DNA from: Thiotrichaceae bacterium
GTDB lineage: Bacteria > Pseudomonadota > Gammaproteobacteria > Thiotrichales > Thiotrichaceae
Assembly (NCBI GenBank): GCA_026989335.1
Contig: JALSJN010000072.1
Coordinates: forward strand, 1-47,479
Reading direction: 5' to 3'
DNA: 47,479 nucleotides
Shown here: in pieces, positions 1-47,479 of the stretch
How the letters are laid out: each line of letters begins with the position of its first letter
Position numbering within the stretch: the stretch's first letter is position 1
Program-made: the position numbers and the translations under genes
The notes under the pieces: generated by a model
What the model was told of the DNA's origin: nothing
The model's database searches: none
Seen by the model: only the letters and a program-made list of their open reading frames with translations

Positions 1-57
1 GGCAAAGCTTTGTTGTTTCATTGAATAACCCCTTTCTTTGGATTATGCTATTTTCTC

Positions 58-756
58 ATGATCCTAGGACTTAATCAGGAATTCCTTAAAGAACTAACTG
101 GAAAAGAGGTTCCAAGCGAAATAAACCAGCAAATGAGTGACCTTGAAGCACAAGGTCATACCGCGATGATCGTGCATAAAGATCAACAGTATCTTGGTAT
201 TATCTCTGTGATGGATGTTGCCCGTGATGAAGCGAAGGCAACCTTATCTGCCTTAAAAGAAATTGGAATTAAACGCATGATAATGCTCACCGGTGATAAT
301 CAACAAGTAGCCGATGCTGTTGCTAAAACCATAGGAATTACTGATCCCTTAGGTAATTTATTACCCGAAGATAAAGTTGCCGCCATCGAAAAATTAAAGC
401 AACAAGAAGGCAAAGTAGCGATGATTGGCGATGGCGTAAATGATGCCCCTGCAATGGCAAAAAGCACCGTCGGCATTGCAATGGGCGCAGCAGGCTCTGA
501 TGTGGCGCTAGAAACCGCTGATATTGCTTTAATGGCGGATAAGCTAGACAACTTACCCTTTGCAATAAGTTTAAGCCGACAAGCAAAAAGGATTATTAAA
601 CAAAACCTGTGGATGAGTTTAGGCATTGTTGCGCTGTTGATCCCCCTAACCATTTTAGGTATCGCCAATATTGGCGCTGCGGTTGTTATTCATGAAGGTT
701 CGACATTACTGGTGGTTGCAAATGCACTTCGATTGCTTCGCTTTGAGAGAAAATAA
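58..756 (+). pseudogene. 3' fragment of a P1B-type metal-transporting ATPase
   Basis: The 232 codons encode only the C-terminal third of a heavy-metal P-type ATPase. Visible are the P-domain motif MLTGDN, the hinge motif GDGVNDAPA and the last two membrane segments, ending HEGSTLLVVANALRLLRF. The HEGST motif in the last helix is associated with the P1B-4 subgroup (Co/Zn/Ni/Fe efflux), although a Zn/Cd ATPase is possible. The phosphorylation motif DKTGT, the actuator domain and helices 1-6 are missing. In-frame TGA at 22-24 closes the frame upstream, so the gene is truncated here and not only by the window edge. Full-length relatives have roughly 600-800 residues. The fragment cannot pump ions. 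It converges with a MerR-family remnant that may once have regulated it. Confidence 0.85.
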
Positions 757-766
757 GTAAGTGAAA

Positions 767-1060
767 TTATTTTTCAGCAACAACCGGTTCAATCAAATGA
801 CAAACAGGTCTCCCATTTGGATTACCATCGGGTATATCTGCCCAATCTAACAACGCTTTTTCCATTCGATTTTGTAAGTCGAGTAGTTTTTAAATGTTGT
901 CGGTTTTCTACAGTACGGCATTGAAGAATTTACCGTACACGTGGGCAGATAGATTGACCTCATCTCTATCGTGCATAACTTTCTGAATTTCATGCAAGGT
1001 ATGCCCCAACTTCTTTGCTTGTCGAATAAAACGAAGCCAACTGATTATAAGCCTGCTCAT
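767..1060 (-). pseudogene. decayed MerR-family regulator
   Basis: The minus strand holds recognisable MerR pieces with no intact frame. One frame, about 1055 down to 908, reads LRFIRQAKKLGHTLHEIQKV, which is the conserved middle of MerR regulators. It then stops. The dimerisation helix and tail resume in another frame at about 890 (LLDLQNRMEKALLDWADIPD) and run to TAA at 767-769. The N-terminal helix-turn-helix is missing and is replaced by IS3 transposase sequence. The tail ends 11 bases from the stop of the truncated P1B ATPase, so both are probably relics of one metal-resistance locus. The metal specificity cannot be read from what is left. Confidence 0.7.
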
Positions 1061-1079
1061 CAGCCTATGTTGGAATATC

Positions 1080-1274
1080 CAGCACGCTCTCGCGGGCAAG
1101 CAACCTAACAAAGTATGGTGCGATGATGTCACCTATATTTGGGCGGGTAATCGTTGGGCTTATCTTTCGATTGTGATGGATTTATTTTCTCGTAAGCCGA
1201 TAGGCTGGGCACTGTCTTATTCGCCTGATAGCACGCTGACAAGAAAGCATTACGTATTACTTAGAGAAAAATAA
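1080..1274 (+). mobile_element. IS3-family transposase (OrfB) internal fragment
   Basis: The frame from about 1080 reads NKVWCDDVTYIWAGNRW followed by LSIVMDLFSRKPIGWALSYS and PDSTLT. This is the start of the rve/DDE integrase core of IS3-family OrfB, including the first catalytic Asp region (DVTYIW). Similarity stops near 1247, and an unrelated tail runs to TAA at 1272-1274. OrfA, the OrfB N-terminus, the later catalytic residues and the terminal repeats are absent. The missing second half matches in kind the minus-strand remnant at 29224-29605. Confidence 0.85.
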
Positions 1275-1351
1275 CGGCCGTTTTATTGCCGTTAAATTCT
1301 AATCGACTTGATCAACTCTGCTTAGGAATATCGCAGCCATCCGAATTCATG

Positions 1352-1376
1352 GGTGTTTATTAGGGTAATTAACACC
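1352..1376. repeat. 11-bp near-perfect inverted repeat
   Basis: The arms GGTGTTTATTA and TAATTAACACC pair at 10 of 11 positions around a GGG loop. It lies in the gene-free stretch between the IS fragment and iscR. It could be a weak hairpin or an operator. No T-run follows, so it is not a standard terminator. Confidence 0.5.
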
Positions 1377-1426
1377 GTGATGTCTTTTTGAATAAATTGC
1401 ACTGATTATTTCGTCCCTTCCCTACA

Positions 1427-1444
1427 AGCCCGTTGTGTCGGGCT
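1427..1444. repeat. 6-bp G+C-rich hairpin upstream of iscR
   Basis: AGCCCG and CGGGCT pair perfectly around a TTGTGT loop. AT-rich sequence follows without a clear T-run. It may be a remnant terminator shielding iscR from upstream transcription. Confidence 0.4.
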
Positions 1445-1450
1445 ATTAAA

Positions 1451-1466
1451 TTAGTCTCGAGACTAA
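1451..1466. promoter_or_regulatory. 16-bp perfect palindrome upstream of iscR
   Basis: TTAGTCTCGAGACTAA is perfectly self-complementary. It is centred about 76 bases upstream of the iscR -10 hexamer, where an additional dimeric regulator could bind. It does not match the IscR type 1 motif. No bound protein can be assigned from sequence. Confidence 0.45.
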
Positions 1467-1506
1467 ATTTTGTGTATAAACCATTTAGCTTGTGGAAGCC
1501 GACTAA

Positions 1507-1539
1507 ATACTTGACCGCATTACTCAGGTACTCTACACT
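1507..1539 (+). promoter_or_regulatory. iscR promoter with overlapping IscR type 1 site
   Basis: A sigma-70 type promoter is readable: -35 TTGACC at 1511-1516, 17-base spacer, -10 TACACT at 1534-1539. ATG lies 49 bases after the -10. A sequence starting ATACTTGACC at 1507 and continuing to about 1531 matches the E. coli IscR type 1 consensus ATASYYGACTRWWWYAGTCRRSTAT at about 21 of 25 positions. The site covers the -35 and spacer, the arrangement used for [2Fe-2S]-IscR autorepression in E. coli. Confidence 0.75.
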
Positions 1540-1587
1540 TTAAGACACTTACCTCCCCGTTTTATATTAAAGTTTAGAGTTAACCTC

Positions 1588-2067
1588 ATGAAATTAACCA
1601 CAAAAGGACGTTACGCTGTAACGGCAATGCTAGATCTAGCATTACATGCTGGCAATGGGCCAGTTTCTTTGGTTGAAATCTCCGAACGCCAAGATATTTC
1701 TTTATCCTACTTGGAGCAATTATTTTCAAAATTACGCCGACAAGGCTTAGTTAATAGTATGCGTGGCCCAGGTGGTGGTTACAGCCTAAGCCGTTTACCG
1801 AATGAAATTGCAGTCTCAAATATCATTATGGCAGTCGATGAAAACCTTGATGTTACTAATTGTGGCAATGCGGCTGGAGGTTGTCATGATACGAATAAGC
1901 GTTGTTTAACGCATAATTTATGGCTCGATCTAAGTAATCGGATACAAAGTTTTCTAGATGATATTTCGTTACAAGACATGATGGATAAGAGAGAGGTTTT
2001 GGAGGTTGCAACACGCCAAAACTTAAAACAAAATGAAAGTTTAATTAATTTACCAGAAGCACGATAA
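1588..2067 (+). CDS. iscR: Fe-S cluster regulator IscR (Rrf2 family)
   Basis: IscR senses Fe-S cluster supply by carrying a [2Fe-2S] cluster and represses the isc operon when loaded. The 159-residue protein starts [18 protein letters not shown], typical of the family, with a winged helix in the first 75 residues. The cluster ligands are visible as C92, C99, C106 and H109. In E. coli IscR the cysteines are five residues apart (C-x5-C-x5-C-x2-H); here each gap is six. It is the first gene of the Isc operon, 16 bases before iscS. The matching type 1 site in its promoter indicates autoregulation. Function is confident; the effect of the altered spacing on the cluster is unknown. Confidence 0.96.
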
Positions 2068-2083
2068 AGCAGGATGCAAAATC

Positions 2084-3307
2084 ATGAGTAATATAATCAC
2101 CCCTATATATATGGACTATTCAGCCACCACGCCAACCGATCAACGCGTCGCGGATAAAATGGCGCAATATTTAACGGTTGATACCGCATTTGGTAACCCT
2201 GCATCAAGCAGTCACACTTTCGGTTGGGATGCGGATGATGCGGTAAAACAAGCGCGTCAAGATGTTGCAGACCTAATCAATGCTGATTCTCGTGAAATCG
2301 TTTGGACCAGTGGTGCCACCGAGTCTGATAACTTAGCGATCAAAGGTGCAGCGCACTTTAATACCCGCAAAGGCAAACACATTATCACGATGAAGACGGA
2401 GCACAAAGCAGTGCTTGATACCTGTCGTCAGCTTGAACGCGAAGGTTTCGAAGTCACTTATCTTGATCCTAAAGATGATGGCTTACTCGATATTCAAGTA
2501 TTAAAAGACGCGATTCGTGATGACACTACGGTTGTATCAATCATGCACGTGAATAATGAAATTGGTGTGATTCAAGATATTGCCACCATTGGCGATCTTT
2601 GTCGTGAAAATAAAATTGTATTTCATGTGGATGCCGCGCAAAGCGCCGGGAAAGTACCCATCGACTTAGGTGAGCTAAAAGTTGATTTAATGAGTTTTTC
2701 GGCTCACAAAATTTACGGCCCAAAAGGTATTGGCGCATTGTACGTACGTCGTAAGCCACGTATTCGTATTGAAGCACAAATGCACGGTGGCGGGCATGAG
2801 CGTGGAATGCGTTCTGGCACGTTGGCGACACATCAAATTGTCGGCATGGGTGAAGCTTTTAAAATTGCAAAAGCAGAAATGGCAACTGAGAATGATCGTT
2901 TATTAATGATGCGCAATCATCTTTACGATGGTTTTAAAGACATGGAAGAAGTCTATGTAAACGGTGACTTAGAGCAACGTATTGCTGGTAACTTAAACAT
3001 CAGTTTTAACTATGTTGAAGGTGAGAGCTTGATGATGTCACTCAAAGGCATTGCTGTTTCTTCAGGGTCAGCTTGTACCAGTGCATCACTAGAGCCCAGC
3101 TATGTATTACGTGCGTTAGGGCGTAATGATGAGTTAGCACATAGCTCATTGCGTTTCACTATTGGTCGTTTTACAACGATGGAAGAAGTGGACTATGCAA
3201 TTGAACAAACACGTGAGGCAGTAGAAAAATTACGCGATCTATCGCCGCTTTGGGATATGTTCAAGGATGGCATCGACTTGAGTACTGTCGAATGGGCCGC
3301 ACATTAG
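2084..3307 (+). CDS. iscS: cysteine desulfurase IscS
   Basis: IscS is a PLP enzyme that removes sulfur from L-cysteine as an enzyme-bound persulfide and gives it to IscU and other acceptors. The 407-residue protein begins near [12 protein letters not shown]. It contains the PLP lysine K209 in [12 protein letters not shown] and the catalytic C331 in the mobile loop [15 protein letters not shown], with the group I C-terminal tail. AGGA precedes the ATG. It follows iscR and is 50 bases before iscU. In this cell it probably also feeds tRNA thiolation and other sulfur transfer. Nothing in the sequence is abnormal. Confidence 0.98.
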
Positions 3308-3357
3308 TATTATAAACAAATAATTATTAAGTCTTACAGACTTTAGAGGATAAAATC

Positions 3358-3735
3358 ATGGCATATTCAGAAAAAGTAATCGATCATTATGAAAATCCAC
3401 GTAACGTGGGTGCAATGGATAAAGACGCAACAGACGTAGGCACTGGAATGGTTGGTGCTCCTGCGTGTGGCGATGTAATGAAGCTGCAAATTAAAGTAGG
3501 CGCTGATGGTATCATTGAAGATGCGAAGTTTAAAACTTATGGTTGTGGTTCTGCCATTGCATCATCTTCACTTTTAACCGAATGGGTTAAAGGTAAATCA
3601 CTGGATGAAGTTAAAGCGATTAAAAACACCGATATTGCTGATGAACTAGAGCTTCCACCTGTAAAAGTGCATTGTTCAGTGTTAGCCGAAGATGCTATTA
3701 AAGCAGCGGTTGCTGACTTTCAGTCTAAGCAATAA
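3358..3735 (+). CDS. iscU: Fe-S cluster scaffold IscU
   Basis: IscU is the scaffold on which [2Fe-2S] clusters are built from IscS-derived sulfur and then released by HscBA. The 125-residue protein has the three scaffold cysteines C37, C63 and C106, plus H105. The LPPVK segment, which HscA recognises, is present at 99-103. A good ribosome-binding sequence, AGAGGA, precedes ATG. It is co-directional and closely spaced with iscS and iscA. Length and motifs match the family. Confidence 0.98.
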   Translation: MAYSEKVIDHYENPRNVGAMDKDATDVGTGMVGAPACGDVMKLQIKVGADGIIEDAKFKTYGCGSAIASSSLLTEWVKGKSLDEVKAIKNTDIADELELPPVKVHCSVLAEDAIKAAVADFQSKQ

Positions 3736-3773
3736 TCTAGGCATTAAGTTGAATAGTAGTAGGTAGGTTCGAG

Positions 3774-4097
3774 ATGGCAATTACATTTACAGATGCAGCA
3801 GCAGAACGTGTTAGTGCGTTCCTTGCTGATCGCGGTAAGGGCGTAGGTTTACGTTTAGCGACGAAGACTTACGGCTGTTCGGGTATGGCGTATGTGGTCG
3901 AGTTTGCTGACGAGGTTGAAGAAACCGATACAGTATTTGAAGATCACGGCCTTAAAATCATCATCGACCCGAAAAGCCTTGTTTACCTTGATGGCACTGA
4001 AATGGATTACACCAAAGAGGGCTTAAATGAAGGGTTTAAATTTAATAACCCTAACGAATCGGGTGAGTGTGGATGCGGCGAAAGCTTTACAGTATAA
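3774..4097 (+). CDS. iscA: A-type Fe-S carrier IscA
   Basis: IscA is an A-type carrier that delivers clusters, especially [4Fe-4S], to apoproteins. The 107-residue protein has the three conserved cysteines C35, C99 and C101, the last two in the C-terminal CGCGESF motif. It lies 38 bases after iscU. Its last codons form the left arm of a long perfect hairpin that separates the scaffold genes from hscBA. A. vinosum carries a second A-type gene (dsrR) with its dsr genes, but no copy is seen here. Confidence 0.97.
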
Positions 4098-4125
4098 AAT
4101 TTCGATAAATTTTATACTGTAAAGC
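4084..4125. terminator. 19-bp perfect hairpin between iscA and hscB
   Basis: Arms 4084-4102 and 4107-4125 are exactly complementary over 19 bases around a CGAT loop. The left arm overlaps the last iscA codons and its stop codon. No T-run follows, so it is not a classic intrinsic terminator. It is better read as an attenuator, a 3'-end stabiliser or an RNase processing site that makes iscRSUA message more abundant than hscBA-fdx message. Confidence 0.7.
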
Positions 4126-4217
4126 CCCCTAGTTTTAAGTGATGGCCTAGTAAGTAGGATTAAATGCTCGCCAGAACTTCTGCATAAGCTCCATGATGTA
4201 TTTTTCGGTAGATTTCC

Positions 4218-4757
4218 ATGCTCGATTTTAAACAAAGCTACTTTAAACTTTTTGGCTTGCCCGAAACGTTTGAGATTGATTTCGCAAAGCTAGGCTTTGC
4301 ATTCCGTGAGCTTCAAGCAAAATATCACCCTGATCGTTTCATTAACGCGGATGATAAAGAACGTCTGGTTGCTGTTCAAACAACGGGTTTAATCAACGAA
4401 GCCAATGAAACTTTAAAATCATCACGCCTACGCGCGCGCTATTTGTTAAAGCTCGTAGGTGTTGATTTTGATGATGAGATTGATACCACCAGTGATGGTG
4501 CTTTTTTGATGCATCAAATGGAAATAAGAGAAGCACTTGAAGAGGTTGGCAGTGCGCAAGACCCGTTGGCAAGAATCGATGATCTTGCTCAAGAAATTAG
4601 CGGCGAAGCTGATGCGCTCAAAGATGATTTTGTCGACCAGATGGAAGCAGGAAATTTAGATGCTGCAAAAGAAGCCGTGTTGAAAATGAAGTTTTTTGAA
4701 CGCTTATGTCAAGAATCTAGACAAATAACCGAGAAACTAGAAGACGATTTATTCTAA
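4218..4757 (+). CDS. hscB: Fe-S co-chaperone HscB (J-domain)
   Basis: HscB is the J-domain partner that brings IscU to HscA and stimulates its ATPase. The 179-residue protein has the J-domain motif HPD at residues 37-39 and the helical C-terminal domain that binds IscU. Length is normal. The start ATG has a weak ribosome-binding sequence and lies 120 bases after iscA, on the far side of the long hairpin, so translation and message level may differ from iscRSUA. It is followed by hscA after 18 bases. Confidence 0.96.
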   Translation: MLDFKQSYFKLFGLPETFEIDFAKLGFAFRELQAKYHPDRFINADDKERLVAVQTTGLINEANETLKSSRLRARYLLKLVGVDFDDEIDTTSDGAFLMHQMEIREALEEVGSAQDPLARIDDLAQEISGEADALKDDFVDQMEAGNLDAAKEAVLKMKFFERLCQESRQITEKLEDDLF

Positions 4758-4775
4758 TCGTTTACAATATACATC

Positions 4776-6650
4776 ATGGCATTATTTCAAATATCAGAAC
4801 CTGGTGAAACTGCACCAACCGAGCCGCAAGAAAAGCAACTTGCGGCAGGTATTGATTTGGGCACGACCAACTCATTGGTTGCAACGGTAGATAACGAAGG
4901 CGTTGCAGAAACACTGCCAGACGAGCAGGGCGAGTCGCTGCTACCGTCTGTGGTGCGCTACCTTGAAAATGGTCAAACAGAAGTTGGTACAGCGGCTAAA
5001 AACTCACAGCTTAATGATATTGATAACACTATATCATCAGCAAAGCGTTTATTAGGTCGCGGTATTGGCGATATTAAAACCCTAGCTGGGTCATTGCCCT
5101 ATAAATTTTCCGATAGTGATTCTAGCGTTCTACATATTCAAACGGTTGGCGGTGAAGTCACGGCTATCGAGGTTTCTGCGGAGATTTTAAAAACCTTAAA
5201 AAATCGTGCAGAAGATGCGTTGGATGGTCCACTTAAAGGTGTGGTGATTACCGTTCCAGCTTATTTTGATGATGCACAACGACAAGCGACAAAGGATGCT
5301 GCGCGCTTGGCTGATCTCAATGTTTTTCGATTACTCAATGAACCAACCGCGGCGGCAGTTGCTTACGGTTTGGATCAAAAAGATACGCTTGAAGAACGAA
5401 TAATTGCTGTTTACGATTTGGGTGGTGGTACTTTTGATATATCAATCCTTAAACTTAATAAAGGCGTGTTTGAGGTTATGGCAACGGGTGGTGACTCGGC
5501 ATTAGGTGGTGATGATTTTGATCATGCCATTGCCACATGGATACTCCAAGAATCGGGCAGCGACTTGACTCATCATGCCATGAGCGAAGCTCGCCGAGTG
5601 AAAGAAGCATTGACCAATGACGATCAAGTCAGTGTAAATTTAGAAAATTGGCAAGGTACATTAAGCCTTGCGCAATTTAATGAAATGGTCGCGTCATTGG
5701 TTAAGAAAACGCTACTCGCATGTCGTCGTGCACTGCGTGATGCAGACCTAAGTAAAGAACAAGTACACGATGTGGTGATGGTCGGCGGTTCAACTCGTAT
5801 GCCCATCATTCGTGAAAAAGTTGGAGAGTTTTTTGATAAACCCCCTTTGGTTGATATTGATCCTGATAAAGTAGTCGCCATCGGCGCAGCCTTGCAAGCC
5901 GATGTTTTAGCGGGTAACAAACCTGATGAAGAAATGTTACTGCTGGATGTAATCCCACTTTCGCTTGGTTTAGAAACCTACGGTGGCTTAGTCGAAAAGG
6001 TGATTGCGAGAAATACCACAATCCCGATTACACGCGCCCAAGAATTTACCACATTTAAAGATAATCAAACCGCAATGACTGTGCATGTTTTGCAGGGTGA
6101 ACGCGAAACGGTAGAAGAGAATCGCTCATTAGCCAAGTTTGCTTTAAAAGCTATTCCGCCTATGGTGGCAGGTGCTGCGCGTATTAAGGTTACCTTTCAA
6201 GTGGATGCTGATGGCTTGCTCAATGTAGAAGCTGAAGAAGAAACAACGGGTGTAAAATCAAATGTAGATGTGAAACCTTCATACGGTTTAAGAGATACAG
6301 AAATCGAAGGCATGATTCGTGATTCGATGGATAACGCGCAGGCTGATATGGAAGCGCGTCGTTTGCGCGAGCAACGTGTAGAGGCGGATAGAACCTTAGA
6401 AGCGTTAGACTCAGCGATGAAATCTGATAGCGATAAAATGCTCAATAATGATGAAATCAAGTTATTGCTAGAAGCCCGCACTGAGTTGAAAAACATTAAA
6501 GATAACAGCGAAGATTCTGCCGAAGTAAAAGCAGCGATAAAGCACATGGAAAAAGTGGCTGAATTTTACGTGGCGCGCAGAATGAACGACAATGTGAAAA
6601 CAGCCATGCAAGGTCAGAGTGTTTCTGATTTTGCAGACACAGATAACTAG
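4776..6650 (+). CDS. hscA: Fe-S specialised Hsp70 chaperone HscA
   Basis: HscA is an Hsp70 that uses ATP to drive cluster release from IscU. The 624-residue protein begins [10 protein letters not shown], the usual HscA start. It carries the Hsp70 nucleotide-binding motifs DLGTTNS (about residues 27-33), [10 protein letters not shown] and VGGSTRMP, then the substrate-binding domain and helical lid. No clear ribosome-binding sequence precedes the ATG, so coupling to hscB translation is likely. fdx follows after 14 bases. Confidence 0.97.
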
Positions 6651-6664
6651 AGAAGCAATAAATT

Positions 6665-7003
6665 ATGCCAAAAATAATTTTCTTACCTCATGAAGAACTT
6701 TGTCCCGATGGAGCGATGTTTGAAGCAGAAACAGGCATGACGTTGTGCGATGCAGGTTTAGCTAATCATATCGACATTGAGCATGCTTGTGAAAAGTCCT
6801 GCGCCTGTACAACCTGTCATATCTATGTGCGTGAAGGCTTTGATTCTTTAGAAGAAGCCACAGACCTTGAAGAAGATTACTTGGATAAAGCGTGGGGCGT
6901 TGACCCAGATTCACGTTTGAGTTGTCAGGCAAAAGTAGGCACAGAGGATTTAGTGTTGGAAATGCCGAAGTACACCATTAATATGGTCTCAGAAAACCAT
7001 TAG
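6665..7003 (+). CDS. fdx: [2Fe-2S] ferredoxin of the Isc system
   Basis: This adrenodoxin-type ferredoxin supplies electrons for cluster assembly on IscU. The 112-residue protein has the cluster ligands C42, C48, C51 and C87 in ACEKSCACTTC and LSCQAK, the same numbering as E. coli Fdx. An extra C46 is also present, as in related proteins. It follows hscA closely and is separated from iscX by an imperfect hairpin. Confidence 0.97.
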   Translation: MPKIIFLPHEELCPDGAMFEAETGMTLCDAGLANHIDIEHACEKSCACTTCHIYVREGFDSLEEATDLEEDYLDKAWGVDPDSRLSCQAKVGTEDLVLEMPKYTINMVSENH

Positions 7004-7005
7004 TC

Positions 7006-7045
7006 ATTTCTCTAATCCCTGGGCTTAGAGGGAGTTATGAGAAAT
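7006..7045. repeat. imperfect hairpin between fdx and iscX
   Basis: ATTTCTC (7006-7012) pairs with GAGAAAT (7039-7045), and TCCCT (7016-7020) with AGGGA (7029-7033), with a small internal loop between. It follows the fdx stop and has no T-run. It may cause partial attenuation or processing before iscX. Confidence 0.45.
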
Positions 7046-7175
7046 ACATTTTGTCTCGTCAGCGGTGCCGGCTCTGATCTGTTTTTCTACACTTCTCTGT
7101 GGCATCTCAAATTCTTTGAACAGGCACAAAATCAACATAATTCAGAAACACTAAAAATCAGAAAAGGATTTGATA

Positions 7176-7376
7176 ATGAAATACAAATGGACCGATACAC
7201 TAGATCTAGCTATCGAACTTGATACAGCATACCCTGATGTTGATCCGCAATACGTCCGCTTTACTGATTTACATGAGTGGGTTTGTAAGCTAGAAAGCTT
7301 TGAAGATGACCCGGAAAAATCTAACGAAAAAATTTTAGAGTCTATTCAAATGAATTGGATAGAAGAAAAAGACTAA
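7176..7376 (+). CDS. iscX: Isc accessory protein IscX
   Basis: IscX is a small acidic protein that binds IscS and iron and modulates cluster assembly. The start chosen is ATG at 7176 (MKYKWTDTLDLAIEL), with AAAAGGA upstream, giving 66 residues, the usual family length; an earlier TTG at 7170 is less likely. Conserved sequence includes the DVDPQYVRFTDLHEWV segment. It lies 172 bases after fdx and is the last gene of the Isc operon. The next gene is on the opposite strand. Confidence 0.95.
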   Translation: MKYKWTDTLDLAIELDTAYPDVDPQYVRFTDLHEWVCKLESFEDDPEKSNEKILESIQMNWIEEKD

Positions 7377-7498
7377 CTGCTTGAGTCATTTTTACTCGTC
7401 ATACGATTCGTGAAAAAGGTCTCAGCTTAAGTGCGAAGCACTAAATATTGCGCCAATCTTTGTGGGTAATATCGGCAAATTTTGCAACTGGGGTGAAT

Positions 7499-8362
7499 CT
7501 ATACAGTCTCTCTGGCTGTTGTGGTATTAAAATTCTCTAACCAAGTGGTTACGCGAGTGAGTGTTTCCTGTAGTTTGTCACTTTTAACGGGCTTGGTAAG
7601 GTAGGTAGTTGCACCCGCAATAACACCTTGTACTTCATCAAGCGGTGATGTTTTTCCGCTTAGCATGATAATGGGTGTTTTTTTGTAGTCAGTAATCGCA
7701 CGCATGTTTTTACAGGTTTCATAACCATCGATACCAGGCATGATAATATCTAGGAAAACCAAATCATACTGAGTTTCTTTGATCATTTCTAATGCTTGTT
7801 CACCTGACTCTGCAAAGTCTGCACTAATATTGGCATCACGTAATTCTAGCTCTAATTGTTTTCTGATTGCGGCACTGTCGTCGATGACTAAGGCGTGATG
7901 ATTGCAATGTGTAGCTTCTGATGCAGGTTTTTCTTCGTGATTTGAGTTGGGTTCTGAAGAAGGTTTGGATGATATGCTTTTATTTTCAAGGGGTGCTTCG
8001 TGTGAGCTATCTTCATCTAGCGTAGTGTTGTTTTTTAGTTCTAGTTTTAAAGTCGTCAAATCAAACGCTTGTTGCAATGTTTTCATTACACGTGTAATCA
8101 ATAATGGGCGTGTTGTTTGAAAATCACCCAGTTGACAACTTACATCGTTACTAATGACGAGGTGCACTTGGTTCTTATCGTTTTCACCGCGTTCACTATA
8201 GCTATTTTCACTGAGTATAATGAGATCCGCACTTTTAGCATTTTCACACTTATGTTGAATTAAGCCATGCGTCACACTAAAGGCTATTACTCGGTTAAAA
8301 ACGGCTGTTTCTTTAGGGTCTAACGCTACTGTGTAAATACCGATACTTTTTTCAATACTCAT
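7499..8362 (-). CDS. response regulator with an unassigned N-terminal domain
   Basis: The 287-residue protein has a C-terminal receiver domain (about residues 155-275). It shows the acidic pair in VIDDSAAIRKQ, the phosphoryl-acceptor Asp in LVFLDIIMPGIDGYET and the lysine in YLTKPV. The first ~105 residues form a domain I do not recognise, joined by a Ser/Glu/Pro-rich linker (about 110-150). There is no DNA-binding domain, so it is probably a protein-interaction output or phosphate sink for the adjacent hybrid CheA. It lies 48 bases downstream of that kinase in the same direction and is the last gene of the chemosensory cluster. Confidence 0.85.
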   Translation of the reverse strand: MSIEKSIGIYTVALDPKETAVFNRVIAFSVTHGLIQHKCENAKSADLIILSENSYSERGENDKNQVHLVISNDVSCQLGDFQTTRPLLITRVMKTLQQAFDLTTLKLELKNNTTLDEDSSHEAPLENKSISSKPSSEPNSNHEEKPASEATHCNHHALVIDDSAAIRKQLELELRDANISADFAESGEQALEMIKETQYDLVFLDIIMPGIDGYETCKNMRAITDYKKTPIIMLSGKTSPLDEVQGVIAGATTYLTKPVKSDKLQETLTRVTTWLENFNTTTARETV

Positions 8363-8410
8363 TTTTATTATACTCTTTTTTTAGTTAGTTATTTAATGAC
8401 TAGTGGTGTC

Positions 8411-11400
8411 TCAAACTTGGCTTAGCTGTTTTAACCATGTATCCATTGCCGCATGTAAATCTTCTGTAACTACAGGCTTTGTTAAGTAGTCATCTACACC
8501 TGCTTTTGTGGCAAGATTTCGATGTTTATTCGTGGTACGTGAGGTAACCATCACAATGGGTAGGTCTTTTTTATCATCCCATACTCGAATCGCTTGGGTT
8601 AACTCAAGGCCATTCATACGCGGCATTTCTAAATCGGTGAATACCATATCAATATGTTTGTCATTAATTATATTAAGCGCATCGAGGCCATCCAATGCTG
8701 TTAGTACATCGTAGTCTAGTTGTTCGATAATCAAACTTAGTGCTTTACGGTTACTGAGTGAGTCATCGACGACTAAAATTTGCGGTATATCTTGTGCCGC
8801 AACGGGTGATGATTCCAATATTTGTTGATCATTTTTATTACTTTTGGTATTACTTGCGTCTGCCTCTAATAATTGTGGTAGGTTTATCACGGGTGCGACT
8901 GAGCCATCAGCAAGGTGGCAAGCACCGATGATGCTTCTTACATTATTCAACCAAGGGTCCAATGTTTTTATTACAAGTTCACGTGAGTTAATGATTTTTT
9001 CTACGTGTACTGCATGAATTTTATTGTTGCTTTTTACAATGATAATATTTTGCGCTTTGTTGTAATCAATTTTAGTCGCAGGCCATGCCAATAAGTTTGG
9101 AAGAGCTTGGATGAGGACTTCTTTTTTATTGTACTTAATATACTGTACATTATTTTTATGAATGACTGCTTGAGGTGTCAAATAGATTAGCTGCTCAATA
9201 GAGTCCACGGGTAGTGCGACATGGTTGTTAGATGTTTTAAGGAGTAATGTACCTGATGTAACCAGTGTTAATGGGATTTTAATGGTGAAAGTCGAACCTT
9301 TATTGGGTGTACTCTCAATATCAATAGTACCTTTTAATTTTTCCACATTGGTTTTTACCACGTCCATTCCCACGCCACGACCTGAAATATTACTAATACT
9401 ATCTTGTGTGGTGAAGCCTGGTAGTAAGATGAGCTTTAGCGCCTCGTCTTTTGAAAAGGATTGCTCTGGTGTAATGAGCCCTTTATCTATGGCGCGTTGA
9501 TAGATCTTATCTGGGTTGATTCCCGCACCGTCGTCTTGAAGTTTCATGACGATAAAGTTACCTTGGCGTGAAAAGTCTAGGTTGATTAGTCCTTTTTCTT
9601 TCTTTTTATGTTTCTTTCTTTGCTTGGAATCTTCGATACCATGATCGACAGAGTTTCTTAATAAGTGTAGCAGGGGATCGGTTAAGCCATTGATAATATC
9701 ATTATCGACATTTATATTGTTACCTGTAATGACTAGCTCAGCTTTTTTACCTACTGTGCGACAGGTTTGTCTCACTGTGCGTTCAAGTCGTGGTACTAAA
9801 CTCTCTATGGATACCATGCGTGAGTTTAGTATGACTTCACTTAGCTCTTTGTTAAGATGGTCTTGTCTGTTTAAATGGGAACTTAGCTCTTTAAGTTGTT
9901 GGGTAAGTTTGGTTTCTATTGCTTCACCGTCAAGAATACTTTCTGTTAATAAGCCAGAGATACTGTGTAGTTCGTTATATGAATCCATTTCTAATGAGTC
10001 AAGACTATTATCTTTTTGGGTGTTAACAGCCTTGCTTTGATTTTTTTCTTGTTGGTAAATCGTATTTGATAATTCGTTAAGCATTTCATGGACTCTTACA
10101 TCCTGCTGCTTAGTGAGTTTGTTTGTTTCTATCGCTTTATCTAACTCATCCGACACACGAGTTGCGGTGATGGATAGCTCGCCAGCAAGGTTTAATAACT
10201 TATCTATGATAGAAAGAGGGACGCGAACATGTGCTTCTGTTACGTCACTTTGGGCTTTAGGGGGTACTATTGTTGAGGTGTTGGTAGTATTTATGGGGTT
10301 TGTAAACACGGGGGCTGCAGCGTTATTATGATCCGATACGTTTTGACTACTCTCTATACTTGAAGACTCGGTAGCGCTTTCTTGAGCTGAAGTATCTTCG
10401 GCTACAGGTGTTTCAATAATCTCATTTAAGTTTTCATCAGACTCATCGGTATCTGATTTATTGCTGGTAGTAATAAAGTCAGGAAGATTGGGCATGTCTA
10501 GTACAGTAGGTGAAATATCATCCTTTTCTTCTGCAGCTAGTATATTCGCTGTTTTCGTTAATTTATCTAAAGTGGGTAAAAAGTCATCAGGTGCAGTTTG
10601 TTGATCTTGAACCGCTTCAAATAGTGTTTCTAAGCAGTCTGAAGCTTCTGCAAGTAAATCAGCAGTTTCTGTGGGTAATTTATGCGCCACAGAATAATCA
10701 AGAATATCTTCAAGCTTATGTGTGAACTGTACGAGTGCACCAATGCCCACGACACCACTAGCACCTTTAATGGTGTGAGCGATTCGTGCAGCGTGCTGGT
10801 TTTGCTCGGTATTTGCCTCACCTTTTGATATGGCTAATAGTAAGGCTGCGACCTCTGATACTTGATCGGGTGTTTCTTGAAAGAAAACTGAAAGAAGCTC
10901 AGGGTGTACATCATCATCCCACTTTAGACTAAGTTCATTGTTTTCTTTAGTGTGTTGCTTGTCTTGACTAAGGTCGTTTAATTCAGAAGAAAGTTGATTA
11001 CTACTAGTTAATGAGTCATTGAGTAAAGTTTCTTCAGCAGCTGGGTTTTGTAAGAATAGGATAAATGATTGTAAGTCTTCTATCGGGAACGCCTCCGCCC
11101 AATCTTCTCGCATCAGTTCTACACTGACAGCGGGCAATAATGAGATATCTTCAGGGTTGTTGAGGCAGGCACTGGTTAGTTCTAGCCACGTCCAAGATTC
11201 ACCGGTAGCAATAAAGCTTTGTGATGCTTCTGATTTTACCATTGAGAAAGACCGAATATTTTTTTCACACCATGTGCTTGCCGTTGCAATAGCAGGGTAG
11301 TTTGTGAGTTCGGCTAATAAATTTAAACGTTGTAATTCAGTGATGTAGTTATCAGTATTGTTAAATACATCTTCTGGTGATTGACTAATAGTTGATAACG

Positions 11401-12238
11401 TCATTATGATATCATCAACTTCTGCCGAGAAGCTGCTTAGTTCACTTTCATTATTAATTTCAATAGCTTCAATAATATTAGACTGATCGCTAGGCTCTTT
11501 ATCTGAAGGCTTTTGCGCAAGACTCATTTCTGTTTCTAAATCAGAAGTCTCGGGCATATCATCGATTATATCAATTTCAATATCCAAGCTTGAATCCTCT
11601 TGATCTACAGTATTTCCAGAGAGATTAGCTAATATAGTCAGATCATCATTTGTGCTTTTTTCTTCATTTACAAGCAGGTCATCAATGGAACTTGCTTGGG
11701 AGTTCTTGTCGAATAAGTTGACGCTAGTTTTTTCTGTTTGAAAAGAAGGTTGCGCGATGCTTGTTGAAGATATTGCATTTAATACTTCAACTTTCATAAT
11801 TGCTTCATCAGTTTCTAACGAATCACTTATTATTGATTTTTCTAACCAACGATGAAATTTTTCAAGCGATGCCTCTGATGCAGGGGATAACCACTTAGGC
11901 GCTGTTAATTCTGTCATAAGCGCAGTAATTAAGGAGGGTTCATGTTCACGCAATGACGCCGCAAGAAGTTCAATCCAAGCTGAAAAGTGACCCTCTAATA
12001 ATAGCGTATTTAACTGACTACTATTGTCGTCGTTAACAATGGTATTTGAAATCATCCACTTATTAATGGCTTCTAATGCAGGTGCTTCTAATAACTGACA
12101 GAGCATTTCTATACGCTGTAGCTCCATGACTAGGGTTTCTAAGGCGCTTTTAGTCACGGTTGTATCTAGCATCGCCAATTGTAAGGCAATGTCTTCTAGC
12201 TCATCCGCGATAGCGATATTGTTATGATTATCATGCAT
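8411..12238 (-). CDS. pilL: PilL/ChpA-like hybrid chemosensory histidine kinase
   Basis: This CheA-type kinase with a fused receiver probably controls type IV pili or a similar surface output. The start chosen is ATG at 12238, preceded by AGGAG. A TTG next to the upstream stop (12265) is less likely. About 450 acidic residues come first. One canonical HPt domain follows, with phospho-acceptor H488 in AHTIKGASG. Then come the kinase core (N-box LLRNSVDHGIE; G-boxes DDGAGI and GRGVGMDV), a CheW-like domain, and a C-terminal receiver with VVDDSLSNRK and VFTDLEMPRMNG. Pseudomonas ChpA has many phosphotransfer domains; only one canonical one is clear here. It follows the PilJ-like gene directly. 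Confidence 0.9.
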   Translation of the reverse strand: MHDNHNNIAIADELEDIALQLAMLDTTVTKSALETLVMELQRIEMLCQLLEAPALEAINKWMISNTIVNDDNSSQLNTLLLEGHFSAWIELLAASLREHEPSLITALMTELTAPKWLSPASEASLEKFHRWLEKSIISDSLETDEAIMKVEVLNAISSTSIAQPSFQTEKTSVNLFDKNSQASSIDDLLVNEEKSTNDDLTILANLSGNTVDQEDSSLDIEIDIIDDMPETSDLETEMSLAQKPSDKEPSDQSNIIEAIEINNESELSSFSAEVDDIIMTLSTISQSPEDVFNNTDNYITELQRLNLLAELTNYPAIATASTWCEKNIRSFSMVKSEASQSFIATGESWTWLELTSACLNNPEDISLLPAVSVELMREDWAEAFPIEDLQSFILFLQNPAAEETLLNDSLTSSNQLSSELNDLSQDKQHTKENNELSLKWDDDVHPELLSVFFQETPDQVSEVAALLLAISKGEANTEQNQHAARIAHTIKGASGVVGIGALVQFTHKLEDILDYSVAHKLPTETADLLAEASDCLETLFEAVQDQQTAPDDFLPTLDKLTKTANILAAEEKDDISPTVLDMPNLPDFITTSNKSDTDESDENLNEIIETPVAEDTSAQESATESSSIESSQNVSDHNNAAAPVFTNPINTTNTSTIVPPKAQSDVTEAHVRVPLSIIDKLLNLAGELSITATRVSDELDKAIETNKLTKQQDVRVHEMLNELSNTIYQQEKNQSKAVNTQKDNSLDSLEMDSYNELHSISGLLTESILDGEAIETKLTQQLKELSSHLNRQDHLNKELSEVILNSRMVSIESLVPRLERTVRQTCRTVGKKAELVITGNNINVDNDIINGLTDPLLHLLRNSVDHGIEDSKQRKKHKKKEKGLINLDFSRQGNFIVMKLQDDGAGINPDKIYQRAIDKGLITPEQSFSKDEALKLILLPGFTTQDSISNISGRGVGMDVVKTNVEKLKGTIDIESTPNKGSTFTIKIPLTLVTSGTLLLKTSNNHVALPVDSIEQLIYLTPQAVIHKNNVQYIKYNKKEVLIQALPNLLAWPATKIDYNKAQNIIIVKSNNKIHAVHVEKIINSRELVIKTLDPWLNNVRSIIGACHLADGSVAPVINLPQLLEADASNTKSNKNDQQILESSPVAAQDIPQILVVDDSLSNRKALSLIIEQLDYDVLTALDGLDALNIINDKHIDMVFTDLEMPRMNGLELTQAIRVWDDKKDLPIVMVTSRTTNKHRNLATKAGVDDYLTKPVVTEDLHAAMDTWLKQLSQV

Positions 12239-12265
12239 TGGTAAATCTCCTGAGGGTTCGATCAA

Positions 12266-14125
12266 TTATACTTTTGCACTTTCATTGTTATCATTTGTAG
12301 ACTTTGAGTCCAGGGTAAATACGCCAACTGACTGTACTAAGCGTTGTGCATACTCCGACATATTGCGACTTAAGCCCGTTAATGATAAAAGCTCTTGTCC
12401 TGTTGATTGTGTAGATTTCAGGATGCTTTCTGCTTTGTGTTTTAGAACCTCTGTAATACCAACCTGTTCACGCGATGTTTCGGCGATATGGTTGACGGCT
12501 TCAACTAATTGTGATGTTGTATCCAGTACTTCCTTCATCTGGGTCGCTGCATCTTCTGCTTTAACAGAGCCATTAACGACTTGTTCAATGGTTTTATCCA
12601 TCGTGGCGATTGTGGTATTTGTTTCTTGTTGGATATTACGAACTAATGTTGAAATTTGACCCGTAGATTCACGTGAGCTTTCCGCAAGACGTTGGATTTC
12701 TTCTGCGATAACAGAGAAGCCTTTTCCAGCATCACCAGCTGCAGTTGCTTGCATGGAAGCATTGAGTGCAAGTACGGTAGTTCGTTCAGCAATCGTATTA
12801 ATGATTTCAATAACATGAGAAATTTCTTGAGAACGTTCACCTAATTGCTTAATGCGTTTGCCTGTTTCTTGTACTGTTTCACGAATATCAGCCATACCTG
12901 TTAATGTTTGCGTTACTGATTCATGCGCTTTTTTAGTAGAAATACTGGTGTTGCCAGCCATTGTATTGGTTTTTGCTGCTGTGTTTGCAATACCATCAAG
13001 TCGTTGTAGCATGAGGTCCATTTGTTCCGCAGTTTCAATGGCTTGTTCTTGCTCTTGCATCGCAAGTTTATTAACCGACATAAGGTGAGTGTTCACGCGT
13101 TGTGATGCGGTGTTTACCTCAAATGCAATATTCTTTACTTGGCTTAGGGTAGCGGAAGTTTCCTCTGCTAGTAAGTTAATAGCATCTGCTACTGGGCCTG
13201 TGGCATCTTCTGTAACGGTAGCGCGAATAGTGAGGTTACGTTCACTCAATTCTGCAACGGCTTGTAGCAACTGGAAGATTGATTGGTTAAGCTCTTTGTG
13301 TTCTGTATCTACGCTTATAAGTGTTGCTTCACGTTCGTCCAATAGCTCGTTGAATGCTGCACCTAAGTGTGAGAATTCATCACTTCCAGAGATTTCTGCT
13401 CGAGCCTCAAATTCACCTTGTGATAACCTTTGTACTACTTGAGTTAGTTTTTTAGTGGGTTTAGTGATTGATCGCATAATGAGAAAACCGAACAATAGGG
13501 TGAATAATATACCACCACCGATAAACGCTGATAAAACCTTTGCTTGTTCTTCAAGGTGATGCGCATTTTCTTTGGCCATGGCATTAGATTGTAAACGCGT
13601 GCTCTCGGTAAAAGAACTCAATTGTGATATCAGTGAACTACTTAAAGGGTACATTTTTTTAATGACATATGTATCAAGTGCTTTTTTGTTTTCCTCCGTC
13701 TCTTTTTTTGCAAATAAAGGTTGCAACGCTTTATACGACTTTAAAAGTCTTTCATAACCACCTTGAATTTGAATCAATTCAGGGCTATTTGATTGCTCTG
13801 GTGTCCAATGAGAATTTAGCTTGGCGTTAAAGCTGTTTTGAGCGGTTTCAATTTTTTTAATGGCTTTTTTTGTACGTTTATCAGCAGCACTCCAAAATAT
13901 AAAGTTTGAATTGATATTGGTTAATAATTGCGTGTAGTTTTTGTTAATCGCTAAGGTAGCTTTATAAGCATCAGTGAATATTTCTGTATTTTTCTGAATG
14001 TTTTGTGATGTGACTTCATTTTTATTCATGGCAATAGTTGAAAAATAGCCGATAGTCGATAAGACGATAGCTGGAATAGCAATTAATGAAAATATACGAG
14101 TGTTGATTGAAAGTTTGTTTAACAT
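12266..14125 (-). CDS. pilJ: PilJ-like methyl-accepting chemotaxis receptor
   Basis: This is the membrane receptor of the chemosensory cluster. The 619-residue protein has a first membrane helix at about 12-32, a periplasmic helical region to about 195, a second helix at about 198-218, and a HAMP domain. The cytoplasmic signalling region has a hairpin tip reading TTVLALNASMQATAAGDAGKGF, close to PilJ and other pilus-type receptors. It starts at ATG 14125 with AAGG upstream. The gene is flanked by the CheW-like gene and the hybrid kinase on the same strand, supporting a ternary signalling complex. The ligand is unknown. Confidence 0.88.
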   Translation of the reverse strand: MLNKLSINTRIFSLIAIPAIVLSTIGYFSTIAMNKNEVTSQNIQKNTEIFTDAYKATLAINKNYTQLLTNINSNFIFWSAADKRTKKAIKKIETAQNSFNAKLNSHWTPEQSNSPELIQIQGGYERLLKSYKALQPLFAKKETEENKKALDTYVIKKMYPLSSSLISQLSSFTESTRLQSNAMAKENAHHLEEQAKVLSAFIGGGILFTLLFGFLIMRSITKPTKKLTQVVQRLSQGEFEARAEISGSDEFSHLGAAFNELLDEREATLISVDTEHKELNQSIFQLLQAVAELSERNLTIRATVTEDATGPVADAINLLAEETSATLSQVKNIAFEVNTASQRVNTHLMSVNKLAMQEQEQAIETAEQMDLMLQRLDGIANTAAKTNTMAGNTSISTKKAHESVTQTLTGMADIRETVQETGKRIKQLGERSQEISHVIEIINTIAERTTVLALNASMQATAAGDAGKGFSVIAEEIQRLAESSRESTGQISTLVRNIQQETNTTIATMDKTIEQVVNGSVKAEDAATQMKEVLDTTSQLVEAVNHIAETSREQVGITEVLKHKAESILKSTQSTGQELLSLTGLSRNMSEYAQRLVQSVGVFTLDSKSTNDNNESAKV

Positions 14126-14169
14126 GGGTAAGACCTTTATTTTTATTATTATTGGTTTTATGTGTTCGT

Positions 14170-14703
14170 TTAATTTTGTGTGAAGTGTTGAAGTAGTTGT
14201 GAATGGTTGGCGTCAAAAATTGATGTCCTTCCATCACTAAGGCGATGCTTCACCCAGTTTGGTGTATTTTCAATGTGTTTTCGCTTGGAATATTTGTCGA
14301 GTTTGACCATTGAGGGTAGGTTATCCGTAATGAATATGATGGGAGCATAATCTTTATGCTCTAACATCATATAATTATCATTGGCAGTATTTTGTTTTTT
14401 AGTGTCTAGAAAATTATGCATGTTTATAACGGGCATTATCACACCACGAACACTAACAATACCTGAGCACCATGCTGGAATATTAGGTACTTTATTAATT
14501 ATTAACTCAGTTAAATTTTCTACTTTTAAATCTGCTTCAATAAGTATGTTGAATTCTCCTATAGTATAATAAAAGCGTCTGGTGGCTTCATTGCTTGGTT
14601 TGTTGCTTAAACCAATTTTTGAATTTAGAGAAGAGATGAATGATGATGTTGATGTATCATTAACATCTTCTTGATTTAAAATATTTTTTTCAATGGTTTC
14701 CAT
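14170..14703 (-). CDS. pilI: CheW-like adaptor (PilI-type)
   Basis: The 177-residue protein has a CheW domain from about residue 40, including the typical IVSVRGVIMPVINMHNFLD segment. It would couple the receptor to the kinase. It has an N-terminal extension of about 40 residues before the domain. AGGAT precedes the ATG. The gene sits between the single-domain receiver and the receptor, matching the pilG/H-I-J-L order of Pil-Chp clusters. Confidence 0.85.
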   Translation of the reverse strand: METIEKNILNQEDVNDTSTSSFISSLNSKIGLSNKPSNEATRRFYYTIGEFNILIEADLKVENLTELIINKVPNIPAWCSGIVSVRGVIMPVINMHNFLDTKKQNTANDNYMMLEHKDYAPIIFITDNLPSMVKLDKYSKRKHIENTPNWVKHRLSDGRTSIFDANHSQLLQHFTQN

Positions 14704-14739
14704 TACGTTATCCTAATTATTATTATGTAATGCTATCGG

Positions 14740-15105
14740 TTATACGTCTACAAGTTTATCTAATATGTCAGAATCTTCATAAGGTTTCACAATGTAGTCT
14801 GTTGCTCCTAATTGTTTTGCCCATTGCCTATCAACCGGGTTCGATTTACTTGAAACCATGAATATGGGGGTGTTTGTTAAGGCTGGATTTTTCTTAATTG
14901 TTCTACAGGCTTTATAGCCATCGCCATCCTCCATCACTATATCAAGCATGATAGCGTCAGGTTTCATTTTTTCACTGATTGCAATAGCTTGATTTCCTGA
15001 ACTTGCCGTAACCGTGTTATAACCAGCAGTTTCCAAAATAGCCTTTAAATGCATGAGCTGAGTGTCTGAGTCGTCAGCAATGAGAATTGTTTGTTTTATA
15101 GTCAT
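14740..15105 (-). CDS. single-domain CheY/PilH-like response regulator
   Basis: The 121-residue protein is a lone receiver domain. It has the acidic pair in ILIADDSDTQ, the phospho-acceptor Asp in IMLDIVMEDGDGY, the switch Ser in FMVSSK and the conserved lysine in IVKPYED. The IVMEDGDGY and KPYED stretches resemble PilH/PilG proteins. AGGAG precedes ATG. It is the first gene of the chemosensory cluster and would be phosphorylated by the hybrid kinase. Which Pil-type receiver it corresponds to cannot be decided from the sequence. Confidence 0.85.
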   Translation of the reverse strand: MTIKQTILIADDSDTQLMHLKAILETAGYNTVTASSGNQAIAISEKMKPDAIMLDIVMEDGDGYKACRTIKKNPALTNTPIFMVSSKSNPVDRQWAKQLGATDYIVKPYEDSDILDKLVDV

Positions 15106-15292
15106 AAGTGCTCCTTATTTTTATTATTAACACGCTATTTTAATTTGATGAGTTTCGTTCATCATTGTGTCGTTAGAGTGACCTTACCTTAGATAAGTGG
15201 CTAAATATAGGCTTTTACAGATGAGTGGTCGATAAAGATTGGTCTAATTAGCACAGCTTCTTCTAAAGATAAAGAGAGGTAATTTTATTAGA

Positions 15293-15982
15293 TTATTCGC
15301 TAGCATTTAACGACTTAATACCTTTATGAGGTAAAAATATTCCGCAACCTAGTGCTCTTGCATCACCTAAGCCGCTTTGTTGTATTTTTACTGATGATTC
15401 ACTATCAAGGTCAGCAATCATTAAGTGCCGTGTGAAGAGTTTTTCTGAGGGGGTATTAATGGTGTGTGTTTTCCCGCAGAGCATTTTTTTGACGGTGAAG
15501 CCGGTAATTTGTTTAATATCTTGTGAAATACGGATAAGGAAGTCATTTTCACTTTCATCACTGTCACTTAGAACATGGCGTGAGAAAATCACGCTGTCGT
15601 TAGTTAGTTCTTTCTTTTTAGATTTTCCTACAGCGAGTTCGTGCCCACCTATTAGCAGTGTTTTTCCCGTAAGTTCATTGGTTTGCTTTAATTTTAAGCT
15701 AGGTATTCTTAGGGTCATTTTTGTACGTCGTGAAGGGTATAATAAAGCACCTACCTCGTCATCTGCAGGGCGTATCCAGCCATTATTGCTTTCTGCTACA
15801 TGAATATGATGTATGCCAACACCTTCATCTAATAACCAGGGAAGGTGTTCTAGTATTGATTGTAATAGGATCCATGCGTGATCTAAAGGTAAGGTCTTAC
15901 ACCGTATTGCAAAGCTTAAATCAATAACATCGTCAGGTATTTGATAGGGAAGACTCTTGTCTTCATCTTCTTGCCAAAACAT
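15293..15982 (-). CDS. orphan Cas6/Cmx6-like protein (type I-MYXAN Cas6 family resemblance)
   Basis: The 229-residue protein resembles the Cas6 variant described for type I-MYXAN CRISPR systems (Cmx6, TIGR02807). Matching features are DVIDLSFAIRCKTLPLDHAW at 18-37, GVGIHHIHV at 54-62, a basic TLRIPSLKLK stretch near 90-99, a GKTLLIGGHEL segment near 107-116 and the C-terminal glycine-rich loop GLGDARALGCGIFLPHKGI at 204-222. Cas6 proteins are RNA endonucleases that cut CRISPR repeats. No CRISPR repeats or other cas genes are seen in this window, so the role may have changed. Candidate catalytic histidines include H35, H59 and H136, but none can be assigned. It lies downstream of a TauD-like gene and a small unknown gene on the same strand, 200 bases after the latter. 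Recognition is from memory of the family. Confidence 0.7.
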   Translation of the reverse strand: MFWQEDEDKSLPYQIPDDVIDLSFAIRCKTLPLDHAWILLQSILEHLPWLLDEGVGIHHIHVAESNNGWIRPADDEVGALLYPSRRTKMTLRIPSLKLKQTNELTGKTLLIGGHELAVGKSKKKELTNDSVIFSRHVLSDSDESENDFLIRISQDIKQITGFTVKKMLCGKTHTINTPSEKLFTRHLMIADLDSESSVKIQQSGLGDARALGCGIFLPHKGIKSLNASE

Positions 15983-16182
15983 TAGCTTTTCTCTTTGTAT
16001 GTGAAACCTTTGTACGTGTCAGGTGACGAGTAAAATGATTAAAATCCCACTGACTTTTCGTGGAAAACGTGCCAATCACTCGTATTAGCTTCATTATTCC
16101 ATCACAATCAGTGATATTTACCCATTTTTCTTGCGCCACCGATTATCAAGTTTGTTAAATGCAGTTTTAATGGTTGCTGTCT

Positions 16183-16380
16183 TTAGCGGGCTGATTCAAA
16201 GGCTAAATTTAGCTGATCGTGCCAGTCATTAGGGCGATCGGAATAAACGGGGGGTTCTATGTCAACTTGAAAGTAGAGTTCGCCCGTATCAATAGCCTGT
16301 TTTTGAATAGTTTTTTTTAGGTCATCAAAGCTTGTTAGCTTGTGTCCTTGTTCTAATAGTAACTCACTGAGTGAAAGCAT
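16183..16380 (-). CDS. small hypothetical protein, 65 residues
   Basis: I do not recognise this protein. The ATG at 16380 has a strong ribosome-binding sequence, GGAGG, and lies 11 bases after the stop of the TauD-like gene, so co-expression is likely. The product is acidic and soluble, with no signal peptide, membrane segment or cysteine. It contains a helical N-terminus (MLSLSELLLEQGHKLTSFDD) and a PPVYSDRPNDW segment. Its size and position suggest a partner of the dioxygenase or of the Cas6-like protein, but this is inference only. Confidence 0.7.
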   Translation of the reverse strand: MLSLSELLLEQGHKLTSFDDLKKTIQKQAIDTGELYFQVDIEPPVYSDRPNDWHDQLNLAFESAR

Positions 16381-16391
16381 GGTGGCCTCCG

Positions 16392-17282
16392 TTAGGGTTG
16401 ATTAAGTGTGTCAAGATATCGACCTCGGTATAGTAAGCGTTTTTTATCTGATTCCTCATAATCCACAAAACTTGTACGGCGATGCAAAATATTCTTGCAA
16501 ATTAAACCTTCACCTGCTTGCAGTGTGTACTTAAGGATATAAGGTGAATCGCTCTCAAAGAGTTGAGTTAAAAAACTCACTGCTTCTAATATAAGGGCAG
16601 ATTGTTTCCATTCAATATTTCTTGTGCGTGCAGAAAAACGCATATGGAGTTGCCCATTGGGTAACGTTGAAAATATGGGTCCTGTTTGCGCTTTACGGAT
16701 GACTTTATTATTTAAAATATTAGCAGGAATCGTCATAGCATCTTTTTCCATTAAAGCATGGATAAATTCAGGGTTTTCATCGCGTAATAAAATATAGGCA
16801 ATTTCATGATCCATAATCAGAGAAGCACCGCCAGATTGAGCGGGTTGTTTGCAATGTAATAACATGGCGTTTATTTGTTTATCAGTAGTGTTGTAGTAAC
16901 CATCCGTATGCCAGCTCAAACGTTTATTAGAGTAGGGTATATAGTCATGTTGATTTATATGTCTGGTTTGTGTGATAGAGGTAAGTTTGTCATCATCAGC
17001 ACAAAAATTGGAGTCTAGCTGTAGAGGTCCAAGTTGTTCTACAAAATTCATAATATTGGACTTTGTATTATCACGCTTGTGGGCTAAACGATAGAAACTA
17101 AAACTATATCTCAGGCAGTTTTGGAGGACTTGATCAACTTCAGTGCTGGAAGGAGATTGACAGTGAGTGATAGTCACAAACAAATCATTTAAACCTGACT
17201 GGTAATTTAGCGCTTGATGAAGCTTTTTTTCTCGCCATGTTTGATAACTTTTATCATCGGATAAATTAAAAGGTGAATGCAT
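16392..17282 (-). CDS. TauD/TfdA-family Fe(II)/2-oxoglutarate dioxygenase
   Basis: The 296-residue protein has the iron-binding triad of the family: H125 and D127 in LSWHTDGYYN, and distal H267 in KNILHRRTSF. An arginine near 286 in RLLYRGRYLD could bind 2-oxoglutarate. Such enzymes hydroxylate or cleave substrates such as taurine, other sulfonates or betaines. The substrate here is unknown. The gene diverges from dsrA across a 402-base region and runs into a small unknown gene, with a Cas6-like gene further downstream. A link to organic sulfur is suggested only by the dsr neighbourhood. Confidence 0.8.
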   Translation of the reverse strand: MHSPFNLSDDKSYQTWREKKLHQALNYQSGLNDLFVTITHCQSPSSTEVDQVLQNCLRYSFSFYRLAHKRDNTKSNIMNFVEQLGPLQLDSNFCADDDKLTSITQTRHINQHDYIPYSNKRLSWHTDGYYNTTDKQINAMLLHCKQPAQSGGASLIMDHEIAYILLRDENPEFIHALMEKDAMTIPANILNNKVIRKAQTGPIFSTLPNGQLHMRFSARTRNIEWKQSALILEAVSFLTQLFESDSPYILKYTLQAGEGLICKNILHRRTSFVDYEESDKKRLLYRGRYLDTLNQP

Positions 17283-17684
17283 TCTATATCTCCAAACGCC
17301 ATGTAAGCAAGCTTGCCGTTTTTTTGCCGCTGTTCGTGTAAAGGTCTCAAGTCAGTAAACCAATACTAAGGTTATATACTTGTTTTAAATTAATAGTAGT
17401 AAAGTATATTCTATATTTTAAGGTATACTGTGTAATCTAGAATAGATATTTCAGTAAAAGCACAGGTTCTATCTAATAAGGGGTAGAATAGTTTTAGCTT
17501 AGCCTCCCATGGGTGAGGTTTATATTTTAATGAAATGAACTAGAATACATGCATTCGAGAATTTGAGTATATCTACTTTAATGAATTTAAAGCAGAAGTA
17601 TTCGTAAATAAGTTTGAATTTAAATGGTAGTCGTACTTTGATAGTTTGTGCGATACCAACAATTGATTTTACTAGGAGGCAGTT
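17283..17684. promoter_or_regulatory. divergent control region between the dioxygenase gene and dsrA
   Basis: This 402-base AT-rich gene-free region must carry the dsr promoter and the start signals of the dioxygenase gene. Visible elements are the perfect palindrome GCAAGCTTGC at 17307-17316, a possible -10 TATACT near 17426 without a good -35, an imperfect inverted repeat CCTCCCATGGGTGAGG near 17504-17519, and a strong dsrA ribosome-binding site AGGAGG at 17674-17679. No regulator site I know can be assigned with confidence. Confidence 0.5.
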
Positions 17685-18947
17685 ATGGCTGATATAAAGA
17701 AGTATCCTACGCCGATGTTAGATGTTTTAGAAGATGGTCCTTGGCCGAGTTTTATTACGGGTCTTAAAAAGATGCGTGATGAGCATCCGGATGAGCGCAT
17801 TAATAACGTTATTAATGGTTTGATGGGTCAGCTTGAGCATTCTTACGAAACCAAAATGGGCTACTGGAAAGGTGGAACAATTTCTGTGTTCGGTTACGGT
17901 GGTGGTATTATCCCTCGTTTCTCGGAAGTAGGTGATGCATTCCCTGAGTCAAGAGAATTCCATACTTTGCGTGTGCAGCCTACTCCAGGTAATTATTATA
18001 CAACGGATATGATGCGTAAGCTTGCCGATAGTTGGGAGAAGTGGGGTTCAGGCCTTCAGACTTTTCATGGTCAGACAGGTAATATCATGTTTATCGGTGC
18101 TGATAATAATAGCTTTCAGCATTTCTTTGATGAGATTAATGACTACGGTTGGGATCTTGGTGGAGCTGGTCCATGTGTTCGTACAGCAATGTCATGTGTT
18201 GGTGCGGCGCGTTGTGAAATGTCTAATTGTAATGAACATGCGATACATCGTCATCTTGTGAATAACTTTACAGATGATGTCCATCGTCCTGCGCTACCTT
18301 ATAAATTCAAGTTTAAAGTTTCAGGTTGTCCTAATGATTGTCAAAATGCAATTGAGCGTGCTGACTTTGCAGTTATTGGTACTTGGAGAGATCATAAGAA
18401 GATAGATCAAGATCAGTGGAAAGCATTTGTTGCTGATAAAGGTGTTGATTATGTAATGGATAACGTGATTTCACGTTGTACTTCTAGCTCTTTGTCGCTG
18501 GGTGAAGATAATTCTTTGATCGCTGATGAGAGTAACTGCGTTCGTTCAATGCATTGTATGAATGTTGTTCCTAAGGCAATTAGCCCAGGTGAAGATAAGG
18601 GTGTAACTATTCTGTGTGGTGGTAAGCGTACACTGAAGATTGGTGACTTGATGGGTACAGTGCTTGTACCATTCATGAAGCTTGATACGCCAGAAGACTA
18701 CGAAGTTATCGTTGAACTTGCTGAAGAGATTATTGACTTCTGGGCAGAGAACGGTCTTGAGCATGAGCGCACAGGTGAAATGATTGAGCGTATTGGTTTG
18801 GTTAACTTCTTAGAAGGAATTGGAGTTGATCCTGATCCAAATATGATTGCCCAGCCTCGTAACGTATCTTATTTTCGTTCTGACGGTTGGGATGAAGCTG
18901 CTGAAGAGTGGTTTAATCGTAAGCGTGAAGAGAAGGCTGCTAGCTAG
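17685..18947 (+). CDS. dsrA: reverse dissimilatory sulfite reductase alpha subunit DsrA
   Basis: With DsrB, DsrA forms the sirohaem enzyme that in sulfur oxidizers converts DsrC-bound or reduced sulfur to sulfite. The 420-residue protein has the sirohaem/[4Fe-4S] ligands C171, C177 (CVGAARC), C215 and C219 (GCPNDC). In the ferredoxin domain the cluster motif reads C285-V-R-S288-M-H-C291, where CxxCxxC is expected, with a further C265. The Ser at 288 is directly encoded (TCA). AGGAGG precedes ATG. It leads the dsr operon. Co-occurrence with dsrEFH and dsrL supports the oxidative direction. Confidence 0.97.
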   Translation: MADIKKYPTPMLDVLEDGPWPSFITGLKKMRDEHPDERINNVINGLMGQLEHSYETKMGYWKGGTISVFGYGGGIIPRFSEVGDAFPESREFHTLRVQPTPGNYYTTDMMRKLADSWEKWGSGLQTFHGQTGNIMFIGADNNSFQHFFDEINDYGWDLGGAGPCVRTAMSCVGAARCEMSNCNEHAIHRHLVNNFTDDVHRPALPYKFKFKVSGCPNDCQNAIERADFAVIGTWRDHKKIDQDQWKAFVADKGVDYVMDNVISRCTSSSLSLGEDNSLIADESNCVRSMHCMNVVPKAISPGEDKGVTILCGGKRTLKIGDLMGTVLVPFMKLDTPEDYEVIVELAEEIIDFWAENGLEHERTGEMIERIGLVNFLEGIGVDPDPNMIAQPRNVSYFRSDGWDEAAEEWFNRKREEKAAS

Positions 18948-19027
18948 CTCATTCATACTGGAAGATATTTTAACTTTTAAACTGGGTGAGCTTCTCATTC
19001 GGTTAGTACAAGATTTAGGAGTAAATT

Positions 19028-20104
19028 ATGGCAGCACCGGAAATGCGTGAACCGATTGAATCAGGTTGTCCTGACGGTTTTCAATATATGCACCCTACAA
19101 TGCGTCGAAATTTCGGCCTTTGGGATTATCATGAAGATCCACAACCAGGTGTTATGGTTCATGTCGCTAAAAGTGGTGATAAAGTTTGGACTGTAAAAGC
19201 AGGTACCCAACGTATACTAGATGTTTTCACTTTGCGTGACCTTTTAGATATCGCTGATGAGTTTGCAGATGGATATATTCGTTTTACTATCCGTAGTAAT
19301 ATAGAGTTTTACACAGATGCGGAAGCAAAGGTTCAGCCTTTAGTTGATGCACTTAAAGAGAAGGGGTACGCAGTAGGCGGAACTCGTAACTCTGTTGCAT
19401 CTATATCGCATACTCAGGGCTGGTTACACTGTGATATTCCTGGTACTGATGCATCTGGTGTAGTCAAGTCTATGATGGATGAGTTATACGACGAATTTAC
19501 AAACTGGAATATGCCTAACCGTGTTCATATTACAACATCTTGTTGTCAGATTAACTGTGGTGGTCAAGGTGATATCGCAATTAACGTACAGCACACTAAG
19601 CCACCCAAGATAGATCACTCTCTTGTTGGTAATGTTTGTGAGCGCCCTTCAGTTGTAGCACGCTGTCCTGTTGCTGCTATTCGTCCTGCAATGGTTGATG
19701 GTCTTCCTTCATTAGAAGTTGATGAAAAGAAGTGTATTTGTTGTGGTGCTTGTTACCCTCCATGTCCTCCTATGCAGATTAATGATCACGAATTCACTCA
19801 GTTAGCTGTATGGATTGGTGGAAACCACTCAAATGCACGTGGTAAGCCAACATTCCAGCGTCTTGTTGCTGCTGGTATTCCAAATAATCCTCCTCGCTGG
19901 CCTGAAGCTACGGCAATCGTTAAGAAGATTCTTGATTGTTATAAAGAAGGTGCGCGAGATTGGGAACGTATCAATGAATGGGTTGAGCGCATCGGATGGC
20001 CTCGTTTCTTTGAAGTGACTGGTCTACCTTTCACAAAGTACCATATTGATAACTGGCGTGGTGCGCGTGCAAACTTAAACTCATCAACACACATTCGTTT
20101 CTAA
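19028..20104 (+). CDS. dsrB: reverse dissimilatory sulfite reductase beta subunit DsrB
   Basis: DsrB pairs with DsrA in the alpha2beta2 enzyme of cytoplasmic sulfur oxidation. The 358-residue protein has the TTSCCQINCGGQGD sirohaem-region motif and a complete ferredoxin insertion with CICCGACYPPCPP, so its [4Fe-4S] site is intact, unlike that of DsrA here. TAGGAG precedes ATG. It lies 80 bases after dsrA. Length is normal. Confidence 0.97.
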   Translation: MAAPEMREPIESGCPDGFQYMHPTMRRNFGLWDYHEDPQPGVMVHVAKSGDKVWTVKAGTQRILDVFTLRDLLDIADEFADGYIRFTIRSNIEFYTDAEAKVQPLVDALKEKGYAVGGTRNSVASISHTQGWLHCDIPGTDASGVVKSMMDELYDEFTNWNMPNRVHITTSCCQINCGGQGDIAINVQHTKPPKIDHSLVGNVCERPSVVARCPVAAIRPAMVDGLPSLEVDEKKCICCGACYPPCPPMQINDHEFTQLAVWIGGNHSNARGKPTFQRLVAAGIPNNPPRWPEATAIVKKILDCYKEGARDWERINEWVERIGWPRFFEVTGLPFTKYHIDNWRGARANLNSSTHIRF

Positions 20105-20130
20105 GAACGATTTTAGATAGGAATATATAG

Positions 20131-20523
20131 ATGAAATTTACAATAATGATTAATGAAGGTCCTTATCAGCATCAATCTGCTGATTCGGCTCTGCAGTTCT
20201 GTCGTTCACTATTAGCACAGGGTCACGAGATTTTCCGTGTGTTCTTTTACCATGATGGCGTAAACAATGGTTCAAGTTTAAGTGTGCCCCCAGCTGACGA
20301 TCGTTTAATTCAAAAAGAATGGTCTGAACTATCAAAAGAGCATGATCTTGACTTGGTTATTTGTATCGCTGCAGCTCAGCGTCGCGGTCTTATGGATAAA
20401 GATGAAGCAAAGCGTCAAGGCTTTGAGTCTAATAATATGATCGAAGGTTTTCGTATATCTGGTTTAGGCCAGTTAATCGAAGGCGGTATAGAATCTGATC
20501 GCACTGTTGTGTTTGGAGATTAA
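20131..20523 (+). CDS. dsrE: sulfurtransferase subunit DsrE
   Basis: DsrE is the sulfur-carrying subunit of the DsrE2F2H2 hexamer, which transfers sulfur to DsrC. The 130-residue protein has the conserved active cysteine C78 in LVICIAAAQRRG, at the same position as in A. vinosum, and the TusD/DsrE fold pattern. This cysteine and the linked dsrH are regarded as marks of sulfur-oxidizing dsr systems. It lies 26 bases after dsrB and 5 bases before dsrF. Confidence 0.97.
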   Translation: MKFTIMINEGPYQHQSADSALQFCRSLLAQGHEIFRVFFYHDGVNNGSSLSVPPADDRLIQKEWSELSKEHDLDLVICIAAAQRRGLMDKDEAKRQGFESNNMIEGFRISGLGQLIEGGIESDRTVVFGD

Positions 20524-20528
20524 TAGAA

Positions 20529-20933
20529 ATGGCTACTAAAAAATTCATGTTTGTTAATCGAAAAGCACCTTACGGAACTGTCTATGCGCTTGAATCCTTG
20601 GAGGTTGTATTAATCTCTGCTGCTTTTGAGCAAGACGTGTCTCTCGCTTTTATTGATGATGGTGTATACCAAATTACTAAAGGTCAAGATACTACAGGTA
20701 TTGGTCAAAAGAACTTCTCAAATACGTATAAAGCATTGGGCGATTATGAAATTAAGAAACTATATGTTTCTAAAGAGTCTTTAGAAGAGCGTGGTCTCAC
20801 TCAAGATGATCTAATGGATCTTGTTTGGGAAGATGAAGATGATGATTGGGCAGAAAAGCCTTCAATTATCATGGTTGATCGTTCTGAAATGGCTGCTGTA
20901 ATGGCTGAACAAGAAGTTACGCTAAGTTTTTAG
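20529..20933 (+). CDS. dsrF: sulfurtransferase subunit DsrF
   Basis: DsrF is the TusC-like subunit of the DsrEFH complex. The 134-residue protein has the family pattern KKFMFVNRKAPYGTVYALE near the start and an acidic WEDEDDDW stretch near the C-terminus. It contains no cysteine, consistent with a structural rather than a sulfur-carrying subunit. The ribosome-binding GGAG lies within the end of dsrE, so translation is probably coupled. Confidence 0.96.
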   Translation: MATKKFMFVNRKAPYGTVYALESLEVVLISAAFEQDVSLAFIDDGVYQITKGQDTTGIGQKNFSNTYKALGDYEIKKLYVSKESLEERGLTQDDLMDLVWEDEDDDWAEKPSIIMVDRSEMAAVMAEQEVTLSF

Positions 20934-20955
20934 ATCCTAAACGGAGAATATTGGA

Positions 20956-21264
20956 ATGGCAATGCTACATATTGTAAACAAGTCACCGTTTGAAAAGGTG
21001 TCTTTTAGAAGTTGTTTGAATCACGTAAGTAAAGGTGATTCGGTTTTGATGATCGAAGATGCAGCAGTTGGTGCAATCGAAGGTACATCATTTTCTGAAA
21101 AGCTTAAAACAGCAATGGGCGATGTGTCTGTTTATGTTTTAGGTGGTGATCTTGCTGCACGTGGATTAAGCGAAGATCGTATGATCGATGGTATCAAAGC
21201 TGTTGATTATGCAGGTTTTGTCGACTTAACTGTAGAGAACGAGACGACGCAAAGCTGGCTATAA
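20956..21264 (+). CDS. dsrH: sulfurtransferase subunit DsrH
   Basis: DsrH is the TusB-like subunit of DsrEFH. The 102-residue protein starts MAMLHIVNKSPFEKVSFRSC, placing the conserved C20 where the family has it. The VLMIEDAAVGAI segment is typical. CGGAG precedes the start. dsrC follows after 90 bases. Normal length; no abnormality seen. Confidence 0.96.
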   Translation: MAMLHIVNKSPFEKVSFRSCLNHVSKGDSVLMIEDAAVGAIEGTSFSEKLKTAMGDVSVYVLGGDLAARGLSEDRMIDGIKAVDYAGFVDLTVENETTQSWL

Positions 21265-21354
21265 AACCTGTGTAACTCAATTTTTAGAAAGTTGAGCTAT
21301 GTGATTTTTAGCTAATTTAATTTATATCTATATATAGAAATAAGAGGAAATATT

Positions 21355-21690
21355 ATGTCAACACTAGAATTAAATGGTGAATCAATCGAGTTAGACGAAG
21401 AAGGTTATTTAGTAGACCTTAGTTTGTGGACACGAGAAATCGGTGAAGCGCTTGCAAAAGGCGAAGATGTTGATTTAACCGACGAGCACTGGGATATCAT
21501 TGATTTCTTACGTGAGTACTATGAAGAATATCAAATTGCTCCCGCGGTACGTGTTCTAACTAAAGCTGTTGGTAAGCGACTTGGTAAAGATAAAGGTAAT
21601 TCAAAGTATCTTTACTCTTTATTTCCTTACGGTCCTGGTAAGCAAGCGTGTAAGTACGCTGGCCTTCCAAAACCTACAGGTTGTGTCTAA
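21355..21690 (+). CDS. dsrC: sulfur carrier protein DsrC
   Basis: DsrC is the sulfur-relay substrate of DsrAB. Its C-terminal arm carries sulfur and cycles with the DsrMKJOP complex. The 111-residue protein has both functional cysteines, C99 and the penultimate C110, ten residues apart in ACKYAGLPKPTGCV, which separates true DsrC from TusE. AGAGGAA precedes ATG. The gene is isolated by a 90-base gap upstream and an intrinsic terminator downstream, suggesting that a separate abundant dsrC message is made. Confidence 0.98.
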   Translation: MSTLELNGESIELDEEGYLVDLSLWTREIGEALAKGEDVDLTDEHWDIIDFLREYYEEYQIAPAVRVLTKAVGKRLGKDKGNSKYLYSLFPYGPGKQACKYAGLPKPTGCV

Positions 21691-21710
21691 GTAGTAATAC
21701 AGTAAAATTG

Positions 21711-21750
21711 AGAATTTTAGGAGTGTTTTGTGCACTCCTGAATTCTTTTT
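21711..21750 (+). terminator. intrinsic terminator or attenuator after dsrC
   Basis: AGAATTTTAGGAGTG (21711-21725) pairs with the segment GCACTCCTGAATTCT (about 21732-21746) with a small mismatch. A TTTTT run follows at once. Because dsrMKLJOP continues on the same strand with its start 60 bases later, it probably works as a partial terminator that enriches dsrABEFHC message over the membrane-complex genes. Confidence 0.75.
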
Positions 21751-21811
21751 CACAAGTTTATAGCATAAGTGTTTGTAAACTTATGAAAAAGAAGACTATT
21801 GGGAGCTTCAA

Positions 21812-22567
21812 ATGGTTGTTGGTGTTATTTATGCGGTTTTATTTTGGACTGCGACATTAGTTTTGGTATTGGGTGTTGCCAATAAAATTCGTATTTATGC
21901 GAAGACACCTGCGCCTCTAAAAATACCAACAACTCCAGCTCCAGTTACTCAGAGTGGTGTTTTCTTACGCATGTTTCAAGAAGTTTTCTTTTTTAAAAGT
22001 TTGTTTCGTGCGGATAAATTACTTTGGGTATTAGGCATGTTGTTTCATTACACCATGTTGATTATTGTGCTTCGTCATTTTAGATATGTACAAGAACCAG
22101 TTTGGGGTGTTATTCAGTTTGTGCAGCCTTTTGGTATTTACGCTGGGTTTTTATTTATTATCGGTTTGTTAGGTTTAATGGCTCGTCGTATTTTTATAGA
22201 TAGAATTCGCTATATTACAGCGCCTTCTGATATTGCCATGTTACTTTTACTCATATTAATTGGTGTATCAGGTCTTATGATGCAGTTTGTTAGCCCTACT
22301 GATATTCTTATGGTTAAGGCTTTCTTTAGAGGCTTAATTACTTTTGATTGGCAACCATTGCCTTCAGATGTTGTTTTGCTTGTTCATTTGGGTTTGGTGG
22401 CTGCTTTGATGTTGATTTTCCCTATAAGTAAATTATTGCATGCGCCGGGTATCTTTTTTAGCCCGACACGTAACCAGATCGATAATCCACGCGAAAAGCG
22501 TCATATCGCACCATGGGCTGCTGAACTTGAAAAACAAGGTAAAACTTACCTCGATGAGTTGGATTAA
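21812..22567 (+). CDS. dsrM: DsrM, haem b membrane subunit of DsrMKJOP
   Basis: DsrM is a NarI-like diheme cytochrome b subunit that exchanges electrons with the quinone pool. The 251-residue protein shows five membrane segments at roughly 3-23, 66-86, 102-125, 139-159 and 186-206. Histidines lie within the helices (for example MLFHYTML and LLVHLGLV), consistent with haem ligation. GGGAG precedes ATG. dsrK follows after 12 bases. Confidence 0.96.
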   Translation: MVVGVIYAVLFWTATLVLVLGVANKIRIYAKTPAPLKIPTTPAPVTQSGVFLRMFQEVFFFKSLFRADKLLWVLGMLFHYTMLIIVLRHFRYVQEPVWGVIQFVQPFGIYAGFLFIIGLLGLMARRIFIDRIRYITAPSDIAMLLLLILIGVSGLMMQFVSPTDILMVKAFFRGLITFDWQPLPSDVVLLVHLGLVAALMLIFPISKLLHAPGIFFSPTRNQIDNPREKRHIAPWAAELEKQGKTYLDELD

Positions 22568-22579
22568 GGAATATAACTG

Positions 22580-24256
22580 ATGGCTGCTGATTACGACGTT
22601 CCAAAAATTACAGGTGAAGATGGGATTGTAGATATACCTAGTCTCCAGCCTGATGCGATGAAAGGACATGGTCCTTGGGTGTCGAAGCCTGAGTTTCAAG
22701 AAGATATGCATTTTCCTACCGATTTTACGATGCCAGAAAGCATCGAGAATTATGGAGATGCAGGTACTCTAGTTGAAAATTGGAAAGAACGTGCTTTAGA
22801 TAAAATGGGTGATCTAAAAGGTCGTTACCGTTCGTTACAAGTTTTCTTGGATATTTGTGTTAAATGCGGAGCATGTACTGATAAGTGTCATTATTACATC
22901 GGCTCTTCAGATCCTAAAAACATGCCGGTTGCACGTCAAGATTTACTTAGAAAAGTCTATCGTCGTTATTTTACTTTTGCAGGCAAGTTTTTTGGAAAAA
23001 TTGGCATGCCGGGTTTTGTTGGTGCGGCTGAGTTAACTGAAGATGTTGTTAAAGACTGGTATAATTACTATCATCAGTGTTCTCAATGTCGACGCTGTTC
23101 GGTTTTTTGTCCTTACGGTATTGATACTGCTGAAATTTCAATGGCTGCACGTGAAATTCTCGACCATATTGGCATGGGGCAAAAATACTGTACTGAAATT
23201 ATGGGTAAACTGAATAAGATTGGTAACAATTTAGGTCTGCCTGAAGCTGCTTTAGCAGACACTCTAGAAGGTCTTGAAGAAGATATCTTTGATGAAACTG
23301 GAGTTGATGTTAAATTACCTTTGGATAAGAAAGGTTCCGATATTCTTTTAATTACCCCTTCGGCTGATTTCTTCGCAGAACCTCATGTTGATGGTTTGAT
23401 GGGTTATGCGAAAGTGCTACACGAACTAGGTCTTGATTGGACGTTAAGTTCTTATGCATCAGAAGGTGCTAATTTTGGTATGTTTATCGGAAGTTACGAG
23501 AATATGCGTAAAGTTTCTCTACGTATCCGTAAAGCAGCACAAGATCTTGGTGTAAAACGCATCGTATTTGGTGAGTGTGGTCATGCTTGGAGAGTTGCTT
23601 ATAGTTTCTTAAATACACTAGCGGGTCCATTTGACTTTCTTGATCAAAATTATCCTGTTCCTCAGCATATTCTCGAGATTACCGAGCCAGCATTAGCTGC
23701 TGGAAAATTAAATATAGATAAATCTCAGAATGATGACAAGGTTCTTACTTTTCATGATTCTTGTAATATTGCTCGTGGTTCTCGTATGGGTGATAAACCA
23801 GGTGGTCAGTTTGTTCTTCCACGAAATGTAATCAAAGCAGTTTGTAATAACTACGTTGATATGCCAGCAGATACCATTCATGATGCAACTTATTGCTGTG
23901 GCGGTGGTGGTGGGATTTTAACAGACGACCTCATGGAAATACGTGTTAAAGGTGCTCAGCCACGTATGGAAGCCCTGAAACATGTAACTGATAAGCATCA
24001 AGTAACGCACATGGCAGCTATTTGTGCTATTTGTAAATCCCAATTTACTAAAGTAGTTCCTTACTATGGATTTACCATGGATATGATTGTTAGTGTCCAT
24101 CAGTTGGTGAGTAATGCAATTGTCCTTAAAGGACAGTTGACTGAAGAAGAAATTGAAGCACGTGATGCAGCTGAGGAAGCTGAGCGGATTGCTGCAAAAG
24201 AAGCACGAGAAAAAGCCGCTGCTGAGAAAGCTGCTAAAGAATCAAAAGATACTTAA
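22580..24256 (+). CDS. dsrK: DsrK, HdrD-like Fe-S subunit of DsrMKJOP
   Basis: DsrK is the cytoplasmic catalytic subunit, thought to act on the DsrC disulfide or trisulfide. The 558-residue protein has two [4Fe-4S] motifs, C93-x2-C96-x2-C99-x3-C103 and C167-x2-C170-x2-C173-x3-C177. CCG-type segments follow (HDSCNIARG near 395, CCGGGGG near 435, CAICKSQ near 483), as in HdrD, which carries a noncubane active-site cluster. The C-terminal 35 residues are a charged Ala/Glu/Lys helix. It is tightly linked to dsrM; a hairpin follows the stop. Confidence 0.96.
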   Translation: MAADYDVPKITGEDGIVDIPSLQPDAMKGHGPWVSKPEFQEDMHFPTDFTMPESIENYGDAGTLVENWKERALDKMGDLKGRYRSLQVFLDICVKCGACTDKCHYYIGSSDPKNMPVARQDLLRKVYRRYFTFAGKFFGKIGMPGFVGAAELTEDVVKDWYNYYHQCSQCRRCSVFCPYGIDTAEISMAAREILDHIGMGQKYCTEIMGKLNKIGNNLGLPEAALADTLEGLEEDIFDETGVDVKLPLDKKGSDILLITPSADFFAEPHVDGLMGYAKVLHELGLDWTLSSYASEGANFGMFIGSYENMRKVSLRIRKAAQDLGVKRIVFGECGHAWRVAYSFLNTLAGPFDFLDQNYPVPQHILEITEPALAAGKLNIDKSQNDDKVLTFHDSCNIARGSRMGDKPGGQFVLPRNVIKAVCNNYVDMPADTIHDATYCCGGGGGILTDDLMEIRVKGAQPRMEALKHVTDKHQVTHMAAICAICKSQFTKVVPYYGFTMDMIVSVHQLVSNAIVLKGQLTEEEIEARDAAEEAERIAAKEAREKAAAEKAAKESKDT

Positions 24257-24290
24257 AAAACTACAAATAAACATTTATTACTGTAGTTTT
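24257..24290 (+). terminator. hairpin between dsrK and dsrL
   Basis: AAAACTACA (24257-24265) pairs exactly with TGTAGTTTT (24282-24290). The terminal TTTT is part of the stem and is followed by AAG, so it is a weak terminator at best. It may set the ratio of dsrMK to dsrL message or be a processing site. Confidence 0.5.
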
Positions 24291-24356
24291 AAGTAATTTG
24301 TTACATATAATTTAGATTAACTGATCCAATCTACGGATTGAACTAGGAGAATAAGC

Positions 24357-26324
24357 ATGGCAACTTCACCTGATGATAAATCATTAGCAAAGGGTCTCAC
24401 GTTTAGACGTTATGACGACGGAGACTATACTTGGGATAGCATGGAAGAGCATATCTTCCAAGAAGATACTTCTTACAAGTGTCCTACTTATATTCAGAAA
24501 ACGCCACCTTGTCAGGGCAGTTGCCCTTCCGGTGAGGATATTCGTGGTTGGTTACAGATCGTCCGTGGCATAGAAAAGCCAACAGGCGATATGTCAATGC
24601 AGGAATATGCATTCCGTCGTTCTACAGCTGCTAACCCGTTCCCATCAATGATGGGTCGTGTATGTCCAGCACCTTGTGAAGAAGGTTGCAATCGTAACGA
24701 TGTTGATGATTTTGTTGGTATCAACTCCGTTGAGCAATATATTGGTGATGAGGCAATAGCCTTAGGTCTTGGTTTTGATTATTCTGCTCCTTCAACTGGC
24801 AAGAAAATTGCTATCATAGGTGGTGGTGTTGCGGGTATGGCCGCTGCTTACCAGCTTCGTAAAATGGGTCACGCATCAACTATCTTTGACGACCATGCAC
24901 AATTAGGTGGAATGGCTCGTTATGGTATCCCAGGGTATCGTGTACCGCGTGACAAGATGGATGCAGAGATCAAACGTATTACGGATATGGATGGTGTTGA
25001 AGTTAAACTAAACACTCGTGTTGGCAAAGATGTCACTGTTGAATCTTTAGAAAAAAATTATGATGCAATTCTTTGGGCTTTAGGTTGTAAAAATGGTCGT
25101 GGATTATTTGTTGATAATTGGAATGATGTACCCAATGCGATTACAGCAGTAGATTTCCTAGAAGCATTTAACTTGGGCGATATGAAATATACCGCGCCAA
25201 AAGTTGTTTGTGTGGGTGGTGGTGATACTTCTATCGACGTGGTTTCTGTATCACGTCGTATCGGTACGCTAGCGGATTACACTGAAAAAGGTGAAGATTC
25301 AGCAACTGGTGTTATAAAACATGATGCCGAGCCAGCTAGTAAAGTTCCTGCTGAAGTCACTTTAACGTCATTGTTTCCACTCGATCAAATGACGGCTGCT
25401 GAACATGAAGTTCAAGATGCATTGATTGAAGGTGTGACTATCCTAACAGAAGTTATGCCAACTGAAATTTTGGTTGATGATAATGGACGTGCCGTGGGTT
25501 TAAAGGTTGTTGAGTCTGTCATGGAAGGTAATGTGCCTAAGCCAAAAGAAGGTGGCAAAGAGACTATTATTGAAGCTGACCTTATTGTATCAGCAATCGG
25601 TCAGTTCGGTGATCTTGACGGCGTAGAAGAATACGGTAACGATCGTAATGCGATTGATGCAGATAATTTCTACCAAGTTCCTGGGAAAGAAGGGCATTTT
25701 GTAGCTGGTGATATCGTTCGTCCGCATCTTCTAACGACGGCAATTGGTCAAGCATCTATTGCGGCTGAAACAATTAACCATTTTTTGACTCAAAAAAATG
25801 AGAAAATGGATAAACGTCCAAAAGTTGATAAACATCACTTCGATTTACTCGATAAATTAAAAGAGTATGAATTAGCGCCTGTCGCTTACGATGAAGGCAA
25901 AGAAGAAGACTTACGTGGTACAGACAGTGATAATTATGCTGTACATAACTACGATGATCGTTCTGAACATGAAATCGTTGAGTCTAGTGAGTTATTCTTA
26001 GGTCATTTTGAAAAAGTTGAGCGTAATAAACGTACTGAAGATGTTCCAAGTCAAGACGATGTGTTAGGGCACTTTGTTGAACGCATGAATGCACTTGAGG
26101 AAGAACAAGTTGTAGGTGAAGCAGAGCGTTGTATGAGTTGTGGTCTTTGTTTTGAGTGTGATAACTGTGTTATTTACTGTCCTCAAGATGCTGTTTTTCG
26201 AGTGAAGAAAGACCAGTCTACTACAGGCCGTTATGTTGATACGGACTATGATAAGTGTGTTGGTTGTCATATCTGTGCTGATGTATGTCCTACTGGTTAC
26301 ATTGAAATGGGTCTAGGCGGATAA
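24357..26324 (+). CDS. dsrL: DsrL, Fe-S flavoprotein NAD(P)H oxidoreductase
   Basis: DsrL is a cytoplasmic flavoprotein that takes electrons from DsrAB and passes them to NAD(P)+; it is essential for stored sulfur oxidation in A. vinosum. The 655-residue protein is GltD/NfnB-like. It has N-terminal cluster cysteines (PPCQGSCPSG, CPAPCEEGC), an FAD motif IAIIGGGVAGMAAAYQL near 151, and a second nucleotide site VVCVGGGDTSIDVV. Two C-terminal ferredoxin motifs follow (CMSCGLCFECDNC..C and CVGCHICADVCPTG). Length matches the A. vinosum protein. TAGGAG precedes ATG. Confidence 0.97.
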   Translation: MATSPDDKSLAKGLTFRRYDDGDYTWDSMEEHIFQEDTSYKCPTYIQKTPPCQGSCPSGEDIRGWLQIVRGIEKPTGDMSMQEYAFRRSTAANPFPSMMGRVCPAPCEEGCNRNDVDDFVGINSVEQYIGDEAIALGLGFDYSAPSTGKKIAIIGGGVAGMAAAYQLRKMGHASTIFDDHAQLGGMARYGIPGYRVPRDKMDAEIKRITDMDGVEVKLNTRVGKDVTVESLEKNYDAILWALGCKNGRGLFVDNWNDVPNAITAVDFLEAFNLGDMKYTAPKVVCVGGGDTSIDVVSVSRRIGTLADYTEKGEDSATGVIKHDAEPASKVPAEVTLTSLFPLDQMTAAEHEVQDALIEGVTILTEVMPTEILVDDNGRAVGLKVVESVMEGNVPKPKEGGKETIIEADLIVSAIGQFGDLDGVEEYGNDRNAIDADNFYQVPGKEGHFVAGDIVRPHLLTTAIGQASIAAETINHFLTQKNEKMDKRPKVDKHHFDLLDKLKEYELAPVAYDEGKEEDLRGTDSDNYAVHNYDDRSEHEIVESSELFLGHFEKVERNKRTEDVPSQDDVLGHFVERMNALEEEQVVGEAERCMSCGLCFECDNCVIYCPQDAVFRVKKDQSTTGRYVDTDYDKCVGCHICADVCPTGYIEMGLGG

Positions 26325-26340
26325 TAGAGCATTAAAATGT

Positions 26341-26379
26341 AACAAAAATTAAGTCTGTTTTTCAGGCTTTATTTTTGTT
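26341..26379 (+). terminator. long hairpin between dsrL and dsrJ
   Basis: Arms AACAAAAATTAAGTCTG (26341-26357) and CAGGCTTTATTTTTGTT (26363-26379) pair at 15 of 17 positions around TTTTT. No T-run follows the stem. It divides dsrL from dsrJOP and may limit or stabilise the dsrJOP message. Confidence 0.6.
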
Positions 26380-26419
26380 AAGTCTTATAAATTATTAAGA
26401 ATCAAAAGCTTAGGAAAAT

Positions 26420-27010
26420 ATGTTAAGTCGTTATTCTAAAATACTAAAATCAGTGATTCTATCATCTTTAATAATAATGATGGGTGTGGGTCTTAGTGCT
26501 TGTGATAGCAAGCCACCTGAACTGATGAAAGCCGTAAAGCAGTTTGAAAGTGATGAAATCCGTGATGCACATGTGAAAAATATGCGTGTTAATCATATGG
26601 ATGAGCTATTGCATAAACGTGATCAAACAGTGATTAAGGGCATACGAACTAAAAAACATAGCCTTAAGGCCTGTATTAATTGTCATGTGCCAGAACAAGT
26701 TAACGGTAAAGAATTAAAACATACAGACCCAGAACATTTTTGTTCAACTTGTCACGGCTATGTTGCTCAGCAATTAGATTGCTTCCAATGCCATGCTGAT
26801 CGTCCCAATAATGGTAACAAAGTATCGAATGTCGCTGCTCCTACGGATAGTCTACATAAGGCGGTAACTGAAAGCTCACTACATATGGCACCTGAAAAAT
26901 ATTTACCTTCAGAGGTTGCTGGTATTAGCCAAGAACTTAAATCAAAATTAACGTCACAAATTAATACTGATATACAAAAAGCCTCTAATCAGTCAGTGGG
27001 AGAGCAGTAA
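26420..27010 (+). CDS. dsrJ: DsrJ, triheme cytochrome c of DsrMKJOP
   Basis: DsrJ is the periplasmic c-type cytochrome of the complex. The 196-residue protein has three haem motifs, CINCH, CSTCH and CFQCH, at about residues 85-125. The N-terminus is a hydrophobic signal or anchor ending GVGLSAC, which fits a lipobox with C28. In A. vinosum DsrJ one haem has been reported to have an unusual Cys axial ligand. The only cysteine here outside the haem motifs is C28, so either that is the equivalent residue or the ligand is absent. The stop overlaps the dsrO start (TAATG). Confidence 0.93.
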   Translation: MLSRYSKILKSVILSSLIIMMGVGLSACDSKPPELMKAVKQFESDEIRDAHVKNMRVNHMDELLHKRDQTVIKGIRTKKHSLKACINCHVPEQVNGKELKHTDPEHFCSTCHGYVAQQLDCFQCHADRPNNGNKVSNVAAPTDSLHKAVTESSLHMAPEKYLPSEVAGISQELKSKLTSQINTDIQKASNQSVGEQ

Positions 27011-27738
27011 TGAGTCATATCAATTCCTATCGTCGTAAGTTTTTAGGCGGTTTAGCAGGTACTGCTGCCGTTGCTACTGTCGCACCGGGTATTTTTTTAA
27101 GAGAAGTACAGGCAAAACCAGCGGAACAAGAAGTTACTGATAAAGTACGCTGGGGCATGTTAATTGATACCACTAAGTTAACAGATGGTGGTGATGCTTG
27201 TGTTGAAGCTTGTAAAAAAGAACATGGCTGGGGTAATGACCCAGAATCAAATGTAGCTCAACAAGCGCAGTGGATTCGTAAAGTTAAAGTCACAGAAAAA
27301 CTGACGGGGCATACAACAACATTACCAGTGATGTGTCAACATTGTGAGACAGCACCCTGTGTTGATGTTTGTCCTACAGGTGCATCGATGAAACGTGCCG
27401 ACGGAATTGTGCAGGTTAACAAACATATTTGTATCGGTTGCCGATATTGCATGATGGCCTGCCCTTATAAGGCGCGTAGTTTTGTTCATGAAACTTTAAC
27501 TAATCAATTGCCTGATACTCCGCGTGGTAAGGGTACTGTAGAATCTTGCAATATGTGTGTAAACCGAGTTGATGAGGGTAAAAACCCTGCTTGTGTTGAT
27601 GCTGCTCCTCAGGCGCTATTGTTTGGTGATCTCAATGACCCTCAAAGTAAAATCAGTGTTGCCTTAAAAACGTATGGTGGTACACAGATTCGAGCCGACT
27701 TAGGTTTAAATACTGGCGTTAGATATTGGGGGATATAA
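27010..27738 (+). CDS. dsrO: DsrO, Tat-exported ferredoxin subunit of DsrMKJOP
   Basis: DsrO is the periplasmic [4Fe-4S] ferredoxin-type subunit that links DsrJ and DsrP. The 242-residue protein has a twin-arginine signal, SYRRKFLGG, followed by a hydrophobic stretch to about residue 35. Four cysteine groups follow (CVEACKKEHGW, CQHCETAPCVDVCPTG, CIGCRYCMMACP, CNMCVNRVDEGKNPAC), the DMSO reductase B/NrfC pattern. Its ATG overlaps the dsrJ stop, so translation is coupled. Confidence 0.96.
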   Translation: MSHINSYRRKFLGGLAGTAAVATVAPGIFLREVQAKPAEQEVTDKVRWGMLIDTTKLTDGGDACVEACKKEHGWGNDPESNVAQQAQWIRKVKVTEKLTGHTTTLPVMCQHCETAPCVDVCPTGASMKRADGIVQVNKHICIGCRYCMMACPYKARSFVHETLTNQLPDTPRGKGTVESCNMCVNRVDEGKNPACVDAAPQALLFGDLNDPQSKISVALKTYGGTQIRADLGLNTGVRYWGI

Positions 27739-27747
27739 GGAATTATC

Positions 27748-28965
27748 ATGGCAACAAAAGCAATTTTTAGTGAAGTTAAAAATAATGGTCTAGGGTACTG
27801 GGGTATTCTAGGCTTATTAGGATTGGTTGTTCTTGGTGGTATATGGGCTTTTAGCTATATGCATCATCATGGTCACTATGTTACGGGAATGAATAATCAA
27901 GTCGTCTGGGGTATGCCTCATGTCTTTGCTATATTCTTGATTGTAGCGGCTTCTGGCGCTGCTAATATAGCTACTATAGGTACTGTATTTGGCAAAACTA
28001 TCTACCAACCTCTTGGGCGACTTTCTGCTTTCTTAGCGGGGTCGTTGCTAGTGGGCGGGTTGATTGTTCTTTTATTGGACTTAGGAAGTATCGGTCATGT
28101 GATTGAAATGGCCAAAGGAGCATTAAACTTTAAGTCGATCTTCGCATGGAACATGATACTTTACTCTGGTTTCATTGCTATTATCGCTGTTTATCTTTGG
28201 ACGATGATGGATCGTAGAAAAACGGCTAAGTCTCTTTATAGATCTGTAGGAATTGCAAACATGGTCTGGCGTTTTTTACTGACAATGGGAACTGGGTCAA
28301 TTTTTGGTTTTTTAGTCGCACGTCAATATTATGATGCAGCCATTTTAGCTCCATTATTTATTGTTAGCTCTTATGTTTTTGGAACAGCAATCTATATATT
28401 AGTCTTAATGGCATCATTTAAAATGACCGGTCGTGAATTAGGTGATTCTGTTCTTAACCGTCTTCGTTATACGTTAGCTACCTTCATCGTATTAGTCTTA
28501 TTTTTTGAGTTAACACGTCATCTAACTAATCTTTATGCGACTGAACACCATGGTGTAGAAGCTTATATTCTTTCGGGTGAAAGTAAATTTACGAGTATGT
28601 TCTGGTATGGACAAATTCTTTTAGGAAGCTTAATTCCTTTATTTTTAATATGGTGTCGTTTTTTAAAGAATAATCGAACAGTATTAGTTGTTGCTGCTAG
28701 TTTATCTATTATTGGTGGATTCTTTCAACTTTACGTTATTTTAATTGGCGGTCAATCGTTTCCTTTAGTTTTATTTCCAAATGCAGAAGTTTCTAGTTCT
28801 TTCTTTGATGGTGTGAATAATGCATATAGTGCGACCTTAGCTGAGATATTATTGGGTTTAGGTGGGGTTGCTTTAGCATTGATACTTGTTGTTATAGGGG
28901 TGAAAATATTTAGATTATTACCTGAAACACTAGCTGATATTAATGTTGACCCTCACCATAAATAA
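27748..28965 (+). CDS. dsrP: DsrP, NrfD-like membrane subunit of DsrMKJOP
   Basis: DsrP is the integral membrane quinone-interacting subunit of the complex. The 405-residue protein is highly hydrophobic with about ten predicted membrane helices from residue 18 to 395, as in NrfD/PsrC proteins. AGGAA precedes ATG, 9 bases after dsrO. It is the last dsr gene: a strong terminator follows. No dsrN, dsrR or dsrS follows as in A. vinosum. Confidence 0.95.
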   Translation: MATKAIFSEVKNNGLGYWGILGLLGLVVLGGIWAFSYMHHHGHYVTGMNNQVVWGMPHVFAIFLIVAASGAANIATIGTVFGKTIYQPLGRLSAFLAGSLLVGGLIVLLLDLGSIGHVIEMAKGALNFKSIFAWNMILYSGFIAIIAVYLWTMMDRRKTAKSLYRSVGIANMVWRFLLTMGTGSIFGFLVARQYYDAAILAPLFIVSSYVFGTAIYILVLMASFKMTGRELGDSVLNRLRYTLATFIVLVLFFELTRHLTNLYATEHHGVEAYILSGESKFTSMFWYGQILLGSLIPLFLIWCRFLKNNRTVLVVAASLSIIGGFFQLYVILIGGQSFPLVLFPNAEVSSSFFDGVNNAYSATLAEILLGLGGVALALILVVIGVKIFRLLPETLADINVDPHHK

Positions 28966-28990
28966 AATTATATATCTGTCATTAAAACAA

Positions 28991-29022
28991 AAAAAGCCCT
29001 TATTAATTTATAAGGGCTTTTT
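28991..29022 (+). terminator. strong intrinsic terminator of the dsr operon
   Basis: AAAAAGCCCTTAT (28991-29003) and ATAAGGGCTTTTT (29010-29022) are exact complements over 13 bases around TAATTT. The T-rich side continues TTTTTGTTTT. The A-rich left side makes it potentially bidirectional. Confidence 0.93.
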
Positions 29023-29223
29023 GTTTTATACAGATATTTAATTAATACTGACCATTGCCTTGTTATGCATCATTTCCTAAAATATTCCTTTATTTGAGCC
29101 GGTTTATTTCTCTCAATATTAACGGGTAACGCAAAGTGTTTTTTCATTGGTATAGGCCGCTGGTCAGCCTTTGAATAGAAATTGAATATGATTTTATTGT
29201 CTTAGCTTTGGAAGGGTTTGTAG
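29023..29223. other. gene-free stretch after the dsr terminator
   Basis: I see no supportable gene or structure in these 201 bases, only a 25-codon minus-strand frame without a convincing start context. Confidence 0.5.
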
Positions 29224-29605
<382 letters not shown>

Positions 29606-29959
29606 ATAATCGGTAGTACCGCTTGCTGTATACCGTTAATAAAATGGTATTGTTGATACTTTTATAGATTGATGATAGGTCTGCAGAATAGCACTGGTAA
29701 AGAATACTGATACCCTCAATATTAATACGTTTGTTGAAGTATGCTTGGTAATATTGTCCCCTTATATGATTATGTTTAAAACAGTAGAATAGAACAGCCC
29801 TTGTTGTTTTCATTGTTTCGTAGATCTAAAATATTTTTATTAATTTTGGTCGATATCATATGTTTTCACTCAATAATCTACCGCCTCTCAATAGGGATAC
29901 TTTCATCGCCCTATGAGCGTGTTACGATGAGACTTTAACCAAGACATGATTATATTGAT
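29606..29959. other. gene-free stretch upstream of the 230-residue unknown gene
   Basis: These AT-rich 354 bases hold no convincing gene. A 69-codon minus-strand frame here lacks family resemblance and a ribosome-binding site. The promoter of the following gene should lie in the last 100 bases, but I cannot pick its hexamers with confidence. Confidence 0.45.
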
Positions 29960-30652
29960 ATGGATGATATGACTTTTATTCCCAGTGACAATCCTGGGGC
30001 TTTCGAGCGACACTTAATTAGAAAAAATGATAACCCATTATTTGAACAAAGATCCACAGTGGTGACTAGTGAAACTTTACGCGAAGCACAAGAGAAGGAT
30101 CATGAAATATTAAAAAAATTCATGTTGGACTTTAAAGAAACTATGCTTAAAGCCGTTGAATTCAAGCCCAATGAAGATAGTGACGTGATTTTAGAAATAA
30201 AGGATTCTTTAGATAAACTCTATGCCACCTCTGCTACTATTGCAGATGACCAAACACGCATCCAGGAGTCCATTAAAAAGTTTTTAGCGATAATTATGCA
30301 AGCAGTTCGAAAAGGTGCAGGTGATGATATGCAAGCGCTACAAGAACTGGATCAAGAAGATGCTGCACGTGAAGCTAATTTTAGTTTTTTAGTCTCTAAA
30401 CTCGCTGCAGATATTTTAGATGCTGATTCTCCGATTGAAGATGTTGACTTGGTGCCGACACTATTGTCAGCAGACAAAGATGATTTGGCACTAGCCACTC
30501 AGCTTTTTGATAAAGAACAAATCAATTACATTTTAACAGAAGCCGAGAGCCTATTAAATAGACTTGAGGCGCAGGGTCATGATGTTAAGGATGCGGCTGA
30601 GAATTTTGTTTTCATCGAGGGTTACAAGCACTATTTGGAGCAACAGGCTTAA
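29960..30652 (+). CDS. hypothetical cytoplasmic protein, 230 residues
   Basis: I do not recognise a named family. The product is acidic, mostly helical and soluble, with no signal peptide, membrane segment or cysteine. It starts MDDMTFIPSDNPGAFERHLI. The middle (about 40-125) has a coiled-coil-like pattern, with EAQEKDHEILKKFMLDF and DDQTRIQESIKKFLAI. The C-terminal part has a long LLNRLEAQGHDVKDAAENFV helix. The start at 29960 has no clear ribosome-binding sequence; ATG at 29969 (MTFIPSD) is an alternative. It sits alone between the IS remnant and a lipoprotein gene. Confidence 0.7.
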   Translation: MDDMTFIPSDNPGAFERHLIRKNDNPLFEQRSTVVTSETLREAQEKDHEILKKFMLDFKETMLKAVEFKPNEDSDVILEIKDSLDKLYATSATIADDQTRIQESIKKFLAIIMQAVRKGAGDDMQALQELDQEDAAREANFSFLVSKLAADILDADSPIEDVDLVPTLLSADKDDLALATQLFDKEQINYILTEAESLLNRLEAQGHDVKDAAENFVFIEGYKHYLEQQA

Positions 30653-30731
30653 GTTTTATTCTTCTTTAATTCTGTTCTTTGGTGTACAGTAATAGAAATT
30701 CGATATTCGATCTAAAATAAAGGAACAACCA

Positions 30732-31862
30732 ATGCGTTTTATCAGTCTTTTAGCGTTAACTTTATTACTTCAAGCGTGCGCAGCATCAAGCAAAAATGAG
30801 CCAGCACGTGATTTCACTCGCTATACACCTAGCGCTGGTCGTGTTTTAGCACCTGAATTTAAGGCTGATACTACTTGTAATAAAGGAGATGCTGATTGTA
30901 ATGTGTGTGCCACCGATGTTCAAAAACAATTTCATGATGCAGTGTTAGGAAAACTCAATTGGTCAAAAAACTCATGGGGTTTTGCTTGGGATGAATTTTA
31001 TGAGCCAGATAACGCTACTCCAAAAAGTGTTTTTGGAAGTCCTGTAAAAGGATTTTTAGGCATTACTGTTGCTGTTAAACATGTGCAAGGTTTTGTACGT
31101 ACTAATTCTGATTTTTTCCCTTATGCAGGTAGCCAAAGTCACACCTCAACAGGAGGTATTTTTGTTGTAAAAAAGACGGATTCAGGTCTAGAATTAGTTT
31201 CATTGCATAAAACAGCAGATGCTCATCCTAGTGGCGTTCACATCTTAGGAAAGTATTTGGTGTATGCTGATGAAAGTCTTGTTTTTAAAGATTTGACTAG
31301 CATCAATCAAGTAGATGATATTAAACTACGTATTGATGGTGCGTTTGGTGGTGGTTTGGGTTTAGTGAAATTAAAAAATGGTAAGCATTTGGTGATTACT
31401 ACAGGGCCAGGTGGAGAAAGTAACATGAATAAGAAAAATTATTTTTTTCAGCTGGATTTCCAAAATGGTTTACCGAACAGTTTAACTAAACTAAACGAAG
31501 AAGCTGTGGTTATACCATCTAATTGGAGTCGCAAGTATTTGCTATCAGAAAATAGTTCTGTCATTTCTGAGTGTGGTACAGGTGATATTTATGTGGTCAA
31601 TGTTAGTGGTGATACGGGGGCGAAATTACTGCGCGGTAATGGCTATTGGCGCTTATCTAAATTAGAAACCATAAATAATGAACTTACTCTAAAAGCAATT
31701 AACTATTATAAAAGAAGTCAAAATTCTAGTAGTTGTAACTCAAGAGCAACGGGAACAATTAGTGTCAGTGGAGATCAGAAGCTAGAGTTTTATTGTCACG
31801 AACACGGCAAAAATAAGAATGAAAGCGCCAGTAAATACCGTTTTCAGAAAGGTACCTTTTAG
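30732..31862 (+). CDS. hypothetical lipoprotein, 376 residues
   Basis: The N-terminus MRFISLLALTLLLQAC is a lipoprotein signal with lipobox LQAC, C16 being the lipidated residue, so the protein should be membrane-anchored in the envelope. I do not recognise its family. The mature part is rich in beta-type sequence, with repeated Gly/Asp/Lys turns, and contains a C-x6-C-x2-C group (CNKGDADCNVC) and further cysteines near the C-terminus. A secreted beta-propeller-like fold is possible but not shown. AGGAAC precedes ATG. It converges with aat, 32 bases between the stops. Confidence 0.7.
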   Translation: MRFISLLALTLLLQACAASSKNEPARDFTRYTPSAGRVLAPEFKADTTCNKGDADCNVCATDVQKQFHDAVLGKLNWSKNSWGFAWDEFYEPDNATPKSVFGSPVKGFLGITVAVKHVQGFVRTNSDFFPYAGSQSHTSTGGIFVVKKTDSGLELVSLHKTADAHPSGVHILGKYLVYADESLVFKDLTSINQVDDIKLRIDGAFGGGLGLVKLKNGKHLVITTGPGGESNMNKKNYFFQLDFQNGLPNSLTKLNEEAVVIPSNWSRKYLLSENSSVISECGTGDIYVVNVSGDTGAKLLRGNGYWRLSKLETINNELTLKAINYYKRSQNSSSCNSRATGTISVSGDQKLEFYCHEHGKNKNESASKYRFQKGTF

Positions 31863-31894
31863 GCTGCTGTAAAAAACCTCTGGAAAATTATCGA

Positions 31895-32641
31895 TCATGT
31901 TTCATCTGGTTCCCAGTGTGATAGATCACAGTTAGGATCAAACCGCCATTCTTTATGATCAAAATATTGAGTGGTTTTTAGAACACTTAAATATTTTTTT
32001 CGCTCAATATTCTCCGCTCCCATGCTAGTGAGATGGGAGTTCTCAATCTGACAATCTATTAATGAATAACCCCAGTGTTGCAAATGCCAAGCGAGCGCTA
32101 TAAAGGCTATTTTGGAGGTATCTCGCTCATCACTGAACATAGATTCGCCACTAAAAACCCCGCCTGTTGCAACACCGTATAATCCTCCTACTAGTTCATC
32201 GTTGGTATTCCATATTTCAACACTATGCGCTACCCCAAGCTTAAAAAGTTGCGAATACGCCATGAACATTTCATTGCTTATCCATGTTCCACCGGAGTTT
32301 TTGCGAGACGCTGCGCAAGATTGAACAACGCCTGAGAAGTCTTGATCAAAGGTTATTTTATAGCCTTTGTTGCGGATAGTTTTTCGTAAACTTCGGCGTA
32401 GTATTATTTTATTAGGAAATAGTACGGCACGCGGTTCAGGACTCCACCAGTAAATGGGTTCATCAGGGTTATACCAAGGAAAAATTCCCGATTGATATGC
32501 ATTAATTAATCGAGTAGGGGAGAGGTTCCCACCAAATGCTAATAATCCATTGGGTTCGCTAAAGGCAAGCTCAACAGACGGGAATGGCTCATCACTGGCG
32601 TCAGGGTCTAACAGTGTTAAAGGCTTTTTTTCTTGTGTCAT
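31895..32641 (-). CDS. aat: leucyl/phenylalanyl-tRNA-protein transferase
   Basis: Aat attaches Leu or Phe to proteins with N-terminal Arg or Lys and so marks them for ClpAP. The 248-residue protein has the family signatures FPSVELAFSEPNGLLAFGG, GIFPWYNPDEPIYWWSPEPR and the SGESMFSDERDTSKIAF segment. Length is typical (about 230-250). It lies downstream of trxB on the same strand, 36 bases after it, a common pairing in gammaproteobacteria. Confidence 0.96.
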   Translation of the reverse strand: MTQEKKPLTLLDPDASDEPFPSVELAFSEPNGLLAFGGNLSPTRLINAYQSGIFPWYNPDEPIYWWSPEPRAVLFPNKIILRRSLRKTIRNKGYKITFDQDFSGVVQSCAASRKNSGGTWISNEMFMAYSQLFKLGVAHSVEIWNTNDELVGGLYGVATGGVFSGESMFSDERDTSKIAFIALAWHLQHWGYSLIDCQIENSHLTSMGAENIERKKYLSVLKTTQYFDHKEWRFDPNCDLSHWEPDET

Positions 32642-32677
32642 GGTTAACGTGTCATTATTATTAACTCAAAAAGAATG

Positions 32678-33685
<1,008 letters not shown>

Positions 33686-33768
33686 CTACAACATAAGTTG
33701 TTAATTACCACAATTATCAATTTATTATTTAATCTTCATTTTCAACCTTAAACATTATATACTTAGTT

Positions 33769-33792
33769 ATTCGTATAAGGGCTTATACGAAT
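33769..33792. promoter_or_regulatory. 24-base palindrome between trxB and ftsK
   Basis: ATTCGTATAAG, a GG centre, then CTTATACGAAT: 11-base arms with exact complementarity. It lies 126 bases upstream of trxB and 188 bases upstream of ftsK. The rest of the 337-base gap is AT-rich with no other obvious structure. The shape fits a dimeric repressor or activator site, but I cannot name the regulator. Confidence 0.6.
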
Positions 33793-33980
33793 TAGGTTTA
33801 GATTATAAAAAATAGAATCATAACCTCGAACGATATTAAATTTTTCTTAATTGACTATTGTTAGTTTATAAATGTAAATGCCAGTGATGGATGTTTTGCG
33901 ATTGATGTCTTTTAGATATTAAGTCTGAAGTTAACTAAAACAAATAAGACGTTAATAGTTCGAGGAATAGGGGAACACCA

Positions 33981-36773
33981 TTGGCAACAGCAAAAAAGAA
34001 ACGTGCTTATAAAAAAAGAGCAACAACGAAAGCAAGTTCAGCCAAAGCTACAAAAGTGGCTGCTGACAAGGTTGCGTTAAATGCATCGAAAAGAAGTAGT
34101 ATTAAGCAAACCACTATCCTGATACTTTCAGGGGTTACGGCCGTGGTATTATTAGCGTTAATGACGTATAACCCAGCAGACCCTGGGCTGTTCCACTATG
34201 ATAGTAATGCGGTTATTCAAAATAAAGCAGGTTCCGCAGGGGCATATTTAGCAGATGTGTTGTTTGGCTTTTTCGGCTTTATATCATACTTGATACCCAT
34301 TGCATTCATGGTTTCGGCTTTTCTTATCTTTCGTTCCTCACAAGGAAACTATCGAGGGATTAATTTAGGGGTAACCTTGTTTGGTGTTTTTCTGGTGCTC
34401 GTAGCCGGTTGCGGTTTGGCAACCTTGCTTTGGCCAGAAAGCTTGTTGTCAAATACTTCGGGCGGCTTGCTCGGCCACGGTATCGCCAAAATGTTTGTCC
34501 GCTTATTTGGTGATATTGGAGCTACCATGATTTTGTTTTCGGGCTTTATCGCAGGGGCTACCCTGTTTGCCGATATTCAGTGGCTAAAATTAGTTGATAT
34601 GATTGGTGGCTGGATTGTCGGCGTTGTTGATGTGATTACACGATCTGCCACTGCCATTATGCCAAAAGAGTCTTATGAGGGTAGCTCAATGCCTGTTCAG
34701 ACAGAAGCAGAAAATACCGATCAGGCTGTTTTGAAACACGGCGTGTCAGATTTCGATCATAGTTTTAATGGCACTGGTGGAATCGCTTATTCACCAGAGC
34801 AAGATAGTTCAAATGCCTCACAGGGTGGTAGCGTAATTGCCGCTGTGGCTACAGGCTTAGCAGGGTTATTCGCATGGCAAAAAACTAGCGGAGCAAGTGA
34901 CAATACCAAGATTAAGCCAAAAACCTTGCAGGAATATCAAGAGCCTGTATTAGACCCCTTGGATGAAATAGTCTCTCAGGGGAGTGTCGTGAAAAATTCT
35001 GCTCCTGTGTTAGGCGTGCCTGATTATATTACCCGTTCAGGTAATACAGATTTCCATGTGGAAATCGAATCTTTTGAAGAAGAGAATGTAACGGTCGCCG
35101 GATTAAATGATGTAATAACCGCAAAGAAAAACCCAGCCGCTATTGCTCCAAGACAAGCACAAAGTTCTTTACAGCAACCCGTACAACAAGATGCATCGAA
35201 AGTGGTTAATGCGCAAACCGCTACGCCGGCTAAAAAGCGTACGCCTAAACCACCTAAACAGGGAATGTCATTAGGCAAAGCGATTAAGCTCCCGCCAATT
35301 GATCTACTAAATGCTGCTCCAACCAACCAAGGCAAGTTCTCAAAAGCAGAATTAGAAACACATGCACGTAATATTATAGAAACCTTAGAAAGCTTTAAAA
35401 TAGCAGGCGTTCAGATAGATAGTTATTACCCAGGGCCGATTATTACGCGCTTTGAAATATTGCTACCAGCGGGTATTAAGGCCAGCCGAATTACGGGTTT
35501 ATCACAAGATATGGCGCGTAGCATGCGTGTACCGAGTATTCGTGTGGTGGAAGTAATCCCGGGTAAAACGACGATAGGTATTGAAGTGCCTAATTCAAAT
35601 CGTGAGTTGGTGGCGATTACAGAGATCATTGCATCGCCACTCTTTAAACAATCCAAATCACCTTTAACCATGGTATTAGGGAAAACCATTGAAGGTAATC
35701 CCGCTGTAGCAGATTTGGCGAAAATGCCTCATCTACTGATTGCAGGTACTACCGGTTCGGGTAAGTCCGTAGGTGTCAATGCGATGCTTATTAGCTTGCT
35801 GTATAAATCAACTCCGGATGAAGTTAAGTTGATTTTAATTGACCCTAAAATGCTTGAACTGAGTATTTATGAAGCAGTACCGCACTTATTAACACCCGTC
35901 GTTACCGATATGAAAGATGCCTCTAACGCACTGCGTTGGGCAGTAGGGGAGATGGAGCGTCGTTACGCGCTGATGTCGCATTTAAAAGTGCGGGGTATCG
36001 CAGGTTATAACGAGAAGGTGAAAGAGGCAATTGCCAAGGGTGATCCCATTATTAATCCAACCTTTGATCCAACCCAGCATGTTGATGTGCGTCCTGAAAT
36101 TCTAGAACCGCTACCCTTTATTGTTATCGTCATTGACGAGTTCGCCGATATGATTATGGTGGTGGGTAAAAAAGTGGAAGAGTTGATTGCGCGACTTGCG
36201 CAAAAAGCGCGTGCTGCTGGTATTCATTTAATCTTAGCGACTCAGCGTCCATCGGTGGATGTTATCACCGGTTTAATTAAGGCAAATATTCCAACACGTA
36301 TTGCTTTTCAGGTATCAACTAAAATTGATTCACGCACTATTTTAGATCAAGGTGGCGCCGAAACTTTGCTGGGTCATGGTGATATGTTGTACCTTCCGCC
36401 CGGTACTGGTATGCCTCAGCGTGTACACGGAGCCTTCGTTGCCGATCAAGAAGTTGAAGATGTGGTTAATTATTTGAAGCTCCAAGGGGAACCCGAGTAT
36501 ATAACTAATGTCATAGAGGATACGGGGTCATCTGATGCTATACCAGGCTTAGAACCTCTTGCAGATTCAGAAACTGATGCGCTTTATGATCAAGCTGTTG
36601 CTATTGTTACTGAGTCTCGCAGGGCTTCTATTTCTTATGTGCAACGCCGCCTTAAAGTCGGCTACAACCGTGCGGCATCGATGATCGAAGATATGGAAAT
36701 GGCAGGCGTGGTGAGTGCGGTTCAATCTAACGGAACGCGCGAAGTTTTAGCCCCAGAGCCAATTAAAGACTAG
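33981..36773 (+). CDS. ftsK: DNA translocase FtsK
   Basis: FtsK anchors at the septum and pumps chromosome ends toward XerCD/dif during division. The start is TTG at 33981, with AGGGGA upstream; no ATG gives the basic N-terminus. Of 930 residues, about 45-220 hold four membrane segments, 220-440 form a variable linker, and the motor has Walker A GTTGSGKS at 589-596 and Walker [10 protein letters not shown] near 716. The last ~65 residues form the winged-helix gamma domain that reads KOPS sites. The linker is shorter than in E. coli (1329 residues). lolA follows, as in many gammaproteobacteria. Confidence 0.96.
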
Positions 36774-36809
36774 AACACTTTTTGTGTTTCAACTCTTGAG
36801 AGAAATAGT

Positions 36810-37463
36810 ATGAAAAAAGCAGGATTATTATTAACCGCATCGTTCACCTTAATAGGTGCTTTTGCATCGGTCAGTTCAACTGTGGCAAGCGCTGCCCCTG
36901 ATGCAGCGCGTGAAAGGCTCAATGATTTTTTCACCAAGGTCAGCACCTTAAAAGGTAGCTTTAGCCAGCAAGTCTTTAGTAAAAAAAATAAAATGATCCA
37001 AAGTTCAACGGGGCAGATATTTTTAAATCGTCCAGGTAAATTTCGTTGGGTTTATAAAACGCCAGAGCCACAAGTCATTGTTAGCGATGGAAAAAATATT
37101 TGGATTTATGACGAAGACTTAGAGCAAGTCACTATCAAGCCTATGAGTAGTGCGATTTCAAGTGCGCCGATTGCTTTGCTTACGCGTAAGCAATCCCCCG
37201 ATGCGCAGTTTCATGTTAAAGCAATGTCGCTAAAAGTCGCGGGCTTAGATTGGTTTCAATTAACGCCGCGTAAAAAAAGTAAAGACTTTAAGTTTATCGA
37301 GATTGGTTTAGATGTAAATGGTCTTCGTCAAATGATTATGCATGATCAACTCGGACAGCGTACCGTCATACAACTTAATGCAAAGAAGAATGTGCCAATT
37401 AGTGGTAGTACTTTCTTTTTCAAAATTCCAACAGGTGTTGATGTGATTGGCAAAGCGATATAA
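36810..37463 (+). CDS. lolA: outer-membrane lipoprotein carrier LolA
   Basis: LolA is the periplasmic chaperone that carries lipoproteins from LolCDE to LolB. The 217-residue protein has a cleavable signal peptide ending near VASAAPDA (about residue 29) and the family pattern LKGSFSQQVFSKKNKMIQSS and GKFRWVYKTPEPQVIVSDGK. It follows ftsK by 36 bases and is probably co-transcribed. A terminator follows. Confidence 0.95.
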   Translation: MKKAGLLLTASFTLIGAFASVSSTVASAAPDAARERLNDFFTKVSTLKGSFSQQVFSKKNKMIQSSTGQIFLNRPGKFRWVYKTPEPQVIVSDGKNIWIYDEDLEQVTIKPMSSAISSAPIALLTRKQSPDAQFHVKAMSLKVAGLDWFQLTPRKKSKDFKFIEIGLDVNGLRQMIMHDQLGQRTVIQLNAKKNVPISGSTFFFKIPTGVDVIGKAI

Positions 37464-37484
37464 AGTAGCTTTGAAGATCACTTT

Positions 37485-37511
37485 AAAAGCGGCTTTTGAG
37501 TCGCTTTTTTT
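37485..37511 (+). terminator. intrinsic terminator after lolA
   Basis: AAAAGCG (37485-37491) pairs with CGCTTTT (37502-37508) and a run of T continues to 37511. The loop is about ten bases. It ends the ftsK-lolA unit 35 bases before thiL. Confidence 0.75.
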
Positions 37512-37545
37512 ATGTTTGTAAAAAATAAAACAAGCCACAAAACTT

Positions 37546-38502
37546 ATGTCTGAATTTAACCTTATCGAAACCTACTTTAGTTGGAGTGATACAGCGAGCA
37601 GTGTCATCAAAGGAGTGGGCGATGATGCGGCGATTATTGATATTCCCAACGATAAGTATTTAGTGACCTCTGTTGATACTTCAATTGCTGGTGTACATTT
37701 CCCTATAGAAACGCCCGCAATTGATATTGGGCATAAATCATTAGCGGTAAACCTAAGTGATTTAGCAGCCATGGGGGCCACTGTTAAATGGTTTACTTTA
37801 GCGTTAACCTTGCCTTCGTTTGATAAGCCTGAAGATACTCAATGGCTTGAAGACTTTAGTCGTGGCTTAAAAACATTAGCCAATCAAGCAGCGTGTGATT
37901 TGATCGGTGGCGATACTACGCAAGGAGCCTTAAGCATCACTATACAAGTCATGGGTGTTGTTGATAAGGGTACTGCGTTACTGCGTAGTGGTGCAAAAGT
38001 AGGAGATTTAATCTATGTGACTGGCACATTAGGTGATGCTGCAATTGGGTTGGCAACGATTATCGGCGATTTAAAAATAAAGCATCTAAGTGATTTGGAT
38101 TATTGTCAAGATCGTTTGAATAAACCCACCGCTAGAATAGTTGAAAGCAAAATAATCAAACAATTTGCCTCATCGTGTATTGATATTTCAGATGGTCTTT
38201 TACAAGATTTGGGGCATGTGTTAAAAGCCTCTCAAGTTGGGGCGAGTCTCAATACCCGTGAAATCCCTTTGTCACCAGCCTTAAGTCGTATCAATAGGAC
38301 TATCGCGATGCAAGCTGCGTTATCAGGGGGTGATGATTATGAATTACTTTTTACAATCCCACAGTCTTGTAATGTCGATTTTTTAGAGACAGTTAACGTC
38401 AATGTGACTTGTATCGGTAAAATTAATCAAAACATCAGCATTATTATGGATGAAAATGGCGACCCACTAAAAGCATCAGGCTATAATCACTTTAATGGCT
38501 AA
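37546..38502 (+). CDS. thiL: thiamine-monophosphate kinase
   Basis: ThiL phosphorylates thiamine monophosphate to the active cofactor thiamine diphosphate. The 318-residue protein begins MSEFNLIETYF and has the Mg-binding motifs GVGDDAAII near 21-29, VDTSIAGVHF and ISDGLLQDLGHVL. It overlaps the next gene, pgpA, by 8 bases (ATGGCTAA), so they are translationally coupled. The thiL-pgpA pair is common in gammaproteobacteria. Confidence 0.96.
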   Translation: MSEFNLIETYFSWSDTASSVIKGVGDDAAIIDIPNDKYLVTSVDTSIAGVHFPIETPAIDIGHKSLAVNLSDLAAMGATVKWFTLALTLPSFDKPEDTQWLEDFSRGLKTLANQAACDLIGGDTTQGALSITIQVMGVVDKGTALLRSGAKVGDLIYVTGTLGDAAIGLATIIGDLKIKHLSDLDYCQDRLNKPTARIVESKIIKQFASSCIDISDGLLQDLGHVLKASQVGASLNTREIPLSPALSRINRTIAMQAALSGGDDYELLFTIPQSCNVDFLETVNVNVTCIGKINQNISIIMDENGDPLKASGYNHFNG

Positions 38503-39016
38503 AAATCCAAAAATTTCTGGTTTACATAAAACAGTATTAAGCACACCAGTACACTTTCTTGCCTTTGGCTTTGGCAGTGGGCTTGCGCCTTTCGCCCCAG
38601 GTACCTTTGGTACTGTAATGGCTGTACCTCTGTATTTATTGATGAGCCAATTATCCTTAACAGGCTATTTGCTAATGACTTTACTAGTTTGTATTGGGGG
38701 CTTTTGGATTTGCGGAAAATCCTCGGAAAAGCTCGGCGTACATGATCACTCTGGTATCGTATGGGATGAGTTTGCAGGCTTTTTTATTACGATGATAATG
38801 GCACCCAGCGGTTGGCTTTGGATTGTCATCGGCTTTGCTTTATTTCGTTTATTTGATATTTGGAAACCTTGGCCAATTTCAGTGTTAGATAAAAAGGTAC
38901 AGGGTGGTTTTGGCATCATGGTTGATGATATAGTCGCGGGTCTTTTTGCCTTGGCTTGCTTGCAAGTGTTGGCGCACAGTCAGGTTTTTCGTGAAATAAT
39001 CAATGGCATAAGCTAA
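38495..39016 (+). CDS. pgpA: phosphatidylglycerophosphatase A
   Basis: PgpA dephosphorylates phosphatidylglycerophosphate to phosphatidylglycerol in the inner membrane. The 173-residue protein has the PgpA signatures FGSGLAPFAPGTFGT and DHSGIVWDEFAGF, and about four membrane segments. The start overlaps thiL by 8 bases, and the stop overlaps the next start (TAATG). Confidence 0.95.
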   Translation: MAKNPKISGLHKTVLSTPVHFLAFGFGSGLAPFAPGTFGTVMAVPLYLLMSQLSLTGYLLMTLLVCIGGFWICGKSSEKLGVHDHSGIVWDEFAGFFITMIMAPSGWLWIVIGFALFRLFDIWKPWPISVLDKKVQGGFGIMVDDIVAGLFALACLQVLAHSQVFREIINGIS

Positions 39017-39390
39017 TGGCAAAAAAAATTCTCTACTCGGTGATAGAATCTCGTACTCATCCTTATTTGACTCCTTTATATAATAGTTTGAATATTGATG
39101 AGCTGTGTTTTAAACAGATGCGAAAGTTGATCAGTAAAATCAAAAAAAAACAGCCCGACTATATCGCGGTAGAGTTTTTTTACGGCTTTGGTAATAACTA
39201 CGCTGGCGTTAATATCAGTAATCTTGATGTGATGCTTTATTCTTTACAACGCTATTCGGTCACAACAAAAGTTATTGTTTTTGTGGCTAAAGATCAGCGT
39301 CAATATGTAGATAAGCTCAATGATATTATGCCTTTATATGCTGTTTTTACCTTACCTTTAGATCAGGCTGAGTTAACAAAAGTATTATAA
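39016..39390 (+). CDS. hypothetical protein, 124 residues, coupled to pgpA
   Basis: I cannot name this protein. It is soluble, basic at the N-terminus (KKKQPDY near 43-49), with alternating helix and strand such as TTKVIVFVAKDQRQY and a PLYAVFTLPLD segment near the end. This suggests a small alpha/beta fold. The start overlaps the pgpA stop, so it is made with ThiL and PgpA. A 164-base gap with a good promoter separates it from hflK. Confidence 0.75.
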   Translation: MAKKILYSVIESRTHPYLTPLYNSLNIDELCFKQMRKLISKIKKKQPDYIAVEFFYGFGNNYAGVNISNLDVMLYSLQRYSVTTKVIVFVAKDQRQYVDKLNDIMPLYAVFTLPLDQAELTKVL

Positions 39391-39427
39391 ACGCTGATAA
39401 GATAAGCCTTAATTATAAAGAGATTTG

Positions 39428-39457
39428 TTGTCATTTTTTTACGTTGCGCGATACAAT
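39428..39457 (+). promoter_or_regulatory. sigma-70 type promoter for hflK
   Basis: -35 TTGTCA at 39428-39433, 18-base spacer, -10 TACAAT at 39452-39457, 97 bases upstream of the hflK start. It is the best promoter match in this gap and would drive the hflK-hflC-yjeT-hisZ-purA group. Confidence 0.65.
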
Positions 39458-39554
39458 CAGTTTTTTTATAAGTATGTCTATACTCGGTCTTGATAGTGGC
39501 CGAGTAATCCCCATATTGACTTAAACATACATTTAACTTTGGAGTACAACAACA

Positions 39555-40736
39555 ATGCCTTGGAATGAACCAGGTGGTAAAGATAAAGACCCGTGGGGTA
39601 AAAAATCAAGTGGCAGCTCGAAAGGGAGTGGTGGCGCTGATATTGAAGATATTACCCGTAAAATGAATGAGAAAATCGGTGGCTTTTTTGGTAATAAAAA
39701 ATCTGGAGGAGACTCTAACGGCGGGCCTAGCTTAGCTTCGTTGGGTGTAATTGCATTAATCGCTTTTTTAGGTTGGCTTGCGACGGGATTTTATCAGGTG
39801 GATTCTGCACAACGTGGTGTTGAGTTTCGCTTCGGAGCCTTTCAACAAACCACTAAACCGGGTTTGCATTGGCGTTTTCCTTACCCTATTGATTCCGTCG
39901 AGTTAGTCGACATTGACAAAAGTCGAACGGCTGATGATCAAACACGTATGCTGACAAAAGATGAAAATATTGTCGATGTGGGTATTTCTGCACAATACCG
40001 TATTAAAAACCCTGAAGATTATTTGTTTAATATTTATCTTGCTGATTATGAACCTAACCAAGTTGTGGGTACGTTATTTCAAGTAATGCGAAGTGCGGTG
40101 CGTGAAATCGTTGGTCGCAATACGATGGATTCAATCCTTATCGAAAATCGTCAATCAATCGCCCCTGAAACGCAACAAGTAATGCAAAAAGTATTGGATG
40201 AATACAAATCTGGATTAGAAGTGATCAAAGTTAACTTAATTCACGCCAAACCTCCACAAGAAGTAAAGGATGCCTTTGACGATGCAATCCGTGCCCGAGA
40301 GGACAGGGATAAGTTTAAAAATGAAGCGGAAACCTATGCTAAAAAAGTTGTTCCTGTTGCTGAAGGTAAGGCCTCTCGCTTAAACGAAGATGCGCTCGCT
40401 TACAAAAGTCAAATTGTCTCGCAGGCAGAAGGTGATGCATCACGCTTTAGTCAATTAGTAACAGAATACAATAAAGCGCCTGAGGTTACTCGTAAACGAC
40501 TCTATCTAGAAACGATGGAAGAGGTTTATGCAAACACGAAGAAAGTTATGGTCGATACAAAGTCAGGCAATAATATGTTGTACTTGCCACTTAATGAGCT
40601 ACAAAGTGGCACTTCATCAACCAATAAAGCCAGTGGTTTTGACCCTGCCGTTGCGGGTGCAATGCAACAACAACGCTTAAAACGAAAAACAACACGTGAT
40701 GGGGTCAGAAGTGGCACCCGAGAAGGGAGACGTTAA
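39555..40736 (+). CDS. hflK: HflK, FtsH-associated SPFH protein
   Basis: HflK forms a large periplasmic cage with HflC around the FtsH protease and controls its access to membrane substrates. The 393-residue protein begins MPWNEPGGKDKDPWG, the usual Gly-rich cytoplasmic start, has one membrane segment at about 60-80, and an SPFH/band-7 domain with coiled-coil helices to about 330. AGTACAAC rather than a strong ribosome site precedes ATG. hflC follows with one base between stop and start. Confidence 0.96.
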   Translation: MPWNEPGGKDKDPWGKKSSGSSKGSGGADIEDITRKMNEKIGGFFGNKKSGGDSNGGPSLASLGVIALIAFLGWLATGFYQVDSAQRGVEFRFGAFQQTTKPGLHWRFPYPIDSVELVDIDKSRTADDQTRMLTKDENIVDVGISAQYRIKNPEDYLFNIYLADYEPNQVVGTLFQVMRSAVREIVGRNTMDSILIENRQSIAPETQQVMQKVLDEYKSGLEVIKVNLIHAKPPQEVKDAFDDAIRAREDRDKFKNEAETYAKKVVPVAEGKASRLNEDALAYKSQIVSQAEGDASRFSQLVTEYNKAPEVTRKRLYLETMEEVYANTKKVMVDTKSGNNMLYLPLNELQSGTSSTNKASGFDPAVAGAMQQQRLKRKTTRDGVRSGTREGRR

Positions 40737-40737
40737 A

Positions 40738-41625
40738 ATGAAGAATATTGCTTTTATTGTTATTGCGCTGGTTGCTTTTATTTTAGCAACGGCAACCTAT
40801 ACCGTTGATGAGCGTGAAACTGCGATTAAATTTCGCTTTAAAGAAATTGTAGAAACTGACATAAAGCCAGGTTTGCACTTTAAAATGCCTTTTGTAAATA
40901 CCATTGAGAAGTTTTCAACCTTGGTGCTTACGCTAGATGCACAGCCAGATCGTTTTTTAACGTCAGAGAAAAAAGACGTTAAAGTTGATTTCTTTGTAAA
41001 ATGGAAAATTGCTAATGTGCGTACTTTTTATAACGCACTGGGTGGTGATTTAACACGTGCCCAAAACCGTTTAGAGAGTATTATTAAAGATGGCTTAAGA
41101 AATGAGTTCAGTACCCGTACGATAAAAGAGGCTGTTTCGGGTGAGCGTGGTGAAATAATGACGGCGTTACGTTCAAAGGCTGCGAGTTCCGTTGAACAAT
41201 TGGGTATTGTTATTATTGATGCGCGGGTTAGTCAGATTGACTTCACTGAATCAATTAGTGACTCGGTTTACGAACGTATGCGCTCTGAGAGACAACGTGT
41301 GGCACAGGATTTCCGCTCACGTGGTCAGGCAGAAGGTGAGAAAATTCGTGCGGTAGCTGATAGACAAGCGATTATTATTGAAGCTGATGCTTACCGTGAT
41401 GCACAAAAAATACGGGGTGAAGGTGATGCAAAATCGGCAGAAGTGTATGCCAGTGCTTATCAAAATAATGCTGAGTTCTATGACTTTTACCGTAGTTTAA
41501 GTGCTTATAGAAAATCATTGGGTAAAGGTGGTGATATTATGGTGATTGAGCCTGATGCTGAATTTTTTCGTCACTTTAAAGGAAAAGCATCAACCCCTGC
41601 GGCTGCGGTTCCAAGTACTTTTTAA
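40738..41625 (+). CDS. hflC: HflC, FtsH-associated SPFH protein
   Basis: HflC is the partner of HflK. The start chosen is ATG at 40738 (MKNIAFIVIALVAFILATAT) with GGGAGA upstream; an earlier in-frame start inside hflK would add 14 unlikely residues. The 295-residue protein has an N-terminal membrane segment at about 4-21, then the SPFH domain and a helical region with RSRGQAEGEKIRAVADRQ. It follows hflK directly and precedes yjeT. Confidence 0.96.
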   Translation: MKNIAFIVIALVAFILATATYTVDERETAIKFRFKEIVETDIKPGLHFKMPFVNTIEKFSTLVLTLDAQPDRFLTSEKKDVKVDFFVKWKIANVRTFYNALGGDLTRAQNRLESIIKDGLRNEFSTRTIKEAVSGERGEIMTALRSKAASSVEQLGIVIIDARVSQIDFTESISDSVYERMRSERQRVAQDFRSRGQAEGEKIRAVADRQAIIIEADAYRDAQKIRGEGDAKSAEVYASAYQNNAEFYDFYRSLSAYRKSLGKGGDIMVIEPDAEFFRHFKGKASTPAAAVPSTF

Positions 41626-41651
41626 CCAGTGCCGTATAAAAGACGACCCTA

Positions 41652-41837
41652 ATGAATTGGCATGATTTACTCAATGCGCTTGCGCTGTTGCTGATTTTTG
41701 AAGGCTTGTTACCCTTTGCAAGTCCGGCTAGCATCAAAAAAGTCTATAAAACAATGGTAGAAACGCCTGAAAGTTCCTTGCGTATGATGGGTTTGGCAAG
41801 TATCGTTGCAGGTCTTGTTTTACTTTATATTGTTTGA
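41652..41837 (+). CDS. yjeT: YjeT/DUF2065 small membrane protein
   Basis: This 61-residue inner-membrane protein has two hydrophobic segments at about 5-22 and 44-60. It matches the DUF2065 family, with NALALLLIFEGLLPFASP and RMMGLASIVAGLVLLYIV. In E. coli the gene lies between hflC and purA; here hisZ has been added between yjeT and purA. Function is unknown; position suggests a link to FtsH-HflKC. Confidence 0.92.
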   Translation: MNWHDLLNALALLLIFEGLLPFASPASIKKVYKTMVETPESSLRMMGLASIVAGLVLLYIV

Positions 41838-41920
41838 ATTTTCATGATAAAAGTTATTGTAAAGATACGTCAAAGTGGGTTTAGTGAACTTAGCTTGAGT
41901 ACACTCAGGGCTAACGCGCA

Positions 41921-43174
41921 ATGAATACTTGGTTATTACCAGCTGGAATTAATGAATCCTTACCGGATGAAGCTGAAAAGCTAGAGGCCTTACGTCGTCA
42001 TATTGTCGATTTATATGCGACTTGGGGTTACCGTCTAGTGATGCCGCCGTTAGTTGAGTATATGGAATCATTAAAAGCGGGTATAGGTACACAACTTGAT
42101 CTTCAGACCTTTAAAATAACCGATCAAGAAAACGGTCGAATGATGGGCATTCGTGCCGATATTACTCCTCAAGTCGCGCGGATTGATGCACATCGTTTAT
42201 CTAATAACACACCTTCAAACACCACTGCATCAGAAAATACCTCATCAAAAAACACGACAATAAACCGCCTCTGTTATATAGGCACTGTGTTACGCACACG
42301 CTCAGATGAGCAAGGTGGATCGCGTTCACCAGTACAGGTTGGGGCTGAGTTATTTGGTCATGCAGGTATTGAAAGTGACAGTGAAATTATCTCACTGATG
42401 CTCGAAACACTTGATAGCCTTGATATTAAAGATCTAGTGCTAGACTTAGGTCATGTAGGGCTTGCCAGTGGCTTAGCGGATTATGCTCAGCTGGATGATT
42501 CCCAAAAAGCGCATTACTTTGATATGTTATCGCGCAAATCAATTCCAGAAATTGAAACCTGGGTGACGCAATTAGATTTACCTTCAGCAGCGGCGGATAT
42601 GCTGTTAGCACTACCGATGCTGAGCGGCTCACCTGACATTATTGATACGGCAAAAACCAGTCTTAAAAATGCAGGCAAAATGGTGCTAGATGCCTTAGAC
42701 CATTTACAAAAAATAAGCCGTTTGTTAAGTAAATGTTTTACAGGGCTAACCTTGCATATTGATCTTGCAGAAATGCGTGGCTATGCCTATCACACCGGTA
42801 TTATGTATACTGTTTATCAAACAGGGCGCGCCGCTTCTATCGCACAAGGTGGGCGCTATGATGGAATTGGCAAAGCCTTTGGCAATAGCCGACCTGCAAT
42901 AGGTTTTAGCAGTGACTTAAGAACCCTTGCTAATCTATCATTTGGTACCACACAGTTAATTAACTCATTAGCTGTGAATGGTATTTTAATACCGAATATT
43001 CAGGATCAAGCGTTAGAGCAACACATTAAGGAATTACGCGCCCAAGGAGAGCAAGTTATTCGTTACTTAGGCAAAACGCAAGAGTTAGAATTGAGTGCCG
43101 AGCAGTTAAAAAGTTATGGTTGTAATCGGGTTTTACACCAGCAGAATGATGTATGGGTTGTAAAACAAGGCTAG
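41921..43174 (+). CDS. hisZ: ATP phosphoribosyltransferase regulatory subunit HisZ
   Basis: HisZ is a catalytically inactive histidyl-tRNA synthetase paralogue that activates short-form HisG in the first step of histidine synthesis. The 417-residue protein has class II synthetase-like motifs (GYRLVMPPLVEYMESL, IRADITPQVARIDA, GGRYDGIGKAFG) but lacks the anticodon-binding domain. Its presence predicts a short-form HisG elsewhere. It lies 83 bases after yjeT and 52 before purA. Confidence 0.95.
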   Translation: MNTWLLPAGINESLPDEAEKLEALRRHIVDLYATWGYRLVMPPLVEYMESLKAGIGTQLDLQTFKITDQENGRMMGIRADITPQVARIDAHRLSNNTPSNTTASENTSSKNTTINRLCYIGTVLRTRSDEQGGSRSPVQVGAELFGHAGIESDSEIISLMLETLDSLDIKDLVLDLGHVGLASGLADYAQLDDSQKAHYFDMLSRKSIPEIETWVTQLDLPSAAADMLLALPMLSGSPDIIDTAKTSLKNAGKMVLDALDHLQKISRLLSKCFTGLTLHIDLAEMRGYAYHTGIMYTVYQTGRAASIAQGGRYDGIGKAFGNSRPAIGFSSDLRTLANLSFGTTQLINSLAVNGILIPNIQDQALEQHIKELRAQGEQVIRYLGKTQELELSAEQLKSYGCNRVLHQQNDVWVVKQG

Positions 43175-43214
43175 CAAACTGTGTCGTGAAGTCAGTTTAA
43201 TCGTTAAAGATTGA

Positions 43215-44522
<1,308 letters not shown>

Positions 44523-44540
44523 GTCTAGGAAAAAGGACTA

Positions 44541-45227
44541 ATGCGCCTCGATAAACTGTTTTCACAATCAACCGTCTTTACCCGCTCGCAAGCAAAAATT
44601 CATATAAAAAAGGGTAAAGTTAAAGTTGATGGGGAAACTATTAAAAACCCCGCACAACATATCACTGATAACGCCACTGTAGAATATATGGGCGTTTCCA
44701 TTAGTAAGCCCAAACTACGTTATATTATGTTGAATAAACCCACAGGGGTAGTTTGCGCCAATATAGATAAAGATCACCCCACTGTTTTTGACTCTCTTTT
44801 TGTGCCCAATGTTGAATCACTTCATGTGGCAGGGCGCTTAGATATTGATACCACTGGTTTAGTTCTGTTAACCGACGATGGGCAATGGCTGCATCAAATC
44901 ACATCACCCAAACATAATCATAAAAAAGTCTATCTGGTCGATTTAGATTCTGATATTACTGAAAAACAAATTCGTATTTTAAGTGAAGGGGTACAACTTA
45001 AAGCAGAGAAAGAACGCAGCAAACCTGCTGAAATTGATATTATCAGTAAGACAAGAATTCGTCTCACAATATCAGAAGGTAAGTACCATCAAGTTAAACG
45101 GATGATGGCGGCGGTGGGTAACCATGTAATAAAATTACATCGTGAAAAAATTGCTGATATTATTTTGGATGATGCGTTAGCGGCAGGACAGTGGCGAGAG
45201 CTGAGTGATTTAGAAATTAAGCTTTAA
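44541..45227 (+). CDS. rsuA: 16S rRNA pseudouridine-516 synthase RsuA
   Basis: RsuA makes pseudouridine 516 in 16S rRNA. The 228-residue protein has an N-terminal S4 domain (MRLDKLFSQSTVFTRSQAKI), the catalytic D101 in GRLDIDTTGLVLLTDDGQW, and the conserved SEGKYHQVKRMMAAVGNHV. It follows purA by 18 bases with AAAAAGGA as ribosome site. A hairpin follows downstream. Confidence 0.93.
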   Translation: MRLDKLFSQSTVFTRSQAKIHIKKGKVKVDGETIKNPAQHITDNATVEYMGVSISKPKLRYIMLNKPTGVVCANIDKDHPTVFDSLFVPNVESLHVAGRLDIDTTGLVLLTDDGQWLHQITSPKHNHKKVYLVDLDSDITEKQIRILSEGVQLKAEKERSKPAEIDIISKTRIRLTISEGKYHQVKRMMAAVGNHVIKLHREKIADIILDDALAAGQWRELSDLEIKL

Positions 45228-45255
45228 GCTTCTCCATTTTGCGCATACTTATACA

Positions 45256-45280
45256 CATTAAGTGTGGGTCTCACTTAATG
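45256..45280. terminator. hairpin between rsuA and the methyltransferase gene
   Basis: CATTAAGTG (45256-45264) and CACTTAATG (45272-45280) are exact complements around TGGGTCT. It lies between convergent genes and may act on both, although T-runs are weak. Confidence 0.55.
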
Positions 45281-45321
45281 ACAAACAGCAGCAAATTTTT
45301 CTTCGCAAAATTTTAATCGAC

Positions 45322-45981
45322 TTAATCAGCTTCTCCTTTTATCGCAGTCAGTGAAAAAACCATACCATTTAGATATGTTTCAGGCTTTTTAGTTTTAAGT
45401 CCTAATTTTTCAAAGAGAGTACTGACCTCTGAAACTGTCATTTTGGGTGCAAGTTTATGCCATGTTCTTAAAGCTTCAAAAGAAAATCCTGTAGTTTGTA
45501 ATAACGATTTGAGAGCATTCAGTTTTATATCATTAAAACCCACCAACGGAACTAAAATACTAATTGTTCCCCCGCTCTTACAAACTCTAACCATCTCTGT
45601 TAAGGCTCTTTCTCTATCGGAAACTATATTTAATAACGAGGCGGAAATAACTGAATCAAAAGATTCAGTCTCAAAGGGTAACTTATTAACATCTGCAACA
45701 TGAAAAGAAATTTCAGGGTTATTCTTTTGAGCAGCTTCAATCATGCTTTCAGATATATCTACACCTGTAAGGTCATGATCTGAATCTGAAATATACCGAG
45801 ATAAAATACCTGTGGCACAGCCAATTTCTAAGATCTTGCTATTCGCTGAAAAGTTATTTTGTTTAACCCAATCTTGTAATGTTTGTTGATACCAATCAAG
45901 CTGGTTTAGAGCTTCAAAAAAAACTACTGGCTTTGTTGCCAGTAGCATTCTAATTTTTAATCTATGAAATAACTCATTCAT
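45322..45981 (-). CDS. class I SAM-dependent methyltransferase
   Basis: The 219-residue protein has the Rossmann methyltransferase motifs: ILEIGCATGILSRYI (motif I, about 50-64), LTGVDISESMIEAAQ (motif II) and ADVNKLPFETESFDSVISAS (motifs III-IV). It belongs to the Methyltransf_11/UbiE-like group; the substrate is unknown. Its start overlaps the stop of the upstream membrane-protein gene (TAATG), so both are co-translated. The pair diverges from an HxlR regulator, a common layout for redox- or aldehyde-responsive accessory modules. Confidence 0.85.
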   Translation of the reverse strand: MNELFHRLKIRMLLATKPVVFFEALNQLDWYQQTLQDWVKQNNFSANSKILEIGCATGILSRYISDSDHDLTGVDISESMIEAAQKNNPEISFHVADVNKLPFETESFDSVISASLLNIVSDRERALTEMVRVCKSGGTISILVPLVGFNDIKLNALKSLLQTTGFSFEALRTWHKLAPKMTVSEVSTLFEKLGLKTKKPETYLNGMVFSLTAIKGEAD

Positions 45982-46361
45982 TATGATTTATTTTTCTTTG
46001 GCATCCACAATAATAAGAGAATCGTGATCCACGAAGCATTAAACATTGGGAAGCCCGAATCTTTGATATTTACAACACCTGTGAGTGTGTAGTATATGCC
46101 ACCACCTAAATCAATAAGCTGAATCAAAACCATAAACCAAATCCAAAGGACATGCTTGAGAGGATCTTTTGCTATTACGATGAACGCAATACCATAGGCA
46201 ATAAATCGAGACGCAAGCATAGCGAGAGGATATTTTAGATCAGCAGGTGGAACTGAATGACCAATGCTTTTTAAGAAAAAATCAGGGGCGAATAAATAGA
46301 AAAGTCCAAGTATTATCTGTATTGCGCCTACGACATAAAGTAAATAAGTTGTTTTTTTCAT
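45981..46361 (-). CDS. small four-helix membrane protein
   Basis: I do not recognise a named family. The 126-residue protein has four hydrophobic segments at about 6-24, 46-64, 70-90 and 108-122. It starts MKKTTYLLYVVGAIQIILGL and ends in a basic tail PKKNKS. It is translationally coupled to the methyltransferase gene downstream and divergent from the HxlR regulator gene, which probably controls it. Confidence 0.75.
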   Translation of the reverse strand: MKKTTYLLYVVGAIQIILGLFYLFAPDFFLKSIGHSVPPADLKYPLAMLASRFIAYGIAFIVIAKDPLKHVLWIWFMVLIQLIDLGGGIYYTLTGVVNIKDSGFPMFNASWITILLLLWMPKKNKS

Positions 46362-46401
46362 CGGTAAAATCCTTTAAAGTAAATGTTCAAAAAATAATAG
46401 G

Positions 46402-46430
46402 GTAGTTACTTTACTTTTAGAAGTAGTTAC
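46402..46430. promoter_or_regulatory. direct repeat, candidate HxlR operator
   Basis: GTAGTTAC occurs at 46402-46409 and 46423-46430, a 21-base period (two helical turns), in the 82-base gap between the divergent membrane-protein and HxlR genes. Partly self-complementary GTAAAG and CTTTAC stretches lie alongside. The position fits an autoregulatory operator. Confidence 0.5.
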
Positions 46431-46443
46431 CAAAAGGATAGTA

Positions 46444-46776
46444 ATGGTTAAAAAAGATAGCTTGTTGCAAACTGCGCTGTGTGACGATGAATGCCCCGTA
46501 AAAAAAACAGCAGGGGTGATTGAAGGAAAGTGGACAACCTTAGTAATACGTGAATTATTACCAGGAAAGAAACGTTATTCAGAAATTCAAAGAGCTTTAG
46601 AGGGTATTAGTCCAAAGGTTTTAACGTCTCGCCTACGGCTATTAGAAGAACGAAAATTAGTAACAAGAACCGTATACGCCACAGTTCCACCAACCACTGA
46701 ATATGAGCTAACGAAGCTTGGAAATAAACTAAAAGGCGTTTTAAATGCAATGGCTGAATTTGGGCAAGAATTATAA
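46444..46776 (+). CDS. HxlR-family transcriptional regulator
   Basis: The 110-residue protein is a MarR-like winged-helix HxlR regulator. Signatures are CPVKKTAGVIEGKWTTLVIR near 19-38, LPGKKRYSEIQRALEGISPK and VLTSRLRLLEERKLVTRT. Cysteines at positions 13 and 19 (CDDECP) lie before the domain, where redox- or electrophile-sensing HxlR proteins carry theirs. It diverges from the membrane protein and methyltransferase genes, which it probably controls. Confidence 0.9.
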   Translation: MVKKDSLLQTALCDDECPVKKTAGVIEGKWTTLVIRELLPGKKRYSEIQRALEGISPKVLTSRLRLLEERKLVTRTVYATVPPTTEYELTKLGNKLKGVLNAMAEFGQEL

Positions 46777-46889
46777 AAACACTAACGAATAAGGTTGATG
46801 CTTGTCTATATACATTTCATATCATCCATTGGTTCTCTCTCTATAACCACTAAAAGTGGCAATTGATTTGGGTCTTATGTTGTTCTTTT

Positions 46890-47479
46890 CTACGCTGACA
46901 ATTCTTCAGTAAGAAAATCTATCAACACCCTAACTCGTCGGGTTAAATTCCGATTGAGTGGATAGAGTGCAGAAATTGAAACAGAAGGAAGGTAGTAATC
47001 TTCAAGCAGTAAACATAACTCGTTTTTTTCAAGATGATGTTTGAACATGATGCTAGGGCCAAAGCAAACTCCCAACCCTTTAAGTGCAGCATTGAGAATA
47101 TACTGACCATCATTACAGCTTAAGCTACCATGTGCATTGACAGCGATTGTTTCACCGTTAGGTAAGTAAAAAGGCCACTGTCGGCTGAGCTGTGAGGCGC
47201 TGTAAATTAAACAGTTATGCTGGGTAAGTTCCTTTGGCTCACTAGGTTTACCATATTGTTTAATGTATTTTGGAGAGGCTACTACTTGAAACTCACAATG
47301 AGTTAGCTTGCGACACATCATGGTTGAATCTTCTAGCTCACCTATCCTCAAAGCTAAATCTATACTCTCTTCAACCAAGTCTACATTGCTTCCACTGGTA
47401 ATAATGTCTAGTTCAATGTCTGGGTACGCTTGCTGAAATCTTATCAGTACCGATCCCATTTCAGACATTATAAAACTTT
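46890..47479 (-). CDS. LysR-family regulator, partial (5' end beyond window)
   Basis: About 196 C-terminal residues of a LysR-type regulator are present; the frame stays open to the window edge (SFIMSEMGSV and upstream), so the helix-turn-helix is outside. The visible part is the co-inducer domain, with RFQQAYPDIELDIITSG, DLALRIGELEDSTMMCRKL and LNAALKGLGVCFGPSIMF. It ends VLIDFLTEELSA. It resembles the group related to DsdC/CrgA-like activators, but the target is unknown. Confidence 0.9.
   Translation of the reverse strand, partial: SFIMSEMGSVLIRFQQAYPDIELDIITSGSNVDLVEESIDLALRIGELEDSTMMCRKLTHCEFQVVASPKYIKQYGKPSEPKELTQHNCLIYSASQLSRQWPFYLPNGETIAVNAHGSLSCNDGQYILNAALKGLGVCFGPSIMFKHHLEKNELCLLLEDYYLPSVSISALYPLNRNLTRRVRVLIDFLTEELSA

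Follow-up and report, generated by a model that had tools for sequence, protein, structure and literature searches.

A Cas6-fold protein encoded beside dsrA in Gammaproteobacteria and its likely recruitment into reverse Dsr sulfur oxidation

The DNA analysed here (the window) is a stretch of 47,479 nucleotides from a Thiotrichaceae contig, in which a short group of minus-strand genes lies between dsr genes and a chemosensory cluster with CheY, CheW, MCP and CheA-type domains. The group consists of a gene for a TauD-family protein at the place of dsrQ (16392..17282; PF02668, E 1e-18), a gene for a 65-aa protein (16183..16380) found by neighbourhood clustering to be conserved beside Cas6-like genes and dsrQ, a spacer of 200 bases (15983..16182) with no Rfam match in a search of 12000-32000, and a gene for a Cas6-like protein of 229 amino acids (15293..15982), dsr-linked and without CRISPR neighbours. 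Divergent from this group, on the plus strand, is dsrA (17685..18947; TIGR02064, E 2.6e-174 at 17718-18929), adjoined by a weak TIGR02064 relative (19028..20104; match at 19211-20044), which we take from gene order to be dsrB. Three further plus-strand open reading frames at 20131..21264 are presumably dsrE, dsrF and dsrH, by gene order and clustering, and dsrC (21370..21687, plus strand; PF04358, E 2.1e-44) encodes a protein ending in GCV. The first-pass annotation had put a TauD-like enzyme and a small unfamiliar protein in the minus-strand group, flanked by chemosensory and sulfur genes, and the Pfam and dsrA matches agree with this. PMC7596348, citing Lenk et al. (2012), uses the name dsrQ for a tauD-like gene that precedes dsrA; the TauD-family gene of the window has the place and orientation described there. 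The passages on dsrQ in that paper name neither a Cas6-like nor a 65-aa partner, and the window has both. Searches of Pfam, NCBIfam and PADLOC assigned the 65-aa protein to no family. Two plus-strand open reading frames (29960-30652 and 30732-31862), flanked by the dsr genes and a gene for a Leu/Phe-tRNA transferase, have no Pfam match at 1e-5.

The product of 15293..15982 had been called Cas6/Cmx6-like with a glycine-rich loop, and this assignment holds: it matches Pfam PF09559 (Cas6) with E 3.5e-53 and 180.9 bits (cut-off 26.7), and the loop is kept. The proposed check with TIGR02807, the NCBIfam model for type I-MYXAN Cas6/Cmx6, gave 104.7 bits, just over the curated cut-off of 98.85, and all 52 rows of the family alignment A1 match this model with E of at most 1e-15, the E-value and not the curated cut-off being counted for the rows. 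This alignment holds 52 of 79 sequences, picked for spread, with L049 (cut at the contig start) and L051 (split frame) excluded; the Cas6-like reading frame of L051 is in two pieces, which reflects either a true lesion or an error of sequencing. Six Cas6 models of PADLOC also match the protein of the window. An AlphaFold2 model made with the 52-row alignment has a mean pLDDT of 90.3 and a pTM of 0.86, and the structural comparison with Cas6 that had also been proposed finds Cas6-type chains: the top PDB match in Foldseek is the Cas6 of a type I-B CAST (E 6.3e-16, TM 0.75/0.80), followed by other Cas6 chains, Pyrococcus Cas6, Cse3 and Thermus Cas6, and at E up to 0.001 the 40 PDB matches consist entirely of Cas6, Cse3, Cascade or Cas6-fusion chains. 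The window thus encodes a genuine Cas6-fold (double ferredoxin) protein, a member of the Cas6 superfamily. The type I-B CAST Cas6 (PDB 8fcj/8fcu; hmmsearch E 5.9e-22) is the best solved relative, although it shares only 22% identity, has N in place of H35 and was solved within a Cascade complex.

A plasmid search returned eight records, one of them a marginal match; six cyanobacterial plasmid cas6 genes adjoin cas3 and a cmx8/cas8-type gene. A Cas6/Cmx6-annotated gene on a Gloeobacter plasmid (L133, 4974-5765) has no cas neighbours in the stretch examined, where genes for a PAPS-reductase-family protein and a cupin are close by; it is perhaps another Cas6 outside CRISPR. Among viral contigs, 22 stretches had a pattern match and none encodes a relative. 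Eighty-nine rows of the family were compared with seven cyanobacterial plasmid relatives, six of them encoded beside cas3. Common to both are H35 (codon at 15878..15880, minus strand; 87/89 family rows and 7/7 relatives), at what we take to be the place of the general acid/base histidine of Cas6, as well as R92, R135, Q201 and the loop glycines, which in the family are G204 (87/89), G206 (88/89), and G212 and G214 (89/89 each). The loop, with G212-C213-G214 and the family-specific H219-K220, covers residues 204-220 (15323..15373, minus strand). Also family-specific are an N-terminal W3 (the start sites of two divergent rows being unsure), R86, E145, K166, G170 and R185, and an insert G-W-x-R-P, which is missing in three divergent rows; in the window it lies in residues 65-72, S-N-N-G-W-I-R-P (15767..15790, minus strand), where W69, R71 and P72 stand opposite gaps in the seven relatives. 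A basic residue occupies each of positions 71, 85, 86, 165, 166, 185 and 220 in at least 91% of the 89 rows (86 and 220 in 89/89, 166 in 98%, 185 in 96%) against 0-2 of the seven relatives. Ten charge-conserved positions are basic and three are acidic (D21, E145 and D191), and 17 residues are invariant over the 52 diverse rows of A1. The whole protein has a median pI of 6.2 and a net charge of -4 in the family, against a pI of 9.3-9.6 and a charge of +6 to +10 in the seven relatives, while the family core without the acidic N-terminal tail is near neutral (median net charge +1, pI 7.9). In a phylogenetic tree a branch supported at 100/96 separates the family from the other sequences; the tree has no outgroup and gives no direction of descent, and the program warned that some long branches are unsurely placed. 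The protein of the window resembles type I-MYXAN Cas6/Cmx6 (TIGR02807, PF09559) in its profiles, similar length, histidine at 35, R92, R135, Q201 and glycine-rich loop, and differs from it in the separate branch of the dsr-linked family, its own insert and basic residues, its acidic charge, and the lack of cas3, cmx8, Cas7 or Cas5 neighbours and of an array in the window.

No CRISPR array had been noticed in the window, and a search for direct repeats of at least 20 bases with copies within 120 bases of each other likewise found none. Neither cas3, cmx8, Cas7 or Cas5 nor an array was found beside the Cas6-like gene, whose scanned neighbours have other functions. The claim that the gene is an orphan is therefore upheld for the window; for the genome it must be qualified, because another contig (C7, 110605-111282; L089, L090) carries, near its end, a Cas1 gene with an internal stop, which we take to be I-F-like. 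Csy3, Csy4 and DevR/Cas7 were sought in the assembly, which is 94.9% complete, and not found, and Cas3 had no match over the cut-off there. With its Cas1 locus at the edge of a contig, this genome itself does not decide whether it holds a CRISPR locus lacking its own Cas6. The absence of a link to Cas1 across the 369 genomes described below speaks against such a locus.

Of 369 Gammaproteobacteria genomes sampled in one even draw, 118 have the family, 119 dsrA and 136 Cas1, the dsrA count being read off the table at E below 1e-30 with fragments included (112 genomes are over the curated cut-off). The family and dsrA occur together in 111 genomes, that is, in 111/118 carriers and 111/119 dsrA genomes (odds ratio about 480; Fisher p 7e-75, which is indicative only, since genomes are not independent). 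Cas1 is present in 51/118 carriers and 85/251 other genomes (odds ratio 1.5, p 0.08), so there is no clear association of the family with Cas1. The Cas6-like gene occurs in 57 taxonomic families, and in 55 of them at least one genome has it together with dsrA; in four families (f2, f33, f107 and f134), which have members with and without strong dsrA, the presence of the gene follows that of dsrA among the members listed, as judged by eye. In the 111 genomes with both, the two genes are on the same contig in 84 and on different contigs in 27. The first-pass annotation had suggested a neighbourhood survey of dsr-containing genomes, and in this one 82 of the 84 same-contig pairs lie within 6 kb of each other. 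The gene is remote from dsrA in G109 (42 kb) and G325 (518 kb), and in G305, G097 and G180 it has no dsrA in at least 6 kb of upstream sequence examined. Five genomes of 1.0-1.1 Mb (G039, G142, G255, G287 and G351) keep the gene and dsrA and have no Cas1 match. In a 1.4-Mb genome, a Cas6-like gene 42 kb from dsrA (L098, 8782-9441) has neighbours that, from their translations, look to us like RNase III and Era. Pairwise distances of the Cas6-like proteins track those of DsrA over 59 loci (Mantel r 0.69, with 0/2000 permutations as high), a test in which shared species history and functional coupling are mixed and not separable.

Fifteen of the 369 genomes are exceptions to the pairing, and 12 of these are clusters cut at contig ends. 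In six of the seven carriers without strong dsrA, a contig end cuts the cluster short: next to dsrQ in G067, G093, G127 and G186, next to the Cas6-like gene in G317 and, in G318, part-way through dsrA, of which a fragment is left; the seventh, G299, has neither dsrQ nor dsrA in 2.3 kb before the 65-aa gene. Among the eight dsrA genomes without the gene, dsrA is at or off a contig edge in G070, G079, G110, G207 and G238, and the contig of G123 stops just past the 65-aa gene. The cluster is absent from the more than 14 kb that flank dsrA on its open side in G211 (86% complete), whose genus mate G087 has the Cas6-like gene and dsrA on separate contigs, and from the 1.8 kb before dsrA in G355 (88% complete), two genus mates of which carry the gene. 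In the locus of G355 (L124, 2-2992), dsrA lies inside an open frame of 997 codons that runs from the contig start.

Gene order was compared in the best 80 of 106 stretches encoding relatives, taken from a scan of one genome per species; among the matches listed, the taxa are Gammaproteobacteria or lineages that we take to be placed in them. The usual order is dsrA and, divergent from it, dsrQ (tauD), the 65-aa gene, the Cas6-like gene and a gene for a DsrC paralogue ending in KGGY. Clustering of open reading frames placed a gene of 235-275 aa sometimes between the 65-aa and Cas6-like genes and a gene of 70 aa often after the DsrC paralogue. Where the upstream sequence exceeds 4 kb (54 loci), this clustering places dsrA in 42, and a profile pass adds two of the other 12 (L030 and L036). 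Downstream of the Cas6-like gene in L005-L080 there recur small families of about 70, 106, 186 and 64 aa, one scanned member of each having no Pfam match over the cut-off, as well as a family of PKHD-type 2-oxoglutarate oxygenases and another family of similar look. Among 299 Pseudomonadota genomes drawn in a second sample, four have the family and 51 have dsrA over the cut-off; only four of these 51 are Gammaproteobacteria, and all four are the carriers. Three divergent carriers of this draw have dsrA and, divergent from it, the Cas6-like gene followed by the DsrC paralogue, with dsrQ further on. The family is absent from the 47 dsrA genomes of other classes (0/47), and therefore Dsr chemistry itself does not need the Cas6-like protein, which points to a lineage-specific accessory. 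Five other-class genomes were examined: in four, dsrA, dsrQ and the 65-aa gene are present and the Cas6-like gene is missing, and in the fifth just 1.1 kb precedes dsrA.

Of the 77 loci that extend 900 bases or more downstream, 54 have a DsrC-family gene following the Cas6-like gene within 700 bases, a count that leaves out L081-L088 and L091-L093 as likely duplicates. Over all loci, the Cas6-adjacent paralogues end in KGGY in 69/69 cases and 61/69 lack cysteine over their final 15 residues; the DsrC of the operon has one in that stretch in 65/65 and has a cysteine within the last three residues in 64/65. These endings fit the RspA type of DsrC paralogue. A literature search on RspA-type DsrC found nothing relevant. 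Although adjacent at many loci, the paralogue does not adjoin the Cas6-like gene in the closest relatives of the window, and in the window's own genome a paralogue of the KGGY type is encoded on another contig.

A possible RNA substrate was sought by folding the spacers between the Cas6-like and DsrC-paralogue genes and the gaps inside the dsr operon, and no common hairpin was found in them. Strong hairpins of unrelated sequence are common in the dsrA-dsrB and dsrC-dsrM gaps across lineages. They were rejected as a common substrate; they are missing in the short-gap carrier group L064-L080 and also occur in other-class genomes without the Cas6-like gene (L127 and L128). The Rfam search of 12000-32000 in the window gave three matches, all near 29000 and below the gathering score. 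Loci of the Thiothrix group and a small number of others carry a motif of 15 bases, TATCCCTTTTGAGGA, 3' of the Cas6-like gene (12 aligned rows: L008, L012, L013, L016, L018, L020, L021, L022, L024, L033, L036 and L100), and in several Thiothrix loci a TATAAT-like element comes after it. Even with two mismatches allowed, the window lacks the motif, and inspection by eye did not show it after the Cas6-like gene at most of the other loci. Perhaps it serves the DsrC paralogue as a promoter element, or is a regulator site or a small hairpin.

Reverse Dsr is a main bacterial route for oxidising stored sulfur. The best-supported reading of these data is that the Cas6-like gene is functionally part of this pathway in Gammaproteobacteria, and the link is strong. 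The suggestion that an RNA protein had been recruited to a non-CRISPR function consists of two parts. Its recruitment part is strongly supported, with dsrA present in 111/118 carriers, 82/84 same-contig pairs within 6 kb and no link to Cas1. Its RNA part has H35 and the loop in its favour, and against it the loss of basic charge and the failure to find a common substrate. We lean, at somewhat better than even confidence, towards a Cas6 lineage recruited as an accessory of reverse Dsr that most likely binds, and through H35 probably cleaves, a specific small RNA structure. According to this model, a Cas6-fold family related to the type I-MYXAN/I-B Cas6 would have been recruited into reverse Dsr sulfur oxidation, the direction of descent being inferred; the protein would most likely bind a specific small RNA structure, the conserved H35 would probably cleave the bound RNA, and the protein might thereby serve as a post-transcriptional accessory of dsr expression together with the DsrC paralogue (RspA type) and DsrQ. 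Action on RNA is suggested by homology, by the kept histidine and loop and by the conserved basic residues, and the suggestion is weakened by the charge and by the lack of a common hairpin. Against the model as a whole stand these same two points, the 0/47 in other classes, the genomes G211, G355 and G299, and the fact that the paralogue is not always adjacent. The stronger proposal that a CRISPR-free Cas6 is a dedicated RNA endonuclease controlling reverse Dsr in nearly all Dsr-bearing Gammaproteobacteria, and so a Cas6 domesticated for metabolism, is plausible, at somewhat less than even confidence.

The protein could also be a Dsr accessory that does not act on RNA, its fold serving as a scaffold or ligand binder, for example for the DsrC paralogue or DsrAB, with the histidine and loop repurposed. 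The acidic-to-neutral charge unlike that of the CRISPR-type relatives, the lack of a common RNA substrate and a neighbourhood of enzymes and a DsrC paralogue would all fit such a role, but the family shares H35, R92, R135, Q201 and its glycine-rich loop with those same relatives and the charge-conserved positions are mostly basic (10 against 3 acidic), and we regard it as rather unlikely. It is improbable that the protein is an RNA enzyme of the sulfur-relay side, acting with TusE/DsrC-like carriers on tRNA or another stable RNA and not on dsr mRNA. DsrEFH and DsrC resemble the TusBCD/TusE relay of tRNA thiolation, a likeness that favours this idea, as does the adjoining DsrC paralogue in 54/77 loci; on the other hand, the paralogue ends in KGGY (69/69) and not in the cysteine-bearing tail of the operon DsrC (64/65), and sulfur transfer by the paralogue is therefore unlikely.

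An ordinary CRISPR Cas6 working in trans on arrays elsewhere in the genome would be consistent with Cas1 in 51/118 carriers and with the window's own genome, where Cas1 carries a stop near a contig end and Csy4 was not found. I-F systems normally bring their own Csy4, however, and the family is tied closely to dsrA and not clearly to Cas1 (odds ratio 1.5, p 0.08); together with the retention of the gene in the five genomes of 1.0-1.1 Mb without a Cas1 match, this makes a role in trans very improbable. Since most same-contig copies adjoin dsrA, co-transfer alone would give co-occurrence, and the gene might have hitch-hiked beside dsrA by chance, with no shared function. We find this barely credible: the gene is kept away from dsrA in G109, G325, G305, G097 and G180 and is kept in reduced genomes, and 17 residues are invariant in 52 diverse rows. 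The preferred reading is that of a Cas6 lineage recruited as an accessory of reverse Dsr, probably one that acts on RNA.

In the titles and abstract openings searched, which cover few subscription journals, no report linking a Cas6-like gene to dsr was found, and in the papers found on Cas6, dsrAB and sulfur oxidation, the passages on Cas6 concern ordinary CRISPR systems; the terms sought on this subject are absent from PMC11406059. Tracking dsrA as closely as it does, the Cas6-like gene appears to be a component of reverse Dsr that went unnoticed despite long study of the pathway. The curated annotation model TIGR02807 would name its product CRISPR-associated, yet 67/118 carriers have no Cas1 match, and a match to the Cas6/Cmx6 profile alone is thus no sign of CRISPR. 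If the proposed action on RNA is true, the family would be an example, open to direct test, of a CRISPR enzyme that became a regulator of metabolism.
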